From a virus, in IMG/VR virus record IMGVR_UViG_3300046507_000222, positions 1 to 39,821 of that record: a stretch of DNA of 39,821 bases. The stretch is one strand, 5' to 3'. Below are positions 1 through 39,821 of the stretch, one piece after another (position 1 is the stretch's first letter; each line of letters begins with the position of its first letter). Below the pieces are notes generated by a model that saw nothing but the letters and a program-made list of their open reading frames with translations, did no database searches and was not told the DNA's origin. A program made the position numbers and the translations under genes.

Positions 1-150
1 CTCGGGCTACTCCGGTGCAGCGACCGCCTCGGGCAACTACGGTGCAGCGACCGCCTCGGGCAACTACGGTGCAGCGACCGCCTCGGGCAACTACGGTGCA
101 GCGACCGCCTCGGGCAACTACGGTGCAGCGACCGCCTCGGGCAACTACGG
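1..150 (+). repeat. 27-bp coding tandem repeat array (left part)
   Basis: Continuation of the array at the right end: one Tyr-Ser copy, then Asn-Tyr copies, the last one running into unique sequence at 151. Array copies at both ends of the window show that the molecule was opened inside the repeat. Confidence 0.95.
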
Positions 151-307
151 AAAAGTCCGGGGCAAGGATGGCTGCGCCCTGTTCCTGGCCGAGCGGAATG
201 ACAGCCGAGTCATCATTGCCGTGTGGGCTGGCATCGCCGGACGCGACGGCATCAAGCCGGACACATGGTATCGGCTTACGAACGGCAAGCCCGTCGAAGT
301 CAACTAA
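2..307 (+). CDS. DUF7666-type repeat protein, C-terminal part
   Basis: The frame is open from base 2: about five further 9-residue repeats (mostly SGNYGAATA), then a unique C-terminal domain of about 50 residues (motifs GCALFLAER and VIIAVWAGIAGRDG, ending TWYRLTNGKPVEVN) and a TAA stop. Domains of this composition cap repeat proteins of this kind in phages. It joins in frame to the gene starting at 39124. Only the join across the window ends is inferred; the repeat identity on both sides makes it very likely. Confidence 0.8.
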   Translation, partial: SGYSGAATASGNYGAATASGNYGAATASGNYGAATASGNYGAATASGNYGKVRGKDGCALFLAERNDSRVIIAVWAGIAGRDGIKPDTWYRLTNGKPVEVN

Positions 308-415
308 CGCCACGGTAGCTGGTGCCGAACTCCTGGGTTCCCGCGCGTGTCCTCACACCAGCAACGCGCAACTAATTCCAACACGGAGTCCGGCCGCTAC
401 CGGACGGAGATTGAT

Positions 416-931
416 ATGAACGAGTCAGCGAAAACGCACTATCGCAAAGCATTCGACTCGCCGTACCTGAGTAGTGCCGACATCGTCGGCCCAACCACGC
501 TCACCATCAACATGGTACGGCTTGAGACGGACAAGACCAAGAAGACCAAGGACCAGTTCAACACGGCGTATTTCGTCGAGAAGGAATTGCGCCCTGGCGA
601 GAAGCTCAAGCCGATGATCCTCAACGCGACGAATAGCAAGACTCTTAGGTCGCTTACGGGTTCCGCCTTCATCGACGACTGGAACGGCGTCAGCGTCACG
701 GTATACGTGGACACCAACGTAAGGTTCGGCAAAGAGTCCGTGGAGGGCCTTAGGATCAGCCCGAAGCCGCCAGGTAGGCGTCAGGTAACCCCGTCGCAGG
801 AAAAGGCATGGGAGAACGCCAAGGCAGCATTCAAGCGCGATGGAAACCTCGATAGCGTCCTGTCCCGCGTGGACATCAGCGAGGAACACCAGGCTCAGTT
901 GATCGGAGAGTGCCTTGATGCTGTGGCATGA
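416..931 (+). CDS. hypothetical protein, recombination-cluster neighbour
   Basis: 171 residues; ATG chosen because GGAGA lies six bases upstream. It precedes and overlaps the YqaJ-type exonuclease gene. I do not recognise the family with certainty. The protein is mixed alpha/beta with no signal peptide or membrane segment and a basic patch near residues 115-125 (SPKPPGRRQ). The position next to an exonuclease and SSB suggests a role in phage recombination, perhaps as an accessory or annealing protein, but that is inference. A hairpin (GTCCGG-6-CCGGAC, 388-405) lies just before the ribosome site. Confidence 0.75.
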   Translation: MNESAKTHYRKAFDSPYLSSADIVGPTTLTINMVRLETDKTKKTKDQFNTAYFVEKELRPGEKLKPMILNATNSKTLRSLTGSAFIDDWNGVSVTVYVDTNVRFGKESVEGLRISPKPPGRRQVTPSQEKAWENAKAAFKRDGNLDSVLSRVDISEEHQAQLIGECLDAVA

Positions 932-1544
932 CGTTGAGCAGAACACTGACGAGTGGCAGGCGCTGCGTCTCGGTAAGGCGACTGCATCAAAGTTCGGATG
1001 CTTCATGGCTAACGACGGTAAGGCGTTCGGCGATCCAGCCAAACAGTACGCACTACAGATTGCCTTGGAGCGCCTGACCGGAACCAAGTCGGAGTTCAGC
1101 TTCAAGAACGACCACATGGATCGTGGGCACGAGCAGGAGCCTATCGCCAGGATGCTTTACGAGGATGAAAGGTTCGTTGACGTGCTTGGCGGTGGGTTCT
1201 TCGACTGTGGCGAGTACGGCGATTCACCAGACGGCCTAGTCGGAACGGATGGCGTCGTTGAGATTAAGTCAGTCATCGCGACGACTCACTACGCAACGCT
1301 TCGTCGAACTTCGTTCGACCCGTCGTATCGCTGGCAGCTTATCGGCCACCTTGATTGTACGGGCCGGGATTGGGTCGATTTCGTCAGCTTCTGTTCCGAC
1401 TTCCCAGAAGGGAAGCAACTGTCAATCCACAGGCTGTACCGCACTGAATGCGAGGCCGAGATTTCGAGGCTTTCGGAGCGTCGCAACGAGTTCCTGGAGC
1501 TTGTCAAAGTGACCACTTATTCCATTCTGGAGAAAGCAGCATGA
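918..1544 (+). CDS. YqaJ-like viral recombinase/exonuclease
   Basis: 208 residues. ATG at 918 preferred over the adjacent TTG. The protein has the core of the lambda-exonuclease/YqaJ superfamily of PD-(D/E)XK nucleases: an N-terminal W-x-x-LR-x-GK-x-TAS segment (WQALRLGKATAS), a central acidic EPIARMLYE helix and the catalytic block SPDGLVG...VEIKS with metal-binding Asp, Glu and Lys. Family members resect dsDNA ends for single-strand annealing. Overlaps SSB by 4 bp (ATGA), so the two are translationally coupled, matching a phage homologous recombination module. Confidence 0.9.
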   Translation: MLWHDVEQNTDEWQALRLGKATASKFGCFMANDGKAFGDPAKQYALQIALERLTGTKSEFSFKNDHMDRGHEQEPIARMLYEDERFVDVLGGGFFDCGEYGDSPDGLVGTDGVVEIKSVIATTHYATLRRTSFDPSYRWQLIGHLDCTGRDWVDFVSFCSDFPEGKQLSIHRLYRTECEAEISRLSERRNEFLELVKVTTYSILEKAA

Positions 1545-1972
1545 GCGTTAATTTCAGCGATGTGGGCCGTATTGGAAAAGACGCAGTCACCCGACACACC
1601 GGTAACGGCGAACCGGTTACGGGGTTCTCCGTAGCCATCGATTCCGGCTTCGGAGACAAGAAGGTGACGATCTGGCTGGACTGCTCTGCGTGGGGTAAGC
1701 GATACGAAGGCGTCGCACCGTATCTCGTCAAGGGATCACAGGTGTTCGTGCAGGGCGAAATCGGAACGCGCGAACATGACGGCAAGACGTACATCACGCT
1801 GCGTGTGGCAGACCTGAAGCTGGTCGGCGGCAAGCAGACTGGTGAATCGCAAGCACCTCGCCAGGATCGCGCATCCACGCAGCAGCCAGCACCCCATCGT
1901 GATGCTAGCTACGGCGACGTCGACGACTCGGACATCCCGTTCCTCCAGTTCCGTCGCAAGTCTTACTGCTAA
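1541..1972 (+). CDS. ssb: single-stranded DNA-binding protein
   Basis: 143 residues. N-terminal OB fold with SSB hallmarks (FSVAID..., VTIWLDCSAWGKR, VFVQGEIGTREHDGKTY), then a Gln/Pro-rich linker and the partner-binding tip DDSDIPF. The tip is unusual: in cellular SSB the phenylalanine is the last residue, while here nine more residues (LQFRRKSYC) follow before TAA. It would bind ssDNA for the adjacent exonuclease and in replication. An annotator should check that the extension is not a frameshift artefact; the stop is unambiguous in this sequence. Confidence 0.9.
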   Translation: MSVNFSDVGRIGKDAVTRHTGNGEPVTGFSVAIDSGFGDKKVTIWLDCSAWGKRYEGVAPYLVKGSQVFVQGEIGTREHDGKTYITLRVADLKLVGGKQTGESQAPRQDRASTQQPAPHRDASYGDVDDSDIPFLQFRRKSYC

Positions 1973-2018
1973 CCAACCCAACTCCTGCCACGGCAGGGAA
2001 GCCATCAGGAGAACCGAA

Positions 2019-2294
2019 ATGACGACATGTGGGTGGACAGATTCGTGGTTGCATGACGTGATGGTTGACGACGCCTATTCGGCTTACTCGAATCGTCGTC
2101 TGATAGACGCTGATCGTGGCACCTCGGCGAAAGCTGACAGCGAGAAGGCTCGTAATGTCGTGGCGTCGCTTTACGAGGCGATTGATGCACTTATCGATTT
2201 TGCTGAGCCAGTCTTAAAGAACCATGGATTTGGCTACATGGGCAAGTTCGAAAAAGCCCGCGCCGCACTCGCCGCAGCACGAGGGGAAGGGTGA
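2019..2294 (+). CDS. hypothetical protein
   Basis: 91 residues; ATG preceded by AGGAGAACCGAA, a strong ribosome site. Mostly helical and hydrophilic with an Ala-rich C-terminal helix (EKARAALAAARGE). No family recognised. A small hairpin (CCTGCC..GGCAGG) lies between the SSB stop and this gene. Overlaps the next gene by one base (TGATG). Confidence 0.7.
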   Translation: MTTCGWTDSWLHDVMVDDAYSAYSNRRLIDADRGTSAKADSEKARNVVASLYEAIDALIDFAEPVLKNHGFGYMGKFEKARAALAAARGEG

Positions 2295-2599
2295 TGGGAA
2301 ACTCACTGCTGCACACTAACGTCAAGGGTAAGTTCATCGTATCGACGATCTACCGTCAGTGTTCGTCGATGTTAGGCGGCTGGTACTACGAATCTATGGT
2401 TTTCGACATCGACTCCAAGGGCGCGATGTTGAGCATTGTCGATCAGGACGAAAGCCGTACCGAAGGTGGAGCAATCCGCGCTCACCAAGCATGGGTGATT
2501 AAGTACGCCGGGCATTTGGCTCCCATTGCTGACCGAGTAGAGGCGGAGCATGACGCCTTCGACCGTCTCTCCGCCACCAAAGGAGAATCCCGTGAGTAA
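2294..2599 (+). CDS. hypothetical protein
   Basis: 101 residues. The N-terminal half reads as beta strands (FIVSTIYRQ, WYYESMVFDID) and the C-terminal half as an amphipathic helix containing HxxWVIKYA. Proteins of this style are common small phage genes but I assign no function. ATG chosen because it overlaps the previous stop; a GTG one codon earlier is also possible. Confidence 0.65.
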   Translation: MGNSLLHTNVKGKFIVSTIYRQCSSMLGGWYYESMVFDIDSKGAMLSIVDQDESRTEGGAIRAHQAWVIKYAGHLAPIADRVEAEHDAFDRLSATKGESRE

Positions 2600-2816
2600 G
2601 GTGGATGGGGGTACGGCGTTTCCGGGTGAGAAGTCCGTTCGATTTGGCCAGACGAATGACTGCAACGAAGGCATGAGCCTTCGCGACTACTTCGCGGCCA
2701 AGGTGATTCAAGGCGAGTGTGCGCGCGAGGATTGGAACATTTCTCGCTTGGTCGATCTGGCCAACTTCGCCTATGCAGTAGCCGACGCCATGATCGCAGC
2801 CAGGGAGACGAAGTGA
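2592..2816 (+). CDS. hypothetical phage protein (LRDYFAAK motif)
   Basis: 74 residues. GTG start chosen because AAAGGAG lies eight bases upstream and no ATG fits. Contains GMSLRDYFAAKVIQG followed by a helix ending DAMIAARE, a pattern seen in a widespread group of small phage proteins of unknown function. Overlaps both neighbours. Confidence 0.75.
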   Translation: MSKVDGGTAFPGEKSVRFGQTNDCNEGMSLRDYFAAKVIQGECAREDWNISRLVDLANFAYAVADAMIAARETK

Positions 2817-3043
2817 TGAGTTGCGAAGGTTATTACCTCGAATGTCAGTGCAACGAGTGCATCAATCGTGAGACGCCATCCAGCGCCAAGGACGCCCGCA
2901 TTGCCGAACTCACCGCCGAGGTGGATCGGCTTCGTTCCCTAGTCAAGGAAGCATACGAGGAAGGCGTTAGCGATACCGATGCAGCCGAAGAAGGCCGTTG
3001 GGAAGAATCGCACGCCCGCAACGCGCTGAGGGAGGGGTTGTGA
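2816..3043 (+). CDS. hypothetical coiled-coil protein
   Basis: 75 residues. The N-terminus has four cysteines (C3, C10, C12, C15; the last three as CQCNEC), suggesting a metal-binding knuckle, followed by a coiled coil (ARIAELTAEVDRLRSLVKEA). No catalytic motif. Coupled to both neighbours by 1-base stop/start overlaps. Confidence 0.7.
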   Translation: MSCEGYYLECQCNECINRETPSSAKDARIAELTAEVDRLRSLVKEAYEEGVSDTDAAEEGRWEESHARNALREGL

Positions 3044-3483
3044 TGGTTAGGCGGTTAACCAGATCCGAGAGGCTATCTGGATACAACCCTCGTCTTGACG
3101 AAGAAAGGTGCAAGGCCATGAACGAATCCAAGGTGGGAATCATCTTCGGTCACGACTGCAATGTATCGACGGCCTACACAACCCACGCCGACTACAGGGC
3201 GCTTGAGGAGGAGTCTCGTCGATTTCAGTATTTGTGCGAGTCGCAGCAAGAATTACTGGCCTCAATGGAAGGTAGTAAGAGGCGACTTGAGGAACGGTAC
3301 GAGCGGTGGAAGGAGGACTGGGACGATGTTCATAACGCCACGCTGGAAGAACTCGCCTCCATCAAGGCGCGGGCGGGTGAGCTTGTGGCGGCAGCAGAGA
3401 ACACGCTTGCAGTTGAAAAGCGATACGGTCTTGGCGGATCCGCAAGTGATCGTCTTTCGTCTGCACTGGAGGCATTCAAGTGA
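3043..3483 (+). CDS. hypothetical coiled-coil protein
   Basis: 146 residues, mostly helical, with a long charged coiled coil (roughly residues 45-120, ending KARAGELVAAAENTLAVE). The N-terminus is basic (MVRRLTRSERL). Not recognised. Start ATG overlaps the previous TGA. Confidence 0.65.
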   Translation: MVRRLTRSERLSGYNPRLDEERCKAMNESKVGIIFGHDCNVSTAYTTHADYRALEEESRRFQYLCESQQELLASMEGSKRRLEERYERWKEDWDDVHNATLEELASIKARAGELVAAAENTLAVEKRYGLGGSASDRLSSALEAFK

Positions 3484-3719
3484 AGCGGAGTATTGAAGTT
3501 GTCTGGTCTATCACTCAGACAGCCAGATATTTGAACCATGCCGGTCGGGCGAAGCTCCACGCTGCCTGTACCAAGAACGCGAGCAGGACGCTATGCGGAA
3601 TCGACACTAGCTTCCACGCCAGCGGCGCCGTTTGGGAGGGCGACGGCCGAACGGAGGGCGACGGTCAAGCATGGCCTAACTGCAAGCGCTGCCTCAAGGC
3701 ATTGGAGCGGACGAAATGA
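3480..3719 (+). CDS. hypothetical small cysteine protein
   Basis: 79 residues from a GTG overlapping the previous stop (AAGTGAAG). Histidine and cysteine pairs (HAGRAKLHAAC, TLCG, CKRC near the end) look like a small zinc-binding fold. No function assigned. Confidence 0.6.
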   Translation: MKRSIEVVWSITQTARYLNHAGRAKLHAACTKNASRTLCGIDTSFHASGAVWEGDGRTEGDGQAWPNCKRCLKALERTK

Positions 3720-3907
3720 AGGTATGCGAACTCATTGCCGCGCTGCGGACGATGCCCAAGTACGCCGAGGTGGTCTACGTAACACACGATGCGGAGCCGG
3801 GCACATGGGATGGCGTTATCGAATGCGTGACGGACAAGGACGATGCGATTGAGCATACCGGACAAGCTCGCGGCTTCGCTGACGGCATCGTTGTTCTTTC
3901 GACATGA
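3716..3907 (+). CDS. hypothetical protein
   Basis: 63 residues, coupled by ATGA overlap. Beta-rich sequence (AEVVYVTHDAEPGTWDG, GIVVLST). Small proteins of this form are frequent in phage early operons; function unknown. Confidence 0.6.
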   Translation: MKVCELIAALRTMPKYAEVVYVTHDAEPGTWDGVIECVTDKDDAIEHTGQARGFADGIVVLST

Positions 3908-4053
3908 GCGGCGTATGGAAGCCAAAGTTCAAACACCAATATCCCAAGTGCCAGTGGGAAGGAATTCGAACTCAGTACCCACGACCATGCCCGCGATGCG
4001 GTCACCACCACGTCCCGCTGAAGCCAAAGCCATTAAAGGATGAAGAGGTATGA
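3904..4053 (+). CDS. hypothetical 49-residue zinc-ribbon-like protein
   Basis: Short gene between two others with 4-bp ATGA overlaps on both sides, the pattern that defines this operon. Encodes a basic protein with C16 and the motif CPRCGHHH (C29, C32, three His), followed by PLKPKPLK. A treble-clef or ribbon-like zinc site is possible, but only one CxxC pair is seen. Confidence 0.6.
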   Translation: MSGVWKPKFKHQYPKCQWEGIRTQYPRPCPRCGHHHVPLKPKPLKDEEV

Positions 4054-4292
4054 CCACTAAATTCACCCCAACGCAGCTACGGCAGATGTCCGATGAGTGG
4101 ATGGCAGTCGGGACTCTTACGGCTCACCGTACCGGACACATGCTTCGCCAGGCAGCGGACGACGCCGAAGATGCCGAACGTTGGCGCGAGTTCATCCGCT
4201 GCGGCTGGCCTGTGTGCTTCCTCGGCGAGACGTACGACAACGCTGCCGATCTTAACGCTGCGGTGGACACCGCCCGCAAGGAACCGAAATGA
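4050..4292 (+). CDS. hypothetical protein
   Basis: 80 residues. N-terminal half helical with a Met/His-rich stretch, and the C-terminus resembles modules in variable phage hypothetical proteins (RWREFIRCGWPV..., then DLNAAVDTARKE). The RWREF/RYRWLR pattern recurs in the gene at 6059, suggesting module shuffling. Function unknown. Confidence 0.6.
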   Translation: MTTKFTPTQLRQMSDEWMAVGTLTAHRTGHMLRQAADDAEDAERWREFIRCGWPVCFLGETYDNAADLNAAVDTARKEPK

Positions 4293-5128
4293 CTGATATG
4301 ACGCTTGAGCAGCTTCTCGGGAAGATCCGTGACGCTCAGAAGTTGTGCGCCGAAGACGGGCAAGAAATGTCTTTCGAAGGCTACGCAGCATCACGACAGG
4401 CAACTATGTACGGATTGTGGGCCGACGCCATCGACGCCCACTTGGCGAAGGCTGCGCAGGGGGAGGCTGTGGCTTATCGATATCGTCAGGCGGATGAACC
4501 GAGCAAGTGGATGGTCTTCCAGAGCCGTGCAAGGTCCGAAGCGATGAAGGAGAGTGGCCTGATCGTCGAACCACTCTACGCCACGCCCACCATCACCGCC
4601 CTCGCCCATCCCCGCCCCACGGGTGACGCGAAGGTGCTGACAACGCAGTCCATTCTGGATCGCATCGAAGCCGTCGCACGCCAGGCGGATAGCGCGATGC
4701 ACTCCAGCGACGAGAGGCATCTGCGAAACACGCTGGAAATCGTCGCCGACGACCTTACGGCGATCATCGCGGCCGAGCGCGTGCACGCCCCCACGGGTGA
4801 GCAGGATGGCGAGGTGGTGGCTTCGATCCTTCCGCGACTGCAGCGGTTCGACATGCACGCCAATCAGGACGACGAGGGGAACGTCGGTCCTTGCCGCCTC
4901 ATTCCCCGGCGGAGCGGCGAGCTGGTTAGGTTCGACGACGTCATGGTTGCGCTTGAGGCGTCCCAGCCGCGCCCCGTGGTCGTCATGGACGGCTATCGAC
5001 TTGTGCCGGTTGAGCCTACCGATGACATGTGCCGAAACGCTCGCGAGAAGATCGGCATTGGTTCCAACGTGGCGCATCACGTCTGGCACTGGATGATCGC
5101 CGCCGCGCCAGATGGGGAGGTGGGGTGA
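4289..5128 (+). CDS. hypothetical mosaic phage protein
   Basis: 279 residues, the largest small-operon product. It appears mosaic: an N-terminal helical part, a central AxP-rich linker (TITALAHPRPTGDAKV) and a C-terminal module with YRLVPVEPTDDM followed by a helix ending AAAPDG, a tail seen on many gammaproteobacterial phage early proteins. No enzyme motif found. Starts by ATGA overlap and ends by overlap with the next ATG. Confidence 0.65.
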   Translation: MTDMTLEQLLGKIRDAQKLCAEDGQEMSFEGYAASRQATMYGLWADAIDAHLAKAAQGEAVAYRYRQADEPSKWMVFQSRARSEAMKESGLIVEPLYATPTITALAHPRPTGDAKVLTTQSILDRIEAVARQADSAMHSSDERHLRNTLEIVADDLTAIIAAERVHAPTGEQDGEVVASILPRLQRFDMHANQDDEGNVGPCRLIPRRSGELVRFDDVMVALEASQPRPVVVMDGYRLVPVEPTDDMCRNAREKIGIGSNVAHHVWHWMIAAAPDGEVG

Positions 5129-5355
5129 TGAAGCCACTGTGGAGTGATGCGCCCATGTGGGCCGAGTGGTTAGCTATGGATGGTGACGGATGGTGGAATT
5201 GGTTTGAGCTTGAGCCGGAATGGGATGGCGACGTGGAATGGCTACTCAACGCCAGCGAGGACGATAGCCTTTACGAGAATGCGTCAGTCAACGGTCCGGA
5301 CGAATCCGGCATCGATTGGGACCAAGCGTTCGACACCAAGGAATCAAGGCCATGA
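5128..5355 (+). CDS. hypothetical acidic Trp-rich protein
   Basis: 75 residues, very acidic with nine tryptophans (WWNWFELEPEW, DVEWLL). Strong negative charge and aromatic content make it a conceivable DNA-mimic or protein-binding inhibitor, but this is speculation. Overlaps both neighbours. Confidence 0.6.
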   Translation: MKPLWSDAPMWAEWLAMDGDGWWNWFELEPEWDGDVEWLLNASEDDSLYENASVNGPDESGIDWDQAFDTKESRP

Positions 5356-5672
5356 CCACCGCAAGCCGTGTAAGCGATAGCCGGGAGGCGTTTGAGGCTT
5401 GGGTAACAGAACAGTCGAGCAAGGAACTGTGGCCTAAGAATCCTCTTGAACGTCGATCTGACCTCAACTACTCAGCTATCGCAACGCACTACGCCTGGAA
5501 AGCGTGGAAAGCCGCCCTAGCCTGCCAAGGCGAGGTGGTGAAGGTGAGTGATCTTGAGGCACTTCGCGAAGAGATTCGCGCTCAAGCCAGCCTGAAAGAC
5601 CACTACGCCGAATGGGAAGAAACCGAGCGCATGTTTGCCGCCCTCATCGCAAAGGCCAACGGACATGAGTGA
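5352..5672 (+). CDS. hypothetical protein
   Basis: 106 residues. Contains REAFEAWVTEQ followed by AWKAWKAALACQGE, a common arrangement in modular phage early proteins, then a coiled-coil tail (DLEALREEIRAQASLK). No function assigned. Confidence 0.6.
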   Translation: MTTASRVSDSREAFEAWVTEQSSKELWPKNPLERRSDLNYSAIATHYAWKAWKAALACQGEVVKVSDLEALREEIRAQASLKDHYAEWEETERMFAALIAKANGHE

Positions 5673-5883
5673 GGAACTGAAGTCGTGCCCGTTTTGCGGA
5701 TGCGACAGGATTCACGTCATGGGCCCGACGTGCACGAAGAAGTCTCCCTACGATCCAGCAGACCGTGCGTTCCCAAGCGTGACTTGTCAGGGATGCTATG
5801 CCCGTGTTCCAGGCAAGGATTGGGACGAAAGTCGTGTCTCTGCCATCACCGGATGGAACCGACGCGAAGGTGAGCCGACATGA
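5665..5883 (+). CDS. Lar-like restriction alleviation protein
   Basis: 72 residues. Begins MSEELKSCPFCGCD and continues with VTCQGCYARVPGK...AITGWNRR, the Cys-knuckle plus terminal WNRR typical of the Lar family. Rac-prophage Lar modifies type I restriction-modification so that phage DNA is better protected. The two CxxC pairs probably bind zinc. Placed in the leftward operon, so it would be made early. The family call rests on the motifs; members are also annotated simply as small zinc proteins. Confidence 0.75.
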   Translation: MSEELKSCPFCGCDRIHVMGPTCTKKSPYDPADRAFPSVTCQGCYARVPGKDWDESRVSAITGWNRREGEPT

Positions 5884-6062
5884 GTGAGTACGAGGTAGTC
5901 GAGGGCGATTCGCCATCCCACTTATGTCACAAGGTATCTAGATACCTTCGTAGCGGGTGGAAGGTGGCTGGAGGCATGGTTGTCGTAGGTAATCGCTACA
6001 TGCAGTCCATGTACCTAGAAGACCTACCCAAACCGCCAACCCGCCAGGAGAAAGGGGCATGA
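5880..6062 (+). CDS. DUF1737-like small protein
   Basis: 60 residues: YEVVEGDSPSHL, then GWKVAGGMVVVGNRYMQSM, matching the usual order of the DUF1737 family (a short beta/alpha fold often in phages). Function unknown. The gene contains a perfect 18-bp palindrome at 5931-5948. Confidence 0.65.
   Translation: MSEYEVVEGDSPSHLCHKVSRYLRSGWKVAGGMVVVGNRYMQSMYLEDLPKPPTRQEKGA
5931..5948. repeat. perfect 18-bp palindrome inside a coding gene
   Basis: AAGGTATCT followed directly by its complement AGATACCTT, in the DUF1737-like gene, without spacer. May be chance, but may also be a protein-binding site within the leftward operon. Confidence 0.4.
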
Positions 6063-6346
6063 GCTTGCGAGAGGAACTGAAGGCGTCGATTCAAGTCGCT
6101 GAGTGGATGAAGCACGACAGCGGCGATACGACCTGCGGGGTATTCCTCCGCGACCACGGCCAAGCCCTTCTCGATGCGATGGAGGATGCTGAGAGGTATC
6201 GGTGGCTGCGGGATGCATCCGATTGCGAAATCGAGGTTTACATTCCTACGGATAAAAACCCGAGTGGGTTCGGTGCTTGGCACAGCCACAAGGACAAAGA
6301 CGCTGCCATCGACGCGGCGATCAAGGGGGATGGGGAAATCTTATGA
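6059..6346 (+). CDS. hypothetical protein
   Basis: 95 residues. DAERYRWLRD followed by a variable middle and DAAIDAAIKGDG at the end; this is a common phage hypothetical architecture in which the flanks are conserved and the core changes. No catalytic motif. Confidence 0.65.
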   Translation: MSLREELKASIQVAEWMKHDSGDTTCGVFLRDHGQALLDAMEDAERYRWLRDASDCEIEVYIPTDKNPSGFGAWHSHKDKDAAIDAAIKGDGEIL

Positions 6347-6687
6347 AAATGTTCACTGTGGAAATGCCGAACGGAGATATCTGGGGTGTTCCCGTCGATA
6401 TGATCGCGAGGAATCGTGCCAAGCACTATGCCCATGAATTCGATGGCGACGTAGAACGGTCTCTCGTAGAAGATACGCTCCCTCTTTTCGATGAAGAAGA
6501 ATACGAAATCGAGGATTGGGCCGTAAACAACATGAACTGGTCTGACTTCGACGGTCATCAGGTAAAGCTCCGCTGTGGAGACGAAACCGACGATTTCCAG
6601 GAGGCATGGCTCAACGGCCCGAAGGATCACGAGGATGTAACGGACATCGAGCTGAAGGCCGCAGGCTACGTGGCCGAGGGCGGGTGA
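6343..6687 (+). CDS. hypothetical acidic protein
   Basis: 114 residues, strongly acidic in the middle (FDEEEYEIEDW). ATG at 6343 overlaps the upstream TAA (TTATGA). Beta-rich N-terminus (KMFTVEMPNGDIWGVP). Not recognised. Confidence 0.65.
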   Translation: MKMFTVEMPNGDIWGVPVDMIARNRAKHYAHEFDGDVERSLVEDTLPLFDEEEYEIEDWAVNNMNWSDFDGHQVKLRCGDETDDFQEAWLNGPKDHEDVTDIELKAAGYVAEGG

Positions 6688-6863
6688 TGACACAGACATT
6701 GCCGGAAGGTTGGCGCATCGATGTTCTTGGCAAAGGCGATGACATCGCGCTATGCGTGTTCGGACCGCCCGGGGCGTTCGCACACATCCCCGATGGACCG
6801 ATCCAGAAGGAAGTAGTGGCTTCGCTACGTGACGCCCTGGATAGCATTGGAGTTGGGGTGTGA
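6687..6863 (+). CDS. hypothetical protein
   Basis: 58 residues, coupled by TGATGA overlap. Beta-rich (GWRIDVLGKGDDIALCVFGP) and ends in a short helix. Function unknown. Confidence 0.6.
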   Translation: MTQTLPEGWRIDVLGKGDDIALCVFGPPGAFAHIPDGPIQKEVVASLRDALDSIGVGV

Positions 6864-7132
6864 GGCTCAAAACCGTGATGAGGCCATACAAAGACGGTAC
6901 GGTCTACGCAGCCGGATTCACTGACCAGCACGCCCACGACGCCATGGTAGCCCACGCTCTTTTGCAATCTATCGATACGCATCTGCGTATTTACACGGGA
7001 AAGTCCCGGATGGACCTTATGGAAGTGAAGCTTAGAGCCAACGAAATCATGGCCGGTTGGGGATATTCGGATGACGGATATTCGGCGGATATTCGGATAG
7101 CAGATATAGGAGAAGACCGTGGCATCAAATGA
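6860..7132 (+). CDS. hypothetical protein
   Basis: 90 residues from a GTG overlapping the previous TGA. Helical centre; the C-terminus has near-repeats (GYSDDGYSADIRIADIG) caused by a DNA repeat of GGATATTCGG between 7060 and 7098. Function unknown. Its end overlaps the next gene by 14 bases. Confidence 0.55.
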   Translation: MRLKTVMRPYKDGTVYAAGFTDQHAHDAMVAHALLQSIDTHLRIYTGKSRMDLMEVKLRANEIMAGWGYSDDGYSADIRIADIGEDRGIK

Positions 7133-7322
7133 CGACACCCTCTGGAACGCCGATGCGGTGTGCGCCTATATGGGCGGGATCTCGCGCAGGCACTTCCTTG
7201 AACGGGTGGCCTGTAAGCCGAGCTTCCCGCGTCCCTTCGAACTCAGCCGAAAGTCGCGGTTCTGGTATCCGGACGAGGTCCGGGAGTGGGCACGACGTAA
7301 CAGGGCTACGCGAGCAGCTTAG
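7119..7322 (+). CDS. AlpA/excisionase-like DNA-binding protein
   Basis: 67 residues from GTG with ATAGGAG upstream. A winged-helix layout of the MerR/AlpA kind: N-terminal helix-turn-helix (NADAVCAYMGG-ISRRHFLERV), then PSFPRPFELSRKSRFWYPDEVREWARR, in which the strand plus W-Y-x-x-x-E-V-x-x-W is typical. Such proteins act as excisionases or prophage-excision activators. It lies tail to tail with integrase, overlapping its 3' end. It ends in TAG, which sets it apart from the rest of the leftward genes (TAA/TGA); readthrough would add 15 residues. Confidence 0.75.
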   Translation: MASNDDTLWNADAVCAYMGGISRRHFLERVACKPSFPRPFELSRKSRFWYPDEVREWARRNRATRAA

Positions 7323-8277
7323 CCATGTCCTCGGCAGACTCCTGGAAATAGATCATTAGGCTCCTGATGTCCCTGTGGCCGATGGCCCTCGCCAACTGCA
7401 TAACATCGAGCTTCTTCGACAGTCTCCAGATGGCCTCAGCACGGCTATCGTGGAAATGTAGGTCATCTACCCCGCTACGCTTCACGATCTTCCGCCAGAG
7501 CGCATCGCGACTACGGTCATCGAGGCCGAAGCAATTGGCATCCGACCTAGAAAATTCCTTCAGGATGCGCACCGCCTCGGTTGACAGCGGTACGTCCCGG
7601 GCATCGCCGTTCTTGGTTCGTGGCAGACGCGCAAATCGTTTCTTCAGGTCTACGTGATCCCACGTCAGACCGACGATCTCGCCTGACCTCATGGCAGTCT
7701 CTAGGGCGAACAGGAAAGCCATGGCGGTACGCTCGGTGGCGGTCTTCACTGAGTAGCCCTTATCGAGTCCTGCGGCCAGCCGGACGGCCTCTATCTCGGC
7801 CGTGGTAATGCGCCTCTTTCGGCTAGCAGGTGGTTTAGGCAGCCCAAAGCCCTTGATCGGGCTTTCGGTCATCCATCCCCAGTCGCCCATGCAGACCTTG
7901 AACACGCCACGGAGCAGGTTGATGTCACGCAGTACCGTGGCAGGCTGGACGGTCTTCAGCCTCATGTCCCGCCACGTCGCAAGGTCGGTCTTCGATAGGT
8001 CGCTAAGAAGTATCTTGCCGATGTCTAGGCGCCCAATAGCATTGCACCGGATGATCTCCCAAGCCTCACCACTGCGGGCCGGGGCGATCTCTCTGGCATA
8101 TCGGTCTAGGGCCTCCTTGAGCGTCTTGGCCGGAAGCTTGCCGACACGCCCGGAAGCCTCCTTGTCCAGCGCCCACGCCGAGGCTTGCTGCTTGGTGGCG
8201 AAAACCTCGGTCTGCCGGACGCCCTTAATGGACACCTGCGCCCGCCAACGCTTACCGATCTTGTAGATGCTAGCCAT
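7306..8277 (-). CDS. int: tyrosine site-specific recombinase (integrase)
   Basis: 323 residues from the ATG at 8277 (MASIYKIGKRW). N-terminal arm-binding beta sheet, a core-binding domain around residues 50-145, and a catalytic domain with R197 (ETAMRSGE), K222 (TKNGDARDVPL), H276-x-x-R279 (HFHDSR), H301 (IGHRDI) and nucleophile Y310 (LMIYFQES). It would integrate the genome at a tRNA gene via the site at 8428-8449. The stop is TAG, unlike the late genes on the same strand; amber readthrough would add 21 residues before TGA. The region before the start has GTGCAC repeats (8287-8292, 8310-8315) that could be arm sites. Confidence 0.95.
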   Translation of the reverse strand: MASIYKIGKRWRAQVSIKGVRQTEVFATKQQASAWALDKEASGRVGKLPAKTLKEALDRYAREIAPARSGEAWEIIRCNAIGRLDIGKILLSDLSKTDLATWRDMRLKTVQPATVLRDINLLRGVFKVCMGDWGWMTESPIKGFGLPKPPASRKRRITTAEIEAVRLAAGLDKGYSVKTATERTAMAFLFALETAMRSGEIVGLTWDHVDLKKRFARLPRTKNGDARDVPLSTEAVRILKEFSRSDANCFGLDDRSRDALWRKIVKRSGVDDLHFHDSRAEAIWRLSKKLDVMQLARAIGHRDIRSLMIYFQESAEDMAKLLA

Positions 8278-8356
8278 GGGTATTCCGTGCACACGTCTGT
8301 GCAGCGATTGTGCACGAGGGTGCGGGCCATGGGTATCCATGCCGATTTTCGGGCAC

Positions 8357-8394
8357 AAAAAAACCCCCCGGAAGCCTTGGTATATGGGGCTTAC
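8357..8394 (-). terminator. probable terminator of the late transcript
   Basis: Read on the minus strand: AAGCC-11-GGCTT followed by CCGGGGGG and seven Ts. It lies after the last late gene (ends 8510) and before integrase, where late transcripts should stop so that int is not overproduced. The hairpin is imperfect and the distance from stem to T-run is longer than ideal. Confidence 0.4.
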
Positions 8395-8427
8395 GAGGGA
8401 TTTTGAGTGATACGGTGTATCTGGTCT

Positions 8428-8449
8428 TGGTGCCGGAAATAGGAATCGA
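8428..8449 (-). other. putative attP core matching a tRNA 3' end
   Basis: On the minus strand the 22 bases read TCGATTCCTATTTCCGGCACCA: the 3' half of a T-loop and T-stem, a 7-base acceptor strand (TTCCGGC), discriminator A and encoded CCA. The full tRNA is absent. Phages with tyrosine integrases carry exactly such 3' fragments to restore the tRNA gene on insertion, and int begins 150 bases away. The target tRNA should start with GCCGGAA. Confidence 0.65.
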
Positions 8450-8509
8450 CAATGGCCTAAAATATGGCCTGCCTGGCGAATATGTGCGAAATGTGTGCAA
8501 ATTTGGTGC

Positions 8510-9001
8510 TTAGAACCGGTTATCGGTCACCGTGAAGTCCTGTGATTGCGTGGCAAGCACGGAGTCTGTGACGGTTGCTGTATAGATGCCTGAGACGCTG
8601 GATGCAGGGGGGTTTCCGGGTCGTCGGAACTGTGGATTCACGCTAGTGGCGCTAGATAGGGTGAAACTGGTTCCGCTCTTGAATACCGTGTTGTAAGAAT
8701 ACGGGGGAGTCCCGCCGCTGGCAAAAATACTGCCACCGCCTATAAAGTCGTTACTTACCCCCACTGTCGTCGCTCCCGTGACCGGGGCAGCCGCCATGGC
8801 GAGGGCCGACCCACTGGTTGCCCCGCGAAGCTACGACATCGACAAAGGGGCCGCTGTTGGCACGCCAGCATTTGGCCCTGTGTTTGGCACGACGCCACCA
8901 GGGGATCGCCTTAGCTCACTCAGGGAGTGGGTTGCGCCCAGCCCGAACACGGAGAGCGCCGCCGACAGGTTGAAGGGAGGTGATGCGGGTACGGTAGCCA
9001 T
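8510..9001 (-). CDS. hypothetical late structural protein (1 TAG)
   Basis: 163 codons, TAA end. Start ATG overlaps the stop of the tail-fibre gene (TAATG). One in-frame TAG at codon 57 (8831-8833) within MS-TAG-LRG; glutamine there gives SMSQLRG, a sequence common in phage small tail proteins. The C-terminus looks like a beta-sandwich repeat (Ig-like: TPPYSYNTVFKSG, GIYTATVTDSVLATQSQDFTV). Last gene of the late operon; likely a tail-associated or adhesion protein. Confidence 0.7.
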
Positions 9002-10113
9002 TACCAGAGGCCCGCTTTCTTCAGCTTGGTTTCCAAATACGCCACCCGTTCAAGCAGCATATTTACCTTATCCACGACGAGATTCCCGTTGTCGTCCTCG
9101 CTGACCAGATCGGCGGCGAACTTCTGGACCGTCTGCGCAATGACACCCCGTCCGCTACCCTTGCCCTTCTACCGCCAGTCCCACGTCGCTACCGGAATGC
9201 CGGAAAGGTCGCGAGGCTCGGCGTACTTGATGTTTTTCTTCAGCCGTACGTCTGAGGTATATGTGAAGTCGGCGGCAGAGATTACGCCCGTGAAATCGGC
9301 AGATCCTGACGCGTTGACGTTAAAAGCAACGCTGCTGTCCGTGGAACCCTTAGGACGGATTGTGACAAATCCACCACCACCAGCGGCGACGATGCAGAAT
9401 GCGCCAGTGGCACGCATGGCGCCACCGTTGGGGATGTTGATGTTGCCACCGACAGTCATGTCACCAGACGAGGCAATGGATGTCTGGCCGGTCGTGGAGC
9501 CACCATTGGGGCGGATGGACACCAGGCCAGAAGCGGCAGCGCACTGAAGGACAAGGACGGTAGGTGCGCCCGTGAAGGTGCCCGCCGTGGAAGTAACCGC
9601 CGTAGCTCCCGTGACACCGGCCGAGGCGCTGATCGAGCCGGTCACGCTGAGGGAGCCAGTCATGGAGTCACCCGCCTTGTTGACGGCGACGTACCCGAAG
9701 GGATTGGAGGTGATCTGCTTCCAGTTGCCCGAACCGAGACTACGGAAGGTCAGGATATCGCCCGCAGCCGTCGTGTAATTGCCGCCCGCACCACCGCCAA
9801 GGACGATAGCGGCGGAGTTGGTGATGACAAGGATGCCGGTAAAGGTTACTTCTCGTACGATGCCAGCTGGGGCCGTGCCGAAGCTGGTGATAGTCGTCGT
9901 GCCGGTGACCGTGACAGCCTCGCCATCGGACTATCCGAGGTCGGTCGTCGACCCGCTGGCGATGGTTGCCGACGAGATAGCGTTAGTGGAGCGTACAATG
10001 GCCTAGATGGCTCGCATGTAGTCATCAAGACTGTTGCCGATAGCGTCGGAGCCTGCCGGGCTATTGCTAGCCGGAAGGGTGAACAGGTCGGCCATTTTAG
10101 ACGGGACAGGCAT
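9001..10113 (-). CDS. tail fibre/spike with S74 intramolecular chaperone (3 TAG)
   Basis: 370 codons with a good ribosome site (GAGGG). N-terminal half is Ser/Thr/Gly-rich fibre sequence, followed by repeated beta segments (GSTTGQTSIASSGD..., VTIRPKGS). The C-terminal S74 domain begins SDVRLKKN, with catalytic Ser at about 287 and Lys at 292; it trimerises the fibre and cuts itself off. It ends with a coiled coil (VNMLLERVAYLETKL). TAGs at codons 37, 61 and 315 (10003-10005, 9931-9933, 9169-9171). The last sits inside the S74 domain after WDWR, so without TAG decoding the chaperone would be truncated. Ends in TAA. Confidence 0.85.
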
Positions 10114-10114
10114 T

Positions 10115-10330
10115 GTGGACCCTCAAAATATCTTCTTGCGCGTGTTCTTGGGATTCCTCATCGCGCCAGTCATGGCGATCCTTTTTTATGGGACCGCACG
10201 GCTGATAGCAATGGGCGTGGCTAGGTGGATGCCAGAGTCAGCGCTGAAGCGACGACTATTGACCGATACCGAGAGCGGAAGACTGGCCTACAAGCCCCGA
10301 GGCCGAGGCCGCGACATCCGCAAGGGCTGA
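10115..10330 (+). CDS. small membrane protein on the opposite strand
   Basis: 71 residues from GTG (weak ribosome site, AGG four bases upstream). One clear transmembrane helix (FLRVFLGFLIAPVMAILFYG) followed by a second amphipathic segment and a basic tail (KPRGRGRDIRKG). It fills the 124-base gap between two minus-strand genes and overlaps the 3' end of the ejection-protein gene antisense. Real-looking but with no visible plus-strand promoter. An alternative in this gap is a 16-codon minus-strand ORF (10123-10173) with a strong ribosome site. Confidence 0.5.
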   Translation: MDPQNIFLRVFLGFLIAPVMAILFYGTARLIAMGVARWMPESALKRRLLTDTESGRLAYKPRGRGRDIRKG

Positions 10331-12163
10331 CCGTTGCTTAGCCGTCATCCTGGCGATGATGGCCTGCGATTCAGCCGCCTAAGGATTGGCAATGACGCTA
10401 GCCAGCTTGCCGCGAATTGCATCATTGGTGCCGAACAGCTTGTAAAGGGTGTCGAGAGGCTTCAGGACGGTCCCCAGCAGTCCGCTATTAGCCAGACCTG
10501 GCAAGCCCAGTCCGTTAGCAGCCTCGCCCAAGAGATTCTGACTAGCGAGGTTCTGGACGGTATTGGAGCCTGCCGACTTGCCCACTGAATCCGCAACCGA
10601 TTTGCGACTTAGGTCGGCGCCAAGATCGCCGAGAATTCCCTACTGCGACGGACTCAGGATGTTGGCCGCTGAAGCTCCCTTCTACCCCGTCACCTTCTGC
10701 GCGATTGAATCGAGGCTGGCTACCGCATTGGCAAACTTGACCGGCTGTGCGACTTGGTTGCCTAGCGAATCTTCGGTGTTAGTAGTCGCTCGCCCCAAGA
10801 GGCCCTGAAGAATCTCCTGCTGATTGATTGGGCCACTTGCCGCCTTATAGGCGTCCTTCGCTGCGATGTAGTCAGGGGAAATCTTCCCGATCTCTTCGAT
10901 TAGATCATTTTGCGTCTTACGGACAGCCCCCTTCGTTACGTTCTCAAAGCCCGGCTTACCTGCCGAGTTTGCTATATTGTCTAGGGCCAGTTTTACGTAG
11001 TGAAGGCCCTATGTTGAGCTAAGCGCATCCCCAATGTCCTAGTCGTTCTCGGCAGCAAGGCCCCTGGCCATTTCGACGGCTTTCTGCATCGAGGGTCGCT
11101 GAACTAGCTTGGCAAGTTCAGGACTCACCTGAATCGGGGCATCTGTTACAGCCGTCGAGTATAGGTTGTTCGCCGTCTGCGCCCTTGCAGCCTTTGCAGC
11201 GGCCACCGAGGCATCATCGCCCGCCACGGACTGAAGCAGGCCAAGGCGGGACGCATTGTTCTACCCCTGCTGCTCGGCGAACTGACGAGCGATGGCGGGA
11301 TCGCTATCCGATACCGCACGGCGGAGCTGGGCGATACCAGCATCACCGGTCTGCTCGGCGAGGTCGGCCGATACGCCCGGAACGACGCTTGGCGTGGCAC
11401 GCGATGCGGCATCACCGCCGAATCGGCTAAGCGTATTGGCGACAATTTGGTCCTGACCGCCACTGAAAAATGGGGCAAGCAGAGCCTTGCCACCACGGTA
11501 GGCTGCACCTGCGACATTAGCCAAGCCCTGCCCTGCTGCACCGGCACCCGCACCGATCACAGTATTTAGGCCACGAGTGCCCTCGCCCTAACCCGTAGCA
11601 AGCGGCTGAGTGGCACCCAGGAGGCCGCCAGAGGCTGCCGCACCACCGTACCCTGCCGGTACTACGCGACCAGCTATGCCTGCGCCCTTGAGAAGTCCGC
11701 CGCCTAATACGGCCAGGCTAACATTTCCTGCGATATCGCCGCCAAGTCCGGCCTTTGTATGAAGTAGCGCAGAGTCGGTGGCGTTGGCCGCTGCCTGATC
11801 CGCCTTAAGGCTGTCGTAAGCACCGCCGAACACGTTGGGACTAGATCCCTAAGATACCAAGGAGTGACGGTCAATAAACGCGGGGATGGCGATAGCGGCC
11901 TGTTTCAAGCCGCGCACCGTATCGCTGACCGCCTTGCCTGCACCGGCACCGAAATTCTGCGAGTCCGTGCCAAGTCCGGTAGCGGGGGCATCGCCACCGG
12001 CAGGTGCGTTGGAATCGATCAGGTGATACAGGCCCGACTTCTTGTAGAACTCAGTTGGGTCTGCATCGGGGTAGTACTTCTGACGAATAGCAGACGCCAG
12101 TTTCCCGTCCGGCACATCGGCATACTGCGGGTACTGCTGTCGGATGTCGTCGAGTATCGTCAC
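10238..12163 (-). CDS. probable DNA ejection/internal virion protein (9 TAG)
   Basis: 641 codons from a GTG overlapping the upstream TGA, ending in TGA. Nine in-frame TAGs at codons 105, 192, 301, 375, 385, 494, 508, 595 and 636, with no TAA or TGA between them. The N-terminus (ILDDIRQQYPQY..., YPDADPTEFYKK) is the kind of peptide that starts phage internal proteins. The middle is Gly/Ala-rich and hydrophobic (AGNVSLAVLGGGLLKGAGIAG), which suits a membrane-crossing ejection protein. The C-terminal half is helical with GLHYVKLALDNIAN, seen in phage DNA-transfer proteins. Glutamine at the TAGs gives natural contexts such as AEQQGQNN and SPSQQGIL. Confidence 0.75.
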
Positions 12164-13563
12164 AGGCCAAGTCCAAGGGGATCTTTCGCGTTGAGGTCAA
12201 TCGTGCCGCCTCCGGTCTGCGCAGGAGCCGTGTGCCCAGCGCTTCCGGATAGCTTTCCGAATGTTGCCGCTGCCTTCGGCGTGACGACCTGAAGGCTCTT
12301 GGAGCCATAACCCAGGGACTGGTTGGCCTGCTCCTGAAGCGCGCCAAGACGGCTCTGTACGAGTTCGGCATAGGTCTGAAGGGACGCGCGGAGCTGGGCG
12401 TTTGGCTGGGACGGGTCAAGTCCGTGCGCAATCTCTTGGCGATCACCGAGGGCACTCTGCCCGCCAGCGAAAACCTTGGCCGCCTCGTCGCCGACTGCCT
12501 TGGCTGCCGTCGTATAGGTGCCGAGGGTGGCCGCACGCTGCGAATTGCCGTGAGCTGCCGAGAAGTTGGCCGCCTTGTTGACTAGGCTGAAATCGCTGTT
12601 ATCGAGCTTATCCAGCGATTCGTTAAGCGTCGAAAGGTGACCGGCAAGCGTGTTCAGTGCCTTGACCTGTTCGCCTATCTTGCCTGAAGTAAACGCCTGA
12701 CGGGCCGCCGCACGCGATTTGTAAGTACCCGCGTCAAGCGTAGGGTCCACCTGATTCGCGACGGCTATCAGTCGCTGCCAATTCGGGTCCATCGCCTGCT
12801 TGCCCGTAGGCACGGGGTAACGACCATCGAGGATGGCATGCACCGTGGCCTTGTCGGAGGCAGGGAGCGAGTCAAGCGCCTGTGGCCCGGCGACGTCTGG
12901 AGCAGCGGCTTTCCCACCAATGCCCAACTGCGCACGAATATCATCATCCGTCGCCCCGTATTGCTTGAGTAGGGCAATGCGCTGGGCAACTGCTGAACTA
13001 CCACCGCCACCGCCACCGTTCGCCTGCCAGCGCGGGGCCTGCGCAATCGTCTTCCACTGCCCGTCAGCACTCTGCTCCTGCGTCAGGATGTTGCTACCGC
13101 TATTGAGTTCGCGGGTCTGCGGCGTACTAAGGTCGCGCTGCGCCTTCTGGCTCTGCAAGTCGACGAGTTTGCTGCGAAGTTCGTTCTGATGAAGTTCCAT
13201 CGCAGCCTGCGGGTCGAACTGGGCCAATGCTGACTGGTAGCCAGGCATATCGAACGTGCCATCGGGCTTTGCGAACTTCAGGGCCAGAGCCTGAATCTGC
13301 TGGCGACGCTGGGTCTGCTGCTGCTGGTCGTCCATCTGTTGCTGCTGGAACCGCTGCTTGACCAACTGCTGGCCGCCTTGCTGGGCAGACTGGATACCGC
13401 CAAGAAGGCCGCTAGCCAAAGCCGCACCCGGGCTAACCTGCCGCGAGTTGTTCGCTGCGAGTGCCTACAATCCAGCCTAAAGAAGGCCACCGCGTGCAAG
13501 CTGGTTTTTGTCTTCGTCAGATAGACCGGGCTGCGTTCCGGTGAAGATATCCTGCCATGCCAT
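12160..13563 (-). CDS. probable internal virion/ejection protein (2 TAG)
   Basis: 467 codons; ATG overlaps the stop of the upstream gene, and the end (TGA) overlaps the next GTG. TAGs at codons 29 and 33 (13477-13479, 13465-13467), so under the standard code the first 48 residues would be lost. Gln-rich coiled coil at residues 60-100 (FQQQQMDDQQQQTQRRQQIQ), then a long helical domain with a Gly-rich linker. Long, helical and Gln-rich proteins in this position of podoviral genomes are injected with DNA. Function inferred from position and composition. Confidence 0.7.
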
Positions 13564-13967
13564 TATCGAACGCTCCCGAGCAGTCCGGACATTGTGTTGC
13601 CTCCGATGTATCCGGCCCTCTATTGGTTAACCTGCCCTAGCGGGCCACCAGCGCGACCAGCCTGTTGCTGGTGCTGGAACTGCCCAGTCGGGAGTGTCGG
13701 CTTGGTCGCCCCGTATGAATCCTGAAGTATCTTCTGCCAGTCTTGGCCTTGCTGCGGCTGTCCAGGGTATTGGTTCTGCTGAAGCGCCCACTGCCCGATC
13801 TTGGAGAAGTCCAGGCCCTGCGTGGCTGGCGATTGTGCCTAGCCGCCGCCGAGAATTTTGCTGTAATCCGTAGTCGGCTGGAACTGCTGATACTGCTGCA
13901 TCGATGCCCCCGCCTAAGCGTTGGCGTTGGGTGCGGACATGCCGGAAAGAAAATCGAAGGTGCCCAT
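13563..13967 (-). CDS. hypothetical virion protein, Gln-rich (3 TAG)
   Basis: 134 codons with TAGs at codons 18, 43 and 116 (13914-13916, 13839-13841, 13620-13622) and a TAA end that overlaps the next ATG. Sequence is Gln/Gly/Pro-rich (MQQYQQFQ, QNQYPGQPQQGQDW). Without amber decoding only 17 residues would be made. Continuous frame with compositional coherence on both sides of every TAG supports a single gene. Function unknown; likely a minor structural or ejection protein. Confidence 0.65.
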
Positions 13968-13976
13968 ATGTCCGCC

Positions 13977-14915
13977 TTAGAGGTAGTAGGAGCCCGCGCC
14001 AATGACGCCGCCAGCTACGGCACCCCATGGACCGAACATGCTTCCGGCAGCAGCACCAGCGCCCGCTGAGGCGAGAGCTCCGCCGGCTGTTTTCGGCTGG
14101 TAGGCGGGGTTTGCGCCGGTAGTGGATGAGCCCTGAAAAGAGCCGGAGACGGCATTAAGCGCGTTGCCGTAGTTGTTGATCTTCTGCTGGTCGTAGCCGT
14201 AATTCTTCTGATACCAGTCGTTATAAGCCTGATTAATGTCGCCCTGCGCCTTGTCCTGATAGCCTTGACCGATACCAGCCAACTGACTGTTGTACTGAGC
14301 CTACAAGGCACCCGCACCGTTGAGTGCGTTGGATGCACCGAGGATGTTCTGCGTGTTGTTCTGTGATGCGGCTAGCTGGTTCTGGAAGCCCTGCTGCCAA
14401 CGGTTCGCCTGATCGTTGTAGTCCTGATAGCGCAGGTTGTCGGTGTTCGTTGCAAGGCTCTGTGCGAGCTGCTACTGGCTGGCCGTGGATGCCTGCTGCA
14501 TCGCCGAGCCGCCGAACGCGCCGCCCTATGCGAACTGGGTCGGTAGCTGGACGCCAGCACCACGCAGATACGAGTCGGTAATATCCCGATTGGAGTCGTT
14601 GACGACCGAGTTCAGATACTGGTTCTGGCCTGCGTAGGGGCTAGCGCTTGCCTGTACGTTCTGGTTGCCTCCCAGCACGCCATATAGTGCGTTGTACTGG
14701 TTGCCGTTGCCGCCCGCACCATAGATGGCGTTCGTAGACGCCTGCGCCTGCTGGTTCGAAGGATTAGCGTTGAGCGCGCCGTTGTACGACTGGTACGGCT
14801 TAGCGTTCTGTTCATTAGTCGACCCAATGAACTACTGATAGTCTTTGGCGAGCCAATCCGGGATCTTCGTCTCGGTGGTCGTCGTGGTGTTCTTCGGTTG
14901 TCCGCCGCCGCCCAT
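13977..14915 (-). CDS. probable ejection or tail-assembly protein (4 TAG)
   Basis: 312 codons, ATG to TAA. TAGs at codons 28, 130, 148 and 205 (14832-14834, 14526-14528, 14472-14474, 14301-14303). Asn/Gln/Tyr-rich middle (QNQYLNSVVND, DYNDQANRWQQ) and a C-terminal glycine zipper (ASAGAGAAAGSMFGPWGAVAG) that can insert in a membrane. This architecture is frequent in internal proteins of podoviruses. Glutamine at codon 28 gives KDYQQFIG. Function inferred. Confidence 0.7.
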
Positions 14916-14916
14916 A

Positions 14917-15345
14917 TTAGACCTCGTACCAAGTGGTGATTTTCTTGTATTTCGCCGTCCAGCCTTCTTGGGGGCTGGAGAAGACGACGCGTTCAATCCC
15001 GGCCTCGTTGGCAACCTGTCGGGCACATTCTGCACCGAGGTGGCCGCTGGATTTCTCCACCGAGTAGCCAATCCATACGTTGAGTACGGGGCTGTCTTCG
15101 TACGGGAATGTGATGGCCTGGAGAACGGCGAATCCCGTGTAAGCGCCGTTTCGATAGCCGACGTACAGCGATGCATTGCCGGTCGTCAGCGCGGTGTAGA
15201 TATCCTCGGGAATCCAAGGCTCGACATTCGTGCCCTTAACCTTCTGGATGCCCGGAAGGATGACCGGCCAAATCTGGCGAACGTTGCCGACATGGTTGTA
15301 GGCAATCGAGCCGTCTGCGGTAACGCCTGAAATAGGAGGAAGCAT
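14917..15345 (-). CDS. GNAT-like acyltransferase-fold phage protein
   Basis: 142 codons without TAG; ATG overlaps the upstream TAA. Beta strands (YVGYRNGAYTGFAVLQ, VLNVWIGYSV) are followed by a helix in the position of the GNAT acceptor (GHLGAECARQVANEAGIERVVFSS). A similar small protein is common between tail and ejection genes in podoviruses. The acyl-CoA-binding loop is not clear, so it may be structural rather than enzymatic. Confidence 0.6.
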   Translation of the reverse strand: MLPPISGVTADGSIAYNHVGNVRQIWPVILPGIQKVKGTNVEPWIPEDIYTALTTGNASLYVGYRNGAYTGFAVLQAITFPYEDSPVLNVWIGYSVEKSSGHLGAECARQVANEAGIERVVFSSPQEGWTAKYKKITTWYEV

Positions 15346-15650
15346 TAGTTACCTGTCAGTGTGCGGACGGGGAGCCATGTGCCGGGGGTTCCCGCCACAG
15401 TGCAACGCCATCCGTGGATAAGGTATTTCGACCCTGCCGTACCCAGCTCTGCCGGGGCCGAGTTGAGTACGAAGTCGCCCACAGCATTAAGACCCTGCGT
15501 TGGAATCGTCGGCTGTGCGTTGTAGACCGCTGCGGCCCTACCCTCGGTGAGCAAGTTGACCTGCACGGCCGTGAGGCGATACAGGTCAGACAGGCGCAGG
15601 ACAAGCTACTGCGTATCGCCGGGTAGCGTGGGGTTCTGTTGCAGCTTCAT
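15345..15650 (-). CDS. hypothetical structural protein (1 TAG)
   Basis: 101 codons, ATG overlapping the upstream TGA, TAA end overlapping the next ATG. TAG at codon 15 (15606-15608) in GDTQ-TAG-LVLRL; glutamine gives a natural helix. Only 14 residues would be made otherwise. The second half is Gly/Ala/Pro-rich with YLIHGWRCTVAG. Likely a head-tail joining component by position. Confidence 0.65.
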
Positions 15651-17101
15651 TCGGGGGTCGTCGGCATGATGGAGGGCGTTCCGCCGTTGATGACCACCGT
15701 ACTCGGCCAGTCCATGCGCAGTCGATGCCAGCGGGCGTCACGGTGGAAGTCGAAGCGACCACGAGACTGCGCGATGGTCGAATCCTGCACAGGGGACGCG
15801 CCGAAGTCATAGCGGTAGTAATTCGTGGCCTGAGCCGTGGCGGGCTGGACCCGATAACGCGGGGTATAGCGGTCGAATAGGGAGAAATTCGTCTCGTCGC
15901 CCATGTCGCCTGTCACGATGTACGAAGCCCCCGGTACGCCCGTCAGACTGTAGAGCTTGTGGTCCGTTGAGATAACGCCTGGAACCGTGTTATCGGCGAT
16001 CCAGAACGGCGAGTCATAGGCGATGTTTGGCAGGTTGTCGTATGTGCTGTAGAGCGTGCCAAGGCCATCGTAGGTGACGTTGCCCGACGAGTACTGAATG
16101 ACCGCCTCGATGGAGCGGGCAAACTTGCCCCACTGGTTCGTGCGGATATTGTACACCACGCACAAATCGCAGATGCCTGACGATGCAGTGCTGGGAAAGT
16201 ACCAGTAAACGAGGTCGCGGGTGAGGTCGGCACCGCCCTTGATGTTCTACCGCTGCTGCCCGTTGAGATTAGAGAAGAACCATTCGCGAATGGGCGCACC
16301 GATAGAGCGGGGCACTGTTCCGTCGTACACGAAGAAGTCAGACGGACCCACAAAGAAATGGGATGCCTGGACGACTACGACCGCCTCCTGACCGGAGCAG
16401 CCGATATCACCGGGGATGCGCTGCCACTGCCAGATAAGAGGCGGCCCAACGTACTGCCCCCGATACATCGACTTCTCCTTGTAGGCCACCACATCCGCAC
16501 CGAACTCGCGGGCTGCGGTAATGGGACCAGGAGAGTCCACGAGGCGAGCATTGGCTGCCTGAGAGCCTACAGTGGGCGTCCAGGCTGTCTGGTCGAACAA
16601 GTTCGAACACCACCACCCGTCAGGCTGGTCACCGTAGCTTCCCGCCTGGTCGGACCAGTTGAAGGCAAGGACGAAGTTGGACGCCGAACACACGATGGCC
16701 GCCAGCGGTGCCGTGGCAATGTCCGCGAACGACCCTGAAGGTGCCGCCTGCTGGATACGCTGGGCACGGTTGGTCGCGATGATGTTGCTACCGAACATGG
16801 TGAAGCGCCACGGGGCGAGTCCGGTATAGCCACCCACCTTACTGCGATCAGTCCATGCGCCGCCCGCGATGTCCCAGAGCTTGGCCTACGTACCCGCTAC
16901 AACGCGCTTAGTGCCATCCAGAAGCGTCCCGACATAAGCGCCCTTGCATGAGCTATCGAGAGCGGCCAGCCCGGCGTCCACGAGACTATTTCCCGCAGAG
17001 AACCCCTTGGTCGTCGGGATGATGTTGTCGCAATCCACGATGACGCCTGGCGTTGCCGGGTCGAGGTCGGGGCAGAAGCCGATGAAAGGAATGGCACTCA
17101 T
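15647..17101 (-). CDS. P22 gp10-like packaged-DNA stabilisation/tail protein (2 TAG)
   Basis: 484 codons, ATG to TGA, coupled on both sides. TAGs at codons 72 and 285 (16886-16888, 16247-16249). Beta-propeller-like repeats with motifs seen in the gp10 family: WRFTMFGSNIIATN, VLAFNWSD, ARLVDSPGPITAAREFG, SMYRGQYVGPPLIWQWQRI and FFVGPSDFFVYDG. In P22 gp10 is a tail accessory factor that closes the portal after packaging. The three standard-code pieces match consecutive parts of one family protein, which argues strongly that TAG is translated. Confidence 0.75.
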
Positions 17102-17700
17102 GCGGTGATGAAGTCCACACGGGGGCGAGGCGACGGACCATAGCGAAGCATGTCGTCGTTCTTCTTCATGGCAGCCAGTGCTGTCTGGTAGCCCTGACCG
17201 AATAGCGCCGTGCGCTGGTCATCGCGAAGATATATGCACGCCTCCAGAAGCGTGCCGTAGAGGTACATCTGCGGCTGGGCAAGAATGAGCCAATTCTGCG
17301 GTGCGGCGTCCGAAAGGCTGGGGATGTAGCTGTAGTAGAACAGCCGATAATCCGTGTCAGCAGCGCCCACGATGTTAATAACGCCGTTGACCATCGTGTA
17401 GCCGATGGGGATGACGAAAAGCTCCGCATTCGTGTCCTGAATCGGCGGCATAGGATAAAGCTCTCTCTCAACCCCCTCAAGACTGACGATAAGAGCCTGC
17501 ACCTGCCGAAATCCAGCAGGAGGGGTGATGACGCCACCCACGGACGTCCCCGCAACCATCATCTGCTGCGGAGAAAGGCGCAAGTCGTTGTTCATCCTGG
17601 CCTCGGCAAGCTGGATGAAATCCGGGATTACACCGGCAAGGTCAGCACGCGCAAGGAACTACGCGACTTTTGCCTGTAGGGTCGAAAAGTCGTTAATCAT
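17098..17700 (-). CDS. head-tail adaptor protein, gp4-like (1 TAG)
   Basis: 200 codons, ATG to TGA overlapping the next ATG. TAG at codon 14 (17659-17661) in QAKVA-TAG-FLARAD; with glutamine the N-terminus reads as the usual start of podoviral adaptors: a helix, then a DLAGVIPDFIQLAEARMNND segment. Hydrophobic C-terminal domain with LEACIYLRDDQRTALFGQGY. Adaptors dock below the portal. Neighbours (portal, capsid, gp10-like) agree. Confidence 0.75.
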
Positions 17701-17703
17701 TGC

Positions 17704-17991
17704 TTAAACCTTTCCCTGCCAAATGCGGAAAGCGGCGAACTCGGAGGAATTCATGATTCGCTTAAGGTGTACGGGGTTCACTTCGAACTCGTGTAGCGTA
17801 ATTCCGTAGTCGTTGATGTACTTCTCCACGAAGACCATCGGCAGGCGCATAGCGTGCTTCATTTCGGCCGACCCCGTCGCTCCAATGGACCGCAAATTGG
17901 CACACGACTCAAGAACCGGCTCGATGTCCTGAACCCGGTTCTACGTCATGTCGTCGCCATCGAAGGCAACGCGTGTCTGGATCAGCCCCAC
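17704..17991 (-). CDS. hypothetical head-completion-type protein (1 TAG)
   Basis: 95 codons. GTG at 17991 chosen because the frame is open only from there and it overlaps the upstream gene; no other start precedes the TAG at codon 17 (17941-17943). N-terminus VGLIQTRVAFDGDDMTxNRVQDIEP, then ALRLPMVFVEKY-like hydrophobic segment (MRLPMVFVEKYINDYG). Similar small proteins precede adaptors in podoviral head modules. Ends in TAA. Function uncertain. Confidence 0.6.
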
Positions 17992-18290
17992 TCGACTGGC
18001 ACCACATTTACCGTACCGGCTGCCGTGTCCTGAATGACCGCGAACACGTCGTAGTTCTGCACGCAAAGCACGACGGCATCACTGGGCATCAGAAGAAGGT
18101 CGTTTGCCGTAGCGACAGCCGTTGTCTTGTTGAATCGGATGTGCGCGGCAACCGTAGCGGCAACACGAACGTACTTGGCAACCACGCCCGCCGAGTTGAC
18201 CGGGATGGCTGTCTGTGCCGATGCAGCACCGGATGCCACGGTAACGCCGGGCATATCGATGTTGAGGCACGCCATAGGGGTTCGGAACAT
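17982..18290 (-). CDS. hypothetical small virion protein
   Basis: 102 codons without TAG. ATG at 18290 chosen for the GGGAG ribosome site seven bases upstream, rather than the longer frame. Ala/Val-rich beta sequence (GVTVASGAASAQTAIPV, AVVLCVQNYDVFAVI) resembles small capsid decoration or fibre-like proteins that follow the major capsid gene. Ends TGA. Confidence 0.6.
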   Translation of the reverse strand: MFRTPMACLNIDMPGVTVASGAASAQTAIPVNSAGVVAKYVRVAATVAAHIRFNKTTAVATANDLLLMPSDAVVLCVQNYDVFAVIQDTAAGTVNVVPVEWG

Positions 18291-18309
18291 TGGACTACTC
18301 CCAAGGGAA

Positions 18310-18327
18310 GGCCCCCTTTCGGGGGCC
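18310..18327. other. perfect 7-bp stem-loop between capsid and next gene
   Basis: GGCCCCC-TTTC-GGGGGCC, perfect inverted repeat just downstream of the capsid stop on the minus strand. No T-run follows, so it is more likely an mRNA-stability or attenuation hairpin than a strong terminator, letting capsid mRNA outnumber downstream messages. Confidence 0.6.
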
Positions 18328-18344
18328 AACCACATTGCAGGTTA

Positions 18345-19280
18345 TTACGTGAGGTCGCGAATCACGGCGTGGGCCAGATAATTGTCCATCTGGAGACCGT
18401 ACTCCCAGGTAATCAACATCTTTTCCGCATCACCCGTCTTCGCCAGCGGTTTGGCCTCGACGTTACGAAGCGTCTTGAAGCTGACGTGATCGTAATCGAT
18501 GAGGTAGGCAGCAGCGTCGATGAAGCGATCCGGGACGACCTTCAGCGAACCGAAGTCGGTCACGTACACGTCATACGCAGCGTGGAGCTTGTTGCTATCT
18601 GCCTGTTCGAAGCGGGTAGCGTTGCCCGTGAAGCTGGACACGATCACCTTGTCGGACGGACGGACAAGCAACTGCGACGGAGCGCCACCAGCCGTATAGG
18701 CCGTCTGCATCGCCGACTTGACCAGGGCCTCAGACAGCGCCCGGGCCGTACCGGCAACCGGAGCCGTGTTGGTCGACGGGACCGGGAACACGCCAGCACC
18801 AGCGCCTACGGAACCCTGCGTGATCCAGCCAGCAAGGCCGCGCGTCTGACGAGCCACGGTCGTGGAACCCGCGTTGAACGTGGTGTTCTGGACAAGGCCA
18901 GTCTCCGCGTCGCGCTTCAGTTCCTTGAGCTTCTTCGACTTCTGGTAGGCGATTTCCGACTTTCGGCCCGCCTTGTCGACCACTTCCTCAGTGTCGGAAA
19001 TGATGAAGTTCTTCGTGGACACCTGGCAGTAGTTGCCCCAGCGGGTCGACGGGGTGACGGCCGTGAAGCTGGCAACGTCGTCGCCTTCAAGCTGGGCGTT
19101 GTTGGCCGCAGCGGCAAGGGCATCCGTCTGCCATTCGAAGAATCGGGCGTTGGCCTTGGACTTCTTGAGCGCCGAGTAGAACGGGGTGTCGGTCGGCGAA
19201 ATCATGTCGATCACGTCCGACAGGTCTTCACGCTAGCCGATAGCGGCGTAGGTGGTGAAGGTATTGGCAACAATGGTCAT
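18345..19280 (-). CDS. SU10-like major capsid protein (1 TAG)
   Basis: 311 codons, ATG to TAA. The N-terminus TYAAIG-TAG-REDLSDVIDMISPTDTPF matches the conserved G-x-REDLSDVI...P-x-x-TPF start of the SU10/DUF5309 capsid family with TAG at codon 16 (19233-19235) replacing one residue. The rest has the HK97-fold features of that family: RWGNYCQVSTKNFIISDT, KSKKLKELKRDAETGLVQN, and the C-terminal DYDHVSFKTLRNV. Because the TAG is at codon 16, no capsid can be made without amber decoding. Confidence 0.9.
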
Positions 19281-19293
19281 TTACTAATCCTCG

Positions 19294-20310
19294 TTATTTG
19301 GAGCGAGCCAGCAAGAAAGCGGCTACATCGTCAACGTTGCCGGTGCGTCGTGCGCGTTTGGCAAGGTCGTCAGCACGCTTCTGCTGCGGGGTGTTTGTTG
19401 GGGTATTGGCGTTGCCTGCCTGGACCGCCTTGGGCGGGGTTTTGGCCTGCACTACCTGCTTCTGCTTAACTGCCTGTGCGCGATCCCACATGGCCGCCTT
19501 GTGGGCGATGAGGACGGCACGATGGTCGATGAGGTCACTCAGTTCGTCGGGGCTATAACCCTGCGCTACGAGGAAGTCGGCAACTTCGCGTTGTGCCGCT
19601 GCTCGTTTCGTCTGGTCACGCCACTCAGGCAACTTATCAAGCAGCCTTTCCTCGTTCTCGCGGAGAGATTCGTCGCGGGCTTTAGCCGCTTCGTTCTTCT
19701 TCATCTGCTCGATGGCGGAATGGTGGTGCTGGATCTCGTTGAGGCGTGCCGATTTGGACGCCATTTCCTGCTGTTTTGCGACCCATGCCGCTGGATCGCT
19801 CTGAGCTAGCTCGGCAAGTTTCGCTTGGTCCCCTACAAGCTCCTGATAGAGCACGCTACCCAAGACCTGAAGCTGGTTGATACGGCTCTCGTATTCCTGC
19901 TTCACGAACTGGCGTTCTTGCGTGATCTGCGAGGTTAGCTGTGCAGCTTCCTGCGTCTTGCGGGTGTAATCCTGCTGCCGCATGTAGCCCTTGAAGGCTT
20001 CGTCGACAGAAACTTCCAGTTCCTCACCCTGGACGGTGATTTTCTTCGTTTTGGTCAGCCATTCGTCTTCCTTGGCCTTGGCTGCTGCGGTTTCCTTTTC
20101 CTCGGGCGTGCTCCCGTCGTCTTCCTCCGCTTCGGGCTGCTCCTGTTCCGGGGCTTCATCAGCCTCGGCCTCGGGTTCGTCAGCCGTAGGAGGTGTTTCC
20201 TACTCGTCTTCGGGGTACTTCGGCTCAAGTCGCTTCAGAATTTCGTCTTCCGTCATGCCCTGCGAAGGTTCAATGGCGGTGTTTTCGACTTCCCCAGTGG
20301 GATTGGTCAT
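19294..20310 (-). CDS. scaffolding protein (1 TAG)
   Basis: 338 codons, ATG to TAA, directly before the capsid gene. Acidic N-terminal region (EEDDGSTPEEKETAAA) followed by ITVQGEELEVSVDEAFKGYMRQQDYTRKTQE, which is a recurrent start of phage scaffold proteins, then a long coiled coil and a basic C-terminus (QQKRADDLAKRARRTG) suited to binding capsid protein. TAG at codon 37 (20200-20202) in PEDE-TAG-ETPP. Confidence 0.85.
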
Positions 20311-20365
20311 GGTTTGTTGTTCCAAGTTGTTGAAAGTGTTCCGTTGCGGGAATCCCCGTAGCGGA

Positions 20366-20524
20366 TCAGGGTGAAATTGTGGTCCCGTCGCTTAACAGAA
20401 CCTTCCAGTTGCCTCTATCTACCGGCGCCCCTGAGTACGTCCCAGTCCACACAGGCTGGCATTCAAAGGGGACCGTGATGCGACACACGGTGCGTGGCCT
20501 GACAACGCACTCAAGGCCGCTCAG
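20366..20524 (-). CDS. hypothetical small protein, start uncertain
   Basis: About 52 codons if it begins at a CTG overlapping the previous TGA, or 40 from the GTG at 20488. The sequence RITVPFECQPVWTG and GNWKVLLSDGTTISP looks like a genuine small beta protein. Ends TGA. It sits between the 96-residue protein and the scaffold gene. Confidence 0.4.
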   Translation of the reverse strand: MSGLECVVRPRTVCRITVPFECQPVWTGTYSGAPVDRGNWKVLLSDGTTISP

Positions 20525-20811
20525 AACGCTACAGAGGCTCGGCCAATTGCCTGGGCCGCGCGCATCTTCAGGGTGGCCTCCGCCATCTTCCCCGACTCGA
20601 TCAACGACGACAGGTGCGCTTGCACTCTCTCGGACGCCTTCAGCATCAGGTACAACTTTTCGCGGCCTTCCACGTCCCTTGCCGGTGACTTTGCCCATCG
20701 TTCCTGTACCTCGTTAGCGAATGTGGCGAATGCTTCGGCGATTAGCGGCTCGGCGAGTAGCTGGGCGGCCTTCTGCCCGCGCTGGATTTCGGCTTCCATG
20801 AGGTCGGTCAT
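20521..20811 (-). CDS. hypothetical helical head-module protein
   Basis: 96 codons without TAG; start overlaps the portal stop (TCATG). Entirely helical and Ala/Glu-rich (QKAAQLLAEPLIAEAFATFANEV). Similar-sized helical proteins are found between portal and scaffold in podoviruses with unknown function. Ends TGA. Confidence 0.65.
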   Translation of the reverse strand: MTDLMEAEIQRGQKAAQLLAEPLIAEAFATFANEVQERWAKSPARDVEGREKLYLMLKASERVQAHLSSLIESGKMAEATLKMRAAQAIGRASVAF

Positions 20812-23033
20812 TCGCGAGACTCCTGGTAATTGGCATCCGCGTCAGCCGTGGACGGGTCTTTTGCACCCATGGTCTTGGCGGACAGAATCTTCGCCTCGGC
20901 ATTGATGCGGGCGATACGCTCGGCGGAGGCGAGCTTCATGGCCTCGATGCGTTCGGCAGAGGCGACGTCCATTTCTGCCTTCTGCATCGACAACTGAGCG
21001 TCAAGCTGCGCCTTCTCTCGGGCTACCTGAATCGCACTCTCGGCCTGCATCTGGTTGCGCTGGGCCTCAAGCTGTGTTTCCTGCTGCGACTGCTGGGCCT
21101 GAAACTCCTGCTTCATGCGCTCAACTTCGACGTCGCCCTGTTGCTTCTGCTGCTGAAGCTGGCCCTGCTGTTGAAGCTCGGCCATCTTCGCCTGAGACTC
21201 GGCTTGCACCTTAGCCATGGCCGGATCGGGCTTGTCCTGCTGCTGAGGGCCTTCGCCGGGAGCAGTGAAGTATCGACCTACGTCCTTCTTGCCCATCGCT
21301 GCCAGGAGGTCTTCCAGGCTGCTGTAGGCGTTCTGAGGCTGCACGAGTCCGTACTGAGCGGCCTGCTGCTGGATCTGGAGCAGCATCATGGCGTTCTGGA
21401 TCTGCTTGGCCTTGCTCGACGTGCCGATGCCGATGGATACGGACATCGAGTAGTTGTTCTTCCACGCCCGGGGATCGACGGCCATCCAGTTACCGTTAAC
21501 CTTGATCTGAGCCTCACGGTCCTGATACTAGGTCGCGTTCTTGAGCAGCAGCTTATACACGCGGCTGATGAACGTCTCGGCGATGACACGGGCGATCAGT
21601 TCCAGGCGCTGGTCAGCCTGGTCCTGAAGCGTTGCCACACCCTCTGAGCCAATCTGCGACTTGGACAGTTCCTCTCCAACGAGGCCCTGCGAGAACTGTC
21701 TGATGCCGGTACGGTTGTCGCGCACGGAGTCGAAATAGTTGATGCCAGCCTGAGCGTTCGGACCAATGTCGGTCGTGGTCAGCTCACGGATGGCGTCTGG
21801 ATTCTCGGCACGGATGATGCCGCCCGGTCGCGGATTGAGCAGGTCGTCAAGATTGACCTGACCGGCCACCACGACCTTCTGCGGGTTGTTCGCCAGATAC
21901 AGGTTGTCGAGGTACTGACGGGTTACGGCCGTCTTGATCCGCTGGATGTCCTCGGTCAGATCCCACATGCTCAAGCCAATGAGCTTGTACGGCATGAGGT
22001 TGGGGCAGCACAGGGCAAACTCGTGGTCGTCGACGATCTCGTTTTCGAAGATCACCGTACCCGCCTTGACGATGCGGCGGTATTCGGCAATGCCGTCACC
22101 ATCAGCGTCGACCCGGATGTATACGAGCTGGAGCGTTACGACACGCTGGCTCGGGTCCGGTGAATCATCGTCCTCGGACACCGTGAAGCTGCCATCGTAA
22201 GACTCGCGCTCCATGCGCTCGCCGTACGTGTCGCCATCGTCGTCACCCGTTGGGATCTCGGCCACCTTGTCCGCGTCGTAGCCCATCGAGATCAGGTCGG
22301 ATACGGTGCGCTCGGTGTTCTGGCCCACGCAGCGAAGCTTTTCTATGTCGCGGCTGTCCTTGCTGAACCAGACTTCCTCAGGCGGCACGCCCTCGACCAC
22401 GATATTGTGCTGCTTGGTCTTGCGCTTGGCCGTGACGTTGAAGTACGGCTGCTGCGGGGCTACCTGCTGGCCCATCTGGCTGATTGCGACATCGACAGGC
22501 ATAACCTGATCCTGTTTGACAATCTCGATATTCTCGTCCACCGAGAGAGCCTGGACATCCTGTTCCGACAGGTATTCGTAATGTTCCTCGCGCTCGTCCC
22601 ACGCTTCCTCGCAGTAGACCTTGACCACGCCCATACGGGAGATCAGGGCCGACTTGATGGCGTCGTGCAGGACCGTGAAGCCCTAGTTCTTGCGGAACAG
22701 CATCCAGCCGCAGTATTCGGTGGCGTCGCTGGCGCTCTTCTCGTCCTCGGGGCCTTCCGCCTCAAAGCGGATCACATCGTCGGCCCCGCAGAACATGCGC
22801 ATCAGCGATGGCATGGCGGATTCGACGACCTCAAGCAGATCCTTGCTGACGACCTTTGATCGGCCATCGACGTCAGGCGGGGTCAGCTCGTAAGATGCCT
22901 CGCCGAGGTAGTACGCCATAGCCCGCGTACGGTCGGACGACAGCTAATCCGCATAGCCGATACCGTTCTCCCGCTCGTGGTCGATGAGCGCGCAAAGCTC
23001 GCGGTCGCTCATCTTCTTGGATTTCTCTGCCAT
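20808..23033 (-). CDS. portal protein (3 TAG)
   Basis: 741 codons, ATG to TGA. TAGs at codons 30, 117 and 502 (22944-22946, 22683-22685, 21528-21530). Portal-family features: RTRAMAYYLGE near the start, HYEYLSEQDVQAL, FALCCPNLMPYKLIGLSMWDLTEDIQRIKTA, NRTGIRQFSQGL and, after codon 502, VNGNWMAVDPRAWKNN, a conserved block of the same family. Therefore the ORFs on the two sides of the TAG are parts of one protein. A Gln-rich coiled coil closes the C-terminus, as in P22-like portals. The protein forms the dodecameric channel for DNA entry. Confidence 0.9.
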
Positions 23034-24286
23034 TAAGCGGTCGCCAGTGTCTTGTAAGTCAGTTTGCCGCCCCAGTCCTCGTTAGAGAGCTTCGGGGCGA
23101 CGACGTGTAGGTAGCGGAAGGCATCGGCACCGTGGCTGAACTGGTCGTGCAGTGGAGCGCCAGGCTCACCCGTGGACATGGGCAGGGCACGCCTGTAACG
23201 CTTCAGGCACTCGACGAGAGGTCCGGCCTTGGTCTTGTCGAAGTAGACCTGCCCGAACTGCCTACGGGCCAGACGGATGCCTTCCTCGATGCCGAGCTTG
23301 GGAACGATCGATACCTTCCAGCCAAGCTCCTGCATGATTTCCTGCGATGACTTGCCGGTCTTGAAGTCCCGGTTCTCGCCATCGTGCGGTAGCCAGATCG
23401 TGCCCCAGTTGTGCTTCCGGGTCTTAAGCTCCGTCGAGTACCAATCCAGCGTCTTGTGGTTGCCCTCGATGTACTCGATCACACGAAGCTGGCTCAAGTG
23501 CTTCTGCACGAGGATGAGCGTCATCTGGTCGTTCCAGCCAAGGTCGAACACCACATGGACCTTCATGGCCGGATCGTATGGAACGTCACAGATGCGGCTA
23601 GGCGTGGCTTCCTTGGCACTGGCTATCTCGTCGGCGTAGATCGCACCGGAGACGGCGGGCAAGCAGATGCCTTCCCATGTGTGGTCGTACTCGGCCTTGG
23701 GCAACATTTCCTTGTCGCGAAGCCGCTCAGCCTCAAGGATGCCGTTGAACCAAGGGTTATCCGAGTAGTTCATCTTCACGACGAACGAGTCTTCGGGAGC
23801 GTTCTCCACGAAGCGCACATACGTCGGGTCGGTATCCAGTTCCGGGTTGAACGTGATCCAGACTTCGGAGCCGTCCTTGCGGATGGTCGGGATCAGGATC
23901 TTCCAGCTACGCTCCGTAATGGCCTGAGCTTCCTCGCACCACACGATGTCCACGCCCTCATAGGACTTCACGGACTCGGCAGTCTGGTCACTCAGGCCAG
24001 CGAAGGTAATCTCCGTGCCATTCAGGCCCTTGATGACCGTCGCCTGGACTTCGTAGAACGCGCTAAGCCCCATGGCAGCGATCTGGTCGCCTAGGAGCTT
24101 GTGTACGGAGTCCTTGATAGACTTCTGGATCTCTCGGGTGCAGAGGACGCGCAGTGGCCGCTCAGCGCCCTACAGGAGTAATGCGCGGGCGTAACCCCAG
24201 GACTTGCCGGAGCCTCGCCCGCCGTATGCCACCTTGTAGCGTGCCGGAGTGAACAGGCCCTCAAGTTTGTCAGGGAACTCGATCAT
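23033..24286 (-). CDS. terL: terminase large subunit (1 TAG)
   Basis: 417 codons, ATG to TAA. Walker A YGGRGSGKS at residues 21-29, then ARALLL-TAG-GAERPLRVLCTREIQ with the TAG at codon 39 (24170-24172). Walker B is VDIVWCEEAQ, the coupling motif follows (WITFNPE), and the nuclease acidic residues are in VFDLGWND and HGADAFRY. PBSX-family terminase, which pumps DNA into the prohead and cuts it. A standard-code start could only give a protein lacking Walker A. It overlaps the small subunit by 17 bases. Confidence 0.95.
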
Positions 24287-24548
24287 GCTCAGCCTTGACG
24301 AACGAGATTGTCAGGCCCGTCATCAACGGGTTGCCCGGATCGCCGGATACCTGAGTGGGTAGAACCTTGCCGAGCAGCGTCATGAAGGCAGCAGGTGATG
24401 ACTCGGCCTAAGCCACGAGGTATTCAACGCCGCCCTTCTTGTCGAGGGCGGCGAGGATCATTTCCTTGAGCGTTGCCGTCACTTTGTTGGGCGTGCCAAC
24501 TTGGCGACCGCCTCGACGCTCACCCGGTTTTGCTCCTTTCCCAGCCAT
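24270..24548 (-). CDS. terS: terminase small subunit (1 TAG)
   Basis: 92 codons with GGGAAAGGAGC in the coding start; ATG at 24548, TGA at 24270. N-terminus GERRGGRQVGTPNKVTATL and the C-terminal SPAAFMTLLGKVLPTQVSG are family hallmarks of phage DNA-binding terminase subunits. They lie on the two sides of a TAG at codon 47 (24408-24410): VEYLVA-TAG-AESSPAAF. Homologues commonly have Gln in this position (LxxQAxExP), supporting TAG as Gln. Confidence 0.85.
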
Positions 24549-24734
24549 CGCTATTCATCACTAGTTTAGTAAACAGTCGTTCAGGTAAATCTATTCACAA
24601 CTTCAGCCCTAGGCCAATCCTGAAGCCGTTTCGTTACCGTGGAATCTATTCACGATCCAAGATTATCTTTCGACTCAGTCCGGCTAGCCAAAGTTAATCT
24701 CGTCTCCAGGCCAAGATTGGGTCAGGGATTCGGC
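24549..24734 (-). promoter_or_regulatory. 186-base leader before terminase; repeats, no gene
   Basis: The only long non-coding gap within the late operon. It contains direct repeats of AATCTATTCAC (24588-24598 and 24643-24653), an inverted repeat with 11-base arms (24660-24670 and 24690-24700, one mismatch) and a smaller one (CTTCAG/CTGAAG, 24601-24625). The AT-content is higher than around it. A promoter, antitermination site or pac region are possible; none is proven. I found no tRNA structure in it. Confidence 0.4.
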
Positions 24735-24935
24735 TCAGTCAGTTTCGCCGCTTACTGGATCGCACACAACGGACGAATCGACATTCTCAACCAAGCCAGC
24801 GTGGTCGGTAGAGCACGAATAGCGAACCTTTGCTTCGGTGAAACTGACCCCGACGACGTTGGCTCCTACATAACCACCGCCGAACTTGATCGAGACACGG
24901 TCATTGATCTGGTGACGAGAAGGCAGGGTATTCAT
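24735..24935 (-). CDS. hypothetical small phage protein
   Basis: 66 codons, ATG overlapping the upstream TGA, no TAG. Compact beta barrel style (INDRVSIKFGGGYVGANVVGVSFTEAKVRYSC) as in small phage SH3-like proteins. Ends TGA. Confidence 0.7.
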   Translation of the reverse strand: MNTLPSRHQINDRVSIKFGGGYVGANVVGVSFTEAKVRYSCSTDHAGLVENVDSSVVCDPVSGETD

Positions 24936-25336
24936 TGCGGTTCCTCAATAGTTGGCCACCAGTCTTGGGTGACCTATTCGCCAGTGTCGGCGTTGATGTA
25001 GATCGGAGTTCTGCCCGCACTATCTGGCTCGTACGCGGCAGGACGTTCGATAGAGCCACCTGTGACGAAAGATGAAGGCGGGAAGGCCCTGTCCCATGAA
25101 GCATCGTATTTGGCGGGGGAGTCCAGAGACGATCTGGAACCTTCTGGGTTAGAGCCAGAAATGCTGCCGGTTACACCACTCCCCACTAAACCTTCCAGCC
25201 TCAAGCTGTCCGCATAGTTCTGCTTACGGACGCTTGTGTAGTAATCCTTCTTGGCGGCGAAGATCCGCTCCCAGTTATCCGAGAACGTCTGTTCGTCGAC
25301 GCTTGCAGGACGACGGTCATCGCCCTTACCGCTCAT
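24932..25336 (-). CDS. hypothetical protein, extended by 14 codons through a TAG
   Basis: 134 codons. TAG at codon 121 (24974-24976) follows ADTGE; reading on gives VTQDWWPTIEEPQ and a TGA that overlaps the ATG of the next gene, exactly the 4-base junction seen elsewhere. The N-terminal part is hydrophilic with FSDNWERIFAAKKDYY. If TAG were the stop, a 38-base gap would interrupt a tightly packed operon. Function unknown. Confidence 0.7.
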
Positions 25337-25581
25337 GCCTCACCTGTGATCTGGTGAAGGGCTGCGGCTAGCGATGCAATCCCCGCATAGTCGTGTCGCT
25401 GCATAGCCACGCGTAGGGCTTCACGAATGATCTGCTCGGGACTCGACGCCGAGATGTCTAGGATACGCTCGTCCTCGTTGATGACCCCATCAGACAGGCC
25501 AGGAAAGTGCACAGGAATCACCGACCCGGGCGGATACCGCAACGCGTGAAGGTCTTCCCGCTGGTCCATGTACTCGCCCAT
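25333..25581 (-). CDS. hypothetical protein
   Basis: 82 codons. ATG at 25581 chosen because it overlaps the previous TAA. Ends with a helical region (IIREALRVAMQRHDYAGIASLAAALHQI). Not recognised; no TAG. Confidence 0.65.
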   Translation of the reverse strand: MGEYMDQREDLHALRYPPGSVIPVHFPGLSDGVINEDERILDISASSPEQIIREALRVAMQRHDYAGIASLAAALHQITGEA

Positions 25582-25754
25582 TAAGCAGCCGGATTCGCAA
25601 AATGGCCGTTGAGGTAGTAGGACAGGTCGTCCCACGTACCGAAGACCAGGGCCTGAGAGGCCGGGTCGGTAGGCTGCTGGACTACAGCGAAGCCGTTAAA
25701 AGTGCGAACGATGGTGATTGCCTGTCCAGTGATCCAACTCGGGTCGCCCTGCAT
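25581..25754 (-). CDS. hypothetical small protein
   Basis: 57 codons, ATG at 25754 with GAGGAA ribosome site. Beta-rich (WITGQAITIVRTFNGFAVVQQ). Follows the spanins. Function unknown. Confidence 0.65.
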   Translation of the reverse strand: MQGDPSWITGQAITIVRTFNGFAVVQQPTDPASQALVFGTWDDLSYYLNGHFANPAA

Positions 25755-25756
25755 GG

Positions 25757-25987
25757 TTATTCCTCGGTTTTGTTGTATTTGCCCCATCCGCAGATGACCT
25801 TGCCGGTCTCGTCATGCGTAAGGATCTGTTTGGCCGTGCCATCAGTCAGCACGTCGTCTTGGGATACATAGATGGGCTTGGCCCACTCACAGCCGTTAGT
25901 CACGACTCCAGTTGTCGCGCAACCTGCCAGAAGCAGAGTCGGAAGGAGCATCGCGTACAGGTGCAGTCGGAGCGGACGGCAGGTCAT
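25757..25987 (-). CDS. outer-membrane spanin (Rz1-like lipoprotein)
   Basis: 76 codons, starting inside the inner spanin in another frame, as in lambda Rz/Rz1. Lipobox LLAGC at about residues 19-23 gives an acylated mature protein that would sit in the outer membrane. The mature part is longer and less Pro-rich than lambda Rz1, with two further cysteines. Acts with the Rz-like partner to disrupt the outer membrane in the last step of lysis. No TAG. Confidence 0.75.
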   Translation of the reverse strand: MTCRPLRLHLYAMLLPTLLLAGCATTGVVTNGCEWAKPIYVSQDDVLTDGTAKQILTHDETGKVICGWGKYNKTEE

Positions 25988-26153
25988 TTACGGTGTCCTC
26001 GATCTTGTCTCTCTGCTTACGATGCTTGGCTACAACCTTCTCGGCCTTGTGAGCCTGGGCCTGTCGCTCGCTAGTCGCACCGGAGTGATGAACCCATAGC
26101 AGACTGGCACCCCACAGAAGAACGATGCCTAGGGCCGCGTAGACGTATCTCAT
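25896..26153 (-). CDS. inner-membrane spanin (Rz-like)
   Basis: 85 codons. N-terminal signal-anchor helix (YAALGIVLLWGASLLWV), then a charged periplasmic coiled coil (AHKAEKVVAKHRKQRDKI) and a Pro-rich end. Embedded Rz1-like gene in the other frame and the lysis neighbourhood support the call. Short for an Rz. No TAG; TAA end. Confidence 0.75.
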   Translation of the reverse strand: MRYVYAALGIVLLWGASLLWVHHSGATSERQAQAHKAEKVVAKHRKQRDKIEDTVNDLPSAPTAPVRDAPSDSASGRLRDNWSRD

Positions 26154-26245
26154 TCGTCACCCTTGCCGAAGTAAATGCGCAGCGCCAGGAGGCAGGCGGC
26201 TAGTAGTAGGCCGAGGCTGATCCAGTCACTGATGACCTTTGACAT
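26150..26245 (-). CDS. 31-residue membrane peptide in the lysis cluster
   Basis: ATG at 26245 overlaps the protease end, TGA overlaps the spanin ATG. One transmembrane helix (ISLGLLLAACLLALRIYFG) with a charged end. Could be an antiholin or a lysis regulator; function unproven. Confidence 0.55.
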   Translation of the reverse strand: MSKVISDWISLGLLLAACLLALRIYFGKGDE

Positions 26246-26849
26246 ATCCGACCTCTGCATACTGCGCATCGGTGAAGGTGATCGGGATAGACCCCATAAG
26301 CTTGAACTGGATGCCGCTGTAGTTGACTACGACGGCGTAGCTGGTCACTGCCGAGATCTCGCCTTCCGTGTTGAAAATGGCGGAACCAGAATCACCCATA
26401 TAGCCATTGACATCGTAGATCGTCGTGACCTTGCCTTCCTTGTCGTCATACCCAGCCACATGGCCTTCGCGATACAGGAAGTTCAGGAATGCGGGCTGGC
26501 CCCACAGGAACACCACATCGCCAGGCTTGGCCTCTTTGCCGATATGCGCCCACGAGGTGAACGTGGTATCCACGACCAGCATCGTGTGGTCGTTGCCGTC
26601 ATCAATCTGCTTCTAGACCTTGGCGTCCTTACCGTTGACCGTCAGGGCCTGCATCCCGACAAAGCAGTGTGTCGCCGAGAGGATGAGGTGCGGGCCGATA
26701 GCCGTACCGCTGCACATCCCGTTGCCGTCCATTTCAAGCCGCAGGGCGACCGCTCGACTTCGTGTAAGCAGTTCGTCTCGCGGCGAATGCGTTGCGCACC
26801 CTACCGCAGCCAAGACAAGGACGAGGTAGAACAGTGCGCGAGTTTTCAC
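26226..26849 (-). CDS. secreted trypsin-like serine protease, predicted lipoprotein (1 TAG)
   Basis: 207 codons from GTG, TGA end. Signal peptide with lipobox AAVGC, then S1-peptidase features: His61 in LSATHC, Asp94 in LVVDTT and Ser154 in GDSGSA. TAG at codon 79 (26613-26615) lies between His and Asp, so standard translation yields an inactive piece. It lies between the endolysin and spanin genes. A periplasmic or envelope-anchored protease is unusual in a lysis cassette; it could cut envelope proteins during lysis or process a spanin. Which, is not known. Confidence 0.75.
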
Positions 26850-26858
26850 GTTACGGCC

Positions 26859-27062
26859 TCAACCCGGGAAATCCGGGGATTTCTTGGTGGCCACCGCTTC
26901 CGCGACGTTCGCTGAGAAGTAAAGGCCGAGTACCCATGTGGTGTAGGTCACCCACTGAGCCGAATCAATTTGGTGGAAGACAAGTAAGGCGAGCGCGATC
27001 AGATACGCAGCTACAGCCATCTTCAACTTGCTTCGAATGAACCAGTCAGTCACGAAATACAC
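26859..27062 (-). CDS. small membrane protein, holin-like
   Basis: 67 codons from GTG, overlapping the endolysin end. Two hydrophobic helices (MAVAAYLIALALLVFHQ, YTTWVLGLYFSANVAEAV) and a basic-to-acidic tail. Candidate second holin or antiholin next to endolysin; no TAG. Internal GTG nine bases on could be the true start. Confidence 0.6.
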   Translation of the reverse strand: MYFVTDWFIRSKLKMAVAAYLIALALLVFHQIDSAQWVTYTTWVLGLYFSANVAEAVATKKSPDFPG

Positions 27063-27514
27063 AACCGATATTCAGCATTTCGGCGATTTACTAAACCCTG
27101 GATCTTGCGGCCGCCTGCGTAGACCCACAGGAGGATGGCCTTGCATGATCCCAACTTGTCCCCGGCATTGGCCTTGCGTGCTGCCGTAGATCCGCAGAAA
27201 GCGCTTACGCCGATATTGAAGGCGAGGCTGGTGTAGCTGGCTGCCTGAGGCACGGTCATAGGGGCGGTAACACACCCGAGAACCCCCTAGGCCGCTGTCG
27301 TGATATCGCGCTTGAACCACTTGTCGCACTGGTACTGGTCGTAGACCTTACCGAGAACGACCTCAGGGCCTGTATGCCCCGTGCAGGCCGTTGTAACCCC
27401 TACAACGTCCGAGTAGCCGACGTACTCAGTCCCTTCCCATGGCTGAGTGAAGGCTGCGGCTGCGGCGACTACGGCGGCCATGAAGCCAGCTAGGAAGCGA
27501 GGATTAGCCTTCAC
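27050..27514 (-). CDS. SAR endolysin, GH24 lysozyme type (1 TAG)
   Basis: 154 codons from GTG overlapping the holin end; TGA stop. Ala-rich weak transmembrane N-terminus (FLAGFMAAVVAAAAAF) is a signal-arrest-release segment. The lysozyme active site follows directly: Glu27 (WEGTEY), Asp36 (SDVVG) and Thr42 (VTTACTGHT). TAG at codon 76 (27287-27289) lies after RDITTAA; the downstream part (ASYTSLAFNIGVSAFCGSTAARKAN) is the conserved C-terminal lobe of this family. The enzyme cuts peptidoglycan after membrane depolarisation by the holin. Confidence 0.85.
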
Positions 27515-27695
27515 GCTTCCTGTCCCGGATCGGCTTGATGACCTTCGTCCAGATGAAATTGCAGATCATCAGGCAGGTATAAATACTCGCCACGATGTAA
27601 CTAAACGTATCCCACTACCAACCGGCCAATGAAGTTCCTACGAATCCTACGACCGGGGTTAACTTAACCGCATCGGCGATGTGTTCAGCCTGCAT
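27504..27695 (-). CDS. class II holin (1 TAG)
   Basis: 63 codons, ATG to TAA. Two transmembrane regions: roughly residues 10-25 (LTPVVGFVGTSLAG) and 32-50 (YIVASIYTCLMICNFIW), with a basic C-terminus (KPIRDRKREG). TAG at codon 27 (27615-27617) between the helices: AGW-TAG-WDTFSY. Overlaps the endolysin start. Truncation at the TAG would leave one helix only. Confidence 0.75.
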
Positions 27696-27714
27696 ATGCG
27701 GCCCTTCCTGTTGG

Positions 27715-28146
27715 TTATACGGCGATGGAGCGCACTGCTCCACCAGAGTAGATGTCGAGCTTGGTGGCGATCCTCACGGACTCGGCAGCGGTCTTACCTG
27801 CCAGCATCGCGCCCATGGCGAAGTCGCTACCCGATCCGATGGCGTAAGCACCACGGAATTCGGAAGGAATCATGGAGTCGGATTCGATCCGATACCCCCT
27901 GCGTTTACCCACGAAGATGGCACAAGCCGTGTCCTCGGTATCCGAGGTGATCCCCTGGAACTCGCCCGCCTCGATCTATGACTGCATGACCATGATCGTC
28001 GAGACTCGGCCGCACCCTGCGAAGACATACCCCGCATATGGCCCCTTGGTGATCCGGTGGACCTTTACCGCATCGAATCGCTTAAAACTCGTCGTGCACT
28101 GACTGTCTGCCGCAACCACTCCATCTTTCGTTGCAACAGTGGTCAC
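27715..28146 (-). CDS. HslV/proteasome-like Ntn peptidase (1 TAG)
   Basis: 143 codons from GTG, TAA end. After removal of the initiator the N-terminus is TTVATKDGVVAADSQ, the start of HslV and proteasome beta subunits with a catalytic Thr1. Further signatures: VKVHRI (Lys33 equivalent), AYAIGSGSDFAMGAML and DIYSGGAV, matching the HslV C-terminal block. Short for HslV but complete in order. TAG at codon 57 (27976-27978) in MQS-TAG-IEAGEF. No partner ATPase in the window; may use host HslU or act as a virion protease. Family call is firm, role is not. Confidence 0.75.
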
Positions 28147-28225
28147 ACGGCGATCCTCAGTAGATACGGTTCGGGTTGGCGAACATTTGGGGCGGTGCGG
28201 CGGCCGGATGTTCGGTGTAACGGAC

Positions 28226-28465
28226 TTAGATCATGTCGTCGATGCAAAGGAACGCCATGTCGTCGTACCGGCCGAGAGTCACATCGTCCTCGCCCTCAGA
28301 TACACCGAATGACGGCATGTCCATGAGGTTGAAGCCATCAACAACCAGGCGTACCGGCTTGTTCGGATTGCATGTCTGGAGCTTCTGAATCAGCGTCCCG
28401 ACAGTCATCGGGAAGGCACGAGACAGGTTCTCGTTGTCGTAGTCCGGAGTGACTTCCTGAAGCAT
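28226..28465 (-). CDS. hypothetical protein
   Basis: 79 codons, ATG overlapping the TAA of the phosphoesterase (TAATG), TAA end. Helical N-terminus and a beta-rich acidic end (VRLVVDGFNLMDM, MAFLCIDD). Not recognised; no TAG. The 79 bases to the next gene hold no clear gene, apart from a 22-codon frame without a standard start. Confidence 0.65.
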   Translation of the reverse strand: MLQEVTPDYDNENLSRAFPMTVGTLIQKLQTCNPNKPVRLVVDGFNLMDMPSFGVSEGEDDVTLGRYDDMAFLCIDDMI

Positions 28466-29301
28466 TACTAGGCTGCCCTTGCCAGAGAGAACCGTTCAGA
28501 GGCGCGCTTATAGTTCCTGCGCAGGTAGCTACCAAGCGTCCGGCCCGTATGCTTGTGGCATAAATGCTCAAGCGTGATAGGCATTTCCGAGAAGTCGCCC
28601 TTCTTGACCTCGTTGAGTACTACGCACCCACGGAAATGGGTGTTCGCGTTGCCTCGGTATTCCTCATCCACCAAGTAGCAGCTCCCGGCGACGATGCCCC
28701 GGATGACTCGACCCGTGGCGTACTGCTTGGTGCCGATGTCGTAGCCCTGAACGTGGCCCATGACATAGGGCGTGCCGATGGCGTTTAGCTTGTAGGCCGC
28801 TGTACCACCGATAGGCTTGCTAGTTAGCGGCTGTGCGAAGTAGTGCGCGAAACTAACCCCTTCAATCTCGATAACGCCAGGCGTTGACCCGAGATAATCG
28901 ATCCGTTCCCATCCGATCGAACGATCGTTGAAATTGTGGTATCCGAGCATGCCCGCCAGCTTGGGGTCGGCGTTCACAACTCGTTGAATTCTTTCCTCAT
29001 GATTTCCGGTCAGGATGATTTTCCGCTCAGGGCGGAAGCCTCCCATGGCCTCGTGCAGCTTGCTCAGGGCGTCGTTACCGGCCGCGATGTCTTCCGCGTA
29101 TCGCACACCCTCACGACCAATCGAGCCCGGCTGTGCCCATGTGGACATGCTAGGCATGTCGTAATGGTCGCCCAGGTGAATCAAGTAGTCTGGTGCGTAC
29201 TCCTTGATGGCCTTTCCGATCCACACGAGGTGGTCAGTCGGGTCACCGGGACGCACCTGAGTGTCTGGAATGACGAATATTCGCTTGCCTAGACGAGCCA
29301 T
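28465..29301 (-). CDS. metallophosphoesterase (tandem TAG-TAA end)
   Basis: 278 codons; ATG at 29301 has the strong GGGGAGGA site. Calcineurin-like motifs: IPDTQV, LGDHYD, LTGNHEER and GHVQGYDIG carry the metal-binding Asp, His and Asn. It resembles phage 2',3'-cyclic or DNA phosphoesterases. The end is TAG (28468-28470) immediately followed by TAA, so the protein gains just one residue whichever way TAG is read. It marks the border of the TAG-recoded zone: no gene upstream on this strand has an in-frame TAG. Confidence 0.85.
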
Positions 29302-29302
29302 A

Positions 29303-29764
29303 TCAGTCCTCCCCGTCAGCAAGCTGGAATGCGTACCCAGCAGCGGGCGTGTGGTCAGCCCTGGCCTTCAGAACCTCGTGCAGCATCCCCGACGCGTTAA
29401 ACAGGACGGCACAAAGGTTCTCGACCAGTCCGTCAGGCGTCTCGATGCCCTTGTTTTCCTCCCACACGGCGAAGAAGTGCCGCCAGAGGGATTTCATGTA
29501 GACGTCGCGGTCGATCCCAAGCTGCCAATTATCCGAGGCCCGCAGCGAGCCGTCCGGTAGCTTCCGGTGGCTATGCATGTACTCGCCATAGGCACGGAGC
29601 GTAAGGGGGCTGAGGAAGCCGTCAAAGTCGATCTTGCCGGTGTCCGCGTCACGCGTTGCGCCGGTATCGAACTGGCGGACCTCACGCGAGGCATCCCGGA
29701 CATCGAACTTATAAGCCTCTTCCTGGACATCTGAGTGATGCTGATTGACCGTCGCACGAATCAT
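29303..29764 (-). CDS. DUF5664 protein (dATP/dGTP diphosphohydrolase-like)
   Basis: 153 codons, TGA end, ATG overlapping the previous gene. Contains RQFDTGATRDADTGKIDFDGFLSPL and YGEYMHSHRKLPDGSLRASDNWQ, the signature of DUF5664, members of which hydrolyse dATP and dGTP diphosphates. In phages such enzymes adjust the nucleotide pool. Catalysis in this protein is inferred from family. No TAG. Confidence 0.85.
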   Translation of the reverse strand: MIRATVNQHHSDVQEEAYKFDVRDASREVRQFDTGATRDADTGKIDFDGFLSPLTLRAYGEYMHSHRKLPDGSLRASDNWQLGIDRDVYMKSLWRHFFAVWEENKGIETPDGLVENLCAVLFNASGMLHEVLKARADHTPAAGYAFQLADGED

Positions 29765-30033
29765 CGTTGGCCACCACGGTTCATCACCTCAGTGAGCCGC
29801 TCAATCGCGACGATGAGCGCGGCCTCCTTACTAAATTCAGGAGACATTAGCGTCTCCTGAAGCTGATCGGGGCCAAGCTCACTAAGCTTTACGTGGCTGG
29901 GATGGGCTCGGTCTATGTAGACTCGTGCCGCACGAACAGCCCAATACGTATCGCCTGATGCGCAATACCCACTTGTGCTATCCGATTCACGGATCGCCGT
30001 TGCAATCTTGATGACTCGCTCTGTGTCGTTCAC
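29761..30033 (-). CDS. hypothetical protein
   Basis: 90 codons from GTG with GGGAGG upstream; TGA overlaps the next ATG. Helical (ERVIKIATAIRES, EAALIVAIERLTEVM) with YWAVRAARVYI. Not recognised. No TAG. Confidence 0.65.
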   Translation of the reverse strand: MNDTERVIKIATAIRESDSTSGYCASGDTYWAVRAARVYIDRAHPSHVKLSELGPDQLQETLMSPEFSKEAALIVAIERLTEVMNRGGQR

Positions 30034-30559
30034 ATCTGCCTCCCGAAAGGCCGTTGAGTTAGATCGCCACCGCCGAGTGATTCCATGCCTGGAGACTCAA
30101 CGGGTCTGCACTGGGCTAAGCCTGCCGACATCTGTAGATCGGCCATTTGTGCATCACCAGTGCGGCGAATGGAGCGCCCGGGCTGCCCGATTCGGGGCGG
30201 GCGGGCTATACACCTCTACCCGGGCATAAATCGAATTCAGTGCCGTCTTTCCGGCCGTCATTGGGGTGGTCTTCACAGCGAGCCCGCTCGGCCCAGCGAC
30301 TTTCATCGCCCCTACGGCACATCTACCCAACCGCTGTCTGCTCGTTTTGCCTTTCGGCGAATTCGTAGTTGCCGGTGACCGTATCCGGCGACGCCCGCCA
30401 GCGTCGGCCCAGCATTGCGCTGGTGATCCCGCCGCTTTCTGGCTATGCCATCGAACTCTGGCTATGCCGAGCAGGCAGAGGCCTGGCGGGAATATCCGGG
30501 CGTGTAATCCGCCCTCAAACCAATCGTCCCACCTGTTTTCGTTTTTCCGGCAGTTCTTT
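30034..30559 (-). other. 526-base gap with no certain gene
   Basis: Follows the candidate late regulator. Three minus-strand frames show partial ORFs. One (30059-30451, 130 codons, TAA end) is open only if four TAGs are sense (codons 3, 43, 82, 112). Another (30030-30227, 65 codons, ATG CCC GGG TAG) ends in TGA overlapping the next GTG, as real genes here do. Both lack clear ribosome sites. GC-rich hairpins lie near 30175-30205 and the 11-mer CTGGCTATGCC is repeated at 30439-30449 and 30458-30468. The position suits a late promoter, antitermination site or leader RNA. Confidence 0.35.
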
Positions 30560-31066
30560 TCAAGCCGCATCGCCGACAAACAGTTCGGGCATCTCCCGAA
30601 GAACCTTGACGAGCTGGATCTGGAGTTCAAGCTGGTATGCGGAAAACCCGCCTGCCATAAGGACGGAAACGCCATCCCGGACGCGTTTATAGACTTCCTC
30701 GTCGCAGCCAAGGCGGCTGGCCTGAGTGAATGCATTCGTCGAGAACCGTCCGAAGACAAGGTTTTCCACGGCGTCCACTCCAGCCTGGGCGATCCAGTCG
30801 TTTCTACGGCCCCTAGGGGCCACCACGGACCAGCCGCTAACCTTGTGGGTGCGTGCGTACCTGCGCGCCATGCCGATGGCCCACGCTGCGATCTGACGGT
30901 CATAGATCGAATCGCCACGGACAATCCGCGAATAGAGTGGCCACCCCGGATACCGTGCATCAAACAACATCGCCGTCCGATTTGCCGCGTCAATGCAAGC
31001 GTCCGAAAGTTCCGGCGTAGCGAATGCCTCGTCCGTATCGCGGCCGATGATGTCGTGGGTGGTCAT
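30560..31066 (-). CDS. hypothetical protein, candidate late regulator by position
   Basis: 168 codons, TGA end, coupled to the upstream gene. Helical with WAIGMARRYARTHKVSGW, then KRVRDGVSVLMAGGFSAYQLE, which could be DNA-binding. It is the last gene of the replication block before the late block, where lambdoid phages place their Q antiterminator. No family assigned. No TAG, fitting translation before recoding starts. Confidence 0.55.
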   Translation of the reverse strand: MTTHDIIGRDTDEAFATPELSDACIDAANRTAMLFDARYPGWPLYSRIVRGDSIYDRQIAAWAIGMARRYARTHKVSGWSVVAPRGRRNDWIAQAGVDAVENLVFGRFSTNAFTQASRLGCDEEVYKRVRDGVSVLMAGGFSAYQLELQIQLVKVLREMPELFVGDAA

Positions 31067-31449
31067 GCCGCCACCTTCTGCGAGTAGTTGTTAGCCGTCT
31101 GAAGCTGCCGGAATGCCCATGATGGGTCGATGCCGAGAAGTTCCAGGATGTTCCGCTTGTCCCCGTTCGGTAGCTCGATCTCACCACGCTCGGCCAGATC
31201 GTCGGGAAGGATGTCCAGCGCGTCGTACTTGCTGCCCGTGACACCCATGGCGTAGTAGTCGTAGACGGCCCGTTCGTACATGGCCCAAAGGAGTGCGGCC
31301 TCTTGGCACTTCCACGTCATGGTCAGGGCCGTCGTGTTCTTCTGTAGCCTGCCCTTCGTTACGTGGTGAGCCAAGCGCTCCTGTAGCGGAGACATGGAGG
31401 CGATGCGGTACATGACGGCACGGATGGCGAAATCTCGGGTGGTGTTCAT
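31063..31449 (-). CDS. hypothetical protein
   Basis: 128 codons, ATG overlapping the resolvase TAA, TGA end. Helical (QEAALLWAMYERAVYDYYAMG). Not recognised; no TAG. Confidence 0.7.
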   Translation of the reverse strand: MNTTRDFAIRAVMYRIASMSPLQERLAHHVTKGRLQKNTTALTMTWKCQEAALLWAMYERAVYDYYAMGVTGSKYDALDILPDDLAERGEIELPNGDKRNILELLGIDPSWAFRQLQTANNYSQKVAA

Positions 31450-31904
31450 TAGTCGGCCCTAGTTGAAATTGCGGTGATTGCTACCCCGAGGGCAGACCAT
31501 GCGTGTGACTTCACGCCATAAGTCGGGCCGGGTGTCTTCTTGTTGCCTACAGGTCCAACCATGGCGATAAGGCCATCGCGAACCTGAGGATCTTTTGCCT
31601 TGCCGGTTCCGCAGACGAATTTCTTCACTGCCATGCGGGGAACCATCACAACCTCGGCCGGGGTGGGCCAGCACTGGACCATTCGACCCATCCAGACGCA
31701 GGTGTCGAAAGTCTCCTGCCCGACAGCGACGCCGTAGTTCACGATCTTCTCGATAGCCAGTAGATCGGCATCCGTCGCTCGGATCAGGTCGAGGATTTCA
31801 TCATTACCTGCGACCCCCGATGAGAGAACGCCGCCCCCACGGATGTAGTGCGCGTAGCCCGACTCGTGGGTTCCGGGGTCGATACCGAGGACGGAAAGGG
31901 ACAT
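31449..31904 (-). CDS. RuvC-like Holliday junction resolvase
   Basis: 151 codons, ATG to TAA. RNase-H-like fold with acidic sites: GIDPGTHESGY (first Asp), LLAIEKIV (Glu) and the C-terminal AWSALGVAITAIS with the preceding SHAW. Lambdoid phages use RuvC-like or Rap proteins here to resolve branched DNA before packaging. Sequence order and length agree. No TAG. Confidence 0.85.
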   Translation of the reverse strand: MSLSVLGIDPGTHESGYAHYIRGGGVLSSGVAGNDEILDLIRATDADLLAIEKIVNYGVAVGQETFDTCVWMGRMVQCWPTPAEVVMVPRMAVKKFVCGTGKAKDPQVRDGLIAMVGPVGNKKTPGPTYGVKSHAWSALGVAITAISTRAD

Positions 31905-32161
31905 CAGTGAACCCTCGTCGCTTCGGCTTCAGCCCAAATCCTGGCGTTGCGTCCGATCAGGCGACTAACCGTGGCCTGCGAATCCGAGAGAAGGGTCTGC
32001 ACGCGAGCAAGCTCCAGTTCGTAATCGATACGACCGTCTCGCTCGTTCTCGTAAAGTTCCTGATACAACTCGGACATATCCCGCTGATATCGGATTTTGA
32101 AGTCCATCCGGAGCCATACACCTGCCACCACGAGGGCGGCTAGAACGATAGTTGTCACCAT
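31904..32161 (-). CDS. membrane-anchored coiled-coil protein
   Basis: 85 codons, TGA end overlapping the resolvase start. N-terminal helix (VTTIVLAALVVAGVWL) acts as membrane anchor, then a coiled coil (MSELYQELYENERDGRIDYELELARVQ in part). Function unknown. Confidence 0.65.
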   Translation of the reverse strand: MVTTIVLAALVVAGVWLRMDFKIRYQRDMSELYQELYENERDGRIDYELELARVQTLLSDSQATVSRLIGRNARIWAEAEATRVH

Positions 32162-32445
32162 TTCAGTACCCTCTCGTTGGCAAGTAGGGCGATCGTTCGT
32201 AGAACGCCCTCGTAGAACCACCGTTTGACGTCTTCGGTGGCAAGTAATGTGGTGCGACGGTCGCATTCCGCGTGGCAGTCGCTGCATCCGTACGCTCCAA
32301 GGATGTCCGGGGCCTTCTGCCCTGCCCCGGTGATACCAGCCAGGCGTACGTGGCACAGCACGACCGTTTCCGGGTTGTGGTTGCAGATCGTAGGCAGGCG
32401 AATGAGGCACTCCCGGCCACGAGCGGCTTTACGGAGGTCAGTCAT
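32155..32445 (-). CDS. DUF1364 nuclease-like protein
   Basis: 96 codons, TGA end. N-terminus DLRKAARGRECLIRLP, two CxxC-like cysteine pairs (CNHNPETVVLCH and CSDCHAECD) and the AxQKAPDI segment match DUF1364, phage proteins with a putative HNH-like zinc nuclease fold near ninB and ruvC. No TAG. Confidence 0.8.
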   Translation of the reverse strand: MTDLRKAARGRECLIRLPTICNHNPETVVLCHVRLAGITGAGQKAPDILGAYGCSDCHAECDRRTTLLATEDVKRWFYEGVLRTIALLANERVLKW

Positions 32446-32533
32446 GTTTGAGTGCCAGATGCATCACGATCCAGAAAATTGCCCATCCGAACGATCCAGA
32501 AATTGCGCAGATGAACGCGAAGAAGAGACACAT
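32438..32533 (-). CDS. 31-residue membrane peptide
   Basis: ATG overlaps the NinB TGA and the TGA lies over the next ATG. Almost all hydrophobic (LFFAFICAISGSFGWAIFW) and ends HLALKHD. A real, tightly nested small gene judged by its overlaps; function unknown. Confidence 0.55.
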   Translation of the reverse strand: MCLFFAFICAISGSFGWAIFWIVMHLALKHD

Positions 32534-32949
32534 CACGCCACCTCGTTAGGGCTGGGAATATAAATTCCGTGTTGCACCCCGAAGCGCTGCACGAATGCCA
32601 CGTAGTCTTCAAATTCGGTTGTCGTCAGGACGGACCGCTTGCCATCCGCGTCGGTTGTCGTGGTTCGTAGGGGTACGGTCACTGTGCGCTTGCCCGGGAT
32701 GCGCTTTTCCTTACCACCAAAAAACTGGATGCAGAGGTATTCGCTGATATCGTCTCGCTCGTAGCCGGTTGCATCGCTCAGGAGCTTGTAGGCCACCCCA
32801 TTGAGATAGCGGCACTGCGGACTGCTTCGATCCTTGCGATATTCCTTAACCTCGACCTTGACCCGCTTCCCTGGCGACGCTGCCAGCAACACGGCAGCGA
32901 GACGACTGATATCGGACTCCCTGTCCGTGGCTGGCAGCACGGCAATCAT
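32533..32949 (-). CDS. ninB: NinB-like recombination protein
   Basis: 138 codons, ATG to TGA. Length and motifs (VKVEVKEYRKDRSSPQCRYLNGVAYKLLSDATGY, HGIYIPSP near the end) match NinB (Orf of lambda), which binds ssDNA and SSB and helps recombination. It lies between DnaB helicase and DUF1364/RuvC, the standard nin order. No TAG. Confidence 0.85.
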   Translation of the reverse strand: MIAVLPATDRESDISRLAAVLLAASPGKRVKVEVKEYRKDRSSPQCRYLNGVAYKLLSDATGYERDDISEYLCIQFFGGKEKRIPGKRTVTVPLRTTTTDADGKRSVLTTTEFEDYVAFVQRFGVQHGIYIPSPNEVA

Positions 32950-33155
32950 CAGTGAGCCAACTCGTACGTGACGCTATGAACCTTGGCAATCCGCTCACCA
33001 TCCTCGTGGCTGGCGAACTGACGTGCCCATTCGCGGGTATTGGCGAAGGTCACGACCTTGCCGGTATTCTTGTCCACGACTGCCCAGTGGGGCACGTCTT
33101 CGCCATTGGCCTCGACGTAATCTCCAGTGCGGAGTTTCGGGTTGAAGTTGCTCAT
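32949..33155 (-). CDS. hypothetical small protein
   Basis: 68 codons; ATG overlaps the previous gene, TGA overlaps NinB. Beta-rich (GDYVEANGEDVPHWAVVDKNTG). A small phage accessory protein, function unknown. Confidence 0.65.
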   Translation of the reverse strand: MSNFNPKLRTGDYVEANGEDVPHWAVVDKNTGKVVTFANTREWARQFASHEDGERIAKVHSVTYELAH

Positions 33156-33448
33156 TTGCGTGCCCTCTTGTTGAGTAGGTTGGCGGTGCGCTTGAACTGG
33201 TCGTTCATTTGGACTAGTCGGTCGCCGTCCAGGCTTTGCGAGCTATCCGGCTTCTTCCCGATGGTTCGTCCGTCTTGTTCTGCGTAAATCAGCTTTGGTG
33301 CGAACGGTGGCAATCCGTCGTCGAAGTCCTGCATTAGTCCGGCTTTCATTTCGGCTGCGAAAGTGAAGATGGACCTGAGTTCTGCCGCCTTCTTTTCCCT
33401 CTCCTCGATGCTGTTCCGGATGAGGGCCTGAACGTCATCGGTTGTCAT
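33152..33448 (-). CDS. hypothetical protein
   Basis: 98 codons, ATG inside the end of the helicase gene. Hydrophilic, with a helical N-terminus and a basic end (FKRTANLLNKRARK). Not recognised; no TAG. Confidence 0.65.
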   Translation of the reverse strand: MTTDDVQALIRNSIEEREKKAAELRSIFTFAAEMKAGLMQDFDDGLPPFAPKLIYAEQDGRTIGKKPDSSQSLDGDRLVQMNDQFKRTANLLNKRARK

Positions 33449-34751
33449 GAGCCAGATCCACGAAGCGCATCGTCTCGGCCAGCCAAGCAGCGCGGACGAC
33501 GCCGGTCGGTCCGTGACGGTTCTTCTCGACGCTCAAGATCGCTTCGGCCTGATCCGCCGTGTCGTCGTGTACGCCGGGGCGATACAGGGTGATGATCTGG
33601 TCGGCCTCTTTCTCGATTTCGGACGAGTCGGAGATATCGCCCATGCCCGGCTGCTTGTCTTCACGGGTATCGACGTGACGTCCGACCTGCGCTAGTGCAA
33701 CGACCGGGATGTCCAGGTCGCGGGCGAGGTTCTTCAGGCCACGGACTACCTCGCCTACCCGCTCATGCTTAGGCGTGCGCTTATCGGCGTTACTGGCCTC
33801 GATACGCTGGACGTAATCGACAAGCAGGATCTTGATGCCGTTCTGCTGCTTCCACTTGCGAGCCATGCGCGATACGTCGGCGATGGACGGGGCGCTGCGG
33901 TCATAGATCAGGCAGGTCCGCTCGATGAGTCGGCCCACGGACAAGTCGAGGCGACGAAGATCGTCGGTGTCGAAGCTGCCGTTTCGCATCCGCTCGGCCG
34001 GAACGTGTGAGTCTATGGACATCACGCGAGCCGCCACCTGCTGGGCGGGCTGTTCGGCGGAAATGATTCCGCAAGGAACCCCAGCCGACAGGGCGAAGTT
34101 AAGTAGGAGGGCCGTCTTGCCCATCGCAGGACGAGCGCCGACAATGACCAGATCCGAGTCGTGCCAGCCACCCAAAACCTTATCCAGGCGAGAGAGGCCG
34201 GTAGAGATACCCGGAACCTTTCCGCCGAGTGCCTTGGCCCGCTCGGCTTCCTGATACGCAAGGGTCATCGCCTGCCGCAAAGTGAACTCCGCGCGTGATT
34301 CGACCTTCTGCATCGACATCAGGCCAGCGATAGCCCCGTCAAGCAGCGCAGGAGCCTCGCTGTCGGACGCGTAGGCATCAACTGATAGGGACGTAGCCAG
34401 ATCGATCAGGGATCGCCTCACGGCCTTCTCGCGGACGATCTGAGAATAGGCCGCAACGTTGGCCGACGACGGTGTGTTGTTCGCCAACTCCATCAGGTAC
34501 GCAGACTCGATCCAGTCGAAGTCGTTCCGCGTGAACCACTCGCCAAGCGTGATCGCGTCGCATGGCTGACCACGGCCGGACAATTCCAGCATCGCCCGGT
34601 AGATGAGCTGGTGGTCGCGACGGTAGAAGTCGGACTGAGCCAGGCGTTCGGCAACTGTCTCGATCTTCTCGGGCGACAACATCAGCCCGCCGATAACGGC
34701 CTGCTCGGCTTCGACTGAGTTCGGTGGTACGCGGGTGAATGCGTCGCTCAT
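33435..34751 (-). CDS. dnaB: DnaB-type replicative helicase
   Basis: 438 codons; ATG at 34751 chosen because it overlaps the previous TGA (the N-terminal MSDAFTRVPPNSVEAEQAVIGG is the usual DnaB start). N-terminal primase-interacting domain, then RecA-like core: Walker A GARPAMGKT, Walker B ILLVDYVQ, arginine-finger region EKNRHGPTG near the C-terminus. It would unwind DNA at the phage origin with the DUF1376 protein. No TAG, TGA end. Confidence 0.95.
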   Translation of the reverse strand: MSDAFTRVPPNSVEAEQAVIGGLMLSPEKIETVAERLAQSDFYRRDHQLIYRAMLELSGRGQPCDAITLGEWFTRNDFDWIESAYLMELANNTPSSANVAAYSQIVREKAVRRSLIDLATSLSVDAYASDSEAPALLDGAIAGLMSMQKVESRAEFTLRQAMTLAYQEAERAKALGGKVPGISTGLSRLDKVLGGWHDSDLVIVGARPAMGKTALLLNFALSAGVPCGIISAEQPAQQVAARVMSIDSHVPAERMRNGSFDTDDLRRLDLSVGRLIERTCLIYDRSAPSIADVSRMARKWKQQNGIKILLVDYVQRIEASNADKRTPKHERVGEVVRGLKNLARDLDIPVVALAQVGRHVDTREDKQPGMGDISDSSEIEKEADQIITLYRPGVHDDTADQAEAILSVEKNRHGPTGVVRAAWLAETMRFVDLAHDNR

Positions 34752-35440
34752 GCGCCAAGCTCCTTTCGCGTCTTTTGAGTCCCTGAAAAGGCAGGCTGCT
34801 GACCATTCGGTGTGGATGGCGCAAACAGGCCCGTCCATCCACGTTCGATGGAGCGCTCGATTACCGTCTTCGGGTTAAAGCCCTGGGCTTGTAGATCCGT
34901 CAGGGTCTTCAGAGAAAGCTCTTTGGCCTTTAGCGTCCAGCCTTTCCGGGTGTTTCGGTATGCGTGCCAGTCTGCCCACAGTTCAGCGGGAAGCCAGTCG
35001 GGCAACGAAATCGGGAGGGACTTTTCCGACCCCTTCTTTTCTATATGACTATGGCTATGACTAGCATTGCGTTCGCACTGCGTTTTGCTATGCGTTTCCG
35101 ATGCGTTCGCATTGCCATCGCATCCATTCTTGTTCCAGCGTTTTGAGGCAGAATCCTTAGCTTTCTTGGACTTAGCGTTAGCTTCTAGAATCACTGTGTC
35201 GCATTTGGAATGCTGCCAACCATTTTCCGTAAGTTGGAAAAATTGTTCCAACACGGTTTGCACAGCAATTCGCTCATCATTCGCACATGCGTTCGCTATG
35301 CGTTCGCATCGGTCTGCCGGGATCGGCTTCTCGGTCGAGTAGTAGTAATCAAGCAACAGGCAATACGCTCCGTTCTCAAGCATCGTCAGATGCCGAGTGT
35401 CCTTTGCGTAGTCGCCCATGTAGCGCTTGTAGAAGATCAC
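34748..35440 (-). CDS. DUF1376 replication-associated protein
   Basis: 230 codons from a GTG overlapping the upstream TGA. The N-terminal YKRYMGDYAKDTRHLTMLENGAYCLLLDYYY is diagnostic of DUF1376, proteins that act like replication initiators in lambdoid phages. The variable middle is Asn/Lys/Ser-rich (NGCDGNANASETHSKTQC), and the end resembles primosome-loading tails (LTDLQAQGF...). Encodes directly before DnaB. Confidence 0.85.
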   Translation of the reverse strand: MIFYKRYMGDYAKDTRHLTMLENGAYCLLLDYYYSTEKPIPADRCERIANACANDERIAVQTVLEQFFQLTENGWQHSKCDTVILEANAKSKKAKDSASKRWNKNGCDGNANASETHSKTQCERNASHSHSHIEKKGSEKSLPISLPDWLPAELWADWHAYRNTRKGWTLKAKELSLKTLTDLQAQGFNPKTVIERSIERGWTGLFAPSTPNGQQPAFSGTQKTRKELGA

Positions 35441-35619
35441 TGCAGTTCCTCGACCTCTTTTTTGGCATCGCGAAGTGCTCTGATTACCGCCTCTACTTGG
35501 CTGACGTGGATACTGATCACGTCAGATTCCTTCTCGCTCCCACGCTCTTGCTCAAGCGTCACGGTTCGCTCTTCAGAGGCGTATACCTGAAGCTTTTCTA
35601 TGGTTGGGAAAACCTGCAT
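35437..35619 (-). CDS. hypothetical coiled-coil protein
   Basis: 60 codons; GAGGTG ribosome site before the ATG and TGA overlapping the next GTG. Acidic coil (VEAVIRALRDAKKEVEELQ). Function unknown. The 76 bases between it and 35696 hold a plus-strand TTGACA-like element of doubtful significance. Confidence 0.6.
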   Translation of the reverse strand: MQVFPTIEKLQVYASEERTVTLEQERGSEKESDVISIHVSQVEAVIRALRDAKKEVEELQ

Positions 35620-35695
35620 TTAGACACCTCGTGGACGTTGCTTTGACAAAATGTGTGGTTCGATTACGGACGCTAGGAAAGATGCGTCCCGTGGA

Positions 35696-35908
35696 TCAGC
35701 CCGTAGACTTCGGCGGTCCTCGCAACTGCCTATTGAGGGCCTGTAGAGGCACCACGTTGTTTCGTACCTCGGGCAGCTTGTATCGAGCTGCTACGGCTGC
35801 CTCTGCCGCGTGTGCGGCGAATTCCTCTATCGACATCCCCGCCCTACTCGCCGCCTCGGCAAGTACCGAAAGCTGGTGGTCGGTCAGGTCGCATGTGATT
35901 ACGGGCAT
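35696..35908 (-). CDS. hypothetical ribbon-helix-helix-like protein
   Basis: 70 codons, TGA end. N-terminal strand then helices (ITCDLTDHQLSVLAEAASRAGMSIEEFAAHAA) like a CopG/Arc-type DNA-binding protein. Located in the immediate-early rightward operon after cro, so a regulator is plausible. Confidence 0.6.
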   Translation of the reverse strand: MPVITCDLTDHQLSVLAEAASRAGMSIEEFAAHAAEAAVAARYKLPEVRNNVVPLQALNRQLRGPPKSTG

Positions 35909-35938
35909 GTGGCCCTCCCCAGGGACTCCCTAGACACT

Positions 35939-36124
35939 TCAAGCCGCACGCGCTTCGTCGTTACTCTTCGCCAGCAGTTCGACGCCAGCCATAAGAAGCT
36001 CACGAGCGAACGCAGCGGGCTGCCGCTTGTTGATTCGGGCAAGGGCTTCAATGACGGCGTATTCCTCGTCGTTGAGGCGGACCTTGATCGGGTTATCCCT
36101 TACATGCGTCGGATCGGCGTACAT
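35939..36124 (-). CDS. ribbon-helix-helix regulator
   Basis: 61 codons from the ATG at 36124 with AAGGA upstream. NPIKVRLNDEEYAVIEALARINKRQPAAF has the strand-helix-helix order of Arc/MetJ proteins. It occupies the place of cII in lambdoid order. Function inferred. Ends TGA. Confidence 0.65.
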   Translation of the reverse strand: MYADPTHVRDNPIKVRLNDEEYAVIEALARINKRQPAAFARELLMAGVELLAKSNDEARAA

Positions 36125-36134
36125 CGGTGGTTCC

Positions 36135-36380
36135 TTAGTGCTTCTCGTTGATGGGTTTGTCGGCGCCCTGCATTTCTTCAGGGGGTGGGCATAGGCGATT
36201 GATGGGAATGCCTGAAAGTTGGGAAACGACTGCACAGAAACGCCCCGGAACACCCCTGGTCTTCCAGTTAGAGATCCGGTTTTGTTTGCGAACGTCCCCG
36301 AACAGGGTTATGGCGGCCTTGTTTGGGCCGCCCATGCGGGTGATCGCGTCTCGGCTTGCTTGGAGTCGGTCTTTGTCCAT
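36135..36380 (-). CDS. cro: Cro-like repressor
   Basis: 81 codons; ATG at 36380 preferred over the longer GTG frame. Helix-turn-helix region DAITRMGGPNKAAITLFGDVRKQNRISNWK and the pattern VPGRFCAVVSQLSGIPINRLCP resemble Cro/YdaS-type repressors (the latter bind with a helical tail and AAA-like N-termini). Transcribed divergently from cI from a promoter with an operator in its spacer, so it should repress cI and set lytic growth. TAA end. Confidence 0.8.
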   Translation of the reverse strand: MDKDRLQASRDAITRMGGPNKAAITLFGDVRKQNRISNWKTRGVPGRFCAVVSQLSGIPINRLCPPPEEMQGADKPINEKH

Positions 36381-36388
36381 TGACCATA

Positions 36389-36453
36389 GAAATACCACGT
36401 TGCGTGATGCCAGTCAACACATAACGTGTGTGGAAGATATCACTTCCTGTGAT
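36389..36453. promoter_or_regulatory. right operator/promoter region, three repressor sites
   Basis: Three 15-bp palindromes of consensus AYCAC-N5-GTGRT: 36394-36408 (ACCACGTTGCGTGAT), 36417-36431 (weaker, ACACA-N5-TGTGT) and 36439-36453 (ATCACTTCCTGTGAT), centred 22-23 bp apart, two helical turns. The minus-strand pR has -35 TTGACT (36412-36417), 17-bp spacer and -10 TATTTC (36389-36394); the first site lies within the spacer. Same sites recur at the left operator. Confidence 0.75.
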
Positions 36454-36459
36454 TATCCT

Positions 36460-37119
36460 ATGCGTATGAATACGTTAGGTTATCGTCTTAAGGCAGCAAT
36501 CAAGAACCGGGGCACTACGCAGGCCGCCCTACAGGCTGAAATGGGCTGGGGCGAAGGCAACAGCCGGATCGGAAACTATGCGAGCGATAAGCGAGAGCCG
36601 TCGCTTGCCGATATTGAGCAGATGGCGAAGGCGTTAGGTGTTAGCAAGGAATGGCTCGCTTTCGATTCAGGCCAGATGAACTCGACGCCTACCGAAGAGA
36701 GCGTCATCCCGTTCCATCACGACATGCGCGCATCGGCTGGACCAGGCGCGTACAACGACGCTGGAGTCAGCGAGAAGGGCCTTAAATTCCAGAACTGGTC
36801 GCTATCCAGGAGGAAGTTGTCGTCCAGCAACCTTCATGCATGGGTGGTGTCCGGGACGAGCATGGCACCTTACATACCCGACCGATCAACCATCGTGTTC
36901 GACGTCTCTGATAAGGAAGTCCATGACGGGTGTATCTACGTTATCAACTGGGGCGGCGATACCTTCGTGAAGCGGCTATACAAGGAACTCGATGGAAGGA
37001 TTCGCGTGGTAAGTGACAACGCATCTGATCCGTCCAACCGCGACCGGCTAACCGACCCAGAGGCAGACGGATTTATCGTTGAGGGTCGCGTTAGGTGGGT
37101 CGGATTCTGGCTTGACTAG
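36460..37119 (+). CDS. cI: CI-like repressor, LexA/S24 type
   Basis: 219 codons from the ATG at 36460 (36466 is also possible). N-terminal helix-turn-helix (TTQAALQAEMGWGEGNSRIGNY, ADIEQMAKALGVSKEWL), then an S24 autoprotease: cleavage site Ala93-Gly94 (ASAGPGA), nucleophile Ser134 (SGTSMAP) and Lys171 (FVKRL). It would repress pL and pR through the six operators and self-cleave under RecA. The stop is TAG, in contrast to the lytic genes. The following lipoprotein ATG lies in the same frame nine bases further, so amber readthrough would fuse the two. Confidence 0.9.
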   Translation: MRMNTLGYRLKAAIKNRGTTQAALQAEMGWGEGNSRIGNYASDKREPSLADIEQMAKALGVSKEWLAFDSGQMNSTPTEESVIPFHHDMRASAGPGAYNDAGVSEKGLKFQNWSLSRRKLSSSNLHAWVVSGTSMAPYIPDRSTIVFDVSDKEVHDGCIYVINWGGDTFVKRLYKELDGRIRVVSDNASDPSNRDRLTDPEADGFIVEGRVRWVGFWLD

Positions 37120-37128
37120 GGGGTACAA

Positions 37129-37359
37129 ATGAGGCTTTTAGCGCTTTTTTCTGGGGTAATCTTCATGTCAGGCTGTACGACCGCCAACGTGATTCGCGGT
37201 GGCTCGGGAGAACCCATTGTGATGGTCGAGTGCGGGGCCGCCACGTCGTTCACGCTCTGCTATGACCGGGCCGCCAAGGAATGCCCCAGGGGCTACCGCA
37301 CAGTGTCGGAAGATCCCGGATTCAACAGGAAAACTCTCAAGGTGGAGTGCAAAGGATGA
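37129..37359 (+). CDS. small lipoprotein, prophage-expressed
   Basis: 76 codons, TGA end. Signal peptide with lipobox MSGC (FSGVIFMSGC), then a mature part with several cysteines (MVECGAATSF, LCYDRAAKECPRG). Lies in the cI operon, so expressed in lysogens; likely lysogenic conversion or superinfection exclusion, but untested. Confidence 0.75.
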   Translation: MRLLALFSGVIFMSGCTTANVIRGGSGEPIVMVECGAATSFTLCYDRAAKECPRGYRTVSEDPGFNRKTLKVECKG

Positions 37360-37757
37360 AGCCCTGGAACCGTTCCCTTATTCCCAGGGCGGACGATGGA
37401 TCGGTGCCCTCTTTCGAAAACTGGCCCTGGCAGAGCCGTGCAGCAATCGCCGGTTTTACCGCGCTCATGGGGCTTTGCGCTACGGGCTACCTGGACGCGA
37501 ATCCCAGCGCGTCCTTAGCCGCATGGGTTCCCGCCGTGGTTGGCATAGGGGGTGCCGTACTAATTCTTTTTGAGCTGCTGCTTTTTCTGGTCCTGCTTGG
37601 CCTGTTTACCCTTATCGTGTGGGGAGCTGTATCACTGGCGCAGCTAGTACTGCCAGATCACTCATCAATGCGCACTTTTGATGCAGTTACGCTTGTTTTG
37701 CTCGGCTACTGCGCTATCCAGCTCACCGTCATCAGGAAGAAGCTCGACAAGCAGTAG
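37356..37757 (+). CDS. membrane protein of the cI operon
   Basis: 133 codons, ATG by 4-base overlap, stop TAG. Four or so hydrophobic stretches (AAIAGFTALMGLCATGYL, AVVGIGGAVLILFELLLF, LGLFTLIVWGAVSLAQL, FDAVTLVLLGYCAIQ). In lysogens it may exclude superinfecting phage with the lipoprotein. Readthrough of the TAG would run through the terminator and operators, so TAG must be a real stop here. Confidence 0.75.
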   Translation: MKPWNRSLIPRADDGSVPSFENWPWQSRAAIAGFTALMGLCATGYLDANPSASLAAWVPAVVGIGGAVLILFELLLFLVLLGLFTLIVWGAVSLAQLVLPDHSSMRTFDAVTLVLLGYCAIQLTVIRKKLDKQ

Positions 37758-37787
37758 TTAGCCGACCGAGCCAAAGAAAGAAGCCCG

Positions 37788-37809
37788 GCCCGCCAAGCGC
37801 GGGCTTTTT
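37788..37809 (+). terminator. Rho-independent terminator after cI operon
   Basis: Stem GCCCGC-CAAGC-GCGGGC (37788-37804) followed by TTTTT (37805-37809). Lies 31 bases after the TAG stop of the membrane-protein gene and before pL, insulating the immunity operon from the leftward operon. Confidence 0.85.
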
Positions 37810-37829
37810 CACGCCTAGGAAAAATTCCT

Positions 37830-37895
37830 ACCACTTTCCGTGGTTTTGATATCACGTAGTGTGTTGACAGTTACCACGTAACGTGGTTTCATAGT
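37830..37895 (+). promoter_or_regulatory. left operator/promoter region, three repressor sites
   Basis: Three palindromes of the same motif: 37830-37844 (ACCACTTTCCGTGGT), 37851-37865 (ATCACGTAGTGTGTT) and 37873-37887 (ACCACGTAACGTGGT), centred 21-22 bp apart. The plus-strand pL has -35 TTGACA (37864-37869), 17-bp spacer and a weak -10 (TTTCAT); as at pR, an operator lies in the spacer. Would drive the leftward operon starting at 37946. Confidence 0.75.
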
Positions 37896-37945
37896 CCTCA
37901 AGCCGCCCACCCCGCCATTCCGGCGAAGCGGCTAGGAGACGCCAG

Positions 37946-38077
37946 ATGATCCGCTATCACTACTTCGCCAGCCAGGCCATCGCAGACCAGTTTCTTGCCG
38001 AGCTTCGCGCTAACGGCGGTCTGGGTTACGGCCTGGGCCGTGTCTGCAACGAGTTCGAAGTGCGGGAGATCGTCTGA
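37946..38077 (+). CDS. hypothetical small protein, first gene of leftward operon
   Basis: 43 codons with AGGAG upstream. MIRYHYFASQAIADQFLAELR followed by GLGRVCNEFEVREIV. Small phage protein of unknown function, made immediately after infection from pL. TGA overlaps the next ATG. Confidence 0.65.
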   Translation: MIRYHYFASQAIADQFLAELRANGGLGYGLGRVCNEFEVREIV

Positions 38078-38226
38078 TGTACGCCCACTACTTCACGGGT
38101 CGCGGCCGCAAGTTCCTCGTCATCAGCGAAACGACTGCACCGGTCGGCGCTGAATTCGAAGTCTCCGGGAAGGCCGAGGCAAATCGTATAGCCAAAACTC
38201 ACGGCGCTACGCCGTGGAACTTTTGA
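38077..38226 (+). CDS. hypothetical small protein
   Basis: 49 codons, coupled by TGATG. Start MYAHYFTGRG is similar in style to the previous gene (both have HYF), suggesting a duplicated family. Function unknown. Confidence 0.6.
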   Translation: MYAHYFTGRGRKFLVISETTAPVGAEFEVSGKAEANRIAKTHGATPWNF

Positions 38227-38236
38227 GGTGGATGCC

Positions 38237-38479
38237 ATGAACCTCATCACCGGCCACGAAATCTTCGACACCGCGATTGAGTACGTCGTCGAAGCCAATG
38301 CTTCCGCTGCTCGCAAGTGGGCAGACGAGAACGCACAGAAGAACGCGACTCTTCGTCTTCTTGAGACGGCCAACATCATTCTCTCAAGCATGTCTATCGC
38401 TGACCAGCCATCACTACACGCCCGCCTCCGCAGCGATATCGAGGCCCTGAATCGACTCGGTTTGGAGACAACGCCATGA
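38237..38479 (+). CDS. hypothetical helical protein
   Basis: 80 codons, ATG at 38237 with GAGGTGG upstream (a GTG nine bases earlier is less suitable). Helical with FDTAIEYVVEANASAARKWADE. TGA overlaps the next ATG. Function unknown. Confidence 0.65.
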   Translation: MNLITGHEIFDTAIEYVVEANASAARKWADENAQKNATLRLLETANIILSSMSIADQPSLHARLRSDIEALNRLGLETTP

Positions 38480-38640
38480 GCGCCCAGATCCTTCAGTTCC
38501 CCCGCAAGCACCTTCGTGTCTGCCGCTGGGTTAACGGCAGCATCGAGTACCGCATGGTTGCCGGTACGGATGTTCCGAAGGGATGGACGTTGGTCATGCG
38601 CCGCGTCGTTCCGGACTCGCACAAGGGGATCGGTGCATGA
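38476..38640 (+). CDS. hypothetical small protein
   Basis: 54 codons by ATGA overlap. Basic N-terminus (FPRKHLRVCRWVNGSIEYR). Function unknown. Confidence 0.6.
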   Translation: MSAQILQFPRKHLRVCRWVNGSIEYRMVAGTDVPKGWTLVMRRVVPDSHKGIGA

Positions 38641-38708
38641 AGACCCTCGCATCATTCGCCGCTTTCATCCTTATCGGTGCCCTCGGGCACATGGCTGGCC
38701 TCGTATGA
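38637..38708 (+). CDS. 23-residue membrane peptide
   Basis: Tiny gene with 4-base overlaps on both sides (ATGA twice). Single hydrophobic helix (LASFAAFILIGALGHMAGL). Its nested overlaps support translation; function unknown. Confidence 0.5.
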   Translation: MKTLASFAAFILIGALGHMAGLV

Positions 38709-39031
38709 GCGCCCAACCCGACTACGCAAGCTGGGCCGTAGCTCAGTACCTGGAGCAGCAGGCCGAAGCCGAGGCTGCACAGGATCGCCTCAACAAGCAG
38801 ATCGCCACCGAACTTCGCAGCCGCGAAACGTGGGAACTCGGGATGGCTGAGGCAAGCATCGAACAGGCAGGCCGTCCCAATCCGATCCTCGACGCGCTGA
38901 TGTCCGGCGACACCGCCGAGGCTGGCCTCCTGATCCACAACTACATCACCACGGTCTATGCGAAGGATCAGGCCGAGGTCGCCATTCACAGACAGGACGA
39001 GGACGCGGCTAATGACTTCGATGTCGGTTAA
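38705..39031 (+). CDS. hypothetical coiled-coil protein
   Basis: 108 codons by ATGA overlap, TAA end. Begins MSAQPDYASWAVAQYLEQQ then an Ala/Gln/Glu coil and a second helical unit. Not recognised. Confidence 0.65.
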   Translation: MSAQPDYASWAVAQYLEQQAEAEAAQDRLNKQIATELRSRETWELGMAEASIEQAGRPNPILDALMSGDTAEAGLLIHNYITTVYAKDQAEVAIHRQDEDAANDFDVG

Positions 39032-39113
39032 CGCCTGGAAAGGTCCGGCCAAAGCCTTCGGTATAGCACTGGCCATCGATCTTCTCGTCTTCTTCGTAAT
39101 TCGAATCTTTTAA
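39012..39113 (+). CDS. 33-residue membrane peptide
   Basis: ATG inside the previous gene in another frame; TAA end. One helix (FGIALAIDLLVFFVIRIF) at the C-terminus. An internal ATG nine bases later could be used. Confidence 0.45.
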   Translation: MTSMSVNAWKGPAKAFGIALAIDLLVFFVIRIF

Positions 39114-39123
39114 GGGGCATCGC

Positions 39124-39821
39124 ATGGCTAAGAAAAAGGAAACTCCGGCATCGACAATCGTCGCCTACAAGGGATTCGACGAGAACTTGCAGTGCCGTGG
39201 CTATCAGTACGAGGTCGGCAAGTCTTACGAGCACCAGGGTGAAGTAGCGGCGTGCTCAGGTGGATTCCACGCCTGCGAATACCCCTTGCATGTTCTTCAG
39301 TACTACAAGCCTGGTACATCGCGGTTCGCCATCGTTGAACAGGGCGGAGAACTGTCGCGCCATGGCGATGACACGAAGGTCGCTAGCTCAAAGATCACCG
39401 TTAAGGCCGAAATCAATCTAGCCGGTCTGATTAAGGCGGCGATTGAGTACACGACCAGCCGAGCAAAACCCGCCACTGGAAGTTCGTCCAAGGTGAAGAA
39501 TGGATCGGCCATTAACTCGGGCTACTCCGGTGCAGCGACCGCCTCGGGCAACTACGGTGCAGCGACCGCCTCGGGCGACTCCGGTGCAGCGACCGCCTCG
39601 GGCTACTCCGGTGCAGCGACCGCCTCGGGCGACTCCGGTGCAGCGACCGCCTCGGGCTACTCCGGTGCAGCGACCGCCTCGGGCTACTCCGGTGCAGCGA
39701 CCGCCTCGGGCTACTCCGGTGCAGCGACCGCCTCGGGCAACTACGGTGCAGCGACCGCCTCGGGCAACTACGGTGCAGCGACCGCCTCGGGCTACTCCGG
39801 TGCAGCGACCGCCTCGGGCTA
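39124..39821 (+). CDS. DUF7666-type repeat protein, N-terminal part (continues at window start)
   Basis: The start ATG follows a good ribosome site (AAGGGG). About 130 N-terminal residues form a compact domain (motifs ACSGGFHACEYPL and SRFAIVEQGG) resembling phage DUF7666 domains, followed by a perfect 9-residue repeat with core SGxxGAATA. The reading frame leaves the window inside the repeat and its natural continuation is the segment at 2-307, so this is one gene split by the cut of a circular molecule. It is the last gene before the recombination cluster of the leftward operon. Its function is unknown; the low-complexity Gly/Ala/Ser/Thr region could be a flexible or structural spacer. True repeat number is uncertain because an assembler may have collapsed the array. 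Confidence 0.8.
   Translation, partial: MAKKKETPASTIVAYKGFDENLQCRGYQYEVGKSYEHQGEVAACSGGFHACEYPLHVLQYYKPGTSRFAIVEQGGELSRHGDDTKVASSKITVKAEINLAGLIKAAIEYTTSRAKPATGSSSKVKNGSAINSGYSGAATASGNYGAATASGDSGAATASGYSGAATASGDSGAATASGYSGAATASGYSGAATASGYSGAATASGNYGAATASGNYGAATASGYSGAATASG
39517..39821 (+). repeat. 27-bp coding tandem repeat array (right part)
   Basis: Eleven complete copies and a partial twelfth of a 27-bp unit encoding T-A-S-G-x-x-G-A-A. Copies are nearly identical at DNA level and differ only at two codons (Tyr-Ser, Asn-Tyr or Asp-Ser), a sign of recent expansion or homogenisation. The array continues at positions 1-150. Confidence 0.95.

Follow-up and report, generated by a model that had tools for sequence, protein, structure and literature searches.

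Borges et al. 2022 (Nat Microbiol), as described in PMC10607447, PMC10746230, and PMC10879173, reported suppressor tRNAs, a TAG recoding that takes in late and lysis genes, and recoded prophages in hosts that use the standard code. The role proposed there is a block on premature production of late proteins, with a switch from lysogeny to lysis. A protective role for late-gene recoding is already a published hypothesis. For the crAss-like phages, PMC7886860 describes code switches at short evolutionary distances and the accumulation of TAG after a suppressor tRNA has been gained. The supply of suppressor tRNAs associated with theta ribozymes has likewise been proposed (PMC10879173) to trigger late and lysis translation.

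The DNA analyzed here, called the window, is the whole IMG/VR record IMGVR_UViG_3300046507_000222, a stretch of 39,821 bases (Table 1). As in the code-15 phages (Borges et al. 2022), TAG is found in structural and lysis genes and a suppressor tRNA is encoded by the phage. Unlike the code-15 gut phages, the window and its relatives are small temperate SU10-like podophages, one of which resides in Dyella, a gammaproteobacterium. They also differ from the phages of Borges et al. 2022 in that their TAGs are few (about 4 to 50 in a genome), lie early in genes, and are retained at one per gene. The crAss-like phages share the location of TAG mostly in late genes, but their genomes are much larger, their hosts are Bacteroidota, and early placement is not reported in the accessible part of PMC7886860. 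In contrast to the theta-ribozyme tRNAs (PMC10879173), the tRNA of the window has no Rfam ribozyme match beside it and lies inside an open reading frame (ORF) of the late block. The lysis region is like a lambda/P21-type cassette in its gene set, in its overlapping spanins, and in the position of the lysis genes ahead of the terminase and head genes. It is unlike that cassette in having amber codons in the holin and endolysin and a secreted trypsin-like protease inside. No report of early placement, one-per-gene retention, or acceptor-end convergence was found in the literature searched, which included few subscription papers. Whether phages recode stop codons for regulation or through drift alone is an open question; in this group, close relatives carry zero, about four, about thirty, or about fifty TAGs in the same genes.

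Among the gene products of the window are a portal and a major capsid protein of SU10 type, a terminase, a DnaB-like helicase, a RecE-like exonuclease, an SSB, and NinB- and RuvC-like proteins. It is read as a temperate SU10-like podophage-like virus. It possesses both an integrase and a repressor, and a lysogen was seen for a related Dyella prophage. The capsid and terminase proteins are less than 60% identical to those of any deposited phage, and no DNA match to a cultured phage relative was found. A 27-base tandem repeat, which encodes a Gly/Ser/Ala-rich repeat, is present at both ends of the record (1-231 and 39435-39821). The assembly therefore probably broke inside one repeat array, and the genome is probably circular or circularly permuted.

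Table 1. Features of the window considered in the text, with their in-frame TAG codons and database matches.
Feature	Position	Strand	TAG codon	Match or remark
Tyrosine integrase domain	7333..7767, inside ORF 7243-8358	-		PF00589 E=1e-24
Virion and packaging genes	8510..24548	-	most with at least one (terminase 39; portal 30/117/502; scaffold 37; others)	
Major capsid protein	18345..19280	-	16 (19233-19235)	Pfam SU10_MCP
Amber-suppressor tRNA	25111..25185	-		anticodon CUA; unpaired U1.C72, G2:C71, G73; ARAGORN; Rfam tRNA 42.4 bits
Rz1 outer spanin	25757..25987	-	none in window	overlaps Rz; phrog_1275
Rz inner spanin	25896..26153	-	none in window	phrog_1026
memb3, small membrane protein	26150..26269	-	none	
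Secreted trypsin-like protease	26226..26849	-	79 (26613-26615)	phrog_9683, Pfam Trypsin_2
memb2, small membrane protein	26859..27062	-	none in window	
P21-type (SAR-like) endolysin	27050..27514	-	76 (27287-27289)	phrog_7, Pfam Phage_lysozyme, PDB 3hde
Holin	27504..27695	-	27 (27615-27617)	phrog_920 holin E=2e-11
HslV-like peptidase gene	27715..28146	-	57	just upstream of holin; phrog_1040
CI-like repressor	36400..37119	+	stop codon is TAG	HTH and Peptidase_S24 domain matches

Relatives were taken from scans of IMG/VR and GTDB genomes, and four kinds were distinguished. The window clade comprises nine genomes (the window and G001-G008) with 11-38 TAGs in the late genes scored, some of the records being fragments; the lysis region is present in eight of them. 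A second, heavier recoded clade (G009, G011, G012, G014, and L109) has 42-51 TAGs in each genome, and further heavily recoded records are L156-L158, L201, and L097. Lightly recoded phages (G015, L099, L103, L151, L153, and L100) have 2-5 TAGs in the genes scored. G010, G013, G016, L088, L104, and others are unrecoded. A host search with the portal protein against genome contigs gave no match, and a capsid alignment located the related Dyella prophage, L109, in Dyella sp. SG609. Its TAG sites are identical to those of G012. Dyella sp. SG609, seen here as the host of this prophage only, encodes RF1 (prfA), so UAG should be a stop there. This prophage in a sequenced strain offers a case that can be tested at the bench. 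Recoded phages are interspersed with standard ones in the capsid tree, where at least three changes are forced. L100 and L101 have identical capsid proteins; one of the two carries a TAG at codon 24 of the structural gene g17098, and the other has none in the genes present in its record. Judging by this pair, recoding may change over very short distances.

When TAG is read as a sense codon, the PHROG families for holin, endolysin, protease, and spanin are matched over most of the gene length. The holin, SAR-type lysozyme, and Rz/Rz1 pair of a lambda/P21-type cassette are all present. Residues 12-153 of the endolysin align to 3hde, a P21-type lysozyme, and this alignment together with the hydrophobic N-terminus suggests a SAR endolysin. 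The first-pass annotation had placed a single in-frame TAG in each of the holin, endolysin, and protease genes, before or between essential parts, and had considered the spanins and the second small membrane protein to be free of TAG. Both statements were borne out in the window, where the other small membrane protein also lacks TAG. Termination at these codons would take away most of each lysis protein. The holin would lose its second hydrophobic segment. The endolysin would keep the catalytic Glu/Asp/Thr segment and lose the remaining domain, and the protease would keep its His motif and lose the GDSGS Ser motif. From what is known of these folds and motifs, the truncated proteins are predicted to be inactive. 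The TAG of the HslV-like gene is found in the window only, among members of its clade; neither this TAG nor those in most of the downstream structural genes had been mentioned in the first-pass annotation.

The suppressor tRNA gene follows the lysis genes and precedes the terminase on the late strand. ARAGORN labels it "Pyl" from the anticodon alone, and it is taken here as a suppressor tRNA. It sits within ORF 24932-25336 (-). The N-terminus of this ORF is common to unrecoded relatives, and its TAG-bearing C-terminus (GE-TAG-V..DWWP and variants) is confined to the window clade. Nothing above chance was found in a search for a promoter or terminator at the tRNA. Beside it, no family of Rfam 15, which may not include the theta family, was matched up to E=1 other than tRNA. 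ARAGORN found a CUA tRNA in most recoded records covering the region and in none of the unrecoded ones. The Dyella prophage has a suppressor-tRNA-like stretch (about L109:4083-4153) with an odd T-arm that was missed by both ARAGORN and Rfam. Read by eye, it is cloverleaf-like, with the loop CUCUAAA and an acceptor end of U1.C72 and G73.

The suppressor tRNAs are built on several scaffolds. Besides the type in the window, there are a second 75-nt type (G001 and G005), an 87-90-nt type (G009 and G011), and a 94-nt type (G004 and G007) that is closest to host tRNA-Tyr. Those of L157 and L158 are closest to tRNA-Gln, and that of G015 is closest to tRNA-Glu/Gln. Unrelated scaffolds occupy one genomic place even among close relatives (L002-L007, L050, L090, L094, L153, L155, L157, and L012). 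In L007 a tRNA-Gln (TTG) gene (9358-9432) directly adjoins the suppressor tRNA. All 15 suppressor tRNAs found by ARAGORN have an unpaired 1:72 position (U.C, A.C, C.C, or C.U), G2:C71, and G73. A 1:72 pair that is neither G-C nor C-G, combined with G73 and G2:C71, is seen in tRNA-Gln only among the 33 Dyella tRNAs examined. The GlnRS of Escherichia coli reportedly reads nucleotides of the acceptor end and anticodon, including a weak 1:72 pair, G73, and U35, and an amber tRNA-Tyr is said to become glutamine-accepting through changes at the acceptor end. Thus, with one glutamine-type acceptor end on unrelated scaffolds, the suppressor tRNAs have likely converged on glutamine charging. The codons themselves agree with this amino acid. 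At TAG sites, unrecoded relatives most commonly have Gln (59), followed by Glu (23), and where members of the window clade lack TAG in a TAG column, Gln is by far the commonest residue. As in code 15, TAG exchanges with Gln in homologs and the phage encodes a CUA suppressor tRNA.

In the window, 39 TAG codons are found in late genes against 369 Gln codons, and one in early genes against 113 (Fisher p=0.001). The only early-gene TAG is a terminal TAG-TAA. This distribution is also that of code 15, in which many genes use in-frame TAG as a sense codon, other genes end in TAA or TGA, and TAG is concentrated in structural and lysis genes.

These observations suggest that the late genes are gated by the supply of the suppressor tRNA, with the virion genes locked first and the lysis genes as one lineage's share. 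We give this reading a probability of roughly 0.6. TAG would be a glutamine sense codon that only the phage's suppressor tRNA can read. In a lysogen and in early infection it would act as a stop. Late genes, and virion genes above all, would each carry at least one TAG, usually early, so that stray late mRNA would yield short, dead peptides. As late transcription rises, the suppressor tRNA would accumulate, presumably by co-transcription. It would be charged with glutamine by the host GlnRS and would then compete with RF1 for UAG codons. Holin, endolysin, protease, and the other late proteins would be produced as a result. Late output would depend on both late transcription and suppressor build-up. 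In the lineage of the window, the gate would extend to the lysis genes. The parts of this scheme that can be read from sequence are the TAG distribution, the tRNA, the match of TAG to Gln, the temperate genes, the early skew, and the retention with turnover. The scheme is plausible, and the relatives support it more strongly than the window does by itself. It is best taken as the mechanism of Borges et al. 2022, refined by early placement and by the retention of one TAG per gene.

The position of TAG within genes, in which the virion genes carry the stronger pattern, is the first of these features. In the window alone, the first TAG lies on average at 0.24 of gene length, against 0.40 when TAGs are redistributed at random over the Gln codons of their gene (p=0.0004). 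Across the window clade, 132 distinct TAG sites have a mean position of 0.380 against 0.505 (z=-6.1), and the skew persists past codon 20 (z=-6.5). Among the controls, CAA/CAG (z=-0.3) and TAT/TAC (0.2) are flat in the clade. TTG/CTG, which involves the same first-base C to T change, reaches z=-3.3 across the clade and 0.0 for the window taken by itself, with no skew in the light and moderate groups. A general AT-rich codon bias at 5' ends was considered as a cause and rejected, given the flat controls, a weak TTG/CTG skew limited to the window clade, and a TAG skew that extends beyond codon 20. The early placement is replicated in the light (0.13, z=-4.1), moderate (0.31, z=-5.3), and heavy (0.43, z=-2.6) groups, so that the fewer TAGs a phage has, the nearer they are to gene starts. 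The major capsid gene has the most conserved amber site of the group. Of 26 recoded rows, some of them near-duplicates, 22 have TAG at its codon 16, and ten other mostly-Gln capsid columns hold 5 TAGs in total. Recoded rows without this TAG have a capsid TAG elsewhere, at codon 75 in G004, 51 and 145 in L152, 35 in L155, and 63 in L097.

The second feature is the retention of TAG while its positions move. Over all 25 late genes of the window clade, 129 of 176 gene-genome cells have a TAG, against 117.3 +/- 2.5 expected from shuffling TAG columns across genomes within each gene. Taken singly, 20 genes lie above expectation and 0 below, and this per-gene test was significant. Shared ancestry makes these p-values too small, and weight is therefore placed on direction and consistency rather than on exact figures. 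The holin, endolysin, and protease have at least one TAG in all 24 copies from the eight genomes, or 24 covered cells against 21.1 +/- 1.1 (p=0.0095). The holin TAG is at codon 27 in seven of eight; G003 has CAA at codon 27 and TAG at codon 2. The endolysin TAG is at codon 76 or 72 in 8/8 members, and that of the protease is at 79, 83, or 164, also in 8/8. Among the small genes, memb2 has TAG at codon 14 in 3/8 members, Rz1 has TAG in 2/8, and Rz in 0/8. The first-pass annotation would have counted random replacement of TAG positions in close relatives as a refutation, a test that misses its target. The sites do move, while presence in the three lysis genes is kept throughout the window clade, a combination that favors selection for a stop and not for a site. 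In the window alone, the spread of TAG-bearing genes did not differ significantly from an all-codon null (p=0.12-0.19), and a pooled test of whether a gene that has lost its main TAG carries a further one fell short of significance (p=0.11). No excess in one-per-gene coverage was found in the second recoded clade.

These two features bear on neutral recoding under purifying selection, in which CAG drifts to TAG wherever it is tolerated once a suppressor has been gained. Late genes would tolerate TAG as the tRNA is present when they are expressed. Early placement could follow if short truncated products are cheap and harmless and long ones waste resources or poison assembly. Such an account fits the heavily recoded relatives, with their weak skew and lack of one-per-gene excess, the accumulation of TAG after suppressor gain described in PMC7886860, and the weak TTG/CTG skew of the window clade. 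However, it predicts no excess of TAG-bearing genes and no retention when sites move, and it predicts that the gene with the highest expression would avoid TAG, whereas the most conserved TAG is the one at capsid codon 16. The least recoded phages, moreover, have few TAGs, nearly all at gene starts. TAGs that are early, one per gene, and kept when sites move are a pattern not predicted by drift alone, and neutral recoding appears rather unlikely. Gating of late genes by suppressor supply has points against it as well, namely the lack of a TAG excess in lysis genes, the mostly TAG-free lysis genes of the second clade, the outcome of the pooled test, and the lack of a promoter signal at the tRNA. 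There would also be a lower yield for each TAG wherever suppression is incomplete.

The first-pass annotation had proposed a protective lock specific to lysis, with the TAGs of the holin, endolysin, and protease selected against lysis by leaky transcription of the prophage. A temperate phage, a suppressor tRNA, RF1 in Dyella, the retention of TAG in every window-clade copy of the three genes, and spanins that are almost always free of TAG are all compatible with this idea. The specificity is where it fails. The lysis genes of the window have 3 TAGs against 20 Gln codons, and the other late genes have 36 against 349 (p=0.47); no enrichment was found over the window clade either (p=0.17). With a density equal to that of other late genes, lysis is not singled out. 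The chance of a TAG in all three lysis genes is 0.04 if TAGs are spread over late Gln codons and 0.15 over all late codons, or 0.02-0.03 if all four small lysis genes must also be missed. This pattern was picked after the data were seen, so that one genome is weak evidence. The lysis TAGs also come later than those of virion genes, with the first TAG at a median of 0.41 against 0.15 of gene length (p=0.036). In most other recoded relatives the lock is absent. The lysis genes of the second clade are TAG-poor (2/34 Gln/TAG sites vs 132/510, p=0.007), and in three of four genomes every lysis gene scored is free of TAG. G015, which is lightly recoded, likewise has a TAG-free endolysin. The lock is therefore not general, and recoded phages of the SU10-like group can evidently live without amber codons in lysis genes. 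As an explanation of its own, it is very unlikely. That the window is a decayed prophage or sequencing artefact, with TAGs as plain nonsense mutations, is hardly credible, as nothing beyond the in-frame stops themselves speaks for it, domains of full length are recovered once TAG alone is read as sense and TAA and TGA are left as stops, the phage has a suppressor tRNA to match, and identical sites recur in independent contigs, which also rules out pseudogenes or assembly error.

TAG is the stop codon of the CI-like repressor gene in all eight genomes with a homolog (window 37117-37119 (+), G003, G004, G006, G007, G011, G014, and G016). These homologs are 30-36% identical to the repressor of the window. 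The stop is TGA or TAA in nearly all other early genes, and in the distant relative L237 the repressor ends in TGA. In the window, G006, G011, and G014, readthrough of the repressor TAG would join the repressor to the product of the lipoprotein-like gene that follows. The TAG also overlaps a Shine-Dalgarno-like sequence of the next gene, and this overlap may be the simpler reason for it. A further possibility, which we offer tentatively and consider somewhat unlikely, is that the amber codon is a selected, position-specific lock, with at least one placed early in every important late gene, virion genes first, and later diluted by drift. Suppressor build-up would then free the late proteins and also lengthen the repressor, so that the switch of code and the commitment to lysis would be linked. 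Another stop involving TAG is that of the phosphoesterase gene, which ends in a tandem TAG-TAA in the window (28465-28470 (-)) and in G002; relatives have a plain TAA or TGA.
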